Part shown: positions 1 through 59,706 of the stretch, in pieces
Numbering within the stretch: position 1 is the stretch's first letter
How the letters are laid out: every line of letters starts with the position of its first letter
From: a virus
Virus record (IMG/VR): IMGVR_UViG_3300042905_003262
Coordinates: 1 to 59,706 of that record
Reading direction: 5' to 3' (one strand)
DNA: 59,706 bases
Notes under the pieces: generated by a model
What the model saw: only the letters and a program-made list of their open reading frames with translations
Told to the model about the DNA's origin: nothing
The model's database searches: none
Made by a program: the position numbers and the translations under genes

Positions 1-464
1 CGCAGGCTTTCCGTGATGGTCTGCCGGTTTTCACAATACCACGCGCAGGACAACGGCAACGGCTCAACCAATGGCATCACAAGGCTTGCGCGTGCCTTCA
101 TCTTGCGCTCGCGTTCTGCATTGGCGTCATGTTGCGACTTACTCCAAGCAACTCGCGCCTCGCAGTCGTGCAGCACTTCGTTGAAACGGGTGATGAATGA
201 CTCGCGCCAATTCTCATCTGTCATCTCGACTCGACGCTTGATGGAGTTGGAACCGTATCCGCTATCAAGACAGATGCGTTTCACTACTTTTGAACCATAA
301 TGGATCAACGACATAGACTTGCCTCGCTTAAATGAAATGTGAAAGCCAAGCCGATACCATTCGACATCTCCGCGAATATCTCCAAATCGCTTTTCGACTT
401 CCTCCAGTTTGGCCGTTCGGATAAGCGTCAGGATGTCAGGGGTGAGGTAGGGATGTAAGTTCAT
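1..464 (-). CDS. Hypothetical protein, cut by the left edge
   Basis: An open frame starts at the ATG at 462-464 and reads leftward for at least 154 codons without a stop, running off the window. The start MNLHPYLTPDILTLI is preceded by the AACGACCAC leader seen at many starts here. The visible part is soluble-looking, with a charged middle and a lysine/arginine-rich helix near residue 120. I recognise no family. It lies 19 bases downstream of the SSB-like gene, in the same direction, so it is probably in that operon. If the two window ends were joined directly, its frame would run without a stop into the second SSB-like gene, which suggests bases are missing at such a join. Confidence 0.7.
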   Translation of the reverse strand, partial: MNLHPYLTPDILTLIRTAKLEEVEKRFGDIRGDVEWYRLGFHISFKRGKSMSLIHYGSKVVKRICLDSGYGSNSIKRRVEMTDENWRESFITRFNEVLHDCEARVAWSKSQHDANAERERKMKARASLVMPLVEPLPLSCAWYCENRQTITESL

Positions 465-483
465 TGTGGTCGTTGGTGGTGGA

Positions 484-831
484 TCAAAAAATATCATCGT
501 CTCCGTTGTCAGGCTGCGGCTCGGGATACTGGATCGTGCCCGGAGGCTGGCGGCGTGGAGCGTTCGGTCGAGGCGCTGGCCGGGTTTGCTGGCGAGGTGG
601 TGGCGCTTCTTCTTCTGGCAGCGTGAGGTTGCCAAGAATTGGCGCTTGAACGCCAGAGCCACGCGCTTCTTTGGGGATGTCCTGTGAGACGAAATGCGTG
701 TCACCAAACTGGCCGATTCCGTTTTTGTTCGGCCATGCGACGAGGTTTAGATACTTTCCGTTTTTGCCTTCAAAGATATAGTCTTTGAGAATCTTCGTGA
801 CGTTGATTTTGATTTTGATGGGACGTGCCAT
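484..831 (-). CDS. SSB-like protein, copy A
   Basis: A 115-residue protein with a basic N-terminal region (MARPIKIKINVTKILKDY), a proline- and arginine-rich linker at about residues 75-100, and an acidic tail ending DNGDDDIF. This is the layout of bacterial single-stranded DNA-binding proteins, whose acidic tip recruits repair and replication partners. The N-terminal part is short for a complete OB fold, so SSB function is inferred from architecture. A paralogue at 59337-59693 is nearly identical over the first 100 residues but ends in the canonical DDIPF tip, whereas this copy lacks the proline. Start chosen at the ATG shared by both copies. It follows rusA in the recombination operon. Confidence 0.62.
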   Translation of the reverse strand: MARPIKIKINVTKILKDYIFEGKNGKYLNLVAWPNKNGIGQFGDTHFVSQDIPKEARGSGVQAPILGNLTLPEEEAPPPRQQTRPAPRPNAPRRQPPGTIQYPEPQPDNGDDDIF

Positions 832-844
832 GATGTTCGTGTTT
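779..844. repeat. 66-bp perfect direct repeat, left copy
   Basis: This stretch, covering the first codons and immediate upstream region of SSB-like copy A, is identical base for base to 59641-59706. The right copy ends exactly at the window end. It is the best conserved part of a longer repeat made by the two paralogous genes (484-844 and 59337-59706). It could mark a tandem gene duplication, or an assembly break inside a repeat. Confidence 0.85.
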
Positions 845-847
845 TGG

Positions 848-1297
848 TTAGGCCGGGATGGCCGTGATGGTGATTTGAACGCCGGAAGGCTCGCCAAGTG
901 CGGCCCAGCGTTTAATGAGCATGCCGGAGCAGGCTTGGCGGTCGTCATGCCACATCTCAATTGAGGTGAGGGCATCAAGGATTGCCTTGTCGAGGTTGTC
1001 GCGGTCGGGCGTTTGCGTGTGCCATTTTGGGGCTGTGGATTTAATCTGTCCTTTGCTGGTGAAGTGCGCCTTTGGACGCGGGAAAACGCATTCCCAATCG
1101 ACGCGAACGGGGCCGTTGCCAAACAAAGGGTGTAGTGAATGGTTCCACATCGCATGTTTAGCGGCAGCCTGCACCGCCTCCTTGAAGTCGTCCGCCGTGT
1201 CTGGTGTATAGACCCGCGTGAACGCACCACGTCGGCAGGCTTTGACGCGAGGCTGGCCCTTGGGGATGCAGGGGGCAAAAAAGATGATGGGTTTCAT
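848..1297 (-). CDS. rusA: RusA-type Holliday junction resolvase
   Basis: A 149-residue protein of normal RusA length. RusA endonucleases are dimers that cut four-way DNA junctions. The family signature is visible: PDRDNLDKAILDAL at about residues 97-110 gives the acidic pair D98 and D100 and the conserved K104, and WHDD at 116-119 supplies a further aspartate. The N-terminus FFAPCIPKGQPRVK matches the usual first strand and basic turn. I chose the ATG at 1297 because it overlaps the preceding stop as ATGA, the coupling used repeatedly in this genome. It lies between an HNH-like gene and the SSB-like gene, and probably resolves branched phage DNA before packaging. Confidence 0.9.
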   Translation of the reverse strand: MKPIIFFAPCIPKGQPRVKACRRGAFTRVYTPDTADDFKEAVQAAAKHAMWNHSLHPLFGNGPVRVDWECVFPRPKAHFTSKGQIKSTAPKWHTQTPDRDNLDKAILDALTSIEMWHDDRQACSGMLIKRWAALGEPSGVQITITAIPA

Positions 1298-1704
1298 TGT
1301 TTGGAGCCTTTGTGGATCTTTGTGTGACAAGGCGGGCAGACCCATATAACCGCTAGCTTTTGGCTGTAATCTTCGTGATGCCCGTGGATCAATCCGCTAT
1401 TCCCGCATGCTTGGCAGCACTTCGGTTTTTGCAGTCTGCCGCTTTTTACAGCGTGCTTCACTGCATCCCGCGCTCTTGACTTCAAAGGCTCAAGTAAGCG
1501 TGCTTGGCGTAACGATAGGCGATTAGTCGCTTTTCTTTTTTCGGAATTTTTGTATTTTTCTTGGGCTTTTTTATAACCTTCCGTTTCCCTGTATTGAGCA
1601 GTGTATTTAGCTCGCTTGCCTTTACGCGGGTCGCCTGGGTGCTTTTTACGCCACTCTCTTGCTCGCTGCGCGTTCTTAGCCCTTCGTTCTTCAATGGTTT
1701 GCAT
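1294..1704 (-). CDS. HNH-like zinc-binding protein
   Basis: The N-terminal 80 residues are strongly basic and helical. A C-terminal treble-clef-like module follows: C97 and C100, then HGHHEDY at 107-113, then C123, C126 and H127, with H131 after. This order of CxxC, HH and CxxCH with a later histidine is typical of small phage HNH nucleases. The metal-binding cysteines and the HHED/H set are all present, so nuclease activity is plausible. Its stop overlaps the rusA start as ATGA, so it is translated within the recombination operon rather than standing alone. Whether it nicks DNA or only binds it cannot be told from sequence. Confidence 0.7.
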   Translation of the reverse strand: MQTIEERRAKNAQRAREWRKKHPGDPRKGKRAKYTAQYRETEGYKKAQEKYKNSEKRKATNRLSLRQARLLEPLKSRARDAVKHAVKSGRLQKPKCCQACGNSGLIHGHHEDYSQKLAVIWVCPPCHTKIHKGSKQ

Positions 1705-1764
1705 AACGCATTATGGAATGGTTTTAACAAATGTCCATGCCATAACAATCAATCGCGAAGATTT

Positions 1765-2067
1765 TCACTTCTCGCAAGCCTCCCAGAGTGTCGGGTTGCC
1801 GTCAGCGTCGCGGTGCTTGGGGCGGTTAATTTTCCAATGCTCTTTTAGTTCGGCCCATGTTATGCAGTCCCGGCCATTTATTTCGACACCTCTTGATTTA
1901 ACGCAAAAAACTTGGGTCCATTGCATCCCATTTACTCCACCAGATGAGGACAGCAGCACGCTTCCCGGTGTCACGTCCTGCGGCCCGAGCGGTTGTTTGG
2001 GGGCCTTTGCGGCGTCGAGTTCGTCCGCGAAGGCGCGAATCTGTTTGGTGATGTCGTGGATGTTCAT
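1765..2067 (-). CDS. Hypothetical protein in the recombination operon
   Basis: A 100-residue protein beginning MNIHDITKQIRAFADELDAA. Its ATG overlaps the stop of the RecE-like nuclease gene as ATGA (2064-2067), which decided the start. An N-terminal helix with alternating acidic and hydrophobic residues is followed by a region of predicted strands containing a WTQVFCVKSRG stretch. I recognise no family. Position between the RecE-like nuclease and the HNH/rusA pair suggests a recombination or early accessory role, but nothing in the sequence proves it. About 60 bases without a gene separate it from the HNH-like gene. Confidence 0.7.
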   Translation of the reverse strand: MNIHDITKQIRAFADELDAAKAPKQPLGPQDVTPGSVLLSSSGGVNGMQWTQVFCVKSRGVEINGRDCITWAELKEHWKINRPKHRDADGNPTLWEACEK

Positions 2068-2924
2068 TGTGCAGATGTTTGGAGTTTTGCCTCTTCCTGG
2101 ATACTTGCCCACGTTGGGCGTGTGGTGGTTATGTTTTGCCCCTCAAACGCCATCGGCCATTTGTCAGAAGCGGTAGCCTCAATGAGGCGCTTAATGAGTG
2201 TCGAAGTGTAAAGCCATCCGGCTTCAATGTCGGGCGGAGAAAGCTCCGTCACGCACGTTTCAAAGGGCGCTTCGGATTCCTGCCACACGAATTTGAACCG
2301 CGTGCGCTGGTCGTTTGGGAACATAGCATTCCAAAGATTCAAGTACATACCTGCTTGAACGTGGTAGCCAAAGTTTGAAACTGCTTTAGCAAAGCCCTCG
2401 GCGCTGAAATCGTTGATCGTTTTCAAATCGGCCAGAAAGTCCTCACCTTCCGGTGCGAGGTCCACAAGGCCCTTGCATTTAACACCCAGCACACGGCCAG
2501 CAATGATAACCTGGGACTTAGACTTGGCGAAGATGTCGGCGGACGCTTTGCAGGTTTCGGTCAGCATCTTGGCGGCCTGTTGGGCAAGCTCTACGTCTTC
2601 CTTGGTGGCAAGAATGAGTTTCGCGGCCAGTTGTGCATCGCGCCACTCTCGCGCCTCCTTGGTCCGGTAGGAGTCATAGGGCGATATAGCGATGGACTCG
2701 CTCAAAAGCTCCGGCGTCGTAGCAAGGCAATCTACCAATGAACCCCACTGCATCGCAGCCGTTGGCTCCATCTTGCGAGGGTGGTAGCGCCACTTCCAGA
2801 GAGAGCGCGAATCAAGTTCGTAGATCACCGACTTTGACAAAAACGAGTCCGCCGCGTGGATGTTGGCGCGATTGCAAGTCAGTTTTGAATGGTAGTCGCG
2901 AGGGCTGATTTCAAAAAGATTCAT
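2064..2924 (-). CDS. RecE-like PD-(D/E)XK exonuclease
   Basis: A 286-residue protein resembling the phage PD-(D/E)XK exonucleases that pair with annealing proteins (RecE/DUF3799 type). Visible landmarks are MQWGSLVDCLATTPE at residues 58-72, matching the conserved GxxxDxxL helix; GVKCKGLVDL at 147-156 with D155; and FLADLKTI at 163-170 with D166 and K168 as the D-x-K core. HVQAGMYLNLW at 188-198 matches the conserved final helix. It should resect double-stranded ends to 3' single strands for Bet to load. The next gene upstream, Bet, ends four bases inside its start, so the pair is translationally coupled. Confidence 0.85.
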   Translation of the reverse strand: MNLFEISPRDYHSKLTCNRANIHAADSFLSKSVIYELDSRSLWKWRYHPRKMEPTAAMQWGSLVDCLATTPELLSESIAISPYDSYRTKEAREWRDAQLAAKLILATKEDVELAQQAAKMLTETCKASADIFAKSKSQVIIAGRVLGVKCKGLVDLAPEGEDFLADLKTINDFSAEGFAKAVSNFGYHVQAGMYLNLWNAMFPNDQRTRFKFVWQESEAPFETCVTELSPPDIEAGWLYTSTLIKRLIEATASDKWPMAFEGQNITTTRPTWASIQEEAKLQTSAQ

Positions 2925-3802
2925 GCTTCAAACCCTCCTTTTTCTTTGTTCCACTTCACACCAAGCACCTTAGCCCGTGCCACGATGGCTCTTTTGACCT
3001 TCTGCTGAGGTTCGCCCGAGAGCTGTTTATCTGCCTGCTCAATATAAGACGCGAGGCTTTGAGCATCGGACGCTTTCACATCTTCGATGATGTCGTTTGC
3101 CAGCATCTCGGCCTCAGTAGGCTCGGCATCTTCCGGCGCAGGTTCAACAACCTGGGCCTCGACTACTGGCGTGGCTTCGGCTGGCGCTGGCTCTCCGGGT
3201 AGCTTCGTGGGATCAAGCGGCGTGGCACGAGCGGGCTTCGGCGTCACGTCGCGAGCATTGGCAAGCCCTGGTGTAGCGGCTGCTTCGTCCTCGTCCGTGA
3301 TGCCGCTAAAACCAAACGCCACGCGAGCACCTTGAATGGTGGCCTTGTGGCGCAGCATGCGGCGTTCCATTTTCCAAGGCTCTGTATTACGGCGGCATTC
3401 CGCGAGGTACTCCGTTACCCGTGTCGGATGGCTGCGGTCCTTGCGGTAAATGATGGACGTGCAGGAAACGAGCCTACCCTGTTCGTCGTGCTCGAACTGG
3501 TAGTCGATGCCGTCAAACTGCGGATGGTCGTTCATCATGCGAATCCAGCCGTCGATTGAGACGACCGGCACAATGCCGCCGCCCTTGGCCGGAAAAGCAT
3601 AGATTTCCTTCGTGAGCGGATTGAGGCCGTATTCATTCGAGACAACCACGAGGGCAAGCAGTTCGTCGTTTGTTGCCCCGCGAAACACGGTGTTTTTGAG
3701 GGTTTCGAGGAGCTTGCTTGGCTCCACGTTGTATTTGCCAGCCATCAAAGCGAGGGCAGATGTTTGTTTTTGTGGCACTTGGGCCAGTTGGGTATCGCTC
3801 AT
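2921..3802 (-). CDS. bet: Single-strand annealing recombinase, Bet family
   Basis: A 293-residue homologue of lambda Red beta. The diagnostic core is easy to align: FRGATNDELLALVVVSNEYG, GLNPLTKEIYAFPAKGG, VPVVSIDGWIRMMNDHPQFD, then IYRKDRSHP and RRMLRHKATIQGARVAFGFSG at about residue 165. The C-terminal third, after residue 180, is a proline- and glutamate-rich tail longer than in lambda, ending in a small basic region. Bet coats single strands and anneals complementary ones, repairing and concatenating phage DNA. It is coupled to the RecE-like nuclease downstream. The start is preceded by CACCTCACC rather than a Shine-Dalgarno sequence. Confidence 0.93.
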   Translation of the reverse strand: MSDTQLAQVPQKQTSALALMAGKYNVEPSKLLETLKNTVFRGATNDELLALVVVSNEYGLNPLTKEIYAFPAKGGGIVPVVSIDGWIRMMNDHPQFDGIDYQFEHDEQGRLVSCTSIIYRKDRSHPTRVTEYLAECRRNTEPWKMERRMLRHKATIQGARVAFGFSGITDEDEAAATPGLANARDVTPKPARATPLDPTKLPGEPAPAEATPVVEAQVVEPAPEDAEPTEAEMLANDIIEDVKASDAQSLASYIEQADKQLSGEPQQKVKRAIVARAKVLGVKWNKEKGGFEA

Positions 3803-3823
3803 AATGAAAATGGTGAGGTGGTG

Positions 3824-4738
3824 TTACTTGATGAGTTTTCTGGCAAGAAGATGCTTGCGGTGCAAAGCCTTTAGCTTGGCTGGCGTGATGCCAGGAATAC
3901 GTTTGAACGGTTCAAAGTCGATGGTGACCACTTTGAGCAGCAATTCACTCAGCGCGTAGTATTCCGGAAACTTGGCGACGAACTGGTCGCGAGTGAGCTG
4001 CGTTTGCTTATCGAACGAGATAACCTTCGGCTCTTTTACGCAAAAGAAACCTGCTGAGTAATTAGTCGCGTTGCCGTAGCCGGTGTTTCTGTTGCCGGTG
4101 TTTCTGTCGCCGGTGTTGCTGTAGCCGGTGTTGCTGTAGCCGGTGTTTCTGTAGCCGGTGTTGCCGTAGCCGGTGTTTCTGTAGCCGGTGTTGCCGTAGC
4201 CGGTGTTGCTGTTGCCGGTGTTTCTGTCGCCGGTGTTGCTGTAGCCGGTGTTGCTGTTGCCGGTGTTTCTGTCGCCGGTGTTGCTGTAGCCGGTGTTGCC
4301 GTAGCCGGCGTTGCCGTAGCCGGCGTTTCTGTCGCCGGTGTTTCTGTCGCCGGTGTTGCTGTCGCCGGTGTTTCTGTCGCCGGTGTTGCTGTAGCCGGTG
4401 TTGCTGTTGCCGGTGTTGGACTTGTCATTACCGACCTTGCCCGGCGTGATCTCCTCAACAAGTCGGATGCGACGAGCAACTAGTTTAAAATTTGCTCCCG
4501 CTTCGGTTGGAACTTCTAACACATCCTCGGCTTCGCATTGGAACACGCGAGTCGTTGACGAGTTGTAATAAGACCAAACACCGGAAGGCTGAACGCAGAA
4601 GTGATAACCTTTGACGCATAACTGCAAATCGCCCTCGATCACAGGCGACCATTCGCCAAGGATGAATTGATGATCGCGGCATTTGAGATCGCTGTCAGTG
4701 GCTTTATAGCCGGTCATTTTTTTTATGTAGGTGCTCAT
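3824..4738 (-). CDS. XNXGX pentapeptide-repeat protein with a DUF7666-like head
   Basis: A 304-residue protein in three parts. Residues 1-100 (YKATDSDLKCRDHQF, LCVKGYHFCVQP, VFQCEAEDV) resemble the small phage domain I recall as DUF7666. Residues 108-222 are 23 consecutive five-residue repeats of the form NTG-Y/D/N-S/R/G, with two NAGYG variants; this fits the XNXGX pattern known from mycobacterial PPE-MPTR proteins. Residues 223-304 form a basic tail. Repeats of this period usually build an elongated right-handed beta-helix. The function is unknown; a DNA-mimic role, as in some pentapeptide proteins, is only a thought because the repeats are not strongly acidic. It lies upstream of bet in the same direction. 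Confidence 0.8.
   Translation of the reverse strand: MSTYIKKMTGYKATDSDLKCRDHQFILGEWSPVIEGDLQLCVKGYHFCVQPSGVWSYYNSSTTRVFQCEAEDVLEVPTEAGANFKLVARRIRLVEEITPGKVGNDKSNTGNSNTGYSNTGDRNTGDSNTGDRNTGDRNAGYGNAGYGNTGYSNTGDRNTGNSNTGYSNTGDRNTGNSNTGYGNTGYRNTGYGNTGYRNTGYSNTGYSNTGDRNTGNRNTGYGNATNYSAGFFCVKEPKVISFDKQTQLTRDQFVAKFPEYYALSELLLKVVTIDFEPFKRIPGITPAKLKALHRKHLLARKLIK
4073..4417. repeat. 23 tandem 15-bp units inside a coding gene
   Basis: Consecutive imperfect 15-base units of the form GCCGGTGTTGCTGTA (plus strand) encode the NTGxx pentapeptides. Variation is concentrated at two codons per unit, and the N-T-G codons are nearly invariant. The array is long, homogeneous and in frame, so unit number can change by slippage or recombination without breaking the gene. 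Confidence 0.95.
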
Positions 4739-4752
4739 GGCGTGGTGGTCGT

Positions 4753-5220
4753 TTAGTTGTGGTAAATGACGGCATTCGTTGCCGCCAAAATGGTTTCAAG
4801 CGGCGTGCATGCCGTGAAGACCGCGCTCCAATCGGGGAATTTGTGGTCTTTGCCGCCGTGGACAATCACGACGGGGAGGCCGTTTTGCTCGCTGAAAATG
4901 AGGTGGCCCTTGTAGCCTGGGGCGAGGAATCGGAGGTTGTTGGCGCTGGCGATGGAAACGCCTTTCGCAGTGCGCTCGTGCTGAATGTCGCCGTCAACTT
5001 GCTTCCAGCCCGCGAGGGAATCAGAGACGGCTTCCATGCGTGAGCGGTCAAAGGGATTCTTGAGCGAGTCGAGCCAGACAAACCATGCGATTTCCAAATC
5101 AACCTCAAGGTGCAGCTCGCGGCACTTGGCACAGAGGCCGTCCTGCTCATTGCGGTCGTGGTCTGTCAGGTCGCGGCCACATTCACATGGCGCGGGAGGA
5201 AGGTCGTCGTTTGCTCTCAT
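4753..5220 (-). CDS. Hypothetical protein with an N-terminal zinc ribbon
   Basis: A 155-residue protein starting MRANDDLPPAPCECGRDL. Cysteines in the order CxC then CxxC (CECG and LCAKC) within the first 32 residues suggest a small zinc ribbon. The rest has two tryptophans in an amphipathic helix (LEIAWFVWLDSL) and ends in a mixed alpha/beta stretch. I chose the ATG at 5220 over a TTG at 5256. No family is recognised. It is the first gene of the leftward block and faces the divergent rightward promoter, so the 5221-5323 gap may hold promoters for both directions. Confidence 0.65.
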   Translation of the reverse strand: MRANDDLPPAPCECGRDLTDHDRNEQDGLCAKCRELHLEVDLEIAWFVWLDSLKNPFDRSRMEAVSDSLAGWKQVDGDIQHERTAKGVSIASANNLRFLAPGYKGHLIFSEQNGLPVVIVHGGKDHKFPDWSAVFTACTPLETILAATNAVIYHN

Positions 5221-5290
5221 GGCCGGAACCTTGAAGCATCCCGGCGAATCGCGCAAATGATTTCCTCAACAAAATGAAGATTATTTTTCC

Positions 5291-5318
5291 TTGCCGGAAA
5301 TTGGAGAGTTGATAATAT
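5291..5318 (+). promoter_or_regulatory. Near-consensus sigma70-like promoter
   Basis: TTGCCG at 5291-5296 and TAATAT at 5313-5318 are separated by 16 bases. The ATG of the next gene begins at 5324, only five bases after the -10 element, so transcription would begin at or very near the start codon and the message would be leaderless. It drives the rightward accessory block. Confidence 0.6.
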
Positions 5319-5323
5319 GACGC

Positions 5324-5716
5324 ATGGAAACGACCAAAACAGATTACAGTTGTCCAAATTGCCGCCGCGTTCGCCGCCGTGAAAGCGGGGCCGAAACGAT
5401 GGTTTTCCGCTGCTCGTGCGTTGGTGGCCTCATCGAGTGCCATCGCGTGAAATGGGACTTGGCAGACTGGACACTTCTCGACCAACCGCTAGCTGATGAC
5501 CTGGGCGTTGGTGTTCATGCCGTTCGCGCCAAGCGGGCAGAGCTTGAACTGCAACGCGGCACAGTCGGCAGGAAGCCTCACAAGCGGCCTGCTCGCCGCG
5601 TGGATGCCAGTTTGATCGACCCTAAGAAGTCGGTGAAGGAGAACGCGAAGGCTCTTGGCTGCACACCACAGCGGATTCGACAAATTCAAAAAGAACTCAA
5701 CCAAACGACCCTATGA
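5324..5716 (+). CDS. Zinc-ribbon/HTH candidate regulator
   Basis: A 130-residue basic protein. Residues 8-35 hold CPNC and CSC pairs, consistent with a small zinc ribbon. Two helix-turn-helix-like segments follow: one around LADDLGVGVHAVRAKRAEL (about residues 56-75) and one near the C-terminus, SVKENAKALGCTPQRIRQI. It is the first gene after a strong promoter and is read divergently from the recombination block, the usual position of a phage transcriptional switch. DNA binding is inferred; no named family is recognised. Its stop overlaps the next start as ATGATGA. Confidence 0.65.
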   Translation: METTKTDYSCPNCRRVRRRESGAETMVFRCSCVGGLIECHRVKWDLADWTLLDQPLADDLGVGVHAVRAKRAELELQRGTVGRKPHKRPARRVDASLIDPKKSVKENAKALGCTPQRIRQIQKELNQTTL

Positions 5717-6123
5717 TGACCCACGCCCAACTCGAACACTTGCGCAAGATCGACGCGCACCTTGAAAAGCTGCTCTCGCAAGCCGAGAAGCGGACGCCAG
5801 GGCGGTGGATTCGCAAAAGCTACGTTATTAAGCAGCCATCTGGCAGAGTATGCGCTGACGTGGGACCTCACCACACGCCACCAAACGAATATCCGCCTTC
5901 ATGTCAGCGAGCCGACGAACAAAACGGTGATTTCATCGCCTCATGCGCAGGCAACGCGGAAGCAGGGTGGAAGGCGACACGGGCGGCGATTAATGCGGCT
6001 CTTGAGTGCGAGTCTTGGGATGCCGACTTGCGCAAAATGTATCTACGACCAGACGCGGAACGGATTCTCGAAGACATCCTCGCCGCCTTCCCCCTCGAAC
6101 TGCTGTCCTTGCGTCTTGACTGA
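5713..6123 (+). CDS. Ead/Ea22-like phage protein
   Basis: A 136-residue protein. It contains the recurring phage motif TPGRW near residue 28, then VCADVG, NGDFIASCAGNAEAGW and TRAAINAAL. This set of short motifs, a TPG-W strand followed by a helix that starts with N-A and G-W-x-x-TR, is common in small early proteins of many phages, sometimes called Ea22-like, with no known biochemical role. It is coupled to the HTH gene by overlapping start and stop. The start could be the first or second ATG (5713 or 5716). Confidence 0.6.
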   Translation: MMTHAQLEHLRKIDAHLEKLLSQAEKRTPGRWIRKSYVIKQPSGRVCADVGPHHTPPNEYPPSCQRADEQNGDFIASCAGNAEAGWKATRAAINAALECESWDADLRKMYLRPDAERILEDILAAFPLELLSLRLD

Positions 6124-6173
6124 CCACTGAACCCAAATCCATGACGCCATAACCACCCCTGAAATCCGCCCTC

Positions 6174-6257
6174 GTGTATTTCTGGTTCGCCTCTGGCATC
6201 ACTTACAAGGGGCGCAGAATAAAAGATGCCTGGACATTTAAAACCCGCAAACTATGA
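6174..6257 (+). CDS. Possible 27-residue microprotein
   Basis: A GTG at 6174 opens a frame of 27 residues (VYFWFASGITYKGRR..., ending RKL) whose TGA overlaps the ATG of the next gene as ATGA, the coupling used throughout this genome. It is the only open feature in the 130-base gap between 6123 and 6254. It has an aromatic N-terminus and a basic C-terminus. With no ATG and no recognised homologue, it could equally be a chance frame. Confidence 0.25.
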   Translation: MYFWFASGITYKGRRIKDAWTFKTRKL

Positions 6258-6571
6258 GCCGCCGCAAACCCAAAACGCACACGATCCGCACTTGGCCCGC
6301 ATTTTTTGGCCCTGTTCAGGATGGCTCTAAGCCTTTCGTGATTGGTGAGAATAAGCTCGATTTTCAAATCGGCGACACGCTTATTATTCGCGAATGGTGC
6401 CCGAAAGAGGACAAGGCGACAGGCCGCGAATGCCGGGCCGTTATTACCTACGCTTCCGAATGGCAGCAAATCCGAGGTAATGTCGTCCTCGGTATCCGAC
6501 TCCTGCCGCAGGACGCGGAATGCAGCCAGCTTGGCGAAGACTTCTCCAAACTTCCAATGTGCGCGGCATGA
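6254..6571 (+). CDS. DUF3850/ASCH-fold protein
   Basis: A 105-residue protein matching the DUF3850 pattern within the ASCH/PUA-like superfamily. It shows an N-terminal HTIRTWPAFFGPVQDGSKPF, then a charged turn, then DFQIGDTLIIREW, and TGRECRAVITYAS. The GDTLIIREW strand and the TGR-x-x-x-x-ITY strand are the hallmark. ASCH-type proteins bind RNA or modified nucleotides and are widespread in phages as small accessory proteins; the substrate is unknown. A second ASCH-like gene lies at 21158-21472. Confidence 0.75.
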   Translation: MSRRKPKTHTIRTWPAFFGPVQDGSKPFVIGENKLDFQIGDTLIIREWCPKEDKATGRECRAVITYASEWQQIRGNVVLGIRLLPQDAECSQLGEDFSKLPMCAA

Positions 6572-6577
6572 CTTCCT

Positions 6578-6859
6578 ATGAGCAAATCCGAAACCTTTTC
6601 AATGCCTCCGCAACTTGTCGAAACGGAAAACAGCCACAGCTACATCACGATCCTGGATGCGATTTTGTCGAGTGCGCCGAAGGTGATAAGTGTCGTTGCC
6701 GACTTGCTGATGGCGACGGTGGACCCGTTTCCGCCTTCCTCATCCGCTGGCGGGAGCGTTTCGCCAAGTAAGACCTGCCGCCGCTGTCTCGGCACGGGCC
6801 GGATTCTGCGCAATGCAGGAACGGGACTGTTGGGCGATTGTCACGTTTGCCGCTCTTGA
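6578..6859 (+). CDS. Small protein with a C-terminal CxxC zinc motif
   Basis: A 93-residue protein. The N-terminal 60 residues contain a hydrophobic helix (ITILDAILSSAPKVISVV) that could pack or lie along a membrane. The C-terminus CRRCLGTGRILRN followed by CHVCRS resembles half of a DnaJ-type zinc finger (CxxCxGxG ... CxxC). It starts six bases after the DUF3850 stop. I do not recognise a family; protein or nucleic-acid binding through the zinc element is plausible. Confidence 0.55.
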   Translation: MSKSETFSMPPQLVETENSHSYITILDAILSSAPKVISVVADLLMATVDPFPPSSSAGGSVSPSKTCRRCLGTGRILRNAGTGLLGDCHVCRS

Positions 6860-6874
6860 ATCACGCCGAAAACC

Positions 6875-7258
6875 ATGTACCTTACCACTATGAAGCGCCT
6901 CCCACTCCTCGCCTTCCTTGCGTTTTCCACCCTCGCGCATGCCTACGATCCGTTGGCATCTCCAAAGCGCCCCGGCAAGGACGCTGGCCCTCACGAATGG
7001 GCCAACTACGAAAACGCCGTCGCGGCATGGAACCAACGCACCGCCGCAGCACAGCGGCAGGCCGTCGCAGATGCCGCACGTCAGCGCCAAATCGCCATTG
7101 CTGCCGCGCAGGCTGAACTCAGTCGCCGACTTGCAGCCAGGGAGGAACGCGAACAGCGGGAGGCCGATCTAGCTTACCGGCTCTGGCTGCGTGAGCGGCA
7201 GATTCAGGCAATGGAGCTTCAAGCGCAGGCTTTGGCGAGGATTGCGGCGGCAAAGTAA
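6875..7258 (+). CDS. Exported Ala/Gln-rich coiled-coil protein
   Basis: A signal peptide is clear: MKRLPLLAFLAFSTLAHA, with likely cleavage after A-H-A before YDPLASP. The mature part of about 100 residues is rich in alanine, glutamine and arginine and predicted fully helical, as in periplasmic coiled coils. Start may be the ATG at 6875 or the second ATG at 6890, which gives the cleaner signal peptide. It could act in the envelope during infection or lysis; spanin-like function is possible but unsupported because neither a lipobox nor a stable membrane anchor is present. Confidence 0.6.
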   Translation: MYLTTMKRLPLLAFLAFSTLAHAYDPLASPKRPGKDAGPHEWANYENAVAAWNQRTAAAQRQAVADAARQRQIAIAAAQAELSRRLAAREEREQREADLAYRLWLRERQIQAMELQAQALARIAAAK

Positions 7259-7262
7259 TTTT

Positions 7263-7607
7263 ATGGACACCACACAAAACCACACACCCGGACCTTGGCG
7301 CTGGCTTTCAGGCGCGGAGGCTGGCAATGGATTTAGCAACTGTGATTTATCTTACCTCGTTGGCCCGTTGTATGACACGTCTCTTAAATCGTGGGAAAGG
7401 AAGCAGGAAATTTGCAATTTCGGCAACGATGAAACCTACTATCCAACGGAAGGCGTAGAGCCATCGGATGCAGACAAGCTATTAATTGCCGCTGCTCCCG
7501 ACCTGCTAGCGGCTTGCCTCAGAGTGCTTAACCCTACGGATGAAGGTCCGACGCTGGATACAATAATCCGTGCCGCCGTTGCGAAAGCTCTCGGTCAAAA
7601 CCAGTGA
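7263..7607 (+). CDS. HTPGPW-type small phage protein
   Basis: A 114-residue protein beginning MDTTQNHTPGPWRW and containing DADKLLIAAAPDLLAACLRVL (written here as seen, residues split around 78-98: DADKLLIAAAP then DLLAACL). Both motifs recur in a large group of short phage proteins of unknown function, in which the N-terminal HTPGPW strand is followed by an LIAAAPDLL helix. It is the second protein of this general type in the cluster, after 5713-6123. The ATG at 7263 follows the previous stop closely. Confidence 0.65.
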   Translation: MDTTQNHTPGPWRWLSGAEAGNGFSNCDLSYLVGPLYDTSLKSWERKQEICNFGNDETYYPTEGVEPSDADKLLIAAAPDLLAACLRVLNPTDEGPTLDTIIRAAVAKALGQNQ

Positions 7608-7610
7608 TTT

Positions 7611-8243
7611 ATGAGAAACGTCAACCTGCCCAAAACGAAAGTATTTATCCGCCGCGATGCCTTCGGAGGCCCCGTGGATGAATTTGAACCCGCTTGGCTC
7701 GTCTCCGTGCGAGCCATGCGAAACCGCCCCTTTTGCTTTCAGGCATGGGTTGAGAAATACGCCGCATGCTATGACAAAATCCCGCCGCAGTGCGTCTATT
7801 GGTTTGAGCCGGACGACGATCATAAAGCCCTTCCGCTACACAAGGTCCAGATGTGGGAATGCTTGTCTGGCTCCGTTGAAGTCTGGCGCAAGGACCAACT
7901 CTCCGACGTGCCGGTTCTGGTAAACCTTGGCAAAGGCAATCCACCTATCGGCGGCCATTACTGGTTCACTATTGACTATCTACCCGAGGGACAAGCTGGT
8001 GGCACCCTTGACGTGGGAGATTCTGAACTGCTGGAAGAACACAAGGAGGGCAACGTCATCAAGCTCTCGAACGGCCAGATTGCCATTTACCCAAACAACC
8101 GCCTCAAGTGGCTTCCCGTTTCGCTTACCGGCAAAGATGCCGCCGCCGCTATTCCCGATTGGAGCGTCGCCACAAATGCCCAATGGGATGAGTGGTGGTC
8201 TGACTCGGACGAGATTCTAGGAGACGCCAAATGGGCTTATTGA
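7611..8243 (+). CDS. Hypothetical protein at the end of the rightward block
   Basis: A 210-residue protein rich in tryptophan and aromatic residues, with sections such as FCFQAWVEKYAACYDK, HYWFTIDYLPEGQ and QWDEWWSDSDEI. It looks like a single globular mixed alpha/beta domain with an acidic C-terminus. I recognise no family. It begins four bases after the previous stop and ends two bases before the convergent endolysin gene, so the rightward block stops here without an obvious terminator. Confidence 0.65.
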   Translation: MRNVNLPKTKVFIRRDAFGGPVDEFEPAWLVSVRAMRNRPFCFQAWVEKYAACYDKIPPQCVYWFEPDDDHKALPLHKVQMWECLSGSVEVWRKDQLSDVPVLVNLGKGNPPIGGHYWFTIDYLPEGQAGGTLDVGDSELLEEHKEGNVIKLSNGQIAIYPNNRLKWLPVSLTGKDAAAAIPDWSVATNAQWDEWWSDSDEILGDAKWAY

Positions 8244-8245
8244 CG

Positions 8246-8809
8246 TTAGCTTGTGGCTTGAAAGTGCATGGCGTCTCTTGACCAAAAAGCTCCCGCTGGC
8301 AGCCATCCTTCTTTTGCGAACTCCTCCATCACTTCTAGCGGCATCGTAGCTGAACTAGGCCAGTGTTGATGATTGGCGTTGTCGTCGGGATCAATGTCCA
8401 CGGCGGCTCCACGAGCATGAAGGCTCGGCAAACTGCCTCCACGCATGACGCGGTTGTTGTAGCAGCCCGCGTAACGGGTGAGAACGTATTTGTTAGGGCT
8501 TTTAGCAATAGCTTCCAAGACTCGGCGCAAACTAGCTCCGACTTTTCCGTGACAGCGAATGAGCTTTACCGGCTTGCCGTCGTATTTCAGCCCCAGGTCA
8601 GATACGTCAATAGGCACCAGTTTGGACTCGTCGCCTGCCCGTCCATAGAATTTACTCAGGCTGTTTTGATCGCTGGCGGGCCAAGGATTCGGTGACGGCA
8701 TGAGCTTTCGCAAATGAGCTTGGCAAGCTGCAATGCTTTTTGGGCCCCAAAAGCCGTCATCAAGGACGCCGATACGGCGCTGCATGATTTTGATTTTTTT
8801 CTGGTTCAT
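8246..8809 (-). CDS. M15-family peptidase endolysin
   Basis: A 187-residue protein with two parts. Residues 8-36 resemble a peptidoglycan-binding repeat (MQRRIGVLDDGFWGPKSIAA). Residues 80-187 form an M15/VanY-like D-alanyl-D-alanine peptidase: SLHARGAAVDID at 129-140 supplies zinc ligands H131 and D138, and MHFQ at 181-184 supplies H182, after the catalytic acidic region. There is no signal peptide, so release needs a holin or equivalent. It would cut peptide crosslinks in the host wall at lysis. It is read immediately after the nozzle gene, seven bases away, so expression is late. Confidence 0.85.
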   Translation of the reverse strand: MNQKKIKIMQRRIGVLDDGFWGPKSIAACQAHLRKLMPSPNPWPASDQNSLSKFYGRAGDESKLVPIDVSDLGLKYDGKPVKLIRCHGKVGASLRRVLEAIAKSPNKYVLTRYAGCYNNRVMRGGSLPSLHARGAAVDIDPDDNANHQHWPSSATMPLEVMEEFAKEGWLPAGAFWSRDAMHFQATS

Positions 8810-8815
8810 AGTGCC

Positions 8816-11800
8816 TCAAATTTGCCCTTGCATGCTAAATAGCAATACCAAATCCCTCATGGCCCACTTCTTACTTTCCGCACCGATAATCTTGAGCTTC
8901 ACGCGGCATGCCGAATCGCTCAACATGAGGCTTGCGCGACAATTGCAGTTATCATTAACGTCGCCGTACACAAACACTTCTTCGTTTCCAGCCATGTCTA
9001 TGAATGTGACTTCCACGAGAGCGCGGCTGTCTTGAATAGTCCTCCAAAGGGCTGCCTGAAACGCTTTTTTCATGCCGGGCTGCCCCATGTCGAGCATACC
9101 TGTCTCGATCACAGCCTCATAGGCTCGGTAGTATCGCGAGCCGGAATAATCCACATACCCATAGCCCGCATACTGGTCCGGCATTGGCGTTGAAGTGCTG
9201 TAAGCCGTGAACGCCGATTGTGAGCCGAAGGAATTGCCAGCACTGTCCATTTGGGCGCTACTATCCCAAACGAATAAGCGGCCCGCCTCGTCGGCGAACA
9301 CGATTTCCGGCCTTCCAGGCTCCATTTGGGCGCTGGCGTAAATCTTGGGATAGGAGAACGGACCCACCATTCCGCGCCCCATAAGGTCAAAGGCAAACCC
9401 GATTAGCGAACCATCAAGGCCGGGGGCGAACATCCAGATATGTTGACTGGCGGCGTCTGGAAAGACCCATGTGCGGTCTGGCTGGCGCAAAATAGCATCG
9501 GTGTCGATATACTCGCGGAGCAATTCCAAAGCTCCAAGGGCCGCGAATTGGCTCGTTGCCACCGTGGAGGTGAAGTCTGCCGGGCGGGCCATATCGAGCG
9601 TGCGGAGCTGCAAATCTGCCGCCCAATAGTACATGGATTTGCCCTCGTAGATCGTGACGGCGCTCTGTGAGATGGCTCCGGCTGTCGAGGCCGGATAGAC
9701 ACGTTGCGCCGGATCAACCGGGTTGATGATGGCAAAACCCGCGAGCGTGTGAATCTGCAAATCAACGGCGGTAGCGATGAGGGCCGTGACCTGCTGGGAA
9801 CCGGCTGGCGTGCCGGGAATGGAAATCGTCTCGTAATCTGCCGCCAGCAAAGAGCAGCCTTCCGGCGCTACTTCGTCCACGGTGGCGACTTTGGACGCAT
9901 AGAGGCGGTCTGGATGATCCACGAGGCCGCCGCGAAACATTTGCTCGGCTGCGAAGGCGTGGAACTTGTGCGGAAGTGGGCGCTGTTGGTCCGCGCTCAT
10001 GTCGTCCTCGCCAAAGACGGTTGCAGTGCCGACAACTACCGCAGCGGGCGTGCCTGAGTTGTCAATGTCTGCCGTGCTGATTAGCTTCCATACGGCTTCG
10101 GAATCCTCTCCGAACTGCATGTAGAGCCGGATTTTGGTAAAACGCCCACCCTCGGCGGCAGCGTTAGCGGCAACCGTAATGCTGATGTCGTTATTGGCCG
10201 TGTTCGGGATGATGACCGTATTTGAGATGGGTGAGCTTGGCCCCTCGTAACCGTGGCCTTGATAGCCAGGGTCCCAATAGCGGGCATAAACGGTCACGGT
10301 TCGGCTGGTGTAACCTTCGCTCGCGCCGGAACCTACGCCTTGGCTGATGGTGACGTAAAGCGGCGTTCCGCTGCCTGCGCCCGGATAAGGCGTTGCAGAG
10401 CCAAAGGAGAAACCCGCCGTGACGAGCGTGAAAATTTCCGAACTGCTCGCACTAGCGGAAATGCTAATCAGACCCGTTACGAGCGGGTCAGCCGCCACAT
10501 AGGCGACGAACTGGTCAAAGGTGTTCGTGGTGCCGCCCGTGACAACGTAGAGGTAAGGGTTTGCCGCCGTTCCTGTTCCTGCGAGGGTGCTCGAAAACGG
10601 AACCGTGCCGGAGAGTTGGTTGTAGGCCAGTTTGAAACAGCTATTGCCGTCCACGCCTGCTTTCCACGCCGGAAGAGCTGAGACAGTCAGGCTTTGGGTG
10701 CCGTTGATGGTCCAGAGCCGGTTACTGAGCACGCCCGTGTTTCCAGTAATCGTGATCGCGCTTCCAGTTTGCTCCAGTGAAAGCTGGAAAGTGGTGAGGT
10801 TCGTGGATGCCGTGTAAGTGGCTCCAATGATGAAATAGATGATGTTCGCCGTAATGCCGGTCAGCGGCGTAAAGACGGTGGCGACGGTGAATTTATCGTT
10901 CACGGCCAGATTGTGCGCCGTGCGGGTGAAGACATCCGTCGTGATGTTGACCGTCAAGATTGCGCCCGTGACCTCGTAATCGAAGCTACCAGCGGAGCGA
11001 GTGCCGATATTGAGCGCCGAAGTGCCCGCCACGGTCGTCTTGATCGTGAACGTTGTCGGGGATGGAACGCTGTGGACGTAGTAGGTAACGCCAGCCGTGG
11101 AGCCGCTTGGAACAGTTCCGCTCAAAACCACCGCGTCATTCACGGCTAGATTGTGCGGGACGGTGCGAATAATCGTGTCTGATGCCGCATCCGAAGCGGC
11201 GGAATAGGCCACGTTGGTATAGAAGAAATCACCCGAACCATCGCTATCAATGTTAAAAACAGCACCTCCGCGTGTGGCCGAAATCTTGAAACTGTCTGCC
11301 GTTGGAACGCTTTCGACAAAATACTTCGTTCCGGCGACTAGATTGGTCGGCAGCGTGCCGGAGACAGTCGAGTATTTGAGGCCGTCGCCCGCTACTAGAT
11401 CATGCGCAACACGAGAAAACGTGTCGGAGCCGTGGGAAGCCGTGACCAGCCTTGACGCGCCCGTAATGGCAAAGTCTCCACGCCCCTCCGCCGTCACGTC
11501 GATCTGAGTCCCGCCCGAAGTAGCCGCAATGGTAAGCGTATTGGCAGAGGGGGCAGTTTTGACAAAATAGGACGTAGCAGCGGCTAACGGCGTCGGCAGC
11601 GTCACAGCATCTTGAAAGACCACCATGCCATTCACGAGCCTACCGCTGGCTTGAAGTGTGTTTGCCGTGCTGGTAAGCGAAAACGAGGTGTACCCAGGCA
11701 CCACAAAAGACGCCTGCGTATTGGCCGCACTAGCGGGAGCCACGAGGGAGATAACCGGCGCAGTAGGGGCCTCGTTTGTGCCTGCTTTACGCCAGATGCC

Positions 11801-12583
11801 CGGTATAGCGGTTCGCCCGAGCTGGACAATCACGTTTTCATCCACGCCATTCCCGAGGAACCATGCGCCCTGATTCGGGTAGCCATACCAGCGAGCGGCG
11901 GCATTTAGCCCCACGGCCAAGACGGTGTAAGTAGGCGTTCCAGTCGTAAAAGCATAGGCTCCGCTGGTGTAAGTGCCATCGTCGCCGAGATAAAACCATC
12001 CACGGCAGGCGCTTTCGATGGACGCCGTAAGGTCGTAGAGAAGCAGGAAGTTCTTGCCTTGCCGCTTGATCTGAATGGCGACGGTTTTGTTTGCTGTGCG
12101 GGCAGTGCTGTCAACTCCTACGCCGGTAGAATAGCCACTGAACGGCAAGGTGCGATAAATGCTTTGCACCGTAGTATAGATGCTATGCGTGCCAGTGCCG
12201 GTATCCGTGATGTCCCGTGTATCAACGCCATTGGCCGCAAAGAGCGTGAACGTGCTGGCTGAAGGGGTTGTTTTAACGGTGTATGTCGTGGACACTGCCA
12301 AACCTCCCGGCAGGGTTCCAGTAGTAACCACTTGGAGAGTGTCATTCACTGCTAACCCATGAGATGCCATCGTGAAAACATTCGTTCCCGCATCCACCGT
12401 AAAGGTTTTGCTGCCAGTTCCCATGGCCCAAAGGTTGTTGTAGATCGGTGGGCCGCTCCACCCGTCCTGTGGCCGCAAAACGATGTTTCGGCACTGCTCC
12501 AGCGCAATTCCCTTGTCCGTCGTCTCCTCAAGTCGGGACACCGGCTTAAAAGCTCGAATCGGATAGGATTGCTGGCGTGACAT
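8816..12583 (-). CDS. Large tail nozzle-like structural protein
   Basis: A 1255-residue protein, placed directly after an adaptor candidate as tail nozzle proteins are in short-tailed phages. The N-terminus has NIVLRPQDGWSGPPIY, typical of nozzle or beta-propeller starts. Between residues about 60 and 615 lie five copies of a module of about 75 residues with HNLAVND, GTLP, TYFV and PTTFTI motifs. The C-terminal third has strand-rich sections such as ARYWDPGYQGHGYEG and DRTWVFPDAASQHIW, consistent with a propeller. Nozzle assignment is inference from position and fold; a tail fibre or receptor-binding role for the repeats is also possible. Confidence 0.65.
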   Translation of the reverse strand: MSRQQSYPIRAFKPVSRLEETTDKGIALEQCRNIVLRPQDGWSGPPIYNNLWAMGTGSKTFTVDAGTNVFTMASHGLAVNDTLQVVTTGTLPGGLAVSTTYTVKTTPSASTFTLFAANGVDTRDITDTGTGTHSIYTTVQSIYRTLPFSGYSTGVGVDSTARTANKTVAIQIKRQGKNFLLLYDLTASIESACRGWFYLGDDGTYTSGAYAFTTGTPTYTVLAVGLNAAARWYGYPNQGAWFLGNGVDENVIVQLGRTAIPGIWRKAGTNEAPTAPVISLVAPASAANTQASFVVPGYTSFSLTSTANTLQASGRLVNGMVVFQDAVTLPTPLAAATSYFVKTAPSANTLTIAATSGGTQIDVTAEGRGDFAITGASRLVTASHGSDTFSRVAHDLVAGDGLKYSTVSGTLPTNLVAGTKYFVESVPTADSFKISATRGGAVFNIDSDGSGDFFYTNVAYSAASDAASDTIIRTVPHNLAVNDAVVLSGTVPSGSTAGVTYYVHSVPSPTTFTIKTTVAGTSALNIGTRSAGSFDYEVTGAILTVNITTDVFTRTAHNLAVNDKFTVATVFTPLTGITANIIYFIIGATYTASTNLTTFQLSLEQTGSAITITGNTGVLSNRLWTINGTQSLTVSALPAWKAGVDGNSCFKLAYNQLSGTVPFSSTLAGTGTAANPYLYVVTGGTTNTFDQFVAYVAADPLVTGLISISASASSSEIFTLVTAGFSFGSATPYPGAGSGTPLYVTISQGVGSGASEGYTSRTVTVYARYWDPGYQGHGYEGPSSPISNTVIIPNTANNDISITVAANAAAEGGRFTKIRLYMQFGEDSEAVWKLISTADIDNSGTPAAVVVGTATVFGEDDMSADQQRPLPHKFHAFAAEQMFRGGLVDHPDRLYASKVATVDEVAPEGCSLLAADYETISIPGTPAGSQQVTALIATAVDLQIHTLAGFAIINPVDPAQRVYPASTAGAISQSAVTIYEGKSMYYWAADLQLRTLDMARPADFTSTVATSQFAALGALELLREYIDTDAILRQPDRTWVFPDAASQHIWMFAPGLDGSLIGFAFDLMGRGMVGPFSYPKIYASAQMEPGRPEIVFADEAGRLFVWDSSAQMDSAGNSFGSQSAFTAYSTSTPMPDQYAGYGYVDYSGSRYYRAYEAVIETGMLDMGQPGMKKAFQAALWRTIQDSRALVEVTFIDMAGNEEVFVYGDVNDNCNCRASLMLSDSACRVKLKIIGAESKKWAMRDLVLLFSMQGQI
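10739..11686 (-). repeat. Four diverged 75-residue modules in the nozzle gene
   Basis: The encoded protein repeats a motif series (AHNLAVND, then GTLP or GTVP, then TYFV, then PTxxTFxI, then a Gly/Asp-rich turn) at residues about 300-373, 380-455, 460-536 and 540-615. A fifth copy lies apart at 60-135. The nucleotide sequences have diverged, so the duplication is old. The units resemble small beta-sandwich decorations. Confidence 0.7.
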
Positions 12584-12592
12584 AGGGTGAAA

Positions 12593-13447
12593 TTAGTTCA
12601 TCATGTCGATTTGACGCCGCGCAAGTCCAGGGCCGCGTGAGTTTGCCCACGTCTGAGAGGCCATTTGAGCCATGGGGGCAATCTTGGCAACGTCGCCCGT
12701 GAAATCTGGATGGCTGCTGAACGCCATCAAAACAAGAGGCTTCAAAACGCTGTCATCGAGTCCGTTAGGCAAGAGGGCCGTGCGGGCATCGTCCCAGCTG
12801 GTCACGACAAGGGCGCGGACATCGGCCCGGAAATGCAGGATGTAAGCCTCGTCTGGCAGCGAATCAAACAGGATGCGCCGGGAAGGTGTTCCGCTGGCAT
12901 CAAGGGCGTCTTCCACGGCTGCCATGATAGGACGCTGGATGCGGCGGCGGTCCATTCCAAAACGAATCTGGTCAATGACGGCACGGTCAACTAGGCGCAT
13001 CTCCCATTTGCGATCCAAGCTCATCGGCTCGTAGATTTTGGCGATCTCGATTCCGACCGTGGTGCAGTCGAAGTGAATCGTTGCCGTGACATTCGTTCCC
13101 GTGCTGCCCATGTAAGGGTTTTCGAGCGTCACGGTGCCGTTGGACTTCACAAGCCGGTTCTCGCGGAAGTCTCCCGTGATTTGGATGGTGCAGCCGAGCA
13201 TGTATGACTGGTATCCGCTCGTGAACGTGATAGCCGTCGATTGCGCGGTGACGTTCTCGATGGTCACAGTAGCAGGGCTGCGAATCAGCGCCGTCTTGTT
13301 CTCCTGCTGGCCTCCCGAGTAAAGCTGCTGCAAGACCGCGTTCAGGTCCGAGAGCATCCGTTCACTCGTCAAGGTGGGCAATCGCGCCACGGATGTACAG
13401 CCCGCGTAAGGGAGTAGATGGGAGCGGATGGCGGCTGCGGCGGACAT
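12593..13447 (-). CDS. Head-to-tail adaptor candidate
   Basis: A 284-residue protein directly upstream of the nozzle candidate. It starts with a helical segment (ATIRSHLL-like, then LTSERMLSDLNAVLQQL), passes through a strand-rich middle (TIENVTAQSTAITFTSGYQ and a tail-tube-like insertion), and ends helical. The section LPDEAYILHFRADVRAL near residue 197 resembles the pattern of T7 gp11-type adaptors, which join portal and nozzle. No single motif is diagnostic, so the call rests on length, order and fold-like pattern. Confidence 0.5.
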   Translation of the reverse strand: MSAAAAIRSHLLPYAGCTSVARLPTLTSERMLSDLNAVLQQLYSGGQQENKTALIRSPATVTIENVTAQSTAITFTSGYQSYMLGCTIQITGDFRENRLVKSNGTVTLENPYMGSTGTNVTATIHFDCTTVGIEIAKIYEPMSLDRKWEMRLVDRAVIDQIRFGMDRRRIQRPIMAAVEDALDASGTPSRRILFDSLPDEAYILHFRADVRALVVTSWDDARTALLPNGLDDSVLKPLVLMAFSSHPDFTGDVAKIAPMAQMASQTWANSRGPGLARRQIDMMN

Positions 13448-13450
13448 GGG

Positions 13451-13651
13451 TTAAAAGTTGGCGATTCGTTCACGCAGAACATCAAGGTATGCTCGCATCA
13501 TCGACTCTTGCCTGAATAGGCAATCGTTTTCATCGACTGAAACAGTCTTGATTTTGTCAGATAGAACAAAAGCGAGCAGTTTCGCGTGACGTTCAGCCAA
13601 TTCGGCTTCCTCGTTCAGGACGCGGAGTTGATGAGGGGTGGGAATAGTCAT
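13451..13651 (-). CDS. Small hypothetical protein
   Basis: A 66-residue protein, MTIPTPHQLRVLNEEAEL and on, composed of two predicted helices separated by a short acidic turn (KTVSVDENDC). It is four bases from the adaptor start and four from the preceding structural gene, so it sits tightly in the virion operon. Proteins of this size and two-helix form between capsid and tail genes are often assembly factors, but no family is recognised. Confidence 0.65.
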   Translation of the reverse strand: MTIPTPHQLRVLNEEAELAERHAKLLAFVLSDKIKTVSVDENDCLFRQESMMRAYLDVLRERIANF

Positions 13652-13654
13652 AGT

Positions 13655-14752
13655 TCAGTCTTTCGGTTCACGACGCTTCACCCAGCCCGCATGGGCAAGT
13701 ACAACCGTCGATTCGGGGTCTTGAAGGGAGGCTTTGAGCTTGTCCGCGTCCACTTCAAGAGCGGCGGCTAAGTCTTTGAGGCGCATCGGAGCGTCGAGTA
13801 TGTCCCATGCGGCGGCGTAGAGAGGTTTTTCTTCCGGCTCCACGGGGGCGGTTTCCGGCTCCGGTTCTGCGATTGGCTCCGGCGTGGTCTCGGTTTGCTC
13901 CTCGGTGGCCGGTTCTTGAATGGTTGCAGGAACGGGATTTGAACCTACTCCATCTTGGTTTATCGAGACTCCCAATGCACTATCCTGTGGCAATTGCTGC
14001 ACAAAACTACGCATTTTAGAATTTCCTTCTCCACTGCGATTTTCCCCTTCGATAGCACCATTTCCCCAATGTTGTGCTCCTTGAATTTGGGGTCTTGGTG
14101 ATGGAAGTCCAATGTCGCTGGATGCGACTCCCCGCATCTGCTGCACCCTAGTTTCGTTTTGACCTCCGCTAACCAGTTTTTCAACTTCTGGCGCTGCTTT
14201 CTGTTTCGTAAGTGGTATTTGTCCTTGTGGGCTAAGTAATGTCTTCTCGCACATTCCGCCTGCTTCTTCTTGTCTTTGTATGGCATGAAGAACATTACCA
14301 CTTAGGCTCAAATCGTCAATAGGATATGAGCCTGACGACTTAACCTCTTGTCCATCCTGCGATGTGGAAACGATTTCGACGGCTTCACCTTCCGGTTCGG
14401 CTGGAGTTTCGGCAACTGCCACTTCCACGGTTGCGGGAGGCGCATATTCGCCGCCAGCCTCGCAAAGCACACGGCCAGCAGGCCCAGGCGGCAGGAGTGG
14501 ATCGACAAAGTGCGCGTAGGCGTGGAAAGAGTTCTGGTTTGCGATCTGCTTTGAGATTCCAGTCGTGAGGCGTTGCCATTCGGCCTCACTCTTGCACTCG
14601 TAGGAGCACACTTGGGGCAAATACGGGTCTTCCTTCGTTCGTGGAGTCGTGCCGTTAGAGATGCTTCCTTTGCAGGTGATGTTTTTCGAGCCGTATGATT
14701 TGGGGTTACAAATCAAAAGTCTGAGCTTCAAACGAGGGGCGTGTGTGTCCAT
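13655..14752 (-). CDS. Structural-region protein carrying an in-frame insertion
   Basis: A 365-residue frame from the ATG at 14752. Residues 1-130 form one domain (LKLRLLICNPKSYG, CSYECKSEAEWQRL, AYAHFVDPLLPPG) followed by a Pro/Glu-rich linker. Residues about 280-365 continue that linker (EPEPETAPVEPEEK) into a small helical domain (AAWDILDAPMRLKDLAAAL). The part between, residues about 131-277, is encoded by the two tRNA halves and, out of frame, by an HNH gene. The frame stays open across the whole insertion. It follows the capsid gene and precedes the small protein and adaptor, so it is probably a virion protein. The product's true length is uncertain. Confidence 0.6.
   Translation of the reverse strand: MDTHAPRLKLRLLICNPKSYGSKNITCKGSISNGTTPRTKEDPYLPQVCSYECKSEAEWQRLTTGISKQIANQNSFHAYAHFVDPLLPPGPAGRVLCEAGGEYAPPATVEVAVAETPAEPEGEAVEIVSTSQDGQEVKSSGSYPIDDLSLSGNVLHAIQRQEEAGGMCEKTLLSPQGQIPLTKQKAAPEVEKLVSGGQNETRVQQMRGVASSDIGLPSPRPQIQGAQHWGNGAIEGENRSGEGNSKMRSFVQQLPQDSALGVSINQDGVGSNPVPATIQEPATEEQTETTPEPIAEPEPETAPVEPEEKPLYAAAWDILDAPMRLKDLAAALEVDADKLKASLQDPESTVVLAHAGWVKRREPKD
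13921..14361 (-). tRNA. Split initiator tRNA-Met (CAT), interrupted by an HNH gene
   Basis: The 5' half is 14321-14361. It begins CGCAGGA (acceptor), then TG, a three-pair D-stem GAC/GTC around a loop containing GG, then TCAGG and the anticodon loop CTCATAT with anticodon CAT. The 3' half is about 13921-13957: T-arm GTAGG/TTCAAAT/CCCGT, then TCCTGCA, A and an encoded CCA. The acceptor halves pair over six positions and leave C1 opposite A72, the mark of bacterial initiator tRNA. About 363 bases containing an HNH gene separate the halves. The T-stem has an A-C mismatch and two wobbles. It may be a disrupted gene or a spliced one. Confidence 0.6.
13960..14286 (-). CDS. Small HNH endonuclease inside the split tRNA
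   Basis: A 108-residue basic protein starting MPYKDKKKQAECARRHYLAH, a start shared by many freestanding phage HNH proteins. C48 and C51 (CSRCGESHP), then LDFHHQDP at 59-66, then VLCSNCHRIVH at 94-104 with C96, C99, H100 and H104 make a complete HNH treble clef. It lies wholly between the tRNA halves, and its TAA stop is three bases upstream of the 3' half. It is read in a different frame from the surrounding structural protein. The arrangement suggests a homing nuclease whose insertion site is the anticodon region of an initiator tRNA. Confidence 0.8.
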   Translation of the reverse strand: MPYKDKKKQAECARRHYLAHKDKYHLRNRKQRQKLKNWLAEVKTKLGCSRCGESHPATLDFHHQDPKFKEHNIGEMVLSKGKIAVEKEILKCVVLCSNCHRIVHWESR

Positions 14753-14812
14753 AGAGGTGAAGGAAGTATTGACGAGCCTAGCCGAAAACGCTAGTGTTTT
14801 CCTTGCGCCCAC

Positions 14813-14844
14813 AAAAAAGCGGCAGAGCCTTTCGACTCTGCCGC
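14813..14844 (-). terminator. Rho-independent terminator after the capsid gene
   Basis: GCGGCAGAG (14819-14827) pairs perfectly with CTCTGCCGC (14836-14844); on the minus strand the stem is followed by six T (14813-14818). It lies 30 bases past the capsid stop. A second hairpin, TTAGGTT/AACCTAA with a three-base loop (14851-14867), sits between. It would separate high capsid expression from the downstream tail genes. Confidence 0.85.
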
Positions 14845-14873
14845 CTAGATTTAGGTTTCTAACCTAACTCGTA

Positions 14874-16352
14874 CTACTCAATTTGCGGCATTCCGTCCAG
14901 ATTATATGCCGCGTATGCCATCACGAGGCCAGTGGGAACGCTGTTGGCGTTGATCTGAGTGGTGATGCCATATTGTTCCTCAAATCCGGGCTGGAAGATC
15001 AACTGCATGTTGTCGTCATTGTTGATCGTGATTTTGCCAGCGCCGGAGCCGCCCATGACAGCGCCGAAGCCGTGCATCAGCGCGTCCTGACCAAGACCCC
15101 ACAAGCGAACAAACGGCTGGCCGTAGCTGTTGCAGGGAACCACCTTGGAGCCGATGGCAAACGACTGAGTGTGCTTTCCAGCCCACACGCCGCTGTCATA
15201 GGTGACGTTACCGAGGGTGGCAAGACGTGCGTCGCTCGTAGTAGCGCCGAGGTGAGACACGCCCGTAATGGTGTTGCCATTCGTGGTCGTGTAGGAGATC
15301 ATGCCGAACTTGCCGGTGGTCTTGTCCTGAATCAGCGCATACTTCGTGGCGCTGGTTTCCTGCGTGATCTTCGTGACCTCGTGGGAGGTGAAGGCCGCGC
15401 CGGGGAAGAAGCGGAAGTAGAGATGATCCGTGAGGGCCGCAGCGGCAGCGGAAGCGCCGCCTTTGACAGTGCGAGCGGTGGTCTGCGTGAAGTCCAGCGC
15501 CTCGCCAAGGAAGGCCATCGGTTGAGCAAAGCAGCCTTGAGGGCCGTTCGCGGAATCGACCTCGACAGTCCAAGGAAGAACCGTGGAGCCGTTCCAGCTC
15601 GGGACGATGCCGGAGTACAGGTAGTTGCCTGCGCCGCGATCACCGGCCTGAGCCATGAGGGTCTGCCAGTTGTTGTCATTGCTCAGTTCATCGAGGCCGC
15701 GCTCGGGGGCTAGGATGACGTAGCGTTTCACCTCCTGCGCACCGGACTTGCCGACTGCGAAGGGCTTGGCCTGATTGTCAGCCAAACGGCCAGCCATGCG
15801 GCGGAACAGGGCGGAATCGGCGTAGTGCGAGCTGCGAAGACCTTCAATCGACGTGGCGGCACTGTTGGCATACACGCTATTGGAGGCACCGGCAGCGGCG
15901 CAAGCGCGGAGGATTTCGGCCTCCGTCATGGATTCACGCTCACGGGCAAACCAAGGAGCGAGTTTGCCACGGACACGGGTGTCAGCATCCTTGCCCACGA
16001 CAGACTGAGCCGCAGAAACGCGGTTCAGGATCACGGATTTGTGATGGTTGCCGAACGTGAGGGCGAACATTGCGCCCTTGATGTTTTCGCCGCCCGATTT
16101 GCGGTCTGCTAACGCGCCCTGTTCACCAGGGCCGCCGAGTCCGGCTTCGACGTAAAAGTTTTTGGTGACGCCTTGAAGGTTCTTCAAGCTGGAGACAGTC
16201 GCGATGGCGCGACCACCGGCATTACCGGCCATGAGTTTGAAGAAGATGGAGCGAGCGAGGGAGTCGAGAATTGTCCCGGCTGCCCACTGTTGCTCTTGCG
16301 AGGATGTGCCCATGTTCGAGACGATTTGGGCGGTCGTGAATGCAGTAGCCAT
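14874..16352 (-). CDS. Major capsid protein, N4-gp56/DUF4043 type
   Basis: A 492-residue protein matching the N4-gp56/DUF4043 group of phage capsid proteins. The N-terminus (AQIVSNMGTSSQEQQWAAG) is followed by SLKNLQGVTKNFYVEAG and KGAMFALTFGNHHKSVILNR, and then by an A-domain-like region ending with PGFEEQYGITTQINANS. Position after the scaffold candidate and before a strong terminator fits the most highly expressed virion gene. The start ATG is preceded by ACACCTCACC. The 200 bases upstream (16353-16552) hold no credible gene and may carry its promoter and leader. Confidence 0.85.
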   Translation of the reverse strand: MATAFTTAQIVSNMGTSSQEQQWAAGTILDSLARSIFFKLMAGNAGGRAIATVSSLKNLQGVTKNFYVEAGLGGPGEQGALADRKSGGENIKGAMFALTFGNHHKSVILNRVSAAQSVVGKDADTRVRGKLAPWFARERESMTEAEILRACAAAGASNSVYANSAATSIEGLRSSHYADSALFRRMAGRLADNQAKPFAVGKSGAQEVKRYVILAPERGLDELSNDNNWQTLMAQAGDRGAGNYLYSGIVPSWNGSTVLPWTVEVDSANGPQGCFAQPMAFLGEALDFTQTTARTVKGGASAAAAALTDHLYFRFFPGAAFTSHEVTKITQETSATKYALIQDKTTGKFGMISYTTTNGNTITGVSHLGATTSDARLATLGNVTYDSGVWAGKHTQSFAIGSKVVPCNSYGQPFVRLWGLGQDALMHGFGAVMGGSGAGKITINNDDNMQLIFQPGFEEQYGITTQINANSVPTGLVMAYAAYNLDGMPQIE

Positions 16353-16552
16353 AATGGTGAGGTGTAAAAAAGGTGGAAACTAACGAGGGTGGATTGGATT
16401 TGGGTATGCCAAGACGCGGCTATGCCGATCCCAGCGGTTTTGCGGGCGCAAACGGGGCAGGCAGGCCAGAACGCGGCCATCGTGGGCCGGGTGCATGACA
16501 TGACTCGGGGTGCCGTGGTGAACGGCTGCGTCAGGATCGACTCAGGAGAAGA

Positions 16553-17710
16553 CTAATTGGCGTCCTCGATAGAGTAGAATGCCATACCTTGGGACGGTGC
16601 GCCTCCAAGGTTGCGATCCAGTGCCGCCAGAATTTCGGACGCATCTCCACCGGCAATCGCTTGAGAAAGCTGCTGCTGCTGGACTTGAGCCGGTTCAGTA
16701 GGTTGGACCATAACGCGGTGCTCGCTAGTCGGCGTGTAACCTCCAGGAATGGCAGACATGGATGCAGGCGCAGGGGCCGTGCTCTTGGCTGCCGTGGAGG
16801 GTGTCGCCTGTGGCGTGCGGGAGGAAGGTGAAGCAGCGGGCGCATTGGCCGCGTTGTTCATCTTGAAAGGTGTTCCTTTGAGTAAAAACTCGCCCGCGAT
16901 TTGCGCAACAAGTTTCTGCTCATAGTCTTCATCGGCCAGGGCAGCGGCATCGGCTCGCACGTTGGCATTGTGAAGTTCAACGAATCGCTGGTGGAAAGGT
17001 GTCGTGGCGTCCCTGAGGTCTTCAAAGACGTTGGCAAGCGCCTGAAACTGCGCTTCTCCAGCTTGTGCGGCGGCGGAAACTTCCTCACGCTCCCGCAAGC
17101 TCTGCTCGAAGCGTTCGATGGCGCGGAGTTCCGCAAGGGCGGCAACTTTATCCTCGCGAAGGGCGATGACTTCGCGGTAGCGCACGTCGTCCATGACGGG
17201 ATCAAGCGTCTCAAACTCTTCGCGGAGGGCTTGGATTTCGGCATTCAGCGCTTCAAGGGGTGTGACTGGCGCTTCTGGCGTCTCAGCCTCCAGGTCTGGT
17301 TGCGCGGCAGGAATGGTAGCCGATGGCACCATGAGGCCAAGTTGGCGATATGCTTCCTGTTCGGCTTCGCCTAAAGACATCGTTTTGCCTTCGGCCTGCG
17401 CAGAGCGGCGAATCTTGAAGGCGGTTTGCTCCACGGCATTTTGGGCCGTCACGCGCACGTCTTCACCGACGCGCCAGTTCTTCGCAAGATTCGGGTCGAG
17501 TTCCTTCGTGGGATCGAAAGGCGCGGGAGCCGCTGGAATCTCAGGGGCAGGCTCGGGAGTCGCAACGGGAGCGGGCGCTTGAAATTCCTCAATCGTAGTA
17601 GCCGCAGATTCGACTTTCGCCACGTCAACACCGCCATCAAGCGCAGCAATCATGGCTCCAATGTCGTTTGGATCAATTTCGGCGGCTGGCGTTGGGGTGG
17701 CGTCTGGCAT
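16553..17710 (-). CDS. Scaffold protein candidate
   Basis: A 385-residue acidic protein immediately upstream of the capsid gene, the standard place for a scaffold. It is rich in alanine, proline and glutamate, with a central long helix or coiled coil at about residues 145-260 (LNAEIQALREEFETLD, REDKVAALAELRAIERFEQSLRERE). The C-terminal 100 residues are low complexity. Scaffolds are typically acidic, helical and disordered like this and guide capsid assembly before being lost. I chose the ATG at 17710 over a TTG at 17731. No sequence signature is diagnostic. Confidence 0.65.
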   Translation of the reverse strand: MPDATPTPAAEIDPNDIGAMIAALDGGVDVAKVESAATTIEEFQAPAPVATPEPAPEIPAAPAPFDPTKELDPNLAKNWRVGEDVRVTAQNAVEQTAFKIRRSAQAEGKTMSLGEAEQEAYRQLGLMVPSATIPAAQPDLEAETPEAPVTPLEALNAEIQALREEFETLDPVMDDVRYREVIALREDKVAALAELRAIERFEQSLREREEVSAAAQAGEAQFQALANVFEDLRDATTPFHQRFVELHNANVRADAAALADEDYEQKLVAQIAGEFLLKGTPFKMNNAANAPAASPSSRTPQATPSTAAKSTAPAPASMSAIPGGYTPTSEHRVMVQPTEPAQVQQQQLSQAIAGGDASEILAALDRNLGGAPSQGMAFYSIEDAN

Positions 17711-17761
17711 GGTAAGTATTGGTTTCTCCAAACCTTACCGATGCAACTGGAATTTTCACAG

Positions 17762-18133
17762 TTATGCAACAGTTATGCAAGTGCGGCCAGGAGTAGGCCC
17801 GAAGAGGCAGTTTTGCCGCCGCTCCGCCATGTAATCCTCCTTGGTCATAGCTTTGTATAAGCCGGTAGTGATATTGTGGACAACCACGCAGTCGGCACGT
17901 TGCGCAACAGGAAGCGCCTCAATTATCTCCTTAGCTCTAGCTTCTTGGTGGCGCATCATCCACTCAATCAAACCCATTCCATATCGTTGCGGTTCTGCAC
18001 CAGCAAACAGCGGATTCGTAGCCGCTGCTGCCTTTGCGACCTGCAAGGACGCTGGAACCTTCACGGGCGCGGCGGGTAGCGATTTAGCGGCAAATAGGCC
18101 GGTGATGGCCTTGAAGATGTTGCGGCGCTTCAT
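17762..18133 (-). CDS. Small protein with a Tat-like N-terminus
   Basis: A 123-residue protein beginning MKRRNIFKAITGLFAAKSLP, which has the twin-arginine followed by a hydrophobic stretch and an alanine-proline exit, as in Tat signal peptides. Tat export cannot be proven from this alone, since the hydrophobic run is short. The rest is helical and hydrophilic with IEWMMRHQEARAKEI and a C-terminal ERRQNCLFGPTPG. It precedes the scaffold candidate and overlaps the stop of the gene upstream, so it belongs to the virion operon. Function unknown. Confidence 0.6.
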   Translation of the reverse strand: MKRRNIFKAITGLFAAKSLPAAPVKVPASLQVAKAAAATNPLFAGAEPQRYGMGLIEWMMRHQEARAKEIIEALPVAQRADCVVVHNITTGLYKAMTKEDYMAERRQNCLFGPTPGRTCITVA

Positions 18134-18342
18134 GTGGCTGTATTTTTAGAAACGGTAATGAAATTGTGAGAGTCAAACGTCTTTCCGTCTTTGAGTGATT
18201 TGGTGAATGTCATTACCCAACCACTCGCAGCTTCACGAAAGCTAATTTCACGACGACCCGGAGTGTCCACTTCGATTGCTTTAGTGAGTGAAATCTCGCG
18301 AGTCGAGCCGTCATTGAAGGCAAGAGTTAAAGTGGCGGTCAT
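18130..18342 (-). CDS. Small hypothetical protein
   Basis: A 70-residue protein, mostly strands: TATLTLAFNDGSTREISL and SGWVMTFTKSLKDGKTFDSHN. It looks like a compact beta domain. It overlaps both neighbours by four bases (ATGA), showing translational coupling in the order 18339-18890, this gene, 17762-18133. No family recognised. Confidence 0.65.
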   Translation of the reverse strand: MTATLTLAFNDGSTREISLTKAIEVDTPGRREISFREAASGWVMTFTKSLKDGKTFDSHNFITVSKNTAT

Positions 18343-18890
18343 GGCTTGACGATCTTGTAGGCGATGATGTCGGATGCTTTGTCACTGTGGTTCCAGCGGA
18401 AAAATCCAGCGTTACCCGTATCACCAAAATCATTTGCTCGATATTGAACTTGAACCGTCACGTTGCGATCAACCGGGCTGAACATGCCGCCCGGCCAGTC
18501 TATCCAGCCGTCGTTTTCGGGCTGTTTGGCCGTTTGAGGAATAATCTCGTCTAAAGCTGACTGTGATTTAGCTTCATACACTTTTCGCAGTTCTTCGCGG
18601 CCTGTTTTCCACGCTTGGAATGCCAGTTCGCTTGTGCCAGCAGACGCCATCTGCGCCGAGCTATACCAAGCATTGAAAGCCTCGCGCTCAGGGTCCACGG
18701 GAAACTTGTAGCCGACTGCATCTAGCACGGCTTTGGCGAAGGCTTCACGGGCGGGTTGCTCTTGTTCCCAGTATTCGGAAGAAGAGAATACCGTGAGATG
18801 CCAAGACCCTTTAAGGGACGGGTCGAAAAAGGCAGCCGCCGCTCCGATGTTGGCAAGTAGGGAGAGAGTATGAGGTGTGGTCGTTGTCAT
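18339..18890 (-). CDS. Hypothetical protein
   Basis: A 183-residue protein from the ATG at 18890 (MTTTTPHTLSLLANIGAAAA). It is mixed alpha/beta with a helical section around PEREAFNAWYSSAQMASAG and a C-terminal strand region containing WIDWPGGMFSPVDRNVTVQVQYR. The aromatic DWPGG section and the WNHSDKASDIIAYKIV tail resemble small phage proteins that describe a virion attribute, but I do not recognise a family. It is the first gene of the three-gene coupled set that leads into the scaffold. Confidence 0.6.
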   Translation of the reverse strand: MTTTTPHTLSLLANIGAAAAFFDPSLKGSWHLTVFSSSEYWEQEQPAREAFAKAVLDAVGYKFPVDPEREAFNAWYSSAQMASAGTSELAFQAWKTGREELRKVYEAKSQSALDEIIPQTAKQPENDGWIDWPGGMFSPVDRNVTVQVQYRANDFGDTGNAGFFRWNHSDKASDIIAYKIVKP

Positions 18891-18902
18891 AGGCGGACAC
18901 AA

Positions 18903-18940
18903 TAACGCCTTAGACCCACTCGCGCAAGTCTAAGGCGTTA
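18903..18940 (-). promoter_or_regulatory. 12-bp perfect hairpin upstream of a virion operon
   Basis: TAACGCCTTAGA (18903-18914) pairs with TCTAAGGCGTTA (18929-18940) around a 14-base loop. On the minus strand it ends 12 bases before the ATG at 18890. No T-run follows, so it is not a typical terminator; it could be a message-stabilising or translation-controlling structure. A second small hairpin with CCAGT/ACTGG arms follows at about 18946-18959. Confidence 0.55.
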
Positions 18941-18991
18941 AGCAACCAGTTCGGACTGGCCAACGACCAGAAGTCCGCCCGAATGAGGTAA

Positions 18992-19744
18992 TTAGTTTAC
19001 GTCTGTGAACGTGCCGGAAGTGAAGAAAGCGCCCCAAGTAGTCGCGCTCAAGGCCACAAGTTCGATGGCGTTCCCGATGGTAGCCGCGCTCGAAATGGCA
19101 TCCCCGGCGGCATTGGTGAGCGCGAGGATTTGCGTGCTGTCTGCCGGGTTAATGTCCACGTCCTGCGCGGCGGTGAGATAGACGCGGAATCGCATCCCCA
19201 CCTGTGGAGCCGGGAGAGTCAGGACTATCGCGCCGGACGCTCCAGTGTTGATAAACGTGCTGCCGTAAAGCTGGTCTGCCGTCAGGGTCGCGGTAGTGGC
19301 CTGCGTGATGACACGTTGAACATGGTTTCGAGCCAAGATATGCCACGAGCTTTGCCCAGCTTGCAGGAAAACAGACTCGTTCGGGCTGGAGAGCGTAATC
19401 GTCGTGGTGCCGTCGATGGTTTCACTGCCGCTGCCGTCAATCGTGATGGCGTTTGCCGTGCTGTCGTTCTTCTGGATGCAGATGATCTGATTCGTCTGAT
19501 TCGTCCCAGCGGGCAGGAGGCCGATGGTGAAGGCCGCCGAGGTGGCGTTGGCGAGCAGCGTATGGTCAGAGCGCGTCATTGTGTAGGCGGCACTGATGGC
19601 TTTGGCGTTAGCCTTGTAGGCAATGCCGGTGCCGTTCTGCGGATCGGTGATGTTGACGAGGCGCTGAGCGGGGGCGTGACTGCACCAAAGCAGGGCGGTG
19701 GTGAGCACGAGAGCAAACAGGGAGGCGAGGCGAGGGTATTTCAT
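18992..19744 (-). CDS. Exported fibre-like beta protein
   Basis: A 250-residue protein whose N-terminus (MKYPRLASLFALVLTTALL, then WCSHAPAQ) is a convincing signal peptide with likely cleavage after APA. Two copies of a virion-type beta domain follow: residues about 45-140 (LPAGTNQTNQIICIQKNDS, IDGSGSETIDG, SVFLQAGQSSWHI) and about 145-250 (LTLPAPQVGMRFRVYLTA, AIELVALSATTWGA). These domains occur in phage tail and head fibres. A fibre-like protein with an export signal is odd, and suggests a secreted or envelope-attached role. The cysteine at about residue 21 is not in a canonical lipobox. Confidence 0.7.
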   Translation of the reverse strand: MKYPRLASLFALVLTTALLWCSHAPAQRLVNITDPQNGTGIAYKANAKAISAAYTMTRSDHTLLANATSAAFTIGLLPAGTNQTNQIICIQKNDSTANAITIDGSGSETIDGTTTITLSSPNESVFLQAGQSSWHILARNHVQRVITQATTATLTADQLYGSTFINTGASGAIVLTLPAPQVGMRFRVYLTAAQDVDINPADSTQILALTNAAGDAISSAATIGNAIELVALSATTWGAFFTSGTFTDVN

Positions 19745-19952
19745 GGCGATTTTAGGATGGTTTCAGGGTGCGCTGGAGTATTCAGGAGCGGGGCGGAATG
19801 TCAAGCGCGGGGCATGTTCACGAAAACAGCGGGAATTTCGTGAACAAATGCGTGCTCACTGTCAGCACGTTCCCGTGCTTGCTGTCAAAGTAGCGCAAAA
19901 GCGCCCACATTGGGCGAATCGACTCCCTGAACCGGTCAGGGGAGTGACATTT

Positions 19953-19984
19953 GGAAAGTCCGCGCCGGTTGAGAGGACTTTTTT
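19953..19984 (+). terminator. Terminator-like hairpin within the RNA region
   Basis: AAGTCC (19956-19961) pairs with GGACTT (19975-19980), followed by a run of T to 19984. The stem can be extended with GGAA/TTCC at its base. It may end a short upstream RNA or be part of the larger fold. Confidence 0.45.
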
Positions 19985-20078
19985 CCTGTTGACGATTCGA
20001 GGTGAAGCGGCATTATCGCGCTCACCAAATAGGTTTGCTCTGTGCGAAGGAGTAATCCGCTCCACTGGCAAACCCACT

Positions 20079-20116
20079 GAGGCCGACTTTTTCGCACAAG
20101 GTCGGCCTCTTTGTTT
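20079..20116 (+). terminator. Strong terminator-like hairpin with a kissing loop
   Basis: GAGGCCGAC (20079-20087) pairs perfectly with GTCGGCCTC (20101-20109), and a TTTGTTT run follows. The loop contains TTCGCACA (20091-20098), the exact complement of TGTGCGAA at 20041-20048, so this stem could also form a pseudoknot with the preceding hairpin. It is either a terminator or an internal structural element. Confidence 0.6.
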
Positions 20117-20171
20117 GCCGTTTTAGCGCCAACACTCTCACCTGAAAAGGAGGTCACTTGGCAAAGGTATT

Positions 20172-20304
20172 GAGAGTAGAGTTCAGCGGTGGCGTAATGT
20201 AAATCCGGCATAATCACGTCTAAACCGGGCCTCGCAAAAGGTTCGTAACGCACCGTCGCAAGCGGAGTTACTGGTTCAAGTCCAGTCCGCTGAACTCTAC
20301 TCTC
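20172..20304 (+). ncRNA. tRNA-like domain closed by an 18-bp perfect stem
   Basis: GAGAGTAGAGTTCAGCGG (20172-20189) pairs base for base with 20287-20304. Immediately before the 3' strand is a perfect tRNA T-arm: ACTGG, loop TTCAAGT, CCAGT (20270-20286), stacked on the stem exactly as a tRNA T-arm stacks on its acceptor. T at 20190 matches tRNA position 8, and GGCGT/ACGTC (20191-20220) could be a D-like arm. The interior (97 bases) is too long for a tRNA, there is no anticodon arm, and no CCA follows. A hairpin GTAAC/GTTAC (20245-20271) competes partly with the T-stem. Confidence 0.6.
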
Positions 20305-20306
20305 CG

Positions 20307-20441
20307 AAGGTTGAATTGAGCGGAAGCTATGATACACACCGCCATAGATAGGGGCTTACCCGCCACAGAATGCGTGCCGAACAGTTCGGAACACCACGCA
20401 CCGCAAGCAGACGTTGTTACCTGCCCGCTCAATTCAGCCTT
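20307..20441 (+). ncRNA. Second long-stem RNA domain, multi-way junction
   Basis: A 17-pair closing stem (20307-20323 with 20425-20441, one G-U pair) begins two bases after the previous domain ends. It encloses CTATG/CATAG (20327-20347), GGG/CCC (about 20352-20361), TGCGTG/CACGCA (20371-20400) with inner CCGAA/TTCGG, and GCAG/CTGC (20407-20424). Together these would form a five-way junction. Closing-stem ends GAGCGG/CCGCTC resemble those of the preceding domain (CAGCGG/CCGCTG). Confidence 0.6.
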
Positions 20442-20451
20442 CAAATTCGGC

Positions 20452-20639
20452 GCATGGTGGATCGCAGTTCAGCCATGCAGAAGTCGCTACGGGAAACTGT
20501 AGGGCTGCGCTGAAAGCATTTGAGTCGTGTTCTACTGAGACAGCCGAGCGACGAGTTTTCAGCGGTGCGAAAGCATCAAAGCGATGATCCTGATTCCCGA
20601 CGAAACAGACAGCTTGCAGTTACCCGGCAACGGGACTGC
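20452..20639 (+). ncRNA. Third part of the structured RNA region
   Basis: Helices include GCATGG/CCATGC (20452-20478), CTAC/GTAG (20487-20502), CGCTGAAA/TTTCAGCG (20508-20564), a five-pair stem with a GAAA tetraloop (about 20564-20577), and GCAGT/ACTGC around CCCG-GCAA-CGGG (20616-20639). The last is a textbook GNRA-capped hairpin. The TTCAGC at 20468-20473 could alternatively pair with GCTGAA at 20509-20514. The block ends about 45 bases before the next start codon. Confidence 0.5.
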
Positions 20640-20686
20640 TTTGCTCCGAAGCCATCAAGCCCTCCGAAACATAACTCCAACGACCC

Positions 20687-20866
20687 ATGACCACCGCCCA
20701 AACCGCCATCAAAGCCGCCCGCGAAGCCAGCGACCAGCTTGATTTGCTCCACGTCGAGAAAGCCAAACTGGAGCGCGAGCACGATGAAAAGCTCAAACTG
20801 CTCAACGAGCGCATTTCGATTGAGCGGGCGAGGCTTTCGACGCTTCTAGCCATCGCGGATAAGTAA
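20687..20866 (+). CDS. Small coiled-coil protein
   Basis: A 59-residue protein starting MTTAQTAIKAAREASDQLDL and continuing as one charged helix with heptad-like leucines (EKAKLEREHDEKLKLL, ERARLSTLLAI). The ATG follows CTCCAACGACCC, a form of the genome's start leader. It is the first protein gene after the structured RNA region and heads the rightward block ending at 22174. No family recognised; a short coiled coil can dimerise or act as an adaptor. Confidence 0.6.
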   Translation: MTTAQTAIKAAREASDQLDLLHVEKAKLEREHDEKLKLLNERISIERARLSTLLAIADK

Positions 20867-20886
20867 TTCACCCCACAACGACCACC

Positions 20887-21144
20887 ATGAAAGAAGTCCA
20901 ACTTGTCACCCTTGTTCAAACGTCACTCACGACTCGCGGAGATGGCGAATCCACCCCAATACGGCGCGTCATGCAATGGTGGACCCAAGAAGGTGAACTT
21001 GTCGCAGAAAATGACCCCTGCTCAGTAATCGTCACCGAAGAAAAACGCCGTGAAATTCATCGGCTTTTTAATGCCGCTGGCCTGAGCCTGGATACTTACG
21101 GATTTCTTATCGAAAACGTCGCGAAGATTTTAAGCTCAAAGTAA
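20887..21144 (+). CDS. Hypothetical protein
   Basis: An 85-residue protein, MKEVQLVTLVQTSLTTRGDG and on. It begins with strand-like sequence, then a tryptophan pair (RVMQWWTQEGELV), then a helix pair with EEKRREIHRLF and LSLDTYGFLIENVAKIL. The ATG directly follows CAACGACCACC. This first-strand, WW, and helical layout is seen in small phage proteins of unknown role. It lies between the coiled-coil gene and the ASCH gene. Confidence 0.65.
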   Translation: MKEVQLVTLVQTSLTTRGDGESTPIRRVMQWWTQEGELVAENDPCSVIVTEEKRREIHRLFNAAGLSLDTYGFLIENVAKILSSK

Positions 21145-21157
21145 CCCCACGACGACC

Positions 21158-21472
21158 ATGCAAGACCAACAACCCCGAATGCTCCGCCTGACGCTCAAAC
21201 GCCAGTGGTTCGACATGATCGCAAGCGGCGAGAAAAAGGAGGAATACCGCACGCCTGGAAAGTGGATTCTCTCGCGCCTTGAAGGCAAAGAATACGATTA
21301 CGTCGAGTTTAAGAATGGTTACGGCCCCAATGTGCCAACTATGGTGGTTCAATACATAGGCTGGAAATACTCGCACGGGAAACGCGAATGGGGCGGTGGC
21401 TCGACTACGGGGGCGTTTGCCACGATCATGCTAGGCCGCGTCCTGTCTGTCAACAATTACGCGAAACTATGA
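21158..21472 (+). CDS. ASCH-domain protein
   Basis: A 104-residue protein with the ASCH signature: MLRLTLKRQWFDMIASGEKKEEYRTPGKW can be read in pieces as LTLKRQWFDMI, SGEKKEEYR and TPGKW, with the strand YDYVEFKNGYG and a C-terminal TIMLGRVLSV. ASCH proteins have a PUA-like fold and probably bind RNA or nucleotides. The GEKxEEYR motif is the family core. It is coupled to the next tiny frame by an ATGA overlap. A second superfamily member, DUF3850, is at 6254-6571. Confidence 0.85.
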   Translation: MQDQQPRMLRLTLKRQWFDMIASGEKKEEYRTPGKWILSRLEGKEYDYVEFKNGYGPNVPTMVVQYIGWKYSHGKREWGGGSTTGAFATIMLGRVLSVNNYAKL

Positions 21473-21528
21473 ACACGCCAGACATCCCTAAACCCTGGAT
21501 GCCACTCCCAACACATCCGCAGGTATGA
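21469..21528 (+). CDS. 19-residue coupled microprotein
   Basis: A frame of 19 residues (MNTPDIPKPWMPLPTHPQV) whose ATG overlaps the ASCH stop and whose TGA overlaps the next ATG, both as ATGA. Ribosomes leaving the ASCH gene would translate it and hand over to the next gene. It is strongly proline-rich. Either it is a real short peptide or a relay that couples translation; nothing more can be said from sequence. Confidence 0.45.
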   Translation: MNTPDIPKPWMPLPTHPQV

Positions 21529-21752
21529 ATAGCTCTCAACAACCGGAAATTTACCTGCTGCTGGCAGACCTTGATGGAACCATGCGCTCGGGCCAGGACC
21601 CGTTTGGAGTCGCGGTCACTAGCGAGGAGGAGGCTAAACGTTTTGTTCAAGGGGGTAATGTTGGCTACTCTCATTCGTATCAAAAGCTCCAAATCTTTGA
21701 TAACATGGATGACGCTATCGCATTTCGGTATCCACGATATAAAAAACCATGA
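21525..21752 (+). CDS. Hypothetical protein
   Basis: A 75-residue protein with EIYLLLADLDGTMRSGQDP, FGVAVTSEEEAKRFV and QKLQIFDNMDDAI. It reads as a small alpha/beta fold of strand, helix, strand, helix, as expected of a single-domain phage accessory protein. It is tied to both neighbours by ATGA overlaps. No family is recognised; the LADLDGT string recalls a HAD motif I, but the protein is far too short to be that enzyme. Confidence 0.6.
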   Translation: MNSSQQPEIYLLLADLDGTMRSGQDPFGVAVTSEEEAKRFVQGGNVGYSHSYQKLQIFDNMDDAIAFRYPRYKKP

Positions 21753-22174
21753 AAAACTGCGCCAACTGCATCCATTTTGGAACCCGCAAAGGCCACGCTG
21801 GCGTCGAGCTAGGCCATCTGTGCCTCGCACCCGTGACAACAGAACCGCCCAAAGATGGCGTCACACAAGCCAAGAACCCGTTTGTCTATGAGGCGACGGC
21901 GGAGGGGTGCTGTGAGATGTGGACTCCAGAACTGCCGGAGCAGCCAAGGCCACCTTTGAGCGACGAATTTAAAATGGCTCAAGAATACGCAAGATCGCAT
22001 TTTGGTAGCGCGACAGCCTTTCGTGTTGGGATTGCATTTGCTGCGCTTGGATACCCAATGCCCACCTTGCCCTCGCTGCCTTATCCGCATGATTCAAAAC
22101 TGGCTATTCATTTTGAAAAAGGATACAAACAGCATGCCATAAACGAGCGGTTGCGACAGGCTACCGAAGCCTGA
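21749..22174 (+). CDS. Cysteine-rich small phage protein
   Basis: A 141-residue protein. The first 60 residues carry six cysteines (KNCANCIHF, LCLAP, GCCEMW), suggesting a metal-bound knuckle, and resemble the CxxC-x-x-F starts of small phage zinc proteins. The remainder has helical AQEYARSHFGSATAFRVG and a proline-rich turn. It is the last rightward gene of this block and overlaps the convergent membrane-peptide gene by 14 bases. No specific family is recognised. Confidence 0.6.
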   Translation: MKNCANCIHFGTRKGHAGVELGHLCLAPVTTEPPKDGVTQAKNPFVYEATAEGCCEMWTPELPEQPRPPLSDEFKMAQEYARSHFGSATAFRVGIAFAALGYPMPTLPSLPYPHDSKLAIHFEKGYKQHAINERLRQATEA

Positions 22175-22268
22175 AAAATCTAATCGCCGCCCAAATGAGC
22201 AGCGCAACCGCCGTGAACAGCAGCCCGCAAAACACCTGCAAGGACTCGTTGTAGATCGCGGCAATCAT
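22161..22268 (-). CDS. 35-residue single-pass membrane protein, holin candidate
   Basis: The frame starts at the ATG at 22268, overlapping the stop of the papain-like hydrolase gene as ATGA. Its product, MIAAIYNESLQVFCGLLF then TAVALLIWAAIRFFRLR, has one transmembrane helix of about 20 residues and a basic C-terminus. Coupling to a wall or envelope hydrolase and proximity to lipoprotein genes suggest a lysis role such as a pinholin-like peptide. Its small size alone does not prove function. It overlaps the convergent rightward gene by 14 bases. Confidence 0.55.
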   Translation of the reverse strand: MIAAIYNESLQVFCGLLFTAVALLIWAAIRFFRLR

Positions 22269-22744
22269 GGCGGTCCAACTTGAATGAGCCAGGGTGAAAG
22301 CGGAATGTGCGACGGTGCGACTTCGGCACTTGGGATGCGTAGAAGTAGCCGCATCCCGGCATCCGCCAGGAACTTGAACACGAACTCGGAGCAGAACCAG
22401 CGTCCATTCTCACGGGCCGGTGACTTGGTTACGAATCGAAGCACGCTCAGGTAGTCGTAGGGCATCCCGAGTTGCCCTTTGGCTTCGTAGTAGGCTTGTT
22501 CATACTGCTCATCTGACATGCTCGGGATCGCGAACCAGTCGATGTGACGAAGCTCTGTTTCAGTCAGGTTATGATGCTGAACGCCTCGAAACTCGCGGGA
22601 TTCAATGACTCGATTTCGACTCCCCGGCACCAGCATGGCCGCATGGGAATAAACGCTTCGAGTCTGGCACTGGATCAACCACGACACGAGGCCGCGCCCC
22701 CGATAAAGGGCAATGCGCGGCTTCATGTTGGGTTCTTGCTGCAT
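22265..22744 (-). CDS. Permuted papain-like (NlpC/P60-YiiX type) hydrolase
   Basis: A 159-residue protein. Conserved landmarks are VYSHAAMLV at 31-39 with H34, then VIES with E48, and WFCSEFVFKF at 116-125 with C118. This order, histidine before cysteine, is the permuted papain-like arrangement of the YiiX/YaeF group. Such enzymes cut amide bonds in lipids or peptides, and phages use them in lysis or entry. There is no signal peptide. Two bases separate it from the upstream lipoprotein gene and its stop overlaps the membrane peptide start, so the three make a small cassette. Confidence 0.75.
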   Translation of the reverse strand: MQQEPNMKPRIALYRGRGLVSWLIQCQTRSVYSHAAMLVPGSRNRVIESREFRGVQHHNLTETELRHIDWFAIPSMSDEQYEQAYYEAKGQLGMPYDYLSVLRFVTKSPARENGRWFCSEFVFKFLADAGMRLLLRIPSAEVAPSHIPLSPWLIQVGPP

Positions 22745-22746
22745 GG

Positions 22747-22947
22747 CTATTTACCGGAAGGCGCAGGAGCAATGAAGACTTGGCCGGTGGCCTTGATGAT
22801 TTCGGCGTCCTCGGGTTTGATGACCTTCTTGGCAACGAGGATGTCGAGGCCGATTTGGCTAATCGTAACGACCTTTTGAGTGTCGGCAGGGTTCTGGCAG
22901 CTTGTCAGGCTGGCGACGGCGAGGATGGAGAGCAAGGTACGTTTCAT
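22747..22947 (-). CDS. Small lipoprotein
   Basis: A 66-residue protein with a lipoprotein signal peptide: MKRTLLSILAVASLTSC, with the lipobox LTSC and C17 as the lipidated residue. The mature 50 residues are hydrophilic then helical, with KKVIKPEDAEIIK. It lies between the Tad1-like gene and the papain-like hydrolase. An outer spanin function is possible by size and lipid anchor, although an inner spanin partner is not evident. The start ATG is followed by a normal n-region of K and R. Confidence 0.8.
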   Translation of the reverse strand: MKRTLLSILAVASLTSCQNPADTQKVVTISQIGLDILVAKKVIKPEDAEIIKATGQVFIAPAPSGK

Positions 22948-22981
22948 GGTGTGTTCGTTAGGTTTGGAGTAAAGACTTTTG

Positions 22982-23368
22982 CTATTTTGCGTGCGTTCCC
23001 TCGACCCCGCGAGCCATGCGGTTCCGAGTGCGTTGCAGTAGCCACATTTGAGCTTCTTCGAGCTTTGTCAGCGCGAGGGCGTTTTCACGGCTCGCGAACT
23101 GCCCAGCTTGGAACGACTGGAGACGGTCTATAAGGATAGCCAGAAGCACCTCTTGAGTGATGCCGTTGACGCCAGCTTCCGCAATAGGCCCGTTTTGAAA
23201 GCTCAGAGTGACATGTACGGTGCCGTCTTTCGGATCGGTGCCGTTTGTCTCATCAAGATAGACCTGATAGACGTGGTTTGCGCCGCCTGATCCAGGTTCA
23301 TCAAGAACAGCGATTTTGAGCTTATCGTTGGCTGGATTGACGCGGTGTGATGTAAGTTCTCTAGTCAT
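22982..23368 (-). CDS. Tad1/Acb2-type immune signal sponge
   Basis: A 128-residue protein from the ATG at 23368. Residues 13-60 are strands (ANDKLKIAVLDEP, VHVTLSFQNGPI), followed by GVNGITQEVLLAILIDRL and a C-terminal helical hairpin: FQAGQFASRENALALTKL, EEAQMWLLQRTRNRMAR, GVEGTHAK. The FQNGPI, ENALALTKLEEA and RGVEGTH strings are characteristic of the Acb2/Tad1 hairpin family. Those proteins sequester host immune messengers, Tad1 the Thoeris cyclic ADP-ribose variant and Acb2 CBASS cyclic nucleotides. The length and N-terminal strands favour Tad1. The ligand here is not known. Confidence 0.8.
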   Translation of the reverse strand: MTRELTSHRVNPANDKLKIAVLDEPGSGGANHVYQVYLDETNGTDPKDGTVHVTLSFQNGPIAEAGVNGITQEVLLAILIDRLQSFQAGQFASRENALALTKLEEAQMWLLQRTRNRMARGVEGTHAK

Positions 23369-23390
23369 TGTGTTGGGTTTGGGGTGGAAA

Positions 23391-23522
23391 TCAAAAAGGC
23401 GCATCAAGCCACGGCAATAAATCGTGCCTAGTTGCATTTTTGACCGGCGCATTCATCGGAGCCTCAAAGATGTGCTGGCAGGCTCCAAGAGCCATAGTTG
23501 CGGCGAGAAAGGCGAGTTTCAT
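23391..23522 (-). CDS. 43-residue lipoprotein, outer-spanin candidate
   Basis: MKLAFLAATMALGACQ gives a signal peptide with lipobox LGAC and C15. The mature part of 29 residues holds several prolines (EAPMNAPVKN, LLPW), similar in size and style to Rz1-type outer spanins. Its ATG overlaps the stop of the membrane PAS gene as ATGA, so the two are translated together. An inner spanin would be expected nearby; the PAS protein has an N-terminal membrane segment but does not look like one otherwise. Confidence 0.6.
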   Translation of the reverse strand: MKLAFLAATMALGACQHIFEAPMNAPVKNATRHDLLPWLDAPF

Positions 23523-24175
23523 GCGTGGCGACGACGTGGTAAGGTTTGAGGTGAAGATTGAAGGGCAAGCGGGCGAAGATCGGTCACAAAGCCCACCCAG
23601 CCAGAAACGCGGCCCTGAGAGTCGAGCAAAACGGATGCCTGGGCGTGAACCGGGATGATTTCGCCGTCCTTGGTTTGCCAACGGTAGCGCATGTTGAACG
23701 GCCTGTGCTCCTTGACGGCACTGGTCCATTCTTCATAAACAGCGTGCTTGTCTTCGTGGTGAATCGACTGCTTCCATTGGTCGCCCGCAAGTTCTGAGAG
23801 CTGGAATCCGAGCATTTCCCGGTACATGACGTTGACGTGAATACACATCCCAAGGCTGTCAGACTGCCAAACGGCCAGCGAAAGCGTGTCCCATGTCGCC
23901 CGAGCAAGGCCGATTGTAGTGTGGAGATCGTGCCGGAGCGATTGCAGACTGGCGCGAATCTCCGCGTTCTCGGCTTTCAACTCCGCGATTCGCTGTGGAG
24001 CTTTGATGCCGTTCCAAAGCCATTTGAAGAATGCGCCAAGGCTGTGACGCCAAAGCCACACGAGGCCCGCTGCGATTGCGCCCCCGAGGGCAATCCAGTC
24101 GTTCATTTCACCCGGCTCAAGAACTCGCTCTTGGCTAGGCTCGATGGGGATAAAATGGCGTGTGGCAGTTGTCAT
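23519..24175 (-). CDS. Membrane-anchored PAS-domain protein
   Basis: A 218-residue protein. Residues about 26-53 form a membrane segment (WIALGGAIAAGLVWLW, LGAFFKWLW), residues 60-85 a coiled coil (RIAELKAENAEIRASL), and residues 100-200 a PAS domain: MYREMLGFQLSELAG, WKQSIHHEDK, then FNMRYRWQTKDGEIIPV and VSGWVGFVTDL. The PAS fold normally binds heme, flavin or small molecules. No kinase, cyclase or other output domain follows. PAS proteins are unusual in phages. It is coupled to a small lipoprotein downstream and a DUF1617-like protein upstream. Sensing envelope or redox state is speculation. Confidence 0.8.
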   Translation of the reverse strand: MTTATRHFIPIEPSQERVLEPGEMNDWIALGGAIAAGLVWLWRHSLGAFFKWLWNGIKAPQRIAELKAENAEIRASLQSLRHDLHTTIGLARATWDTLSLAVWQSDSLGMCIHVNVMYREMLGFQLSELAGDQWKQSIHHEDKHAVYEEWTSAVKEHRPFNMRYRWQTKDGEIIPVHAQASVLLDSQGRVSGWVGFVTDLRPLALQSSPQTLPRRRHA

Positions 24176-24546
24176 GCGGGAGGGTCAAAAAGGTCGAGAG
24201 CGATGAGGGCGGACCAGTCATCGGGGATAAATTCTGGCGGCAGCTTGAGTTTCAATCCTTCCGGCAGGCCAAGATCGACATCGTGGTCAAGGCTGGTGAG
24301 TTCAGCGGTGAACTTCGGCACGTTCTCGGGCGGGATGTTGTATTGCCCCGGTTGATCTTCAACAGGCGTGCCGAGTTCCAGCAAGACTTTGTCGCGCACT
24401 TCATTGAAAGACTGCGCCTCGGCAGCAAAAACCTTGTCGAATTTTGCCAGCCAGTAGCCGGTGAGAGCCGGAGAACGGACAGCCAAGACTCGCTTGAACG
24501 AGTCCTGAAACGCAGGAGATACAATGGCGGAGAGGCGGATGGTCAT
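24172..24546 (-). CDS. DUF1617-like phage protein
   Basis: A 124-residue protein. AFQDSFKRVLAV, then LTGYWLAKFDKVFAAEAQSF, FNEVRDKVLLELG and a C-terminal FTAELTSLDHDVDL match the DUF1617 pattern (helix with LAKL-like core, then R-x-x-L-x-x-x-x-G, then a conserved E-L strand). DUF1617 proteins are found near phage structural genes and have no known function. It is coupled at both ends by ATGA overlaps with the PAS gene and the small gene upstream. Confidence 0.6.
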   Translation of the reverse strand: MTIRLSAIVSPAFQDSFKRVLAVRSPALTGYWLAKFDKVFAAEAQSFNEVRDKVLLELGTPVEDQPGQYNIPPENVPKFTAELTSLDHDVDLGLPEGLKLKLPPEFIPDDWSALIALDLFDPPA

Positions 24547-24833
24547 CGTGGCGGGGAAAGGAGGGCTGCCTCGGCTGCGGCAATGGCGGCAGCTTGCTTG
24601 TTGGGTGGCGCAAGAGAGACGGCCTTACCGACTCGCATGAGGTCTTCGTTTTGAGCGAGGGCTGCGCGGATCGCTGCTTCCTTCTCGTCCGCGTAGGCAT
24701 CGAGACGCACACCGAGGAGGTCGGCGGCGAACTCATCTTCCGTCATAGGTGCCGCGTTTGGGTTTGAGGTGTTACGGGAGGCTGTGCCATAAGCAAGCCC
24801 TTCGAGTTGGCGAGGAGTGAGGGTGATGTTCAT
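24543..24833 (-). CDS. Small virion-operon protein
   Basis: A 96-residue protein from the ATG at 24833 (MNITLTPRQLEGLAYGTA). A short N-terminal strand and helix are followed by an acidic EDEFAADLLG segment and a long alanine-rich helix. Proteins of this style, beginning with a LTP-x-Q-x-x-G-L motif, are common downstream of tail fibre genes, but I know no function. It is coupled to the DUF1617-like gene and is five bases from the tail fibre gene. Confidence 0.6.
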   Translation of the reverse strand: MNITLTPRQLEGLAYGTASRNTSNPNAAPMTEDEFAADLLGVRLDAYADEKEAAIRAALAQNEDLMRVGKAVSLAPPNKQAAAIAAAEAALLSPPR

Positions 24834-24837
24834 AGGA

Positions 24838-26019
24838 TCAGATGATGCAGGGGATACGATAGGCTTGGCCTGTTGAGTCTTGGAGAACAATCGTGGCATT
24901 GGTTAAGGCTGCTTCAACGCCCGGTGTGAGTCCGGTTGTAGCCGCGTTACCAAGTCTGAGGGCGACACCACTGGAGAGAGTCACCAGCGTTGAGTTGGTA
25001 ATCTGCATCACCGTGACAGGAGAAGTGTTGACTGTGCTGCCAGAAGCCGCTGCCGCATGGCTGCGGAAGTTGAGCACGCCCGCGATGCCGGTGCCAGTGC
25101 CGCGACCAGCGGAGATGTTGAGGATGCCACCTGTGATGTTGGTGCCAAGGCCGTCGCAGCCTGAAAGCGTTTGCTCGACTGGAGACGCTGCTGCCGTGCC
25201 AAGGCCGAGCCATGCCGCCGCTCGACGGCGAATCATCAAATCCGCAGATGAGTTGGCAAAGGTATCGCCACCGAACGCATAATAGCCGTTATTGGCGACG
25301 ATTGCGCCGATTGTATCAATAGCAAATTTGCTTGCGAACTTGTTGTTCGACATGCCGAACCAGAAAGAAGATGAGGCCGTGTATTCACCGCAGAACAGAC
25401 CCGCCCCGATTTGGATCGCTGCGCTTGCCTGAGCATCGGCCACGGGAGCGAGCACAGCGAAGATGTTGGCTGCGCCCGTGGTAGTCCCGAGAAAACGAGC
25501 CAGTGCCGTCGTGGAGCCTGCTGCCGTCGTGGTCATCGCCACACGCAGGACGCTGGGATTGCCGCTGGTATTCAGGGTGCCCGCGATGTCAAAGGCGTTC
25601 GTGGCATTGCTTCCCGTGAGCGAGTAGCCCGTGGAGGAGAAAACGCCTGTGTTGGCTGCGCCTTGGGTGATCGCCAACGCGCCCGTCATGGTGTCGCCAT
25701 CAAGGCGGACCATGCCAGCGGTCCAAGCGGAGCCGTTGTGGAGTTGCAGGCGTGCGGCGGTCGTGTTCCAGATAGCCATGCCCGCCTGTGGCGACGCGAT
25801 GGCGTCACGCTGAACGGTGGTGAGGTTGTTCAGCCGAATCCCGGCATGCGTGGTGCCGCTAAAATTGATTAGTCCAGTAAAAGTATCCCCCGTGGCAGTA
25901 GCCTTTAAACTTAACGCTGTCATCATATCCGCGTTTAAGTCGGTCGTGTTGGCGATGCTGCCATTTGTGGCGATGCCACCTCCAGAGCTGCCAAGTTTAA
26001 TATCAAGAGAGCCAGTCAT
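24838..26019 (-). CDS. Tail fibre-like protein
   Basis: A 393-residue protein with the composition of a trimeric fibre: rich in Gly, Ala, Thr, Ser and Asn, few charges, and repeated short units such as DTFTGLINFSGTTHAGI and DTMTGALAITQGAANTG. The string NLTTVQRDAIASPQAGM and WNTTAARLQLHNGSAW is the common fibre exit motif linking a shaft to a head domain, here near residues 63-100. There is no obvious chaperone or depolymerase signature. It probably contributes to receptor binding, along with 26024-26326. Confidence 0.75.
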   Translation of the reverse strand: MTGSLDIKLGSSGGGIATNGSIANTTDLNADMMTALSLKATATGDTFTGLINFSGTTHAGIRLNNLTTVQRDAIASPQAGMAIWNTTAARLQLHNGSAWTAGMVRLDGDTMTGALAITQGAANTGVFSSTGYSLTGSNATNAFDIAGTLNTSGNPSVLRVAMTTTAAGSTTALARFLGTTTGAANIFAVLAPVADAQASAAIQIGAGLFCGEYTASSSFWFGMSNNKFASKFAIDTIGAIVANNGYYAFGGDTFANSSADLMIRRRAAAWLGLGTAAASPVEQTLSGCDGLGTNITGGILNISAGRGTGTGIAGVLNFRSHAAAASGSTVNTSPVTVMQITNSTLVTLSSGVALRLGNAATTGLTPGVEAALTNATIVLQDSTGQAYRIPCII

Positions 26020-26023
26020 AGTG

Positions 26024-26326
26024 TTAGCGGGTCAGGATTTCGTAGCCGACGCCGGATGTAATGGCTCCGCCGCTGTTTTGGTAAATGAACACGCCAAGCT
26101 CGCTCGTGAGGGGGCGCGAAAAGTAATGCGTGACGTAATTGGGTGCCGCAGTCGTTCCACCAGGGAGCGGAATACCGAGCGTGGCACCACTTGCACCAGC
26201 AGCGCCACCCATGCGGAAGCGTAAATCGGCGGCGTTTTCATTCCAGAGAATGAATCCTGCCGCATTGGTTGGCGCAGTAAATGCCTGCGTGCTAGCGGCG
26301 TTAGTAAGAGAAGCGACGGCGGGCAT
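26024..26326 (-). CDS. Small fibre-associated protein
   Basis: A 100-residue protein from the ATG at 26326 (MPAVASLTNAASTQAFT). It is rich in Gly, Ala and Asn, with strands NAAGFILWNENAADLRF and HYFSRPLTSELGVFIY. It resembles a small beta domain that caps or connects a fibre. Position five bases upstream of the tail fibre gene and between that and the portal fits a minor tail or decoration protein. No family is recognised. Confidence 0.6.
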   Translation of the reverse strand: MPAVASLTNAASTQAFTAPTNAAGFILWNENAADLRFRMGGAAGASGATLGIPLPGGTTAAPNYVTHYFSRPLTSELGVFIYQNSGGAITSGVGYEILTR

Positions 26327-26369
26327 AGTGGGGAAGAGTTGGCGGATTATGAGGGTTGAGCGGGAAAAG

Positions 26370-26690
26370 TCAAACGGAGGTAGGAGCGGGAGTTTCCGCA
26401 AAAGCGGACAAATCCTTGTGGAGGGACTTGGCATCGCGCCAACGGGAGATGTGAACGGCCATTTTTGCGAGGTCATTCAGCGGGGTTAGCTTGTCATCAA
26501 ACAGTACGTTCTCGGCATCTTCGATAAGCCCCGTTAAATAGCCTTTCTCGCCAAGCATGACACGTTGGAAAGCCGGGGAAGAGCAAAGGCTGGTGAGTTC
26601 CGCGATTCGTGCCGCTGCTTCGCGATTATGCCGCTCCTGCTGCTGCTTGAGGGCTTCCTGCTTTTTGGCGATTTCGTTGTGGTCTTCCAT
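26370..26690 (-). CDS. Small helical hypothetical protein
   Basis: A 106-residue protein with an N-terminal coiled coil (EIAKKQEALKQQQERHNREA) and a helical second half (AELTSLCSSPAFQRVMLG, LNDLAKMAVHISRWR). It lies between the portal and the fibre genes and is read with them, only three bases from the portal stop. Its size and form suit a portal- or head-associated assembly factor, but there is no diagnostic motif. Confidence 0.6.
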   Translation of the reverse strand: MEDHNEIAKKQEALKQQQERHNREAAARIAELTSLCSSPAFQRVMLGEKGYLTGLIEDAENVLFDDKLTPLNDLAKMAVHISRWRDAKSLHKDLSAFAETPAPTSV

Positions 26691-26692
26691 GA

Positions 26693-28885
26693 TTATGCGA
26701 CGGGTTCTTGTTGTGCGGGCATCATCTCACCGCCTGCATCTGGAGGTAGCGGTTGACCATCCGGGCCAACGGGCGGCATCATGGCAGCTTCCATCTCAGC
26801 CATTGCATCGTCAATCTTCTCCAGTGCTCCGGCTGGGTCGTTGTGGTCGAGAGCTTGCAACATGCCCAAATAGCTATCATTCTGAGCCTTGCGAAGTGGC
26901 GCAGGTAACTTGGAATACTCATCAAGGAGCACTTTTACGTTTTGCTGCGTGGCTATGATCTGCGTGCTTCGCGACTTTGTGCGGACCACTTTGATAGCCG
27001 AGCGGGCTTTCCGTCCCTTGAGTCCGGCGAGCATCTGCATGACGAGCGTAGATTCCTTCACGGGCGCTGGCACGACGGCAACCGGCATAGCAGGATCGCC
27101 AGCCATTTCAGGCGCAACGGGCATCGGTTGCGGTTCCGGCTGAACGACGGCCCCGGCCAGCAACTCCTCAAGCTGGAGAAGGTCAGGATTGCGAACTTCA
27201 AGTTCCGTCCATGTTTCGAGAAGATCGTCAATTCCCTTCGTGATTTCGTCCTCCAAGTCGTCGTTCGCAATGGTCTTGGTCTTGTCGAGGATTTGCAGGC
27301 CGCCGAGAGTTTGAGCGGCATCAAGATTGGATGCCTCCGCCTCGCCCGGTGTGAGCATGCCGCCGCGTGATGTGAGGGCTTGCATGTTCTTTTCTAGGCA
27401 GCTTTCGATTTCCCGCGTTTGTGCCTGCACAGTAATGACTTCCAGAACGTCTTTGCCGGTGGCGTTACCAACTCTGCGGAATGCGGATGGACTGCGGAAA
27501 GACAGCGGAATCCCCGCTTTGCCCTCTTCGGTCATGTTGGGGTTTTCGAGAAGAATGTTGCCGCTCTTGGCTTTTTCGATGGAGAGGCGGCAAAGATCGC
27601 CGTCCACTTCTTCGCAAAGGTCCATGTGCTCCTCGAAGTGCCCCGTTCCCCACCAACGGCCCTCGACTTGGCGAGTCCTGATGCAGCCGTAAGGGTGCTT
27701 TCGCCCTTCGCCAAGGTTGAGTTCGTCCACTGGCCCATACCAGACCGGCCAAGCGTTTTCGACATCAAGGAGCATCATCAAATCCTGACGGCGACGTTTC
27801 CCGGAGGCGATTTTGACGGATGCGCCCGATTCGTCCATGGATGGGTCCCAGCGGAACCAAAATTCAGCGTAGTGATTGCGGCCTAGTGCGCCAGGGTCGG
27901 TGACTTCCTGCTTCCCTTCCTGCAATTCGCCTTTCACAAGCTGCGGCTGCAAGTGCTCCGTCTTGGCTCCCATGCTGCTCCCTTGGTGGAATTGGTCGTA
28001 GTATTCCTGCGCGGCTGGTGTCAGGAGATGATTCGGCAGCGTGTCGAAAAGGTCATCTACCTTCATTTCATACTCGTGGCCCTTCACTTCGGCGGCATCG
28101 AGGCTCTTGGCGTAGATGCTGGCAAAGAAATCACCCCAGAACGGGAAAGTCAGGTCGCATCCGCTTGGTTGCGCGGTGGTGATGAGCATTTCATAGGCTT
28201 GGTCACTGAGCGGGTAAGGCGTTCTCGCCACTTGGCGGATAACCTTCGGATCGCGCATCAAGAACTCACGAGTCGGATCGTCCGGCAAAACAAGCCAAAG
28301 GTCGAACTCTGTCACGACCTCACCCCGGCTGTCTTTCACGACTTTGCGCTCGCCGTCCAGCATCACGCGAGCTTTCCGCAGGACTCGCTCGGTCGTGCGG
28401 TTTGGAACGGCTCGATAAATGGACTCGCCACGAATCAGCGTTGCCCGGATGCCGTCATTGACGATCATCTCGTCAAGGCGCTGGTCGGCGGCTCGCATCT
28501 GGAAATATCGCTCGGATGGCTTCAAAGCAGGGTGCCCGTCCTCTACTCCCTCGGGAGCGACGGCAAACCATCGGCCCGTATAGTCGCGGGACATGCGAGC
28601 CTTGTTTTGGTTCGTGAAAACCTTGCACATATTCCACGTCAAATTCCTATTACGAAACACATTCGTGCTAGGATCGCTAAGTCGATCACGGTAATCGTTG
28701 TTATATCGCGCCGTGGCGATAGCTCTTCGCCACATCCATGAATCTCTTGTATATTGGCCTGGTCCAATATGACCTCGCTCTAGTTTGATAGCAGCAAGGG
28801 AGTTGACACAAAAAGCAATCAGCTCTTGCTCTCGGGCACCTGATAGCCTGAGACTTGACTGCACGATTACTTTAGGTTCTGACAT
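26693..28885 (-). CDS. Portal protein
   Basis: A 730-residue protein of the large podovirus portal type. It has the N-terminal helical clip-and-wing pattern, then NRNLTWNMCKVFTNQNKARM, a long acidic/hydrophobic middle with EGRKHPYGCIRTRQVEG and GTGHFEEHMDLCEEVDGDL, and GIPLSFRSPSAFRRVG before a helical C-terminus that is Gln- and Pro-rich. The WxGxGHFEEHMDL and the long-crown-helix pattern (EKNMQALTSRGG) are typical of portals. The portal dodecamer forms the DNA entrance. Its position upstream of fibres and next to the giant injected protein is as in related phages. Confidence 0.8.
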   Translation of the reverse strand: MSEPKVIVQSSLRLSGAREQELIAFCVNSLAAIKLERGHIGPGQYTRDSWMWRRAIATARYNNDYRDRLSDPSTNVFRNRNLTWNMCKVFTNQNKARMSRDYTGRWFAVAPEGVEDGHPALKPSERYFQMRAADQRLDEMIVNDGIRATLIRGESIYRAVPNRTTERVLRKARVMLDGERKVVKDSRGEVVTEFDLWLVLPDDPTREFLMRDPKVIRQVARTPYPLSDQAYEMLITTAQPSGCDLTFPFWGDFFASIYAKSLDAAEVKGHEYEMKVDDLFDTLPNHLLTPAAQEYYDQFHQGSSMGAKTEHLQPQLVKGELQEGKQEVTDPGALGRNHYAEFWFRWDPSMDESGASVKIASGKRRRQDLMMLLDVENAWPVWYGPVDELNLGEGRKHPYGCIRTRQVEGRWWGTGHFEEHMDLCEEVDGDLCRLSIEKAKSGNILLENPNMTEEGKAGIPLSFRSPSAFRRVGNATGKDVLEVITVQAQTREIESCLEKNMQALTSRGGMLTPGEAEASNLDAAQTLGGLQILDKTKTIANDDLEDEITKGIDDLLETWTELEVRNPDLLQLEELLAGAVVQPEPQPMPVAPEMAGDPAMPVAVVPAPVKESTLVMQMLAGLKGRKARSAIKVVRTKSRSTQIIATQQNVKVLLDEYSKLPAPLRKAQNDSYLGMLQALDHNDPAGALEKIDDAMAEMEAAMMPPVGPDGQPLPPDAGGEMMPAQQEPVA

Positions 28886-28922
28886 AACGGTTGATCCTTG
28901 AAAAGGCTGGTTTATTTTGGGT

Positions 28923-28955
28923 GCATCGCCGTCCTCGTCAAAGGAGCGGCGATGC
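28923..28955 (+). promoter_or_regulatory. Hairpin in the leader of the HNH gene
   Basis: GCATCGCCG (28923-28931) pairs with CGGCGATGC (28947-28955), extended by TCCT/AGGA with one bulged G. It sits about 22 bases before the ATG of the homing endonuclease. Hairpins that hide translation starts are known regulators of freestanding homing nucleases in T4-like phages; here that role is inferred. Confidence 0.5.
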
Positions 28956-28977
28956 TAACCTCAATCCATGCACTACC

Positions 28978-29658
28978 ATGAACGAAGCTACTCAAACCGT
29001 GCCACGCGCACCCAAGGAAATCAAGTTTACTGAGAAGAATCTCAGGAACTTCTGGAAGAAAGTGAATAAAAACGGCCCCACGATGCCGCACATGAAAACA
29101 CCATGTTGGCCTTGGGTGGCTTTCAGAAAGAAATGCGGATACGGCAGATTTCTTTTAAAAGGCAAATCGTTCTTAGCTCATCGCATCGCGTGGACGCTTA
29201 CAAACGGCCAAATCCCACACGACGGCAGCTATCACGGCCTTTGCGTCTGCCACCGCTGCGATAATCCTTCATGCGTGAATCCGGCGCATTTATTTCTCGG
29301 GACGCATAAGGACAATATGGCTGATATGGCAGTCAAGGGTCGCAAGGTGGTAGCTCGCGGCGATAATCACCCCGCTCGCTTACATCCTGAGCGCCTAGCT
29401 CGCGGAAGCAAGCATGGCTCCCATCTGCACCCTGAAAGATGGTCACGCGGCAACAATCATTACACTCGGCTCCATCCTGAACTCGTGCTACGAGGGGAGG
29501 CGCAAGGGAGTTCAAAACTTACCGCATCTCAAGTTATCGAGATTCGCGCACTCCATGCAACTGGTAAAACGACGTATCCTAAACTCGGTGCGCAGTTCGG
29601 CGTGGACCGCTCGCTTATTGGCCTCATCGTTCGCCGCAAAATCTGGAAGCACATTTAA
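28978..29658 (+). CDS. Freestanding HNH homing endonuclease
   Basis: A 226-residue protein on the opposite strand to both neighbours. Residues 86-113 hold the HNH_3 core: [14 protein letters not shown] then [11 protein letters not shown], with C91, H92, N101 and H104. It is followed by repeated basic units with HPERLARGS and HPERWSRGN, and by a C-terminal HTH of NUMOD style ([16 protein letters not shown] ... [13 protein letters not shown]). It lies alone between the portal and the giant protein, a common homing site, with an isolated AT/GC context. It would nick or cut cognate DNA to spread itself. Confidence 0.85.
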
Positions 29659-29666
29659 GGCGCTGT

Positions 29667-32600
29667 TCATTTGCCGCCGTAGTTCAGGCGTTTTCGCGCT
29701 TCAATAAGTCGTGCCTTCGCCCTCTCGGCTGCATCGTCTTTCATCGGAACGGGGCGCGGTGGAGTGCTTGGAACTGGCATCGAAGGCGCTGGCGACGGCC
29801 TCGCGGAAGGTGTCGAAGGCGCTGCGGCTGGCGTTGTGGTGCCGAAACGCTCCTCGCGGCCCATGGAGCCGCGCACGGACTTGATGGCGTTGGTCCGAAC
29901 CTCTTTGATCGCGTCGATCATCTGCGGCGTGACCGGCTTACCTGGACGCCAACCAGCCGCCATTAGTTTTCTCCCGGCGTAGTCGGAAAACTTCTGGCCG
30001 ATTTCCTGTTCAAACTTAGTGATTTTGGCCGGGTCTTTGAGGGGAACCTGCTGCATCTTGCCGTCCACTTTCGGGCCGTAAACGTAAAGGTCTGCTTTCG
30101 TGAGCGGGTCGGGATTCCATTGCTGGTCCGGGTTGGTGGCGTTCCACTTTTTAAGCGCGGCGTCAAAAAGTTCCGTGCTGGCCTTGGATGCCACCGGGAA
30201 CAGAACGCGAGTGACGGCATTTCCGCCTCGCTGCACTGGCTGCCCGGCCTCGTTGACTTTGGGCTGACCAATGCCGAGCGAGCGGGAAAGCTCCGATTCG
30301 GCCTTTTTAGCGTCGGCGATTTCGTCTTGGCTGAGACGGTAGGGCTGGCGGATTAAATTCGGGATCGCGCCATTCATCAGGTTTTTCATCAAAAGCTCTT
30401 TAGCCGAGAAGTTTTTACTCCCAGCATCTTCATAAAATTGCATAATACCCGAAATGCCTTGCAGGAATGTCTTTTCCTTCGCCTGAGCGAGGACGTGCCG
30501 CATCATGGAACCGGCGAGCTTGTCGGTGGTGCGGTTTTCGGGCTGGAAGCGGGTCCACTCTTTGAACTCGCGAGCACCGTCAACAAGCGTTGAGAGAGCC
30601 AGCGCGATAGGTTCATAGCGCCCATAGGCAAATTGAATGGGTTTATCCAGTTTTTCGCCCGTGAGCGGGTTTTTGCGGATGATGATAAGGTTTGAGCCGC
30701 CCTCTTGCCGGAGCTGGGAGGCGCGTTCACCAGCATTTGCGACACCAAACGGGCGAGAGCCTGTGATTTCGATAGCCTTTTGGTTGTCGTCGTCGTCACC
30801 CTCAGACATTCCCATGACGATGAACCAAAGAGCCGTCGCCATGACGGATTCGGACACGTCTTTGACCATCGCGCCTTCGCGGTAGGATCGGAACTCGTTG
30901 TTATTGCCCTTGATGGCGTAGTAACCCGACTTGCCGAGGCGATAGAGCAGCATTCCGGCGCTTCCGCCTGCTTTGCGGATACCAGCGCGGTAAATGTTGG
31001 TCGGCGTGCGGACGAAGGGGAGCAGGTAGCGCATGAGGCCACCCACGAATTTAGCCCGCTTGAGCGCATTCGTGACGCCTTCAACGGCCTTCGTGATGTC
31101 GTTTTCGTCCTGGAACGTGAGTTCAGTAGCCTTCTCAAAGGCGTGCTGCCACGACTCGGAGCCGTGCGTTGCAATCTGAGACGCCATGAAGTTTGTCAGA
31201 GCCGCGCCTGCCAAGCCCTGTTTTTTGCCGAGTCGATACGCCATAGCGGCGCTTTCGGCGTGCATGATGAGCGTCTTAGCAAAAGCATCCTGGGCGACAA
31301 GGAAACGGCCTGGAACGCGGACGATACGGCCCAAGGTGCCGCCGAAAGAAGGACGGATGCCGCCCACCTTGTCGAGGTTGCCGCCTTGGAACATGACCGT
31401 GACGGGCTTATCGAGATATTGGTGCTCTACCGGGTCAGCCTCCGTGTCCCATGCGAGCGCAAAGTTGCGCAAGGCTGGCATGATGCCTTTGTAGAAACCG
31501 GCCCAAACGTGCCTAAACTCTCCAAACTGCGGAGCGTTGGGATTGCGGATTGCCACATTTGTGGTCGCTTCCGCGAACCACTGCGGCCCGTAGGCCCATG
31601 CGGTTGAGAGCAGGTTAGAAGCCGTGTTGACGACGTGCGTTTGAGGGCCGGACAAAATGCCGTTGATCCAGTATTCATAAGCCTTGTCGAGCTTGGTAGC
31701 CTCGCGGGTGGAAAGCTCGCGGGCGACACGATAGACCTGCTTCCAATCGGCGGCATTATAGGGCACAAACACCTTTTGGGTCTTTTTGCCGTATGTCCAT
31801 GTAGCCTCATGGAGCCAGTTGGAATTTCGCTGCGATTTCGTTGGGATTGCGGTATTAAGAATGGACTGCACTGCTTCCGCTACTTCTTGGGCGCTGGCGT
31901 TTCGCTTCTTAGCCCTCGTGTTTGCAAGGTCTTCGGCAAGATTGCGCCGTTTGCCGCTCGGAGTTGCCCGCAAGGCATCGTCCATCTCGCTAATGATGCG
32001 CTTACCCCACTGGATGAACTTGCTGAACGTGTTACCTTTGCCGACTTCCTTGGAAACGGCCTGCTTCGCTACGACGTTGCGGAAGTGCTCTGCTGTGTTG
32101 CTTACTTCGGCGACCGAAAGCCCGGTTTCCTTCGCGATAGCGTTGTCGGAGTAGCCGCGAACGCTCATTTCGATGGCCTTTTTGTGAGCCGCCGACTGCT
32201 GGGACAGGTGAACACGGGCGAGGCCAAGAATAGCCTCCTGCATGGCGAAACGGTCATCCACGGACAAGAACAGGTCCGTTTGAGTCAGGCCGTTGCGCTT
32301 CAAGATGGCGTCCACCTTGGCGTCATCCTCGCGGGCGAGTTCTTCCATGACCTCGTTTTGATCCTTGCGAGCCTGGGCTTTCTCAAGCTCACGCTGGGCA
32401 CGTTCGCGTTGAAGCGTGTCTTGTGTCGAGGCGAGGCGGCGCTTGAGTTCCTTGATGGCCGCGAGCTTTTCGGCTCCTGACCACACGTTGACGAGTCTTT
32501 CACGCACCGTCTTGGAACTTGGCGAGAGGATATTCCGCATTGCGTTATCAAGGCGCTGTTGCGGCGTCTCGACCTTATCGACACGAGAGCCGAGCTTGCG

Positions 32601-35600
32601 GGCTGTCTCGCTGGCCTCGCGCATATCGGCCATAAAGAGCAGTTTGGCCTTTGTGCGGCTGGCAGGATTGTCGTTGCCGTCGATCCAGAGCACGCGGGCA
32701 ATCATGCGGCGGGCAATGTCTTCCTCAAGCGAGAGGACGATTCCCTCGCGCATCTTGCCGACGATTTGGTTATAGAGGCGGTCAAAGCCTGCCTGTTCGG
32801 CAATTACCTCGTCAACGGCGGCTTCGATCTTCTGGTAAGAGGCCGTTTCGAGTTCCTTGTCCTCGTAGGTCTGGCTCAGTTTGTCCCATGCGTCACGCGC
32901 ACCGGGCAGGTTGGATGCCTGATTGGCGACGTTGCGGCGTGGTTTCTTGCCAGTGTCGCCCTCTTTGACGGTCGGAGTGGCAAAAAGCGCCTGTCCTGCA
33001 TCAACGCTAGTCCGCATTTGCGGCGTGATGTCCACGCGCCAGATGGGGGTGGTTTTAAAATCACCATCGCGAGGAATTGCAGCTAGCTTGTCCGCTTCGC
33101 TCATTGCGTAAAATTCATCGCGTGAAGTTAGCGCGTCGGGATCGACGTATTCAAGCCATGCCGAATAACTACTGACGTATTTTTTCAGGCTTTCTAAATC
33201 CTCAATCTCACCATTCACCACGCCCGCGCCCCACTGCTTCACATACTTGCCAATTTCTTTCGGCAGGATGGTATCGTAGAAGCCCTTCATGCCTTGGCCG
33301 CCGACTTTCAATTCGTCGCCAGAATAGACGCGGTATCCCATTCCTGGCATATCCGCGATGGCCTTCTCTGCTAACTCCTTGCCCACGGTGTCTGCTAGCT
33401 TGGAGTCAGATAATCCAGCTTGTGAAACAGTTTCGGAGCCGCCCTTAATCCCGATTACCGACCATAGCCCGTCTTGTTGCTTGCGGATATTGAGAGAATC
33501 AACCTGCTTACTGAGGTCAAACCGCTCTGCCTGCGTCTCGCCCGTCGTCCAGCCGATCCACTGCTTGCCAGCGGCCACCGCGTCCGCGAGGGCACGCTTG
33601 AACATCTGGAGCGGCCAGGTGGTGCGGAATGGGGCGTCAGGGATTCGAGCATTCGCAATGTTGTCCAATTTGGACGCCCAATCTTTAGCATATTCAATAG
33701 CCTCGTTTTCCGTGTTTTGAGTAGAAATTGGCTTGCCCGTTGATTTTCTAATAACTACCCAATCGCCAATAAATTGATTGTTGGATGGCTCATATTTAAT
33801 CTCGAAAGTATCATTATAATCAACTTCGCCCTGATACCCCTTCTTCCGCCCTGCCTGATGGCGGTCGCTCTGGATTTCCTCGATGAACGTCCCGGCCTGG
33901 CCCTCGGCGTCCGTGCGGTCGTTCACCCGCATGTGGGCGACGTAGTTCGGCACGTCGGGGAAGTGGCTGGAGGTGTATTCAGGTGGTTCGTTGTAGGCTT
34001 CAGCAGGCGTTTCCGTGATGATTTGGAGGCGCTGCGCTTCCGACAAATCGGCCCATTTGGGTTCACCTCCTCGGCGAACAAAGGTTTCGTAATAAGCGGC
34101 TGCCGCATCCGACATCCCACGCCTCGCTATCGGCATCGCCAGCACCACCTCGCGGTAGTTCTCGCCGCCTGAGAGTTGGTATTGGGAGAATTTGGTGTCC
34201 GTAACTTCGGCTTTGTCGTCACGCATGCGGATCAACCGTTCATGCTCGTTTTTCAAACGGGTGATTTCTGGTCCGTTGCGGACTTCGGTAGGCCATTTAC
34301 TGCGATCTTCTCCATAAACATTGGCTGCGTCTTCTCGGTAGATTCGCATTTGACGCGTCACTTCGTTAATTTGACGAACAAGTTCAGGGTCATACCGATT
34401 TCCTAGCTTTCCCCCCATCCGCACCTCCTCCAGCCTCACCGCGCCATCCGTCGCCAGATATTCCAGCACAGCCTGCTTGGTGATCGGTGACGCCTGCGCC
34501 TCAATCCACGGCAGAATCCCGCTCCATTTCAGTTCCTCGGCCTTGATGCCGGTCTGCGGATTGGTGATGAGGCCCTTGATCGTCGCCACGTCGGCGCGAT
34601 TTGGCATCTTTTGCTCGATAACTTGCGCCAGTTTGGAGTAGAAGGGTTCATTTCGGACAGTTGGGCTGGCCTGCAACGGCTCCTCTACGCCATCGGCGCG
34701 GGAGGATTCAGGGTTGCCAAAATACTTCTCCTCGACCAGTTCATTGAGTTCTGGAAAGAACGTGTCCGATAGATCAAGCCATGAAACATCGCCTGAATTT
34801 ATCTTCTCCACATCAAACTCGATGTCGGCGTGCGTAGCGGCGGAGTCGGTGGCTTCGTGATCAGAAACGCGAACATCAAAAGTCACGGTTAGTTTGCCAG
34901 TGTCTTCATCACGGTCCCAAGACAACCCTTCCCGATCTGCCCACACCTCAGCGTTTGGCCCTTGTTCCGTAGGTTCTGCCAAAACTGTGAAATAGGTCGA
35001 ATTGGAGATGCGGCTGCGTCCTGTCTTGATAATTTTGGCACGACTGAATGCAGAATGATAGGTGTCGCCACGCTGCCAGCCGCGACTCTTAACGCGATCA
35101 AGGAAATTGCGGAAGTAACCGGCGGCAATACGGTTTTGCTCTTTGGTGTCTTCTGCTTCTTGGGCAGCTAAGAACTTTGGATTCTCGTAAATCGGCACCT
35201 CCGCCTCAGAAAGACCGCCCGGTGAAGATTGCAACGGCTCCTTAGTCGCGGCCCACTCTTCTAAGATCGTTTCCGGCGTCTCGGTAGCATTTTCGGCAGC
35301 ATCCATGATTTCCGCGTCCGTGATAGGCGCGAGGGTCATTTTGCCGTCTTGGATCGTCACAAGGGGCGCATAGACGCCGCTTTGAACCGCCTGCATGAAC
35401 TCTTGGCGTGTCAGGTCTGGATTCTTCGACTTCGCGGCAGCATAGACGGCGCTGACTCGTGGCGTGTCGCCTTGCTGGCGTTTGGCGGTCACGAAAGCGG
35501 CGTGGAGGTCTGGAATGGAGACTTTGGGGGCGGCAGGGGTGGCTTGGATGGGTGCCACCTTGCGGCTTTCGGCGGAAGGCAGGCTTTTTGCCAAATCCTT

Positions 35601-38600
35601 TGCATTGCGCACCATTACCTCGCGGCCTGACACGTTGCCGGTAATGCTGTGCCAGCGGTTCCACTCATCCACAAACGACCGCGCCTGTTCAGTAACTTCA
35701 TCGGACTTGCCGAGTTTCGAGAACATTCCAGCCAGTCGATTTGTGAGTTGCGAGTTTGTCGTCCGTTTGGTCGCTATAACGTCAAACACATTGCCTGTTG
35801 ATGTCCTAAACGTGGCCGAGAACTCCGTGAAGTCCTTTTTGATGCTGTCCATGAACTCCTGTTGAACATCGGAAGGCTTTTCCTCGCGGCTTTCTGGTTC
35901 TGCGGCCTCATTGACTCCACGCCAATAAATTCCCCCTCCAGACTTTTCCATCACAACCTCAAATAATGCCAAGTTTGGCCCTGACAAAGTGGACAGAATA
36001 GAATCATCGCCCTTCTTGCGGCCAAGTTTTCTATCTGTTCCCCGCTCGATCCACTCGCCGTCAGAATTGCGCGTGACAATGATGCCGCTTGGCGATGTGC
36101 GATAGGTGCGGGCATATTCGGACTGCCTGTATTTATCGGCGGCGGCCTTCGATCTGGCGTTTTCGGCGGCATCTCGACTGGCTGTCTCCTCAACGATTTT
36201 CGCCATGACCTGCCTCCCTTCGTCTCGCGGCATGATGGCAGTTTTTCCTTCGGTGTCCATTTTAGCCAACGCCAGTGATTCGCGGTCTGCGGCTTGATTT
36301 GTGGAGTTGCGTTTTTCCACATAGACGGACGGATCGCCATTCAGGCGGTGAAAATAGACCGCACGGTTGAAGTCGCCCGTTTTAGCACGCTCTTTTGCCA
36401 CTGCTGCTTCAAGAGTCTCCATCATCGTTGTTTGCGCTGATGTAGGCGGAATAATTTCCGTTTCGGGTTCTGCGGCCATCTCGGGGGATTCGGGCGCGGG
36501 GGAGGCCCACTTCTCAAGTCTGACAGCCAGTTCGTCGGCGTTCAGTTGCCAGAACTTCGCATCCATCTCCAAGGCGCGGCGCATGCGGGACGCTGATGCG
36601 GCAATGTTGCGGTTGTAATCTGGCCCTTTGCGCTCGTATGGCGCGGCCATGGCGAGCAATTCCTGTGGTGTCTTGCCTGCAAGTGTCGTGTCAGCCTGGG
36701 TTTTGAGGCTTGCGGCTTGCGGCGTATCTTCCGCAGCAATAGGGGGGACGGTTTCAACCTTCGTATCCCTTTCCGGCATCGTCGGCTCTACGACCTGCGC
36801 CTTGACGCGCATGATGACAACCTCTGCATCTGGCGAGGTGAGCATGATTGGCCCCTCTCCGCGCTCTGTGCCGCTCTTGATGGCAACTTTCTCGTGTCCA
36901 AGTGCGCGAAAACCTGCCAGCGCATCCATGACGAGTTCAGCGTCAAACGAGCCGACCGCCTCGCCGCCTTCTTGAATGTTGTGCTCGTAGGTTTCGAGGT
37001 TCTGGTTGTTCAAGACTTGGCTCTTAACTCCAAGAGAGCCGTCCTGATTGATGGAAATGGCGACGTAAGGCGTCACGTCCTCGCCTTTGCCCCTAGCAGC
37101 CTTGAAATTGACATCACGAGCAAGAGAACTGGCCTGCTTGAGGATTTGCCACAAGCGCCCCGTGTCGATGCCTTTGTGAATCACTGGAATATCGGCAGGA
37201 ACCACGGCTTTCCAGCCTGGAGGGAATTTCCCAAGTTTTTCATTCTCGGACTGGAGGCCGAGCTTGTTGCCCTTGGTGTTGAACAACATCGGATCGTCTG
37301 CCTTGCCAAACCCTTCAAAGGGAATCGTGAATAGCATCTTTCCATTGGTGGCGACAAGCACATCACCAAAGTCTGCTACCTGCATGATTGTTTGGCGCGT
37401 TTCGTCAGTGCTGGCAAACATGCCCGCCACCTTTACAACGTCTGCCTTGCCAAGTTTGCCGCTTTTGAGTGTCGGGATACCAGACTGGCGAATAGGATTC
37501 AGGGTCGGCGCGTCTGCCGATGGCGTTGTTGTCGGAAAACTCTTGGCAATCTTGGCAAAATTCTGGAGCGTCTTCTTGTCGTTCCAAAGGGTAAAAGTGC
37601 CGTCGCCTGGAATCTCGATCACCACCTTGCTTTCAGATGGAACGCTGGCGCGCACAGCCGCTTCAATATCGACTTTTTTGGCTTTGGGGTCGAGATTGTA
37701 TTTCTCGCGCAGTTTCGCCATTGCTATCCCGACATTTGGCGTGGTCGATTTGTCGCTAAGGCCCATCAGTTCAACCAAGTCTTTGCGAACGTCGCCAAGT
37801 TTGGCCTCGTCCGGCGCTGCCGCAATAGCATCGTCCAGTTTTTCGAGAAGATAGGTCTTCATGGCCCGCAACGCCTTTGTGTCGGCGGGCTTCTTTTCCT
37901 TCACAGGCTCCGGCATCGCCTCTTCCTTGGCTACGGCGGCAGCTTGGGGCGGTGTGAGGTCTGGCAGGGCGGCTAGTTGCGTGGAAACTTTGTCTTTTTC
38001 CGTTCCCATGCCTTTTCGCAGAGTGTAGCGAAGGGCTTCGCGCAACTCGTTGTAAATCTTCTGGTGTGGGGTGTTGAAAATTAGCTGCCCGTCTGCGGTC
38101 TTGGCTCCGACATCTTGCACTAGCTGCATCACGGCCTCCGTGTCGGCCTGATTGACAGCCAAGCGGATTACACGTTGCGGCATGTCCACGCGGCTTTGTT
38201 GGCTAGCGTTCATACCTAGCCACTCGCCAACGAATTGAGCCAGCGGCGAGGCGTAAGGCTCGGACTTGGTTTCTGCTGCGGCTGGCTCGGTATCATTTGA
38301 TACCTCGCGGGTGGTTTCTGACTCGGTGAACGCGGCCTTGATTTTTGCAAAGTCCACATTGCCGTTTTCAGGGTTCATTGCCCCCAACTTGGTCAATCCT
38401 TGCTGCCACTTCGGAGACATGCCGCCTTCAAACTTGGCAGTCTTGCCGCTAATGAAGTCAGCCAGCTTTGCAGTGTTGTAGGCATTGGCAAACTCGTCTC
38501 CAAATATTTCGTTGATCCACGCTACCGCCTTAGAGTCGGCATTGGCAATTAGAGAGCGATCAGATGCCAGTTTATCAGCCTCTTTAGATGCTTGGCTCGA

Positions 38601-41600
38601 TTCCCTTGCCTGTGACTCAGACTCGAAAATAACCGTCTGGAGCATCCTGAGGGCATCAGAATCCATGATGGTGAGTTCCGACTGCAAACGCTCGCCCTTC
38701 TGGTTCATGCGCGACGGCTTTAGACCTGCGTCAGTAAATGCGGTGTGCATCATGTCGCGCTCGTCAATCGTCCAACGGGTGTTGAAGCCCGGCTTCACTA
38801 AACGATCCTTGCGAAGCGTCCATGTTTTGCCATAGCCATCCATCAACGCGACGATTTTTGCGCGGAGTTTAGCAAAGTTTTCTTCGTAGGCTGCATTAAG
38901 TCGTTTCCGTGCTGCCGCATTCGCGTCCTCGGTGGAAACTTCTTCATCCTCCTCTTTCACGAGCATTTGACTGTCACCAAACGGAACACCGTTCAAAACC
39001 TGCTGGTCGGTGAGCTTACTGATGCTGTAGAGGCCATAGAGCGAGTCGCCAATCTTGAACAATCCTGGTAGAACCTTCGTCACGGGCGCATTGCCCCCGT
39101 AGTAGGCGCGAAACCACTTGGAAACCATTTCCTCTGTCACGGGAATGTTCGCCTCTGCGGTTGCGGGCGTGTCGGCTTTGGCTTTCGATTTGGTAACTAC
39201 ATCCAGCGCAGCCTTAATGTCGTCGGGGTGCTCCGTAACAAGAATAGCATCAATCTTCGCCGATGACGGTTGGCGCAAGAGTTCCTTATTGAGTTGCGAA
39301 AGCTGATTGGCGCTCAGTTTATCGAGACGATCTTTGTTGTTGACTGTCAAGGCGTCGAGTCGTGCGCTTTCCTCGTCGGAGATGATGCCGGTTGGCGGCT
39401 GATTGGCCCCTAGAAACTCAATGGCGCGTTGCAGCGTCTCGAATGGCATTCCGCCGACAAGCTCTGCGCCGGATGGCGTGTCATAGGCATGGAAGATGGG
39501 GCTGCCGCGAATACCAGTCTTCTCAACGATCACGAACTTGGCATCTCGATACGCTTCGGTAGCGCCTCTCTTGATGGCCCTGGACAACTCGGTTGATTTG
39601 CCTTCGTCCTGCTCATTCGCGAAAGCTGGAGCCGCCCCCTGTTCAGGAGACGACTCCGTAACTCCTTCCGCGCTTGGTGGACGAGATGAAACTTGGTCAA
39701 GCTCCCCGTAGATCGTAGGCCAGTGCGGATTCTCTTCGAGCGTCGAGTCAAAGCCAGACATCAAGCGCCAGAAAGCTCTGGTGTACTGCCGGAGTGCGCC
39801 ATTCGGAGCAAGTTTGTCGAGCCGTTGCGCCAGTTCTTCCGGCTTGCGAAGTCCGAGATCAATCAAGGTGCTCGCAGCCTTCATCATGGCATCGCGTCGA
39901 TCCTTGGGCAGGTCAGACTGAGCCAATGGCTTTACGGTCGGAGATGCGAACAGGCCAGCAAATGCTTCACCAAGGGCAGCATCGCCTTCGTCCATTTCCT
40001 GCGCTTTTGGCGCTTCTGCTGTCGGTTTGGCGACTTCGGGGGCAGGCGACTCCAGTTTCCACCCTCCAACGGCGGCTTGCGGCTCAACATCGCCTTCGTT
40101 CTCGCCTTCCATGCCCATGACTGGCGTTTCACCCTCAAACGAGATGACTGGCCCCATGCTGCCCTGACTGTCCATGATGATGTCGCCAATCTTGACGGTT
40201 GGGCTATCAAGGTCGGTGCGTTCCCGCTTCTTGGGCGGAGTTGAGTCATTTGGCAGGGCGTTCACCTCGGCCATGGTCATGCCTGAAACCTTTGCGACCT
40301 GCGCAGGCTCCATGCTGGTCTTATCTGGCCCAATCTGAACGTCAAAATTGCCGCCTCCTGTCCGATAAAGCACAAGCATGGGTGTTCCGTTGCGAGTCTT
40401 GCCACGCCACACGGCTGGCGTCTTGAGGAAGGCTAGGCGCTTTTGCCACGCCTCTAGGCGCTTGCCCGCCGCCTGCATGGATTCGGTCATTTCTGGCGGC
40501 GTTCCAGCGCGAGGCTTACCGTTCTTGAAGAAGTACTTGGCAGCGCGGGCGTTGTGATCTGCCACCATTTGAGCCAGAGCCTTCTCTTGAGCCTCAACGG
40601 TTGCCTCGCCTTTCGTCATCGTTTTGGCGTTTGTTGGCATTGTGCTACCGCCTTCGGTCATCACCTGCATGAACCCTTGCGAGTTTGGCGGCGAAATGAC
40701 GATGAATTGATTACCATTCGCGTCCGTAGCCGCATCACCGACAGTCCAGCCTGCCTCATCATTGCCACTTGACTCTTTCTCAGTATTGATAGAAACTGGA
40801 TTCGCAACGGTTGTTGACGACCCTTCAACCGGCTTACCGGAAGTGCTCACGGCCCCGGCGTTTTGAGTTTGCGCAGGCTCAGCGTCGGGGCTGATGCTTT
40901 TCTCGAAGGCGTCGAGGGCATCCGAGACGAGCTTAATGTCTTGATCCACCTGGGCAATCAGGTCATTCCGGGCGGACTCGGACTTGATGCTCGCGAACTG
41001 CTTCCGCAAGTCTCTCAAAAGTGCGAGAACGTCGTCAAGAAACTTGCGCCACTTGTCGGCGAGGTCTTTACCGATGACCTGCTCCGTCATGGTGCCGTCC
41101 TTCATAGCTTCGAGCATGGCGCGATAATACTCGTGGCCGCCGTGGTCTGGATTGAGCGGCTTCGGTTCGAGATCGCGAGCAACACGGCGAACCGAATATG
41201 CCTTCTCGATCTTCTTTTGGACATCTTCTGGAAGCTGGCCCCAAATGTCTTTCACGCGGGCGTCGCCAAGCTGCTCAACTACGAACTTGTGAATCAGCTC
41301 GTGGCGGAAGAATTGGCGGGCCTGAGCAGCGGCGTTGTCGGCGTCGGTGGAATCGCCAACAAAACGAGCCAATGCCGTCTCGGGATTGATAATCAACGCC
41401 TGTTCACGGCGGCCCCATGCGAAGTCAAAGGCCGGATCATCGGTGAGCACAATGGGGAGATGCCCATTGTAGCGGCGCAGACCATCAATGATGGCCTTGG
41501 CGGCAGCGGTGGCTTTGGGCTTATCGCCAGCGGATGCGGCCTGGACAATAGCAGCCATGCGAGCGTGTGCTTGCCCGATGAGTTCGCGGCCTTTGGGCGC

Positions 41601-44600
41601 TTCCGTGTCCACTTCCGCAGGTGCCGTTTCTCCTACTGTCGGGGCGGTTTCGGCGGCTGGAATGTCCGCTTTCGTGGCGGTTTGCGGCTGGCTGGCCTGC
41701 ATGAACTCCGCCAGCGTCGGGGCATAGAAGGATTCACCCTCGCGAACGGCTTTGGCTTGAGTGCGGACAGCCTCGTTGTAGTTCACCAGTATGGTGCGCA
41801 GCACGCCGGGGCCGATCTTCATTTTGGCGGCAAGGCGCGTGATGATGTCTTTCGCGGCTTCCGCATCCGCCATAGAGCCTTTGTCGGTCTGGCTTTTCTT
41901 GATCTTGGCCGCGTAAGCAAAAGCGTCGGCATCGTCTACGGTGGCAAATTCCGCGTAAGACGCTTGGCCTCCTGCGCCTTTACCAATGGCCTTGCGTTGC
42001 AATGGGGGTGCTTTGCCAAGTGCGGGGCGAGTAGCTACTGCTTTAGCGGCTCCCGGCGTCGGTGCAACCTTGGCTTGCCGGTCTGGTGAAGCGCCTTCCA
42101 CCGCCCCCTCCGATGCGGATGGACCCGACTGCACTTTGGGGGCGGTTTCAGGCGCGGGAGCGGGTTGTTTGGCTTGCTTTGGCGTGACTTTCAAGGAGTC
42201 TGCGTGCATGGAGAACTCACCAGATAGATTTGTGTATAAGTAATCCTGTGCGACATTACCTTCAGTGGTGTCTCTCACCACCTTTGATCCATCTAGCTGA
42301 ATCTCAACTCGGCCCGTGCGAGCGTTGCCATTGCCATCTACCCATTCTACGGTATCGCCTTTGTTTAGAGCTTTGAAGAAATCTTCATTAGCCTTTACGT
42401 TGAGCGCAGCCTGCATGTCTTCCCAAGCATCGCGGGTCATCCCAGCGGCTTTTGCAGCGGCTTCTCTTTTTTCTTTTGTTGCTTGGCGGTCTATATCCCC
42501 ATCAGCATCTCTTACAATATAGGATTTTCTTTCAGCATTACGCTTCCGATGAATTTCCGATGGATCGGCTGGCGTTGCTGCTGGCGTGGCGGCGGCTTCT
42601 GGCTCGGAAATGATGGTTGTGGCAGACTTGAGTTTTACCCCATATTTGTCTGCAATCGCTTGAGTATTGTTGTCTGCGAGATGCTTGTCCAAAAATTCAA
42701 GCTCGGCCTCTTCATCTTTGGACAATTGGCGTGAGATAGTGGCAATCGTTTTAGCATCTCCAGCTTTTCCATCTCTCTTCCACGTTAGTTCGTTCTGGCG
42801 ATTTTGCGCGAGCTTGCGAAGGCGGGTGCCAGACATCTCTTGTTTGGGCTTAGGCTTTGGTTTCGGCCTATTGATCGCCTGGATTCGCTCGGCTTCGGAC
42901 TGCCCGATGGTGAGGTCAGGCAACGCGCCCTTGAGCCAGTCGCGGGCCTCATCCGTGATAATGATTTGATCGACTCCGGCCTTGTTTGTGCGGGTATAGA
43001 TGAGCGGCGCGGGAGAATTTGCACCACCGGCAGGAACAAGTTTGCGGTTTTTGTCGAGCTTGACACCAAGTGCGCGCATCTGCGTCTCTGTGAGGGATGC
43101 AGAATCGGTGATTTCGCCGGATGCAATACCGGCCACTGCATCCATGGCAGCGCGAGCTTTGGCGTTGATTCCGCTCTCTTGGCCTTTCGGCACGGTGCGA
43201 ATCACGGCAGGCATCGCTTGGATGGACTCAGGAGCCGTAGGGTTGAAAGCCGCAATCGCAGCCTGAACGGCAGCCCTTTCTTCGGGAAGTGGTCCGGCGT
43301 AGGGATTTGTAGCTTCGGGAGCTTCGGGAGCTTCCGGCGCAATGTCTGGAGGCAAACCACCTGCACGGCGATCCATCCTGTCCTTCAAGGCTTGCATACC
43401 GCCACCCATGAGGCCAGAGGCAACGACAAGCTCAGGCAAGCCGGTGATAAAATCGCGCACTACATCATCAGGATTTCGCCCTTCCGCGTAGCCCTGTGCG
43501 AGCTGCGACATGGCCTCGTCAATGACCTCTTCGGGGATTTCATCAAGCGCACCTTTGGTGATAGCTTTCCCGCTGGACATAAAACCGGCCACCATGGCGC
43601 GGACCGAAGCGCGGGCCTCGGGATTGTTGGCAAGAGCCGTGACACCACCGGGGAAGAGCTTTGTAAGTCCCGCCGTCATGGCTCCGGCTGCGAGCGATGC
43701 AGGCGCAGAGGCTTTCCATGCTTCCATGTGGCTTTTACCCTCGTTGCGAAGGGTGTTGTAAGCCTCACCGTAGAGCGAGCCTGCCGTTTGCGCCCCGCCA
43801 AAGATCATGCCACCTGCCATGGAACCAGTGGCGACCGTGGCAGCGACACCGGGAGCCATGCGGGCAATCGTGCCCGCAATGCTGCCGGCCAAGCCCGTGT
43901 TGGAGAGTTGCTCTTGGGTGTTGACCAGTGAGGCCGCGTTTTCGGCGTTTGCTGCCGCCAATTTAGACCAACCTTCTCCAGCCACAGGAATGTTGCCCGT
44001 CAAAGCCGCAGTCGTGCCGAGAACTGCCTGCGTGACATCCATGAAGCCTGCCGTGACGTTGGAGGCGATCAAATCAGCCCATCGGCGGAAGAACGAACGC
44101 CCCTTCATTTGCTCCTGATACATCAAGGCTTGATCCACGGCATCCATGGCGGCGAATCCGTTCTTGCCGCCTACCTTTTGGTCCTCCTCAATCAAATGGT
44201 CGCGCCATTCGTTGAAATCAGTTCCAAAAGCTGATTGTTTCGCAAAGGCGGTAAGCAAGCCTTCGCCGTATTGGCGACGGTAGGACGGCCAGAGCTTCAT
44301 TGCCTCGGCCTTTTGTTCCGGCGTGCCGTCTGCGGCTTCGATGACTTTCTTGAATGCCTCCTCGTCACCGCCAAGGACAGGATTCGGAATGATGGCACCG
44401 TTTGGCAGCCTGCGAACCGGCTCCAGCATATCCGTAATGCCGAGCTTTTCGCGCAATGGCCGCGTCAATTCGGCGGACTTCTCGGCTTTCTCGGGGTCCA
44501 ACGGACTCGACCAATCAAGTTGACGGCGAGTCTCCATGTAGTTTCGGGCCTCTTTCTCATCAAGTCCCATCTCTTTGACCTTGGCCTTGAAGTTTGCAGG

Positions 44601-46079
44601 CATGGAGGAAACGCCTCCAAGTTTGTCATATTCGGGATCGGTGGACTTGTCCGCTACCCAATCACGCATGGTCGCCGTGCCGAAGTCGCCAGCGCCGAAC
44701 TGATTCCAGAGCTTTTCCAGATTGTCAGACTTTGCTTTCTGCGTCGTTTCGATTTTGGCGTTCAGCCCGTCCAGCTTGCCGGTGATGTCCTGTTCCAGCG
44801 CCGTGAACGCGGCCTTGGCTTCGGGCGCATCTTCGCGGCCTGCATACTTGGTCCGAATCGCATCGGCCCGCTTATCGCTGTCGTCGAGGATGGCCTGATA
44901 TTCCTTGCCCATGCCGGGCGCGACCTTCTCAAAGTCCTGATAGGCGGCTTCACGGGCTGCGGCTTGCTCGGCTTTCGCCTGCTCGTTGGCGGCCTTAGCT
45001 TGGGCGTTTATGGCCGTTGCGCTCTCGTTGAGCACCTTGGCCTGCTCCTGGATGCGCTGCTGTTTGGCCTGCCATTCGGGGCTGCGACTCTGCATCGCTT
45101 GGTTGAGCGCATTGATTTGCGGAATCACGTCCTTATGCCATTTTCCATCTGTACTCACGTCGGCGGCGCTGTGCGGAAGGCTCATCAACCGCTCGTTCTC
45201 GGCCTCCAGTGCGTCAAATTTGGCCTGCTGTTGGGCCTGCTCGGCGTTGAACTGCTGAACTTCCTGCTCGTGCTGTGCGGCGCTTTGCTCGAACTCCACC
45301 GGATCAGCAATCAGCGGCTCCGGCGAGGGCGTTGGAGCTTCACCGCGCTTGATAGCGGCTTCGCGCTTCCGCAGGAGGGCCTCGCGCTCATCTTGGGCGG
45401 TGTCGAACTTGAGGGATTCCTTCTGCTTCTCAAACTTCGCGGTGTCGAGGTCAGCGAGGCGCTTCTTGACGTTTTCGATGGTGCCAACGGTGGCTTGCCG
45501 CTGCTCGGGAGTAAGGTCCAACTCCAAATCGTCGGCGGCTTTGAGGCGCTTCTCGTATTCCTCTTGAATGCCTTTGAGTTTACGGCGCTTTTCCTCGCGC
45601 TCCAACTCCTCGCGCTGTTGATTGCGCTGGATGCTCTTTTCGTTCTCGCGCAAAACGGCCTCATCGGCAGTCACCTTGTCGAGTTCAGTCTTTTGCCGCG
45701 CTTCCTCCTTCTTTTTAGCCTCCGCTTCTTGGAGTTTGCGTCCCTTCTCGGCTTTCGCGGCTGCAAATTCCTCGTCGGACTGGAGCGGCCTTGGCTCGCC
45801 GGTCACGCGGTCGAGGTGGTAGCGGCGACCTTGTGCCAATAGCTCATTGGTTCGCTGGGCATTTGCCAGCTTGCGCTCATCATCGGCCTGTTTGGCGGCA
45901 TCCTCAATAGCTTTTTGCTCGGCATCCGCTGCGGCCTTGTTGGCGCGGGCTTGCTGCTCGTAGGCGTCACGCTCAATCCTGGCTAGCTGCGTTGCTCGGC
46001 TCGTGGATTGTCCGGCATTGGCACCGTAGAGGCGGCGGCGGGCTTCGGAGAGAGCGGAGGGCGAAAACGTGACGGGCAT
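29667..46079 (-). CDS. Giant polyvalent injected protein with protease-like and clamp-like modules
   Basis: A 5470-residue protein, over a quarter of the window. Order of parts: residues about 20-450, charged coiled coils; about 660-910, long hydrophobic helices (ASNVTAGFMDVTQAVLG, AGSIAGTIARMAPGVAATV) suited to membrane entry; HELIH at 1593-1597, a zincin-type HExxH site; about 2800-3093, a possible sliding-clamp-like module (VLVATNGKMLF, GPIMLTSPDAEVVIM); about 3880-4300, the EEIQSDRHQAGRKKG domain found in many phage giant proteins, ending LKVGGQGMKGFYD; an HTH near residue 4630; and a C-terminal region from about 4760 with DKAYEYWINGILSG and membrane-like VMATALWFIVMG. Together these fit a multi-domain virion protein injected with DNA. 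Enzymatic activities are inferred. Confidence 0.88.
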   Translation of the reverse strand: MPVTFSPSALSEARRRLYGANAGQSTSRATQLARIERDAYEQQARANKAAADAEQKAIEDAAKQADDERKLANAQRTNELLAQGRRYHLDRVTGEPRPLQSDEEFAAAKAEKGRKLQEAEAKKKEEARQKTELDKVTADEAVLRENEKSIQRNQQREELEREEKRRKLKGIQEEYEKRLKAADDLELDLTPEQRQATVGTIENVKKRLADLDTAKFEKQKESLKFDTAQDEREALLRKREAAIKRGEAPTPSPEPLIADPVEFEQSAAQHEQEVQQFNAEQAQQQAKFDALEAENERLMSLPHSAADVSTDGKWHKDVIPQINALNQAMQSRSPEWQAKQQRIQEQAKVLNESATAINAQAKAANEQAKAEQAAAREAAYQDFEKVAPGMGKEYQAILDDSDKRADAIRTKYAGREDAPEAKAAFTALEQDITGKLDGLNAKIETTQKAKSDNLEKLWNQFGAGDFGTATMRDWVADKSTDPEYDKLGGVSSMPANFKAKVKEMGLDEKEARNYMETRRQLDWSSPLDPEKAEKSAELTRPLREKLGITDMLEPVRRLPNGAIIPNPVLGGDEEAFKKVIEAADGTPEQKAEAMKLWPSYRRQYGEGLLTAFAKQSAFGTDFNEWRDHLIEEDQKVGGKNGFAAMDAVDQALMYQEQMKGRSFFRRWADLIASNVTAGFMDVTQAVLGTTAALTGNIPVAGEGWSKLAAANAENAASLVNTQEQLSNTGLAGSIAGTIARMAPGVAATVATGSMAGGMIFGGAQTAGSLYGEAYNTLRNEGKSHMEAWKASAPASLAAGAMTAGLTKLFPGGVTALANNPEARASVRAMVAGFMSSGKAITKGALDEIPEEVIDEAMSQLAQGYAEGRNPDDVVRDFITGLPELVVASGLMGGGMQALKDRMDRRAGGLPPDIAPEAPEAPEATNPYAGPLPEERAAVQAAIAAFNPTAPESIQAMPAVIRTVPKGQESGINAKARAAMDAVAGIASGEITDSASLTETQMRALGVKLDKNRKLVPAGGANSPAPLIYTRTNKAGVDQIIITDEARDWLKGALPDLTIGQSEAERIQAINRPKPKPKPKQEMSGTRLRKLAQNRQNELTWKRDGKAGDAKTIATISRQLSKDEEAELEFLDKHLADNNTQAIADKYGVKLKSATTIISEPEAAATPAATPADPSEIHRKRNAERKSYIVRDADGDIDRQATKEKREAAAKAAGMTRDAWEDMQAALNVKANEDFFKALNKGDTVEWVDGNGNARTGRVEIQLDGSKVVRDTTEGNVAQDYLYTNLSGEFSMHADSLKVTPKQAKQPAPAPETAPKVQSGPSASEGAVEGASPDRQAKVAPTPGAAKAVATRPALGKAPPLQRKAIGKGAGGQASYAEFATVDDADAFAYAAKIKKSQTDKGSMADAEAAKDIITRLAAKMKIGPGVLRTILVNYNEAVRTQAKAVREGESFYAPTLAEFMQASQPQTATKADIPAAETAPTVGETAPAEVDTEAPKGRELIGQAHARMAAIVQAASAGDKPKATAAAKAIIDGLRRYNGHLPIVLTDDPAFDFAWGRREQALIINPETALARFVGDSTDADNAAAQARQFFRHELIHKFVVEQLGDARVKDIWGQLPEDVQKKIEKAYSVRRVARDLEPKPLNPDHGGHEYYRAMLEAMKDGTMTEQVIGKDLADKWRKFLDDVLALLRDLRKQFASIKSESARNDLIAQVDQDIKLVSDALDAFEKSISPDAEPAQTQNAGAVSTSGKPVEGSSTTVANPVSINTEKESSGNDEAGWTVGDAATDANGNQFIVISPPNSQGFMQVMTEGGSTMPTNAKTMTKGEATVEAQEKALAQMVADHNARAAKYFFKNGKPRAGTPPEMTESMQAAGKRLEAWQKRLAFLKTPAVWRGKTRNGTPMLVLYRTGGGNFDVQIGPDKTSMEPAQVAKVSGMTMAEVNALPNDSTPPKKRERTDLDSPTVKIGDIIMDSQGSMGPVISFEGETPVMGMEGENEGDVEPQAAVGGWKLESPAPEVAKPTAEAPKAQEMDEGDAALGEAFAGLFASPTVKPLAQSDLPKDRRDAMMKAASTLIDLGLRKPEELAQRLDKLAPNGALRQYTRAFWRLMSGFDSTLEENPHWPTIYGELDQVSSRPPSAEGVTESSPEQGAAPAFANEQDEGKSTELSRAIKRGATEAYRDAKFVIVEKTGIRGSPIFHAYDTPSGAELVGGMPFETLQRAIEFLGANQPPTGIISDEESARLDALTVNNKDRLDKLSANQLSQLNKELLRQPSSAKIDAILVTEHPDDIKAALDVVTKSKAKADTPATAEANIPVTEEMVSKWFRAYYGGNAPVTKVLPGLFKIGDSLYGLYSISKLTDQQVLNGVPFGDSQMLVKEEDEEVSTEDANAAARKRLNAAYEENFAKLRAKIVALMDGYGKTWTLRKDRLVKPGFNTRWTIDERDMMHTAFTDAGLKPSRMNQKGERLQSELTIMDSDALRMLQTVIFESESQARESSQASKEADKLASDRSLIANADSKAVAWINEIFGDEFANAYNTAKLADFISGKTAKFEGGMSPKWQQGLTKLGAMNPENGNVDFAKIKAAFTESETTREVSNDTEPAAAETKSEPYASPLAQFVGEWLGMNASQQSRVDMPQRVIRLAVNQADTEAVMQLVQDVGAKTADGQLIFNTPHQKIYNELREALRYTLRKGMGTEKDKVSTQLAALPDLTPPQAAAVAKEEAMPEPVKEKKPADTKALRAMKTYLLEKLDDAIAAAPDEAKLGDVRKDLVELMGLSDKSTTPNVGIAMAKLREKYNLDPKAKKVDIEAAVRASVPSESKVVIEIPGDGTFTLWNDKKTLQNFAKIAKSFPTTTPSADAPTLNPIRQSGIPTLKSGKLGKADVVKVAGMFASTDETRQTIMQVADFGDVLVATNGKMLFTIPFEGFGKADDPMLFNTKGNKLGLQSENEKLGKFPPGWKAVVPADIPVIHKGIDTGRLWQILKQASSLARDVNFKAARGKGEDVTPYVAISINQDGSLGVKSQVLNNQNLETYEHNIQEGGEAVGSFDAELVMDALAGFRALGHEKVAIKSGTERGEGPIMLTSPDAEVVIMRVKAQVVEPTMPERDTKVETVPPIAAEDTPQAASLKTQADTTLAGKTPQELLAMAAPYERKGPDYNRNIAASASRMRRALEMDAKFWQLNADELAVRLEKWASPAPESPEMAAEPETEIIPPTSAQTTMMETLEAAVAKERAKTGDFNRAVYFHRLNGDPSVYVEKRNSTNQAADRESLALAKMDTEGKTAIMPRDEGRQVMAKIVEETASRDAAENARSKAAADKYRQSEYARTYRTSPSGIIVTRNSDGEWIERGTDRKLGRKKGDDSILSTLSGPNLALFEVVMEKSGGGIYWRGVNEAAEPESREEKPSDVQQEFMDSIKKDFTEFSATFRTSTGNVFDVIATKRTTNSQLTNRLAGMFSKLGKSDEVTEQARSFVDEWNRWHSITGNVSGREVMVRNAKDLAKSLPSAESRKVAPIQATPAAPKVSIPDLHAAFVTAKRQQGDTPRVSAVYAAAKSKNPDLTRQEFMQAVQSGVYAPLVTIQDGKMTLAPITDAEIMDAAENATETPETILEEWAATKEPLQSSPGGLSEAEVPIYENPKFLAAQEAEDTKEQNRIAAGYFRNFLDRVKSRGWQRGDTYHSAFSRAKIIKTGRSRISNSTYFTVLAEPTEQGPNAEVWADREGLSWDRDEDTGKLTVTFDVRVSDHEATDSAATHADIEFDVEKINSGDVSWLDLSDTFFPELNELVEEKYFGNPESSRADGVEEPLQASPTVRNEPFYSKLAQVIEQKMPNRADVATIKGLITNPQTGIKAEELKWSGILPWIEAQASPITKQAVLEYLATDGAVRLEEVRMGGKLGNRYDPELVRQINEVTRQMRIYREDAANVYGEDRSKWPTEVRNGPEITRLKNEHERLIRMRDDKAEVTDTKFSQYQLSGGENYREVVLAMPIARRGMSDAAAAYYETFVRRGGEPKWADLSEAQRLQIITETPAEAYNEPPEYTSSHFPDVPNYVAHMRVNDRTDAEGQAGTFIEEIQSDRHQAGRKKGYQGEVDYNDTFEIKYEPSNNQFIGDWVVIRKSTGKPISTQNTENEAIEYAKDWASKLDNIANARIPDAPFRTTWPLQMFKRALADAVAAGKQWIGWTTGETQAERFDLSKQVDSLNIRKQQDGLWSVIGIKGGSETVSQAGLSDSKLADTVGKELAEKAIADMPGMGYRVYSGDELKVGGQGMKGFYDTILPKEIGKYVKQWGAGVVNGEIEDLESLKKYVSSYSAWLEYVDPDALTSRDEFYAMSEADKLAAIPRDGDFKTTPIWRVDITPQMRTSVDAGQALFATPTVKEGDTGKKPRRNVANQASNLPGARDAWDKLSQTYEDKELETASYQKIEAAVDEVIAEQAGFDRLYNQIVGKMREGIVLSLEEDIARRMIARVLWIDGNDNPASRTKAKLLFMADMREASETARKLGSRVDKVETPQQRLDNAMRNILSPSSKTVRERLVNVWSGAEKLAAIKELKRRLASTQDTLQRERAQRELEKAQARKDQNEVMEELAREDDAKVDAILKRNGLTQTDLFLSVDDRFAMQEAILGLARVHLSQQSAAHKKAIEMSVRGYSDNAIAKETGLSVAEVSNTAEHFRNVVAKQAVSKEVGKGNTFSKFIQWGKRIISEMDDALRATPSGKRRNLAEDLANTRAKKRNASAQEVAEAVQSILNTAIPTKSQRNSNWLHEATWTYGKKTQKVFVPYNAADWKQVYRVARELSTREATKLDKAYEYWINGILSGPQTHVVNTASNLLSTAWAYGPQWFAEATTNVAIRNPNAPQFGEFRHVWAGFYKGIMPALRNFALAWDTEADPVEHQYLDKPVTVMFQGGNLDKVGGIRPSFGGTLGRIVRVPGRFLVAQDAFAKTLIMHAESAAMAYRLGKKQGLAGAALTNFMASQIATHGSESWQHAFEKATELTFQDENDITKAVEGVTNALKRAKFVGGLMRYLLPFVRTPTNIYRAGIRKAGGSAGMLLYRLGKSGYYAIKGNNNEFRSYREGAMVKDVSESVMATALWFIVMGMSEGDDDDNQKAIEITGSRPFGVANAGERASQLRQEGGSNLIIIRKNPLTGEKLDKPIQFAYGRYEPIALALSTLVDGAREFKEWTRFQPENRTTDKLAGSMMRHVLAQAKEKTFLQGISGIMQFYEDAGSKNFSAKELLMKNLMNGAIPNLIRQPYRLSQDEIADAKKAESELSRSLGIGQPKVNEAGQPVQRGGNAVTRVLFPVASKASTELFDAALKKWNATNPDQQWNPDPLTKADLYVYGPKVDGKMQQVPLKDPAKITKFEQEIGQKFSDYAGRKLMAAGWRPGKPVTPQMIDAIKEVRTNAIKSVRGSMGREERFGTTTPAAAPSTPSARPSPAPSMPVPSTPPRPVPMKDDAAERAKARLIEARKRLNYGGK

Positions 46080-46143
46080 GGTGGTAATGCTGGCTGAAAG
46101 GGATCGTGATCCATCGCAGCGGCCTTGGCCTGCCTCGCTGGTT

Positions 46144-46163
46144 GTGTGACTAGACGCTCACAC
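46144..46163. promoter_or_regulatory. Hairpin between virion protein and giant protein genes
   Basis: GTGTGA (46144-46149) and TCACAC (46158-46163) form a six-pair stem with an eight-base loop in the 106-base gap. No T-run follows on either strand, so it is probably a regulatory or stabilising structure between two co-transcribed virion genes. Confidence 0.35.
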
Positions 46164-46185
46164 GGGCGGTTGAAAGAATTGCGAC

Positions 46186-47259
46186 TTAAGAACCAAAAAA
46201 GCGCGAGGCTTTACTGGCTAGGCCGGTTGGGTTTTTGCGAGCTTGCGACATGATCTTAGAACGCGCATACCCCAATCCTTCGCCTATTTTGCGACCTGCC
46301 CACAAGACTGGCTTGGCTATCGGGTCTTCTTCTAGCGTTTTCGGCTTTGCTCCCGGTGGATTCATGCGGGCAGACAAACCTTGAGGATTTTTGATTGCTT
46401 GAGCTTGCGCGGCAGACATTCGAGACTCGACGGGCTTTTGCGGCATTGGCGCAGTAGATTTTTGCTCGGCTTTAGGAGCAGTTGATGCCACTGCTGATGG
46501 TTTTGACGGTGCAAAACGGCGGTAAAACTCCGAACTAAAGCCGCTAGATGCAGGTTTTGGCTCTGCTTTTTTGGCTACTGGAGCCTGCTTCGTTGCTTTG
46601 TCCGCAACGGCTTGAGCGTTTGCTTTTTTTGCTTTCGCCCATGCGCGATCATCATCGGTAATCATTGATCCTGGAGCCTTGCTTGGCGCAGGCGATGGCT
46701 GCATGGCAGGCTCTTGACGCGGTTGCGGCGGCTTTGCTTCGTTGGCTTTTTCGGCCTCATAGCGAGCGCGAGCTTTTGCCCGGTCGGCCTTAGCAGCATC
46801 GGCGGCACTCATTGGAGCAGGAGGCTTGCCAGTGCCAAACGCGGCAACACCTGCGGCGTTTTTGGCTGACATATCCATTGTCCTGCGGGCCTGCTTGCGA
46901 GCTTGAGCTTTAGCGCGGTCCATAGCGTCCAGCTCTGCGCCGGATGCCCATTTGCTGCCACCTCCTGCGGTTGGGACGAGTTGGCCTTGGCGTTTTGGCG
47001 CGGATGGCTGCGATTGACTCGCTCCACCTCCCGCTGCGGCCATACCGCGTGCGGCTGCGGATTCCTGCTCGGCACGATCTTGGCGAATTGCCTCTTTTTC
47101 AGCCTCTTCGCGCATGTTGTAACGACGCTCCGAGAGTGGACCCTGCGAAGGTCCGCCCATGTAACGCCGGGCTTTCACGCCGCCGATCTTGCTTCCGCGA
47201 AACGGCTCTCCGAATGCGTTGAGGCGCTGGTATTGCTGGAGTTGGCGTGGCTGTGGCAT
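46186..47259 (-). CDS. Basic, low-complexity internal virion protein
   Basis: A 357-residue protein rich in Ala, Lys, Arg, Pro and Gln. Short helical pieces (EEAEKEAIRQDRAEQE, DAAKADRAKARARYEAEKA) are joined by Pro/Ala linkers. The C-terminus (AKPVLWAGRKIGEGLGYARSKI) looks amphipathic. No recognised domain. Position between the terminase side and the giant protein, and strong positive charge, suggest an internal head protein that contacts DNA or is ejected with it. Confidence 0.65.
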   Translation of the reverse strand: MPQPRQLQQYQRLNAFGEPFRGSKIGGVKARRYMGGPSQGPLSERRYNMREEAEKEAIRQDRAEQESAAARGMAAAGGGASQSQPSAPKRQGQLVPTAGGGSKWASGAELDAMDRAKAQARKQARRTMDMSAKNAAGVAAFGTGKPPAPMSAADAAKADRAKARARYEAEKANEAKPPQPRQEPAMQPSPAPSKAPGSMITDDDRAWAKAKKANAQAVADKATKQAPVAKKAEPKPASSGFSSEFYRRFAPSKPSAVASTAPKAEQKSTAPMPQKPVESRMSAAQAQAIKNPQGLSARMNPPGAKPKTLEEDPIAKPVLWAGRKIGEGLGYARSKIMSQARKNPTGLASKASRFFGS

Positions 47260-47264
47260 GGTGA

Positions 47265-47729
47265 TTAGAGGTAGAGGACACCGTTACGGAAACCAATCTC
47301 GCGGTTGGCAAAGGAGGCATTGGCCGCCTTCGCTTCCATCTCCTGCTTTTTGGCCTCGTCGGCATCGAAGGCGGTGTAGGCAGCCTTTTTGCGGGCTTCG
47401 ACTCGCGCTTTGGAGTTCGCGGCATCCAGACCGCTTCCACCGGGCGAAAACAGGCCACGGCGACGATAACGACCACCACCTGCTCGCGTTCCTTCGCGGT
47501 TCAGCATCGCGTTTTGGTTCTGGCGCATGGCTGTAGCCTCGTTGCGCCGGGCAAGCTCATCTTGGGCGGAGGCGTCGATGCTGGCATCAATCGCGGCCAG
47601 TGACGTTTTCCGGCGCGTGTCAGCCATTGCAGCGGACCCGGCCTGCCATTGGGCTAGCCGCGTGTCGTTGTAGGGCTGAAACGAGGCCGGTTGATAGGCG
47701 GGCATGGCGTATTGACCTTGGATGGGCAT
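47265..47729 (-). CDS. Virion-associated helical protein
   Basis: A 154-residue protein, six bases from the gene downstream. It starts MPIQGQYAMPAYQPASFQPY, a proline/tyrosine-rich head, then becomes a charged helix with ASIDASAQDELARRNEATA and KARVEARKKAAYTAFDADEAK. This resembles small ejection or head-associated proteins that precede the giant protein in podoviruses. No family is recognised. Confidence 0.6.
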   Translation of the reverse strand: MPIQGQYAMPAYQPASFQPYNDTRLAQWQAGSAAMADTRRKTSLAAIDASIDASAQDELARRNEATAMRQNQNAMLNREGTRAGGGRYRRRGLFSPGGSGLDAANSKARVEARKKAAYTAFDADEAKKQEMEAKAANASFANREIGFRNGVLYL

Positions 47730-47759
47730 AAAAAGCAGCGGTGAAGGTTTGAGCAGTGT

Positions 47760-49586
47760 TCAGGACAACATGCTTCTACCGCTCCCGTTGTCAAACATCC
47801 CGCGTGAACCGCCCGCGAAAAAGTCGTTTACGCCGGAAACGCCGTCTTGGCGGATCACAACCGGCGTGTTTCGCGTCATCCGGGTAGCGGCTGGCATGCA
47901 CAAGAGGGCTATAACGCTCATCATCACCCAGTCATCGTGATACCCGCCAGCGGCCTCTTTTCGGCCTGATGCGAGCGTGATGAAATTGGCGTATTCCTCA
48001 ACCAATCGCGGACACGGGGCTTCAAATTCCTGCTCACGCACATACATCTGAGCGTTGGAAATCATCTGCTCACGGGTTCGCTCGTTGGTCAGGAATCCAC
48101 GTTTGCGGACCTGCTTACCCTCACCCACCCGGCGCTCTTCCATGCTCTGCTCGCGCTGAAACACGTTCTGGACGCCCTTGGTTTCCAGTAGGGCGATGAT
48201 CCCGAAGGCGCTGTTGACCTCCGGCACGACGAGACATTCGCCGTACCAGCGGTAAAGCTCGCCGATCCAGTCAGCGAGGATGTCGATATTGACGCGGCAC
48301 TCGGGGCGGATGGCGCAGACCATCTTAGCCCTGTGGTGCCGCCCGTTTTCGTCCACAAATGGAGCACGCCAGACCGCTACGGCGTGGCAGTCCTGCTCTT
48401 TCTTGCCTGCGGACTGCTCACCCTCCATGAAGTCGGCGGCGATGAGGTAGCTTCTGCCCACCATCGGGCGCTCCCAAAGCCTGAACGTGGCCTCGGTGAT
48501 ACTGGTTTCTGTCCAAATGCCATTTTGGAAGCGCCCCGTTGTCGGCAGATCGTTCTCACTCTGCCGTTTCAGGGCCTCCACGCCGTCAGGGTCGAACACC
48601 TGGACGCCGGACGAAACGAAAGCGATGTCCATGTCAGAGGGGTATTCTTGATCGAATTTGTCTTCATCGCCGCTGAAATTCGGCTCGATGAGCTTCCGTC
48701 GCCTCCACGCCAACCGTCCCGGCGTGATCTTGACTGGTCCATACTTCTCAATCAGCCGCGTTTCCCGTTCTGTCAGGCTGTCGAGAATCATTCCGGCCTC
48801 GCGTTGAGTGATGCGCTTGGTGTCGTCGTAATCGGCGTTCTCAAACCACGCCGCAAAGCACTTGATGTAACCGTTTCCGCGTAACCCGCTCACCCATTGC
48901 GCCAGTGTGACAGCCTTCTGGTAGGTCTTGTAATACACGCCCTGCTTCCCGTTCGCGGTGGATTCAAGAGCGATCCACGTTCCCGGAAGGTCCGGCACCG
49001 AGTTGGCGATGGACTGGAATACCGCCTCGCCTGTGCTTTGCCCCTTGCTCTTGTAGTGCGCCGTTTCCGACGAGATGAGCACCTGCGGCGTTCCGCCCTG
49101 GCCTGCGCGGGGATCGTTCGCTGTTTCCTCCCAAAGCTGTGTTCCGTGACCGAATTTTCGCGGGAAGCCGTCGCACGAGACTTTATTCCCCCACCTGTGA
49201 TCCCCAAACTTATCCTCTTTGTGGGCAATTTCCCACATGTTCAGGAGGCGCGGCGTTGTCTTGAGGTCATCCCCGATGATGGCGACCTCGATAGGGTAGT
49301 TTCGGCCCATCCAGTAGGCCCGGTTCATGTGGTAGCGGCTGGAGCCATCCTGCCGGACCTTCACGGCCAGCGTTCGCATCGGCACCTTGTCGGCCTGCTG
49401 CTGCTCCAGCGCGGTTTCGAGCCTGTCCTGGAGCGGCGTCATCACCGGGAAATCGAGGTTTCCGTCCTCGCCGAAAGCGTTTTTCAGGGGGATTCGGCAG
49501 CATCCTTGCCACCAGTAGCGAAACGAATGCCTTCCAGCCGCGATGTGAATGCGCTCGACTTCCTCTTGCTGTGCTTTGTCGCTCAT
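47760..49586 (-). CDS. terL: Terminase large subunit
   Basis: A 608-residue packaging motor. The ATPase site is the degenerate Walker A TLAVKVRQDGSSRYHM at about residues 72-87 (VKVRQDGSS), as common in terminases, and PQVLISSETAHYKSKG lies near the acidic motif. The RNase H-like nuclease is marked by LIAADFMEGEQ (about residue 400) and by YHDDWVMMSVIAL near residue 556, giving metal-binding aspartates. It couples to the small subunit by an ATGA overlap. It would cut concatemers and drive DNA into the head through the portal. Confidence 0.85.
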   Translation of the reverse strand: MSDKAQQEEVERIHIAAGRHSFRYWWQGCCRIPLKNAFGEDGNLDFPVMTPLQDRLETALEQQQADKVPMRTLAVKVRQDGSSRYHMNRAYWMGRNYPIEVAIIGDDLKTTPRLLNMWEIAHKEDKFGDHRWGNKVSCDGFPRKFGHGTQLWEETANDPRAGQGGTPQVLISSETAHYKSKGQSTGEAVFQSIANSVPDLPGTWIALESTANGKQGVYYKTYQKAVTLAQWVSGLRGNGYIKCFAAWFENADYDDTKRITQREAGMILDSLTERETRLIEKYGPVKITPGRLAWRRRKLIEPNFSGDEDKFDQEYPSDMDIAFVSSGVQVFDPDGVEALKRQSENDLPTTGRFQNGIWTETSITEATFRLWERPMVGRSYLIAADFMEGEQSAGKKEQDCHAVAVWRAPFVDENGRHHRAKMVCAIRPECRVNIDILADWIGELYRWYGECLVVPEVNSAFGIIALLETKGVQNVFQREQSMEERRVGEGKQVRKRGFLTNERTREQMISNAQMYVREQEFEAPCPRLVEEYANFITLASGRKEAAGGYHDDWVMMSVIALLCMPAATRMTRNTPVVIRQDGVSGVNDFFAGGSRGMFDNGSGRSMLS

Positions 49587-50047
49587 GCGGTCGTGACGCC
49601 TGCTAGTTTTAGGATGCTCGCGAGGTCCACACCCTTACCAAGTAGCCGCTCCATGGCCTTCTTGGGCGGTTCATAGCCCACCATGACGTTGACCTCTTCC
49701 GGCGCATACCACGCGGAGGCTTTGCCCACCTTGTCGAGAGCGTTCTGAGCGGCTGAAAAGTCCTCCGCATTCTCGGCTTTGTCAGCGATTGTCACAAGGC
49801 GGTTAAGCCATTTCTCCTTCGTGAGGTCGAATTTCTTGTCCGCCGCTGCCGCTACCTTGCCCCGCAATTCTTCAATCCTTGCCTTTACCTTGCTATCTCC
49901 GGCAAGTTTGGACGCCTTTGGATCAATCGACAACGCGGACCCGTTTGGGTCCTTGGCAACATGAGCACGATACGCCTGGGCAGCGGGCACGTTGAGGGCC
50001 ACGTCCTGCGCAAATGCTTCATATTTCGGGTTCTCCAATGCTGGCAT
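49583..50047 (-). CDS. terS: Terminase small subunit
   Basis: A 154-residue protein from the ATG at 50047. It begins LENPKYEAFAQDVALNV, then AAQAYRAHVAKDPNG, ASKLAGDSKVKARIEEL, which is the Terminase_2/phage small-subunit pattern (a short recognition HTH, then an S/N-x-x-L step, then V-x-A-R-I-x-E-L). A coiled section follows. It would recognise the packaging site and recruit the large subunit, to which it is coupled. It is the first gene of the leftward morphogenesis block; the 220-base gap upstream likely carries its promoter. Confidence 0.8.
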   Translation of the reverse strand: MPALENPKYEAFAQDVALNVPAAQAYRAHVAKDPNGSALSIDPKASKLAGDSKVKARIEELRGKVAAAADKKFDLTKEKWLNRLVTIADKAENAEDFSAAQNALDKVGKASAWYAPEEVNVMVGYEPPKKAMERLLGKGVDLASILKLAGVTTA

Positions 50048-50190
50048 TCGGCACTGTTCATCCGAGCCAGAAAGAGGCAAGCGGGAATTACTATGATACT
50101 TTTGAGGCGTGTTTTCTGGTCAAACGCCGCGTTTTTGGTGCCTCACTGATCTTTTTGTGACCAATTCCGCCTATTTCCTCAAAATTCAAT

Positions 50191-50218
50191 TTGCACGATA
50201 CGGGCTTGCTTGTATGCT
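50191..50218 (+). promoter_or_regulatory. Promoter candidate for the small rightward block
   Basis: TTGCAC (50191-50196) and TATGCT (50213-50218) are 16 bases apart, about 50 bases before the ATG at 50268. A leader with the AACGACC motif follows. On the other strand a less convincing TTGACC and TATCAT pair (about 50090-50125) with a 19-base spacer could serve the terminase operon. Confidence 0.5.
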
Positions 50219-50267
50219 GTCCGTGCTCACCACGAGCGCAACATCAACAAACTAACGACCTAACACC

Positions 50268-50660
50268 ATGGGAGACAGAGCTAACATCAAACTCAAGATC
50301 GAGTCCGACAAACCCGCCCTTTACATCTACTCGCACTGGAGCGGTAGTGAGCTGCCTACACTGCTGCAATCCGCCCTCAAGGCGGCTATGCCACGCAAAG
50401 GCGACTGGAGTTACTTCACCCGCATCCTTGTGGATCAAGTGACCGCTGGCGGACGCGATGAGGAAACCGGCTGGGGGCTTGGATTCTCGCCGGATGACAA
50501 CGAGCACAACCTGCTTGTCGTCGATTACACGGCGGGAACCGTCACGGCGTGCGCCTTCGATGACGATTCCGACGAGCATGAGGGCGCGGTTATCGCCACC
50601 GTGACGTTTGAGGAGTTCGTGGCGCTGCCTGACCCGAACGGCTGGCGCGATCCGCAGTAA
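50268..50660 (+). CDS. Conserved phage hypothetical protein, MGDRAN family
   Basis: A 130-residue protein beginning MGDRANIKLKIE, with ALYIYSHWSGSELPTLLQ, WSYFTRILVDQV and GLGFSPDDNEHNLLVVDY. This order, GDRAN, Y/HWSG, W-x-x-x-x-x-RI, and DNEH-x-L-x-V-D, marks a widespread phage protein of unknown function. It is acidic near the C-terminus and probably a single beta-rich domain. It opens the five-gene rightward cluster ending at a strong terminator. Confidence 0.75.
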   Translation: MGDRANIKLKIESDKPALYIYSHWSGSELPTLLQSALKAAMPRKGDWSYFTRILVDQVTAGGRDEETGWGLGFSPDDNEHNLLVVDYTAGTVTACAFDDDSDEHEGAVIATVTFEEFVALPDPNGWRDPQ

Positions 50661-50717
50661 CCACCCCACGGGGGCCGCGCATCCTACACGCGGGCAACAT
50701 CTCACCAACGACCACCT

Positions 50718-51200
50718 ATGCAACTTCCTAACGCCTTCCACAGCCTGCCTCGCGAGTTTACTCTGAGGGCCATTAAGTCTGACTATTCATTGAGTGCCCG
50801 TGACATCACGTTCGAGGTGAATGCCTCATACTATGTAAATGGTGAGGCGAATAAAAGCGGGCGCACGGTGCTAACCGGCTGGGGTAAAAGCGCCTCCATC
50901 CGCTTCCTGTTCTGCATTCGTAATCCTCTAAATGAGAGGATAGCGCAAGACACGCTGAAAGCTGCTTTGCGTGCATTGAGCGCTACGATTCGTTGGAGGT
51001 CTGAGATTATCCCCGATTACATGAGTGACCTCATCATCGGTATTCCGCTGGGGTTCGTTGCGGGTAAAGTGACGCAGACCGACAAGCGCAAAGTCAAAAG
51101 CGGGGCGATCTTGCATGACTCAATCAGCGACCTTCGGGACGCTCTTAATACTCGAATAAAAGAGGTCGAAGCATTCCTAGTGGCACCGATAAGCCAATAA
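50718..51200 (+). CDS. Hypothetical protein
   Basis: A 160-residue protein. It is preceded by CCAACGACCACCT, then MQLPNAFHSLPREFTLRAIK. The centre has SARDITFEVNASYYVNG, SASIRFLFCIRN and RWRSEIIPDYMSDL, followed by a basic helical tail. It looks like a compact mixed fold. No family is recognised. The codon use is more AT-rich than its neighbours, which could mean recent acquisition, but the stretch is short. Confidence 0.6.
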   Translation: MQLPNAFHSLPREFTLRAIKSDYSLSARDITFEVNASYYVNGEANKSGRTVLTGWGKSASIRFLFCIRNPLNERIAQDTLKAALRALSATIRWRSEIIPDYMSDLIIGIPLGFVAGKVTQTDKRKVKSGAILHDSISDLRDALNTRIKEVEAFLVAPISQ

Positions 51201-51216
51201 CTACACCTTTAACATC

Positions 51217-51363
51217 ATGCCCCGCTACTCCGTCACCTACTCAATCGGTGCCCGCTCCTACTGGTTCACGATCCCGGCTCCCAACGCTGCCCACATCTGG
51301 CGCGGCTGGGACCGGCCCGGCTCGAAGTTGCTCCAAGTCGAAGAAATCCCCGTAAACGCCTAA
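51217..51363 (+). CDS. 48-residue small protein
   Basis: The frame MPRYSVTYSIGARSYWF then TIPAPNAAHIWRGWDRPG lies between two clear genes in the same direction, 16 bases after one and 12 before the other. It is basic and rich in tryptophan and tyrosine, with a strand, a turn and a strand pattern. No family is recognised. Same orientation, tight spacing and lack of a better frame make it a likely real gene. Confidence 0.5.
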   Translation: MPRYSVTYSIGARSYWFTIPAPNAAHIWRGWDRPGSKLLQVEEIPVNA

Positions 51364-51375
51364 CCTCACACGACC

Positions 51376-51603
51376 ATGACCACCCTACCACCTGACCACC
51401 TCCGCCACATCGACCTTACGGCTCGCCTCGTCTCGCTCAAATCCAGCCTCACGCCCGACTGCAAACTGTTCGAGCCTGCCCCGCCGCTTTATGTCTGCCG
51501 CCGCTCCGACGAAGACCCGCCGCGCTGGGCTGTCCGGCTGTTTGTCGCGTTTCTCATCATCAACGCGGCTGTTTTGGCTGCTTACCTTATTGCTGCCCAA
51601 TGA
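51376..51603 (+). CDS. Small protein with a C-terminal membrane helix
   Basis: A 75-residue protein. Its N-terminal 50 residues are soluble (PPDHLRHIDLTARLVSL), and the C-terminus is a tail anchor: VRLFVAFLIINAAVLAAYLI, ending four residues later. Tail-anchored phage proteins often act on the inner membrane, for example as holins, antiholins or superinfection factors; none can be chosen here. Its ATG follows CACACGACC, and its stop overlaps the next start as ATGA. Confidence 0.6.
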   Translation: MTTLPPDHLRHIDLTARLVSLKSSLTPDCKLFEPAPPLYVCRRSDEDPPRWAVRLFVAFLIINAAVLAAYLIAAQ

Positions 51604-51755
51604 GTGCCACCTGCCCCAAATGCGGCCACCCAACCTCCGACATGCAGCGCAACGGCGGGAAAGCTCGCTGGGCTGGCGTCTCGGCTGCTGACCGCTCGGC
51701 TGCGATGCGGAAGGCTGTCCAGGCGAGGTGGGCCAAGAAGAAAGCCAAAGCCTAA
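51600..51755 (+). CDS. 51-residue zinc-ribbon basic protein
   Basis: Coupled to the gene before it by ATGA. MSATCPKCGHPTSDMQRN gives one CxxC pair, too little for a full zinc finger without a partner chain or dimer, followed by a helical, strongly basic tail rich in Ala, Arg and Lys (RWAGVSAADRSAAMRKA, ARWAKKKAKA). It could bind nucleic acid. A strong terminator starts 16 bases downstream, so it is the last gene of the block. Confidence 0.55.
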   Translation: MSATCPKCGHPTSDMQRNGGKARWAGVSAADRSAAMRKAVQARWAKKKAKA

Positions 51756-51771
51756 CCCGCGCTTCTCAAAG

Positions 51772-51799
51772 CCCTCGCCTTAGCTGGCGGGGGTTTTTT
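51772..51799 (+). terminator. Strong rho-independent terminator
   Basis: CCCTCGCC (51772-51779) pairs with GGCGGGGG (51786-51793) around a six-base loop, followed by six T (51794-51799). The T-run lies on the plus strand, so it ends the rightward small-gene block before the convergent HNH and methyltransferase genes. Confidence 0.9.
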
Positions 51800-51854
51800 G
51801 CGTCGAACCGTGGCGCTGCGGCAAACAGACTCGCCAAGGCTCGCAGTTGCCGAG

Positions 51855-52214
51855 CTAGGTGTTCGTATCTGTCACCAAAACCAGCAAGCCGCGCTCTTTC
51901 GCCCACGCCGGGTTATCATGCACCCTTCGGTGACACGGGGCGCAGAGCTGGCGGAAAAACTCCACGTCCAGGAGCCTCTTACCCTGCCGTCCGCAGGCGT
52001 GGTGAATCTCCGTCGCCTGCCCTTTGCAGACGAGGCAGGTCGGATGCGCTACCAAAAACTCGCGCCGGAGCTTCGTGTACTCCGCGTTTTCGGCTTTCCT
52101 TCGCGTGCTAACGGGCTTGATGCGCTGGCGTGGCTTCCGGCTCACAAGTCCAGCCAGAACCCTTTCGCGGTAGGTCTGGCGCTTGGTTGGCTTGGCTTGG
52201 GGTGGGGAGATCAT
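51855..52214 (-). CDS. HNH-fold phage protein
   Basis: A 119-residue protein with a basic N-terminus. The core is CLVCKGQATEIHH, then GRQGKRLLD, then LCAPCHRRVHDNPAWA. C60 and C63, H71 and H72, C91, C94 and H95, and H99 make a full HNH treble clef. The IHH-x-x-G-R-x-G and NPAWA signatures are the common phage type. It overlaps the C5 methyltransferase stop as ATGA. It may act with the methyltransferase as a linked nuclease or simply be an accessory nicking enzyme. Confidence 0.75.
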   Translation of the reverse strand: MISPPQAKPTKRQTYRERVLAGLVSRKPRQRIKPVSTRRKAENAEYTKLRREFLVAHPTCLVCKGQATEIHHACGRQGKRLLDVEFFRQLCAPCHRRVHDNPAWAKERGLLVLVTDTNT

Positions 52215-53359
52215 AGGGTTACGGCTTCGAGGAACGCCTCAATGAAGGCTTGCGCACACTGAGGAACGATTGCATTGCCGTAACCGCGCAGTCGCACCAC
52301 TCGGGCGGGAATCCCATGAGCCAGCGGGAAAAATGCGGGTTCAGTTGGAACGCGGCGGGTTTTCCCGTCTCGGCAGGCGACGAGTCGGGAGGCATTCCAG
52401 CATCGAAGCAGTCCCTCGCCAGACATCGGTTGTCCCGGCTTTGCGGCGTCAGTTTGTTCGCTGTTGGAGTTGCCCATCCATCCAAGTGCATTGGACTCGG
52501 CCAGCCCGTGATTGTCTGCACCTGAATCGCAATCGGCATTCCGGCCCCGTTGCCATTCCCGTGCTTCGCCTTGTTCTTGATCTGGCGGGCGTCCCACGTC
52601 TCCAGCCCCTCCCCGTCGTTCATGTTGTTGGCATTGGGTGTCGCCCACCCGGATATTGTCGCCACTTGCCGAGGTAGGTTGGCCGACCCCTTCTCTGAGT
52701 CCATTGCCCGAATCAACGCTTCCGAACTCGCTGAATCCTTGTAGTCCCGCGCATTCGGAGTCGTCCACCCTATCACTGCATCTTGCAACCTCATCGCGTG
52801 CCTCCCCGCTTGTGACGGGCCTGTTCCTCCCGCGCAAGTGTCTGGTGTGGGCCACCCAGTACAGCCTTTGTCGGATGTGCGGCGAGCCGACGCTGTGTGC
52901 GCCCAATACGGTCGCCCCGCAGGCGTAACCTTCTGACTCCAAGTCTGCTGATACTCCGTCGAGCCAGCCGTGCCCAATCGCGCTTGCAACCTGCTCGCCA
53001 AAGACTGTGTTAGCCCACGGCTGGCCGTCGTCCCTACAGGCGCAGATGAGGGTAAAGAAGACTGGCCAGAGGTGTCTCTCGTCTTTTTGCGCGAGTCCTT
53101 TACCGGCTGTGCTGAATGGCTGGCAGGGGCATGATCCAGTTCCAACAGACTTTGACGCAGGCCATCCGGCGAGTTGGAGGGCAAGGGGCCATCCGCCAAT
53201 ACCAGCGAAGAAATGACACTGAGTATATCCGCGCAAGTCCCCTGGAGTGACTTCGGTAATAGATCGCTCATCGACAATACCGTTCGGGATGAGTCCGCGT
53301 TTGATGAGTTCTCGCAGCCATGCGGCGGCTTTTGGGTCGTGTTCATTATAATAATTCAT
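52211..53359 (-). CDS. C5-cytosine DNA methyltransferase
   Basis: A 382-residue enzyme from the ATG at 53359. Motif I is CHFFAGIGGWPLAL (residues 48-61); motif IV is TGSCPCQPFS with catalytic C79; a VFGEQVASA stretch stands where ENV is usual; HIRQRLYWV is motif VIII; and GYGNAIVPQCAQAF is motif X. The region between VIII and X is long and variable. It adds methyl groups to cytosine in a specific site, protecting phage DNA. It contains another long frame, 52219-53346. The gene lies after DnaB and a small gene, and is coupled to an HNH gene. Confidence 0.88.
   Translation of the reverse strand: MNYYNEHDPKAAAWLRELIKRGLIPNGIVDERSITEVTPGDLRGYTQCHFFAGIGGWPLALQLAGWPASKSVGTGSCPCQPFSTAGKGLAQKDERHLWPVFFTLICACRDDGQPWANTVFGEQVASAIGHGWLDGVSADLESEGYACGATVLGAHSVGSPHIRQRLYWVAHTRHLRGRNRPVTSGEARDEVARCSDRVDDSECAGLQGFSEFGSVDSGNGLREGVGQPTSASGDNIRVGDTQCQQHERRGGAGDVGRPPDQEQGEAREWQRGRNADCDSGADNHGLAESNALGWMGNSNSEQTDAAKPGQPMSGEGLLRCWNASRLVACRDGKTRRVPTEPAFFPLAHGIPARVVRLRGYGNAIVPQCAQAFIEAFLEAVTL
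52219..53346 (-). CDS. Overlapping GWPTP/WLMGFP-type protein inside the methyltransferase gene
   Basis: A second frame of 375 codons, same strand, shifted by one base from the methyltransferase, starting 13 bases after its ATG and ending eight bases before its stop. The product has the repeating GW-x-TP motif (GWPTPDTCAGG, GWTTPNARDYKDSA, GWATPNANNMN, GWATPTANK) and closes with NPHFSRWLMGFPPEWC. I recognise these from a family of abundant phage proteins, in which they recur, so I regard this as a real or at least widely conserved frame. Whether it is translated here, and what it does, is not shown. Confidence 0.5.
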   Translation of the reverse strand: MNTTQKPPHGCENSSNADSSRTVLSMSDLLPKSLQGTCADILSVISSLVLADGPLPSNSPDGLRQSLLELDHAPASHSAQPVKDSRKKTRDTSGQSSLPSSAPVGTTASRGLTQSLASRLQARLGTAGSTEYQQTWSQKVTPAGRPYWAHTASARRTSDKGCTGWPTPDTCAGGTGPSQAGRHAMRLQDAVIGWTTPNARDYKDSASSEALIRAMDSEKGSANLPRQVATISGWATPNANNMNDGEGLETWDARQIKNKAKHGNGNGAGMPIAIQVQTITGWPSPMHLDGWATPTANKLTPQSRDNRCLARDCFDAGMPPDSSPAETGKPAAFQLNPHFSRWLMGFPPEWCDCAVTAMQSFLSVRKPSLRRSSKP

Positions 53360-53363
53360 AGGG

Positions 53364-53558
53364 TTAAAAGTCTGCCGCGCCTTTTCCTGCCTCCCATTGT
53401 GCAAAGGCGCACATGCCGTTGCGGAAACGTGGCTTTCGCTCCTTTTTCGGTGGAGGATCAACCGGCGGGATAGCGAGCATGGCGGCGATTTTGGCCTCCA
53501 GTTGCGCGGCGAGGTCTGGCGGGTCGGGCTGGACAAGTGGGCGAGGAAGAAAGTTCAT
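53364..53558 (-). CDS. Small protein between DnaB and methyltransferase
   Basis: A 64-residue protein, MNFLPRPLVQPDPPDLAAQL and on, with two proline-rich stretches and a basic centre (KKERKPRFRNG). Its ATG overlaps the DnaB stop, and its stop lies five bases before the methyltransferase start, so it is part of that operon. A short helix (AQLEAKIAAMLA) is the only structure expected. No family is recognised; a partner-binding peptide of the helicase or methyltransferase is possible. Confidence 0.6.
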   Translation of the reverse strand: MNFLPRPLVQPDPPDLAAQLEAKIAAMLAIPPVDPPPKKERKPRFRNGMCAFAQWEAGKGAADF

Positions 53559-54876
53559 GGTTCGCGGAATTGAAAGATTGAGCCAAGGAACAAAAGCGGA
53601 AGCTCCCAGTGACGCTTCCCGCCCCGGTTCTTCTCACACCAAAGGTTGCGCTTTTCGTCGTTGAAGCCGGTTTCCGAGTCCTCGTCGGCAAACTTCTTGA
53701 GCATCATCACCTTGTCGGCGTCCTGTCCAATGGCCCGGCTTTCGCGTAGTTTGCCGCTGTCGTTGAGCTGCGAGGCTGTCAGGATGACTTTCCCTGTCCG
53801 GCGAGCCAAACGCTTCTGACGGCGACTGATTGAGGCCAAAACGCCCTCCCGCGTGTCGGACTTCCGGGCGCTGGTATCCTCCATGAGTTGCAAGTAGTCC
53901 ACCACCACCACGGCGGCGTCGCTTCGCTCAATGTCGGCGAAAATGTCGGTCGCGCTAGCGTCCTCAACATCCACAAGCTCAATGGTCGATCTTTGGCGAA
54001 TCTTCGCGCAGGAGGCCGTTAGCGACATCATCTCACCGTTTGTCAGGTCGCCCCGGTAGAGATTGCCGTTATCAACGCGAGCGTGAGAGGCCAGCAGGCG
54101 CAAGGATTGCTCATTGTGCGGCATCTCCAGCGGATACCACCGAACCTTGTGCCCGTCTTCGGCGGCGTTCTCGGCGCAGTTTTGGATGATGGTCGATTTG
54201 CCGTCTCCCGGCTCCCCGGCGAAAACCCAAACTTGCCCAGGCATCATGCCGCCCGTGTGCTTGTCGATAGTCGGAAACCCGGTGCGGATGCCAGGAAGGC
54301 GGCCAGGATTCTCGGCCCGAATCTGGATTTCAGCCAAGAGCGGGTCGATGGCCTCGCGTAGTGACACGCTCTTGAGTAGCTGGCCGGGCATCTTTCCTGC
54401 CTCTTCCATGAGTCCTTTGATGGTGTCGAGCGTTTCGGCCACCTCGCCGTCACGGGCTTGGAACAGGAAATTCAGGCTTCGGGCGTGGGCCTCGATGTGT
54501 TTTCGCTGCCCGTAAAGCTCGCGCAACACGGTCAGGTAGTGGTGAAAGTGCGACGGAATCGGGACGAAGGTGTAAACGTCCGAGACAGCCGCAGCCCCGC
54601 CCACGAACTCCAAACGGCCAAGATTCCGCAGCCGGTGAGTCAGGGAGATGGGATCAATGGGCCGCCCTGCCGTCACCTCGTCAACCATCGTGCAGAAGAT
54701 TTCCCGGCTGACATCGTGATAGAACAGGGCCGGGGGCGTGGCGTGCAGGCAAGTAATCAACCGTTGCGGCTCCTGCATGAAGCACGAAAGCGCCCCGCGT
54801 TCTGCTTCGTCGCTGTATGGCATGGGTTTGTTTAGCCCGGCCAGTAGCTCCTCAACCGTTGCATGTTTTTCTTGGT

Positions 54877-54880
<4 letters not shown>
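53555..54880 (-). CDS. dnaB: DnaB-family replicative helicase
   Basis: A 441-residue enzyme. The N-terminal domain (residues 1-170) has ERGALSCFMQEPQRLI and VSREIFCTMVDE, as in DnaB. The RecA-like core has PGIRTGFPTIDKHTGG, Walker A AGEPGDGKST at 221-230, Walker B VVVVDYLQLM at about 315-324, and SQLNDSGKLRESRAIGQDAD after it. Lengths fit a phage DnaB. The hexamer unwinds DNA at the fork. I chose the ATG at 54880, coupled by ATGA to the DUF1376 gene upstream, over the ATG six bases earlier. Confidence 0.93.
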
Positions 54881-55557
<677 letters not shown>

Positions 55558-55560
55558 AAC

Positions 55561-56547
55561 TCAATCCTCGCTTTCGCTTTCGTTCAGATTGCCAAAAAGC
55601 GGCATTTCCTCGCGGGCGATGCCCTCGGCTGCCGCTGTGCAGTTTAAGACGGCCTGCTTGTAGTAAGCCTCCTTCAACTCGATACCGATGGCGCGGCGTC
55701 CATTGATGATTGCGCCGTAAGCCTCGCTCCCAACGCCAAGAAATGGCGTCAAGACCACTTCACCAGGATTTGAGCGCAGGACCACGACTCGCTCGATAAC
55801 GTCAAGTTGAAGCGGGTGAACGTGTTTTTCATCGTCCGGGTCTTTGCATTCCTTGTAGGGCAGGACGCGCTCAATCCGAACATCGTCCCAAAAGGCGCTG
55901 GCGTATTGCCGCCAGATCCAATGCGAGAAACGATTCTCAGTCTGCTTTCCGGTGTGGCCTTTGTAGGCCAGAAGCTCATGCGGCATCTGGCGCGAACCGG
56001 CGTAGCTGTGAAGTCCTGTCGGATGAGCCACAGGCACTTCGTTCTCACCATCACGGCGGAACAAAAGCAGATAATCGGCGCTCGCCACGTCGCATAGGCT
56101 GGAGTCGTCCACGATGGTTTTGTGAGCGAGTCCCTTCGCCATCGTTCGGAGACGAACGGCAAGAGGTTCTTTCCACACGGAGTGACGAGCGATGAACTTG
56201 AAACCGTTCGCCAAATGGAGGCGGATGATGTCGCCGGGAAAGTCTGTCAGCGTGCATCCGGCATTGCATGAACTTGGAATGTCCATGCAATGAACGGCGG
56301 TAATCCGGCCCGGCTTCGTGAGTCGTGCAATCTGCGAGACGACAAACCCGTAATGCTCAAAGAACTCTTCATAGTTCCGGCAGTTTGACAAATCCCGCTC
56401 GTCGGAACTGTAATTGTATAGCCCGCAGAACGGCGGCGAATAGACAGACAGATCAACAGACCTGTCTGGTAGTGATTGCATGACCTCGCAGCAGTCTCCG
56501 TTATAGAGGGCGAATTGGTCCGTTACTTTTTGTGTGATTACAGCCAT
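55561..56547 (-). CDS. DNA methyltransferase with an SPPF active site
   Basis: A 328-residue enzyme of the N4-cytosine/N6-adenine amino-methyltransferase type. SVYSPPFCG (residues 34-42) is the catalytic SPPF motif, common in N4-cytosine enzymes. The binding motif is at the C-terminus: VVLTPFLGVGSEAYGA (FxGxG-type) then GRRAIGIELKEAYYK. The order, catalytic motif first and SAM-binding last, is the beta class. The middle, with HEDxx-like ENRFSHWIW, is target recognition. It overlaps the helicase stop by 10 bases. It would modify phage DNA against restriction. Confidence 0.85.
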   Translation of the reverse strand: MAVITQKVTDQFALYNGDCCEVMQSLPDRSVDLSVYSPPFCGLYNYSSDERDLSNCRNYEEFFEHYGFVVSQIARLTKPGRITAVHCMDIPSSCNAGCTLTDFPGDIIRLHLANGFKFIARHSVWKEPLAVRLRTMAKGLAHKTIVDDSSLCDVASADYLLLFRRDGENEVPVAHPTGLHSYAGSRQMPHELLAYKGHTGKQTENRFSHWIWRQYASAFWDDVRIERVLPYKECKDPDDEKHVHPLQLDVIERVVVLRSNPGEVVLTPFLGVGSEAYGAIINGRRAIGIELKEAYYKQAVLNCTAAAEGIAREEMPLFGNLNESESED

Positions 56548-57908
56548 GATGGTGTGATTTCGTTGGTGGTTGGTTTCTCTTTCTTTTCAATCCGCAACTC
56601 ATTGTTCATAAGCTGAACAAGATGCGAAAACATTTCCTCGGCTTGCGCCGCTTTGCGCTGGAGATTTTGCAGGACTCCACGCTCGCCTTCGGATGTCACT
56701 ACGTCGATTGTGACGGCGTGCTTTTGACCAAAGCGCCAGCTTCTACGGATGGATTGGTACCACTGCTCGAAGCTATGCGAGGGGAAAAATGTTTGGTGGT
56801 GGCAGTGCTGCCAGTTCAAGCCAAAGCCTGCGATTTTTGGCTTGCTGATGAGCACGCGGATTTGACCGCTAGCAAAGGCGTCAAACCGCTCTTCCTTTAC
56901 CTCATCGGGATCGTCGCCGGATACTTGGACGGAATCCTTGATGATTTTTTCCAGCCTGTCGCCCTCGCTGTTCAGGTGGCACCACATGACCGCACTCTTG
57001 CCGGAGTTCTCCACGCACGCGGCAGCCATCGCGCAACGCTCTTCAATGGTGCGGCTTCGCTCTTGGCGCTGTTCGGCTAGACCGTGAGCAGGCATCGAAA
57101 ACAGCATGCCCTCAAGTGGCGCTTTCGCCTCAACTATGTGCTCGCGGGTTATAAGTTCAGGCAGCTTAAATTTACCATCGCTAAAGCCAAGATCGGACGG
57201 CTTGCGCACAGCCCGCGCCCATGAGCATACCCATCGCCAGAAATCGCGCTCGGCATGTCCACGAAAGCGATAGATGCCGGAGCGGTGCTCTTGGCTTCGT
57301 GAGGTTGTAGCCTCCGCCTTCTTGAAGAACTTGCCAAGCATATCCATGAATCCAAGATAGCCTAAAGCCTCGCTGGATGTTCCAAGTTCAATGTGATCGT
57401 TTGGCGCGGCGGTAGCGGTGCAAAGAAGACCGAATTTTTGCTTTCGCATGAAGTCGGTCACGGCTGATTTTGTCACGCCGTCAAAGTTTTTCAAAATGCT
57501 TGACTCATCGCATACAGTCCCGGCGAAATCATTCGCATCAAATAAGTGGAGCTTCTCATAGTTTGTGATGACGACCTTAGCGCCCGGGTGAAACTTACCC
57601 GTTGTTGAGCGTGATGCAAAGATGCCAAACTTGGCGGCCTCTTTGACCATTTGCGCACCAACAGCCAGCGGAGTCAGGATGAGCACGGGCTTGTTAGTGT
57701 GCCGGACAATGTTCTCAGCATAGCTTAACTGCATCATCGACTTTCCAAGTCCGCAGTCTGCAAACAAGGCAGCCCTGCCTTTCATTACGCTCCATTCGAT
57801 AAGGCTCCGTTGAAAGTCGAATGCCGCATCAGGAATGAATGTCGGCTTGAATCCGTAGTTGCCTCCAAGGTGGGTCTTACGATTGATAAACTCTGAATAA
57901 GTTGTCAT
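56538..57908 (-). CDS. SF2 (DEAD/SNF2-like) helicase
   Basis: A 456-residue helicase. Walker A is FADCGLGKSMM with residues about 50-57; the nucleotide switch TPLAVGAQM is motif Ia; CDESSILKN at 133-141 is the DExx motif II; SATAAPN-like TATAAPNDH is motif III; and RRSWRFGQKHAVTIDVV near the C-terminus is the motif VI of SNF2-type enzymes. It lacks other domains. Genes of this type often sit with the phage methyltransferase they overlap here, which suggests joint action in DNA processing or restriction evasion, but that is inference. Confidence 0.85.
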   Translation of the reverse strand: MTTYSEFINRKTHLGGNYGFKPTFIPDAAFDFQRSLIEWSVMKGRAALFADCGLGKSMMQLSYAENIVRHTNKPVLILTPLAVGAQMVKEAAKFGIFASRSTTGKFHPGAKVVITNYEKLHLFDANDFAGTVCDESSILKNFDGVTKSAVTDFMRKQKFGLLCTATAAPNDHIELGTSSEALGYLGFMDMLGKFFKKAEATTSRSQEHRSGIYRFRGHAERDFWRWVCSWARAVRKPSDLGFSDGKFKLPELITREHIVEAKAPLEGMLFSMPAHGLAEQRQERSRTIEERCAMAAACVENSGKSAVMWCHLNSEGDRLEKIIKDSVQVSGDDPDEVKEERFDAFASGQIRVLISKPKIAGFGLNWQHCHHQTFFPSHSFEQWYQSIRRSWRFGQKHAVTIDVVTSEGERGVLQNLQRKAAQAEEMFSHLVQLMNNELRIEKKEKPTTNEITPSWL

Positions 57909-57921
57909 ATCTTCAAAAAGG

Positions 57922-57984
57922 TGCTCCCCACGAAACCAAGGCTAGAAATCCGATATGCGCGGGTTCCTTGGAGTGTGGGGAGCA
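57922..57984 (-). promoter_or_regulatory. Long inverted repeat upstream of the helicase gene
   Basis: TGCTCCCCAC (57922-57931) pairs with GTGGGGAGCA (57975-57984), with an inner CCAAGG/CCTTGG (57936-57941 and 57966-57971). On the minus strand it ends 13 bases before the helicase ATG and is followed by CCTTTTT, so it may be a terminator, an attenuator or a leader hairpin. The rest of the 133-base gap holds nothing else I recognise. Confidence 0.55.
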
Positions 57985-58041
57985 TTTTGAGATGTGGCAT
58001 ATTGACTGGCCGTTTCTAGTCGGCGTGCGTTGACTATTGCG

Positions 58042-58296
58042 TTACAGACTCGGCTGGCAAGGGGTTTTTGGTGGCGAAAAGCCGATGGCATCTTTCAGGC
58101 GCTTGAGCGTGCAAACGTCGCCATCCGCCAAATGTAGATTTTCCATCAGGGTTTGCTGAATCGCTGCCCGTAAGGCTTCGTTTTCGCGCTCAAGCTCCGC
58201 CATCTTGGCGCAAAGGTAAGCAGTGCCGCAAGCGCCGCGTGAAAAGGCATCAAATGCGGCATCGGTAATTGGCGTTGGTCGTTCTGTGGTGTTCAT
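58042..58296 (-). CDS. Small hypothetical protein
   Basis: An 84-residue protein beginning MNTTERPTPITDAAFDAF, with an N-terminal TPITDAAF motif recurrent in small phage proteins, followed by a coiled coil (MAELERENEALRAAIQQTL). It is coupled to the gene before it (58293-58715). The ELEREN coil resembles those of phage proteins that pack in oligomers. No family is assigned. Confidence 0.65.
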   Translation of the reverse strand: MNTTERPTPITDAAFDAFSRGACGTAYLCAKMAELERENEALRAAIQQTLMENLHLADGDVCTLKRLKDAIGFSPPKTPCQPSL

Positions 58297-58715
58297 GGTT
58301 GTTTTGTGGCTTCAATGCGTCGGCGTTCTTCGGCCTCTTTGGCGAGGGTGCGCAGCGTGGTGGTGACAAAGTGAGCGGCCACTTTCAAAAGGCGCTCTTT
58401 CTCGGGGTGTTGAATCTGGCGGCGGTAACGATAAAACATGCGCCACACCTGCGCGGCCTGCTTTTCGGTGATGTCCGTCGTCAGCAACTCGCGGGCAAAA
58501 CGCTTGTCCCAAGATGCGGGTAGATAGTTGACCTGCTCCTTCAGGCACTTCACGGCTTGACGCTCGTCTTCGGTTTGATCCCGGCGAGGAACTGACGCTT
58601 TCTTTGGCGCTTCCAGCTTCACCTTCACGGGATTGGCAGTGACTTCGCGGTTGCCACACGGGAGCGCCGTGGTGGCGAGGGCGTCGAATAGGAACTCGGG
58701 AGGGGCGGTGTTCAT
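58293..58715 (-). CDS. Hypothetical protein
   Basis: A 140-residue basic protein from the ATG at 58715 (MNTAPPEFLFDALATT). After a disordered head with KVKLEAPKKASVPRRDQ it becomes helical: QAVKCLKEQVNYLPASWDK, AQVWRMFYRYRRQIQHPEKE, then EAEERRRIEATK. Coupled by ATGA overlaps at both ends. Basic helical proteins in this place, near SSB and a wHTH protein, may bind nucleic acid, but I recognise no family. Confidence 0.65.
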   Translation of the reverse strand: MNTAPPEFLFDALATTALPCGNREVTANPVKVKLEAPKKASVPRRDQTEDERQAVKCLKEQVNYLPASWDKRFARELLTTDITEKQAAQVWRMFYRYRRQIQHPEKERLLKVAAHFVTTTLRTLAKEAEERRRIEATKQP

Positions 58716-59002
58716 GGCATCAAGATTCCGCTGTCGATGATTTTGCCGAGCCATTCGCGCCCGTCGTCGGTGGCCTCGTATTGCTTGGCGTCTGGATTGA
58801 GTCGAGCCAGCCCGGCAGCAATGAGCTTGCCCATGCTCTTGAGCGTGGATGGCGCTTTGCTGCGATCTTCCCAGCCTGCTTTTGCAACGCAAGGGAATGG
58901 CGTTTGGACAACCTGGGCGAGTTCCGCGACGGCATCCGGGCCGATGTATCTGCGATGCAGCCCGAGCTTGCGGGTGCGGTTTGTGAAGGTGGTGGGTGTC
59001 AT
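58712..59002 (-). CDS. Small winged-helix-like protein
   Basis: A 96-residue protein with FTNRTRKLGLHRRYIGPDAV, then STLKSMGKLIAAGLARLN and a strand pair KQYEATDDGREWLGKI. The helix, turn, helix and beta-wing pattern suits a winged HTH domain, as in small phage DNA-binding proteins; the wing would be the ATDDGREWL turn. No family is recognised. It is coupled to genes on both sides by ATGA overlaps, so it belongs to the set feeding from 59316 to 58042. Confidence 0.55.
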   Translation of the reverse strand: MTPTTFTNRTRKLGLHRRYIGPDAVAELAQVVQTPFPCVAKAGWEDRSKAPSTLKSMGKLIAAGLARLNPDAKQYEATDDGREWLGKIIDSGILMP

Positions 59003-59316
59003 GGAAGGTCGATGACGTAGGTTTGGCCGCTCGTGACAGTGTTGACGTATGCGATGGCTCGCCAGTCGCCGACTTGGACGTTCTTCACGTTCTGGTACAC
59101 GCTTTCGGAACTGGAATACTCAGGTTTGCGTACCTGAGTCTCGGCATCTTGCCACGGTATGACAAAAATGGCGCATCCTGGAGCCGGTTTGGCGACGCAA
59201 TAAGCACGCGGGAAGATGTGGCGGACGGAGAGGCATCCTTCGACCTGCTTTTTGGCAGCGGCTTTTATGCGCTTGATGATGTCGCGGGAGTAGGCGGATT
59301 TTGGTTCTTGTTTCAT
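58999..59316 (-). CDS. Hypothetical protein next to the second SSB-like gene
   Basis: A 105-residue protein from the ATG at 59316, preceded by the leader CCACCACCAACGACCACG, nearly the same as that before the gene at 464. It starts MKQEPKSAYSRDIIKRIKAAAKK and shows helix then strand pattern with CLSVRHIFPRAYCV, GCAIFVIPWQDAE and GDWRAIAYVNTV. It may be an alpha/beta phage protein. No family is recognised. It is coupled to 58712-59002. Confidence 0.65.
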   Translation of the reverse strand: MKQEPKSAYSRDIIKRIKAAAKKQVEGCLSVRHIFPRAYCVAKPAPGCAIFVIPWQDAETQVRKPEYSSSESVYQNVKNVQVGDWRAIAYVNTVTSGQTYVIDLP

Positions 59317-59336
59317 GCGTGGTCGTTGGTGGTGGA

Positions 59337-59693
59337 TCAAAAGGGAATGTCGTCGGTTTCCATGCCGCCCTCGATTTGCGGCTCGTCATACTGGATCGTC
59401 CCTGGAGGCTGACGGCGTGGTGCATTCGGGCGAGGCGCTGGCCGGGTTTGCTGGCGAGGCGGTGGCGCTTCTTCTTCTGGTAGCGTGAGGTTGCCGAGAA
59501 TTGGCGCTTGAACGCCAGAATCACGCGCTTCCTTTGGCAAATCCTGCGAGACGAAATGCGTATCGCCATACTGGCCAGTGCCGTTTTTGTTCGGCCATGC
59601 GACGAGGTTAAGGTACTTGCCGTTTTTACCCTCAAAGATGTAGTCTTTGAGAATCTTCGTGACGTTGATTTTGATTTTGATGGGACGTGCCAT
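59337..59693 (-). CDS. SSB-like protein, copy B, with a canonical DDIPF tip
   Basis: A 118-residue paralogue of 484-831, differing at four positions in the first 100 residues (I/T, F/Y, I/L and G/D) and then in the tail. It ends GGMETDDIPF, matching the bacterial SSB tip that binds partners such as RecQ-type and primosome proteins. Copy A has a changed tip, so the two may have divided functions. It lies at the right end of the window, and the gene's first bases reach the window edge with a repeat. Confidence 0.68.
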   Translation of the reverse strand: MARPIKIKINVTKILKDYIFEGKNGKYLNLVAWPNKNGTGQYGDTHFVSQDLPKEARDSGVQAPILGNLTLPEEEAPPPRQQTRPAPRPNAPRRQPPGTIQYDEPQIEGGMETDDIPF

Positions 59694-59706
59694 GATGTTC
59701 GTGTTT
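59641..59706. repeat. 66-bp perfect direct repeat, right copy
   Basis: Identical to 779-844 up to the last base of the window. The left copy continues with a T where this one stops, so the window ends exactly at the end of the shared sequence, as expected of an assembly break in a repeat. Confidence 0.85.

What the first reader, a model, noticed from the sequence alone, without database searches (positions are those of the whole stretch)
19816..20650. About 835 bases of dense RNA structure with no protein gene
At least fifteen perfect or near-perfect helices follow one another on the plus strand, including two domains closed by 17- and 18-pair stems, GNRA tetraloops, a tRNA T-arm and a possible loop-loop contact. 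T-rich runs after hairpins are on the plus strand only, so a plus-strand RNA is likely. Size, complexity and phage context recall GOLLD and ROOL, ornate large RNAs of phages. Whether it belongs to one of them or is new cannot be told without a covariance search.
Basis: partly seen in the sequence, partly recalled or inferred. Interest (0 to 1): 0.88.

Follow-up and report, generated by a model that had tools for sequence, protein, structure and literature searches.

The report
Modular phage RNA with swappable cassettes
A bacterial virus carries a gene for a large folded RNA of an undescribed family, whose two ends are conserved between unrelated viruses while folded inserts in its middle, some derived from transfer RNA, are swapped; what it does in the infected cell is not known.

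Summary
Window 19745-20686 lacks protein-coding signal and folds far better than shuffles (plus strand z = -8.5), and nothing in Rfam matches, including GOLLD and ROOL. A search with a short motif from the 3' part found five further viral contigs besides three near-identical relatives. Comparison redraws the object. The RNA gene starts after a conserved plus-strand promoter (19989-20016), not at 19816. It consists of (i) a 5' element with a loop-loop pseudoknot that occurs in three different sequences, each perfectly complementary; (ii) a nearly invariant 3' element (20443-20646) with one hairpin in compensated alleles; (iii) a variable middle. Here the middle holds two cassettes closed by 18-pair stems. 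Their outer arms recur in relatives around unrelated interiors, and one relative's cassette scores as a borderline tRNA (Rfam 28.8 bits, cut-off 29). The RNA occurs in two unrelated virus types. Best reading: an independently transcribed, trans-acting platform RNA, working broadly like GOLLD, ROOL or the ICP1 RNA but a member of neither Rfam family. Its function is inferred, not shown; a tRNA-like decoy is my favoured guess (about 0.25).

The parts
19989..20016 (+). Promoter TTGACG-16-CATTAT of the RNA gene; start of RNA expected near 20023
   Evidence: Consensus scan; conserved with the same spacing in four distant relatives (alignment A6)
20032..20074 (+). 5' element, outer stem P1: 20032-20038 with 20068-20074, enclosing a small hairpin
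   Evidence: Kept in all five distinct sequences, one mismatch in L262-L264
20042..20097 (+). Loop-loop pseudoknot: 20042-20048 (GUGCGAA) with 20091-20097 (UUCGCAC)
   Evidence: Three different sequences in relatives, each perfectly complementary; chance 0.1-0.6% per allele in shuffles
20079..20109 (+). 5' element, hairpin P3, terminator-like, whose loop forms the pseudoknot
   Evidence: compensated changes in relatives
20111..20171 (+). Module C, a small hairpin domain that precedes the cassettes
   Evidence: Also in L264 and L266, there before cassettes A'/B' or B''
20172..20304 (+). Cassette A: 18-pair closing stem, tRNA-like order of arms, T-arm 20270-20286 flush with the stem
   Evidence: T-arm similar to phage tRNA genes; outer arms recur in L264 around another interior
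20306..20442 (+). Cassette B: 18-pair closing stem, four inner arms, no T-arm
   Evidence: outer arms recur in L264 (tRNA-like interior) and L266 (other interior)
20443..20646 (+). Conserved 3' element with GNRA hairpins; hairpin 20487-20502 occurs in compensated alleles
   Evidence: 91-97% identical in five distant relatives; pair counts; z -2.4 on plus, +0.3 on minus
19777..19804 (-). Promoter of the leftward structural gene (TTGACA-16-AATACT); neighbour, not part of the RNA
   Evidence: Consensus scan
20687..20866 (+). Small rightward gene after the RNA (59 aa), not conserved in relatives
   Evidence: Positive codon score; replaced or absent in G002 and L262-L266

Best explanation
This is an independently transcribed phage noncoding RNA of an undescribed family. 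It is read on the plus strand from its own promoter, against the direction of the neighbouring late structural genes. A constant 5' element (hairpins locked by a loop-loop pseudoknot) and a constant 3' element form a platform. Between them sits an exchangeable middle: a short arm, or one or two cassettes, each closed by a long stem whose outer arms are conserved while the interior is replaced. Some cassettes are tRNA-derived, a tRNA body on a lengthened acceptor stem. Shown by computation: noncoding, plus-strand structure, covarying pseudoknot, exchangeable interiors, presence in two unrelated phage types. Inferred: that it acts in trans during infection, the platform giving stability and the cassettes specificity. 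My most likely single function, at about 0.25, is a decoy or sponge for host factors that bind or cut tRNA. The stated confidence is for the trans-acting platform RNA, not for the decoy.
For: Noncoding and structured. Nine contigs carry it, in two structurally unrelated phage types. Promoter conserved with fixed spacing. Pseudoknot in three perfectly complementary versions. Compensated hairpin in the 3' element and G.U-type changes that keep pairs only on the plus strand. Conserved cassette arms with replaced interiors. L264 cassette B reaches 28.8 bits with Rfam's tRNA model. In L262 and L263 no gene directly follows the RNA; in L263 a terminator-like hairpin does. Published parallels: the ~800-nt RNA of ICP1 is its most abundant transcript (PMC7567579); GOLLD rises during lysis (PMC12286853). 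Phage tRNAs are known to evade tRNA-targeting defence (PMC10264068, title and abstract only).
Against: No transcript data. Few distinct sequences; the 3' element varies too little to test most of its pairs, and parts of its last hairpin are not kept. The pair-count control was reached by 14 of 500 shuffles. In the window a small gene follows without a clear terminator, so a leader role is possible. Window cassette B and L264 cassette A' are not tRNA-like, so the decoy idea does not cover all cassettes. A terminator-like hairpin sits inside the RNA.
Confidence: 0.6

Rival explanations
1. A GOLLD/ROOL-like particle RNA: many copies assemble through kissing loops and tetraloop contacts into a closed cage, and the variable middle is the linker that points inside. 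The pseudoknot might then be a contact between two molecules.
For: [quoted passage not shown] Here too there is a constant 3' element, a variable middle, a conserved kissing contact and GNRA loops.
Against: No sequence or model match to GOLLD or ROOL. The kissing loops lie about 45 nt apart in one chain, so an intramolecular contact is simplest. Assembly cannot be tested here. The forms without cassettes are only about 380-430 nt.
Confidence: 0.15
2. A cis-acting leader or attenuator: hairpin P3 is an intrinsic terminator whose loop pairs upstream, and the rest is a long leader of the small rightward genes.
For: P3 looks like a terminator; GCAAACC at 20068 could pair upstream or with GUUUGCC downstream of P3; small rightward genes follow in the window, L264 and L266.
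Against: The downstream genes are not conserved, and L262 and L263 have none directly after the RNA. A leader does not need a conserved 200-nt 3' element and swapped cassettes.
Confidence: 0.1
3. A row of separate small RNAs: a ~95-nt RNA that ends at P3, then extended tRNA-like units released by processing, then the 3' RNA.
For: Terminator-like hairpin inside; L264 has C-A'-B' apart from the promoter-5'-3' unit; long perfect stems are good substrates for RNase III (general knowledge); other phages carry lone extended-acceptor tRNA-like RNAs in tRNA arrays.
Against: In L262, L263, L264 and L266 the 5' and 3' elements always stay together in this order, which suggests one molecule.
Confidence: 0.12
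4. A DNA-level feature: mobile inverted-repeat cassettes or a structured recombination or packaging site.
For: Conserved arms around replaced interiors resemble terminal inverted repeats.
Against: A T-arm abuts the stem exactly, the pseudoknot and multi-arm interiors have no sense as DNA ends, and structure and G.U-type changes favour the plus strand.
Confidence: 0.03

Closest known systems
GOLLD RNA (Rfam RF02032)
   Same: Large, ornate, phage-borne; conserved 3' region beside a variable part; kissing loops and GNRA loops
   Different: No match to the model; different sequence; stem-closed exchangeable cassettes; no tRNA genes in the window
ROOL RNA (Rfam RF03087)
   Same: Large ornate phage or prophage RNA of unknown function
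   Different: No match to the model (that call had no positive control, but the permissive scan of all Rfam families is also empty)
ICP1 ~800-nt noncoding RNA (PMC7567579)
   Same: ORF-less stretch of about 1 kb in a lytic phage, no Rfam match above cut-off
   Different: No sequence similarity and no T-arm; fold z only -2.3; its transcription is known, this one's is not
tRNA (RF00005), as source of cassettes
   Same: T-arm flush with an acceptor-like stem; L264 cassette B has the tRNA outline
   Different: 18-pair stem and embedding in a larger RNA; window cassette A has no anticodon-like loop and is not called a tRNA
Extended-acceptor tRNA-like RNAs of phage tRNA arrays (L172, L260; seen here)
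   Same: 16-17-pair acceptor with compensatory changes, D-region starting UGGCG, T-arm, no tRNA call
   Different: Stand alone in tRNA arrays; interior not alignable with cassette A beyond the T-arm

Membership tests
GOLLD (RF02032) | Match to the family covariance model | tested here: not met
   No match at E<=10 in the window nor in permissive scans of the window region and homologues
GOLLD (RF02032) | Conserved 3' region with a less conserved 5' region | tested here: met
   3' element nearly invariant, middle replaced; by analogy only, sequence unrelated
GOLLD (RF02032) | 14-mer cage | not testable with these tools
   Needs mass photometry or cryo-EM
GOLLD (RF02032) | Often near tRNA islands | tested here: not met
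   ARAGORN finds no tRNA in the window or L262-L266
ROOL (RF03087) | Match to the family covariance model | tested here: not met
   No match; one search lacked a positive control
tRNA (RF00005), window cassette A | Covariance or ARAGORN call | tested here: not met
tRNA (RF00005), window cassette A | T-arm with 5-pair stem and TTCRANY loop | tested here: met
   20270-20286; the only such arm with a full stem in 59.7 kb on both strands
tRNA (RF00005), L264 cassette B | Score above the curated cut-off | tested here: inconclusive
   28.8 bits against 29
Attenuator or leader | Conserved downstream gene | tested here: not met
   Different or absent downstream
Structured noncoding RNA in general | Compensatory changes in helices | tested here: met
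   Pseudoknot, P3, hairpin 20487-20502, cassette A stem; few sequences
Structured noncoding RNA in general | Transcript | not testable with these tools
   No RNA data at hand

The most novel reading that the evidence does not exclude
A phage RNA platform with exchangeable, stem-closed RNA cassettes: unrelated phages that share a host trade tRNA-like and other folded modules at conserved arms, so that one scaffold displays changing decoys against host tRNA-targeting or other RNA-binding defence.
Probability: 0.25. Interest if true: 0.92.

Novelty: new variant of a known kind. Interest (0 to 1): 0.77.

Why it matters
Large phage RNAs such as GOLLD and ROOL have no known function. This family is small, comparatively simple (about 400 nt without cassettes) and modular, with a covarying pseudoknot and natural variants that lack or swap the middle. 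That makes the question of what such RNAs do directly testable: compare the platform alone with the platform plus each cassette. It also points to extended-acceptor tRNA-like RNAs as an overlooked class in phage genomes.

Tried and rejected
L142: a 19-pair stem with the same 97-nt spacing lies inside a protein gene of another phage and its T-stem is broken; taken as chance. G004, with a 58% identical terminase, has no noncoding stretch in the same slot. Neighbours of the phrog_625 gene (21158-21472) in other phages carry no such RNA. The prokaryote-genome pattern scan gave tRNAs or no long stem. Phage and plasmid records: no match beyond tRNA T-arms. A terminase search of prokaryote genomes and a search of 291 genomes of one phylum found nothing. 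ARAGORN calls at lowered thresholds were dismissed as noise. ICP1's RNA shares no sequence. The host was not identified.

Full report
What was checked. The stretch between the leftward gene that starts at 19744 and the rightward gene that starts at 20687 has no coding signal. Its longest ORFs score -0.17 to +0.04 bits per codon, against 0.16-0.42 for 15 of 16 control genes, and match no Pfam family. As plus-strand RNA, 19746-20689 folds at -374.7 kcal/mol against -317.3 +/- 6.8 for shuffles (z -8.46; minus strand -4.66). By part, the two stem-closed domains dominate (z about -6.4 and -5.8). Perfect helices cannot tell strands apart, but the 3' part can: z -2.4 on plus, +0.3 on minus. A caution: in a sliding scan with short windows some coding stretches reach similar z, so energy alone would not prove an RNA.

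Known families. Rfam 15 gives no match at gathering thresholds in the whole window and only chance-level ones in a permissive scan of the region. GOLLD and ROOL models do not match at E<=10. The homologues give the same answer apart from one borderline tRNA.

Near relatives. Three nearly identical phages (G001-G003) carry the region. The few differences are informative. C20426T and A20513G turn G-C and A-U pairs into G.U pairs, which keeps them only on the plus strand. In G003 hairpin 20487-20502 is rewritten (CUACGG-GAAA-CUGUAG to CUAGGU-UCAC-GCCUAG) with all six pairs kept; the same second allele occurs in L262, L264 and L266. In G002 the last hairpin changes its GCAA loop to GCGA. A more distant phage with 58% terminase identity has no such region in the same slot.

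Distant relatives. Motif scans on cassette A found no further homologue. A scan with an 18-base motif of the 3' part found five more contigs, L262-L266. They are 91-97% identical in the 3' element (window 20443-20646); four of them reach far enough to show a shared 5' element (19989-20113), while the middle differs.

The 5' element. It opens with TTGACGATTCGAG..GGCATTAT, the plus-strand promoter also found by the consensus scan at 19989-20016, with identical spacing in all. It continues with an outer stem P1, hairpin P3 and a loop-loop pairing. That pairing is GUGCGAA/UUCGCAC in the window, GUGGAGC/GCUCCAC in L266 and CUGGUAG/CUACCAG in L262-L264, each perfect. Such complementarity arises in 0.1-0.6% of shuffles for each of the three alleles. 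On the alignment the countable kissing columns are 100% paired with two both-sided changes, and slid partners drop the whole to 26-47% paired; but only five rows exist and 14 of 500 shuffles reach the score. P3 also changes with compensation.

The 3' element. It is almost invariant; only hairpin 20487-20502 varies enough to test, with pair types CG/GC, GC/GU and GC/UG and no broken pair. The terminal hairpin (20616-20639) loses pairs in some members on this alignment.

The middle. Layouts: window promoter-5'element-C-A-B-3'element; L266 promoter-5'-C-B''-3'; L262 and L263 promoter-5'-short arm-3'; L264 C-A'-B' followed by a separate promoter-5'-short arm-3'. In L263 the RNA is followed by a terminator-like hairpin. 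The outer arms of A (GAGAG[UC]AGAGUUCA) and B (GAAGG[UC]UGAAUUGAGC) recur around unrelated interiors. A shows a U-A to C-G change in its stem; B of L264 has a C.A mismatch. The 5' arms of A and B match at 13 of 18 positions, which suggests a duplication. Cassette A of the window has a true T-arm flush with the stem, similar to phage tRNA genes, and its other arms stand in the order of a tRNA with a long variable arm, but it has no anticodon-like loop and is not called a tRNA. Cassette B of L264 has a nearly complete tRNA outline on an 18-pair stem and scores 28.8 bits against Rfam's tRNA cut-off of 29. So the cassettes are, at least in part, tRNA-derived.

Genomic setting. In the window the RNA lies divergently beside a leftward gene with a weak tail/baseplate match. 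In L276 (the contig of L266) it lies between the major head protein gene, HTVC010P-like, and a protease gene, on the opposite strand. L265 belongs to a phage with a different terminase and head-tail adaptor, yet a fragment of its DnaB is identical to the window's over 118 residues, so these phages probably share a host. The RNA has moved between unrelated phages.

How it most likely works. Shown by computation: a noncoding, plus-strand, structured RNA gene with a conserved promoter, a covarying pseudoknot and exchangeable cassettes. Inferred: that it is a stable RNA acting in trans, with the ends as platform and the cassettes as the specific part. The published parallels in behaviour are the ~800-nt RNA of ICP1, its most abundant transcript, from an ORF-less kilobase (PMC7567579), and GOLLD, which rises during lysis (PMC12286853). 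A decoy for tRNA-binding or tRNA-cutting host factors fits the tRNA-derived cassettes and their exchange, but is a guess at about 0.25. A cage like GOLLD's, a cis leader, a row of processed RNAs and a DNA-level element are the rivals.

Limits. Nine contigs, no transcript data, host unknown, boundaries inferred.

Noticed in passing
L172 5888-5996 (+); L260 2466-2574 (-): Two phage tRNA arrays hold an unannotated tRNA-like RNA with a 15-17-pair acceptor stem. The interior is nearly identical, while seven stem pairs differ, two on both sides, with all pairs kept; ARAGORN and Rfam do not call it a tRNA.
   Followed up: partly
L228, L231, L236, L247, L249 (523-632), L251 (958-1067); L243 (3294-3401): About 110-nt phage RNAs with tRNA acceptor, D-arm and T-arm but the anticodon arm replaced by about 50 nt; Rfam tRNA 42-47 bits in the four scanned.
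   Followed up: partly
L227 668-1120 (Vibrio phage 2.275.O, MG592671): Unannotated intergenic row of odd tRNA-like units with T-arms and matching outer arms (GCAGC..GCTGC, ACAGC..GCTGT); ARAGORN finds no tRNA.
   Followed up: partly
window 19815-19846: Palindrome TGTTCACGAAA-10-TTTCGTGAACA just upstream of the leftward promoter (19804-19777); half-sites about two DNA turns apart, so perhaps a late-gene operator rather than RNA.
   Followed up: no
window 18993-19408: The 3' half of the leftward gene 18992-19744 is not alignable between otherwise nearly identical phages G001/G003 and the window, a sign of module exchange in a possible receptor-binding protein.
   Followed up: no
window 20687, 20887, 21158: The rightward small genes start without a purine-rich ribosome site but share a leader like CAACGACC(ACC)ATG.
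   Followed up: no
window 29667-46079 (-): One ORF of 5470 amino acids, over a quarter of the contig; the distant relative G004 shares two parts of it.
   Followed up: no
L265 3-359 and window 53555-54886: DnaB fragment identical over 118 residues between phages whose terminases and structural genes differ: recent exchange, probably in a common host.
   Followed up: partly
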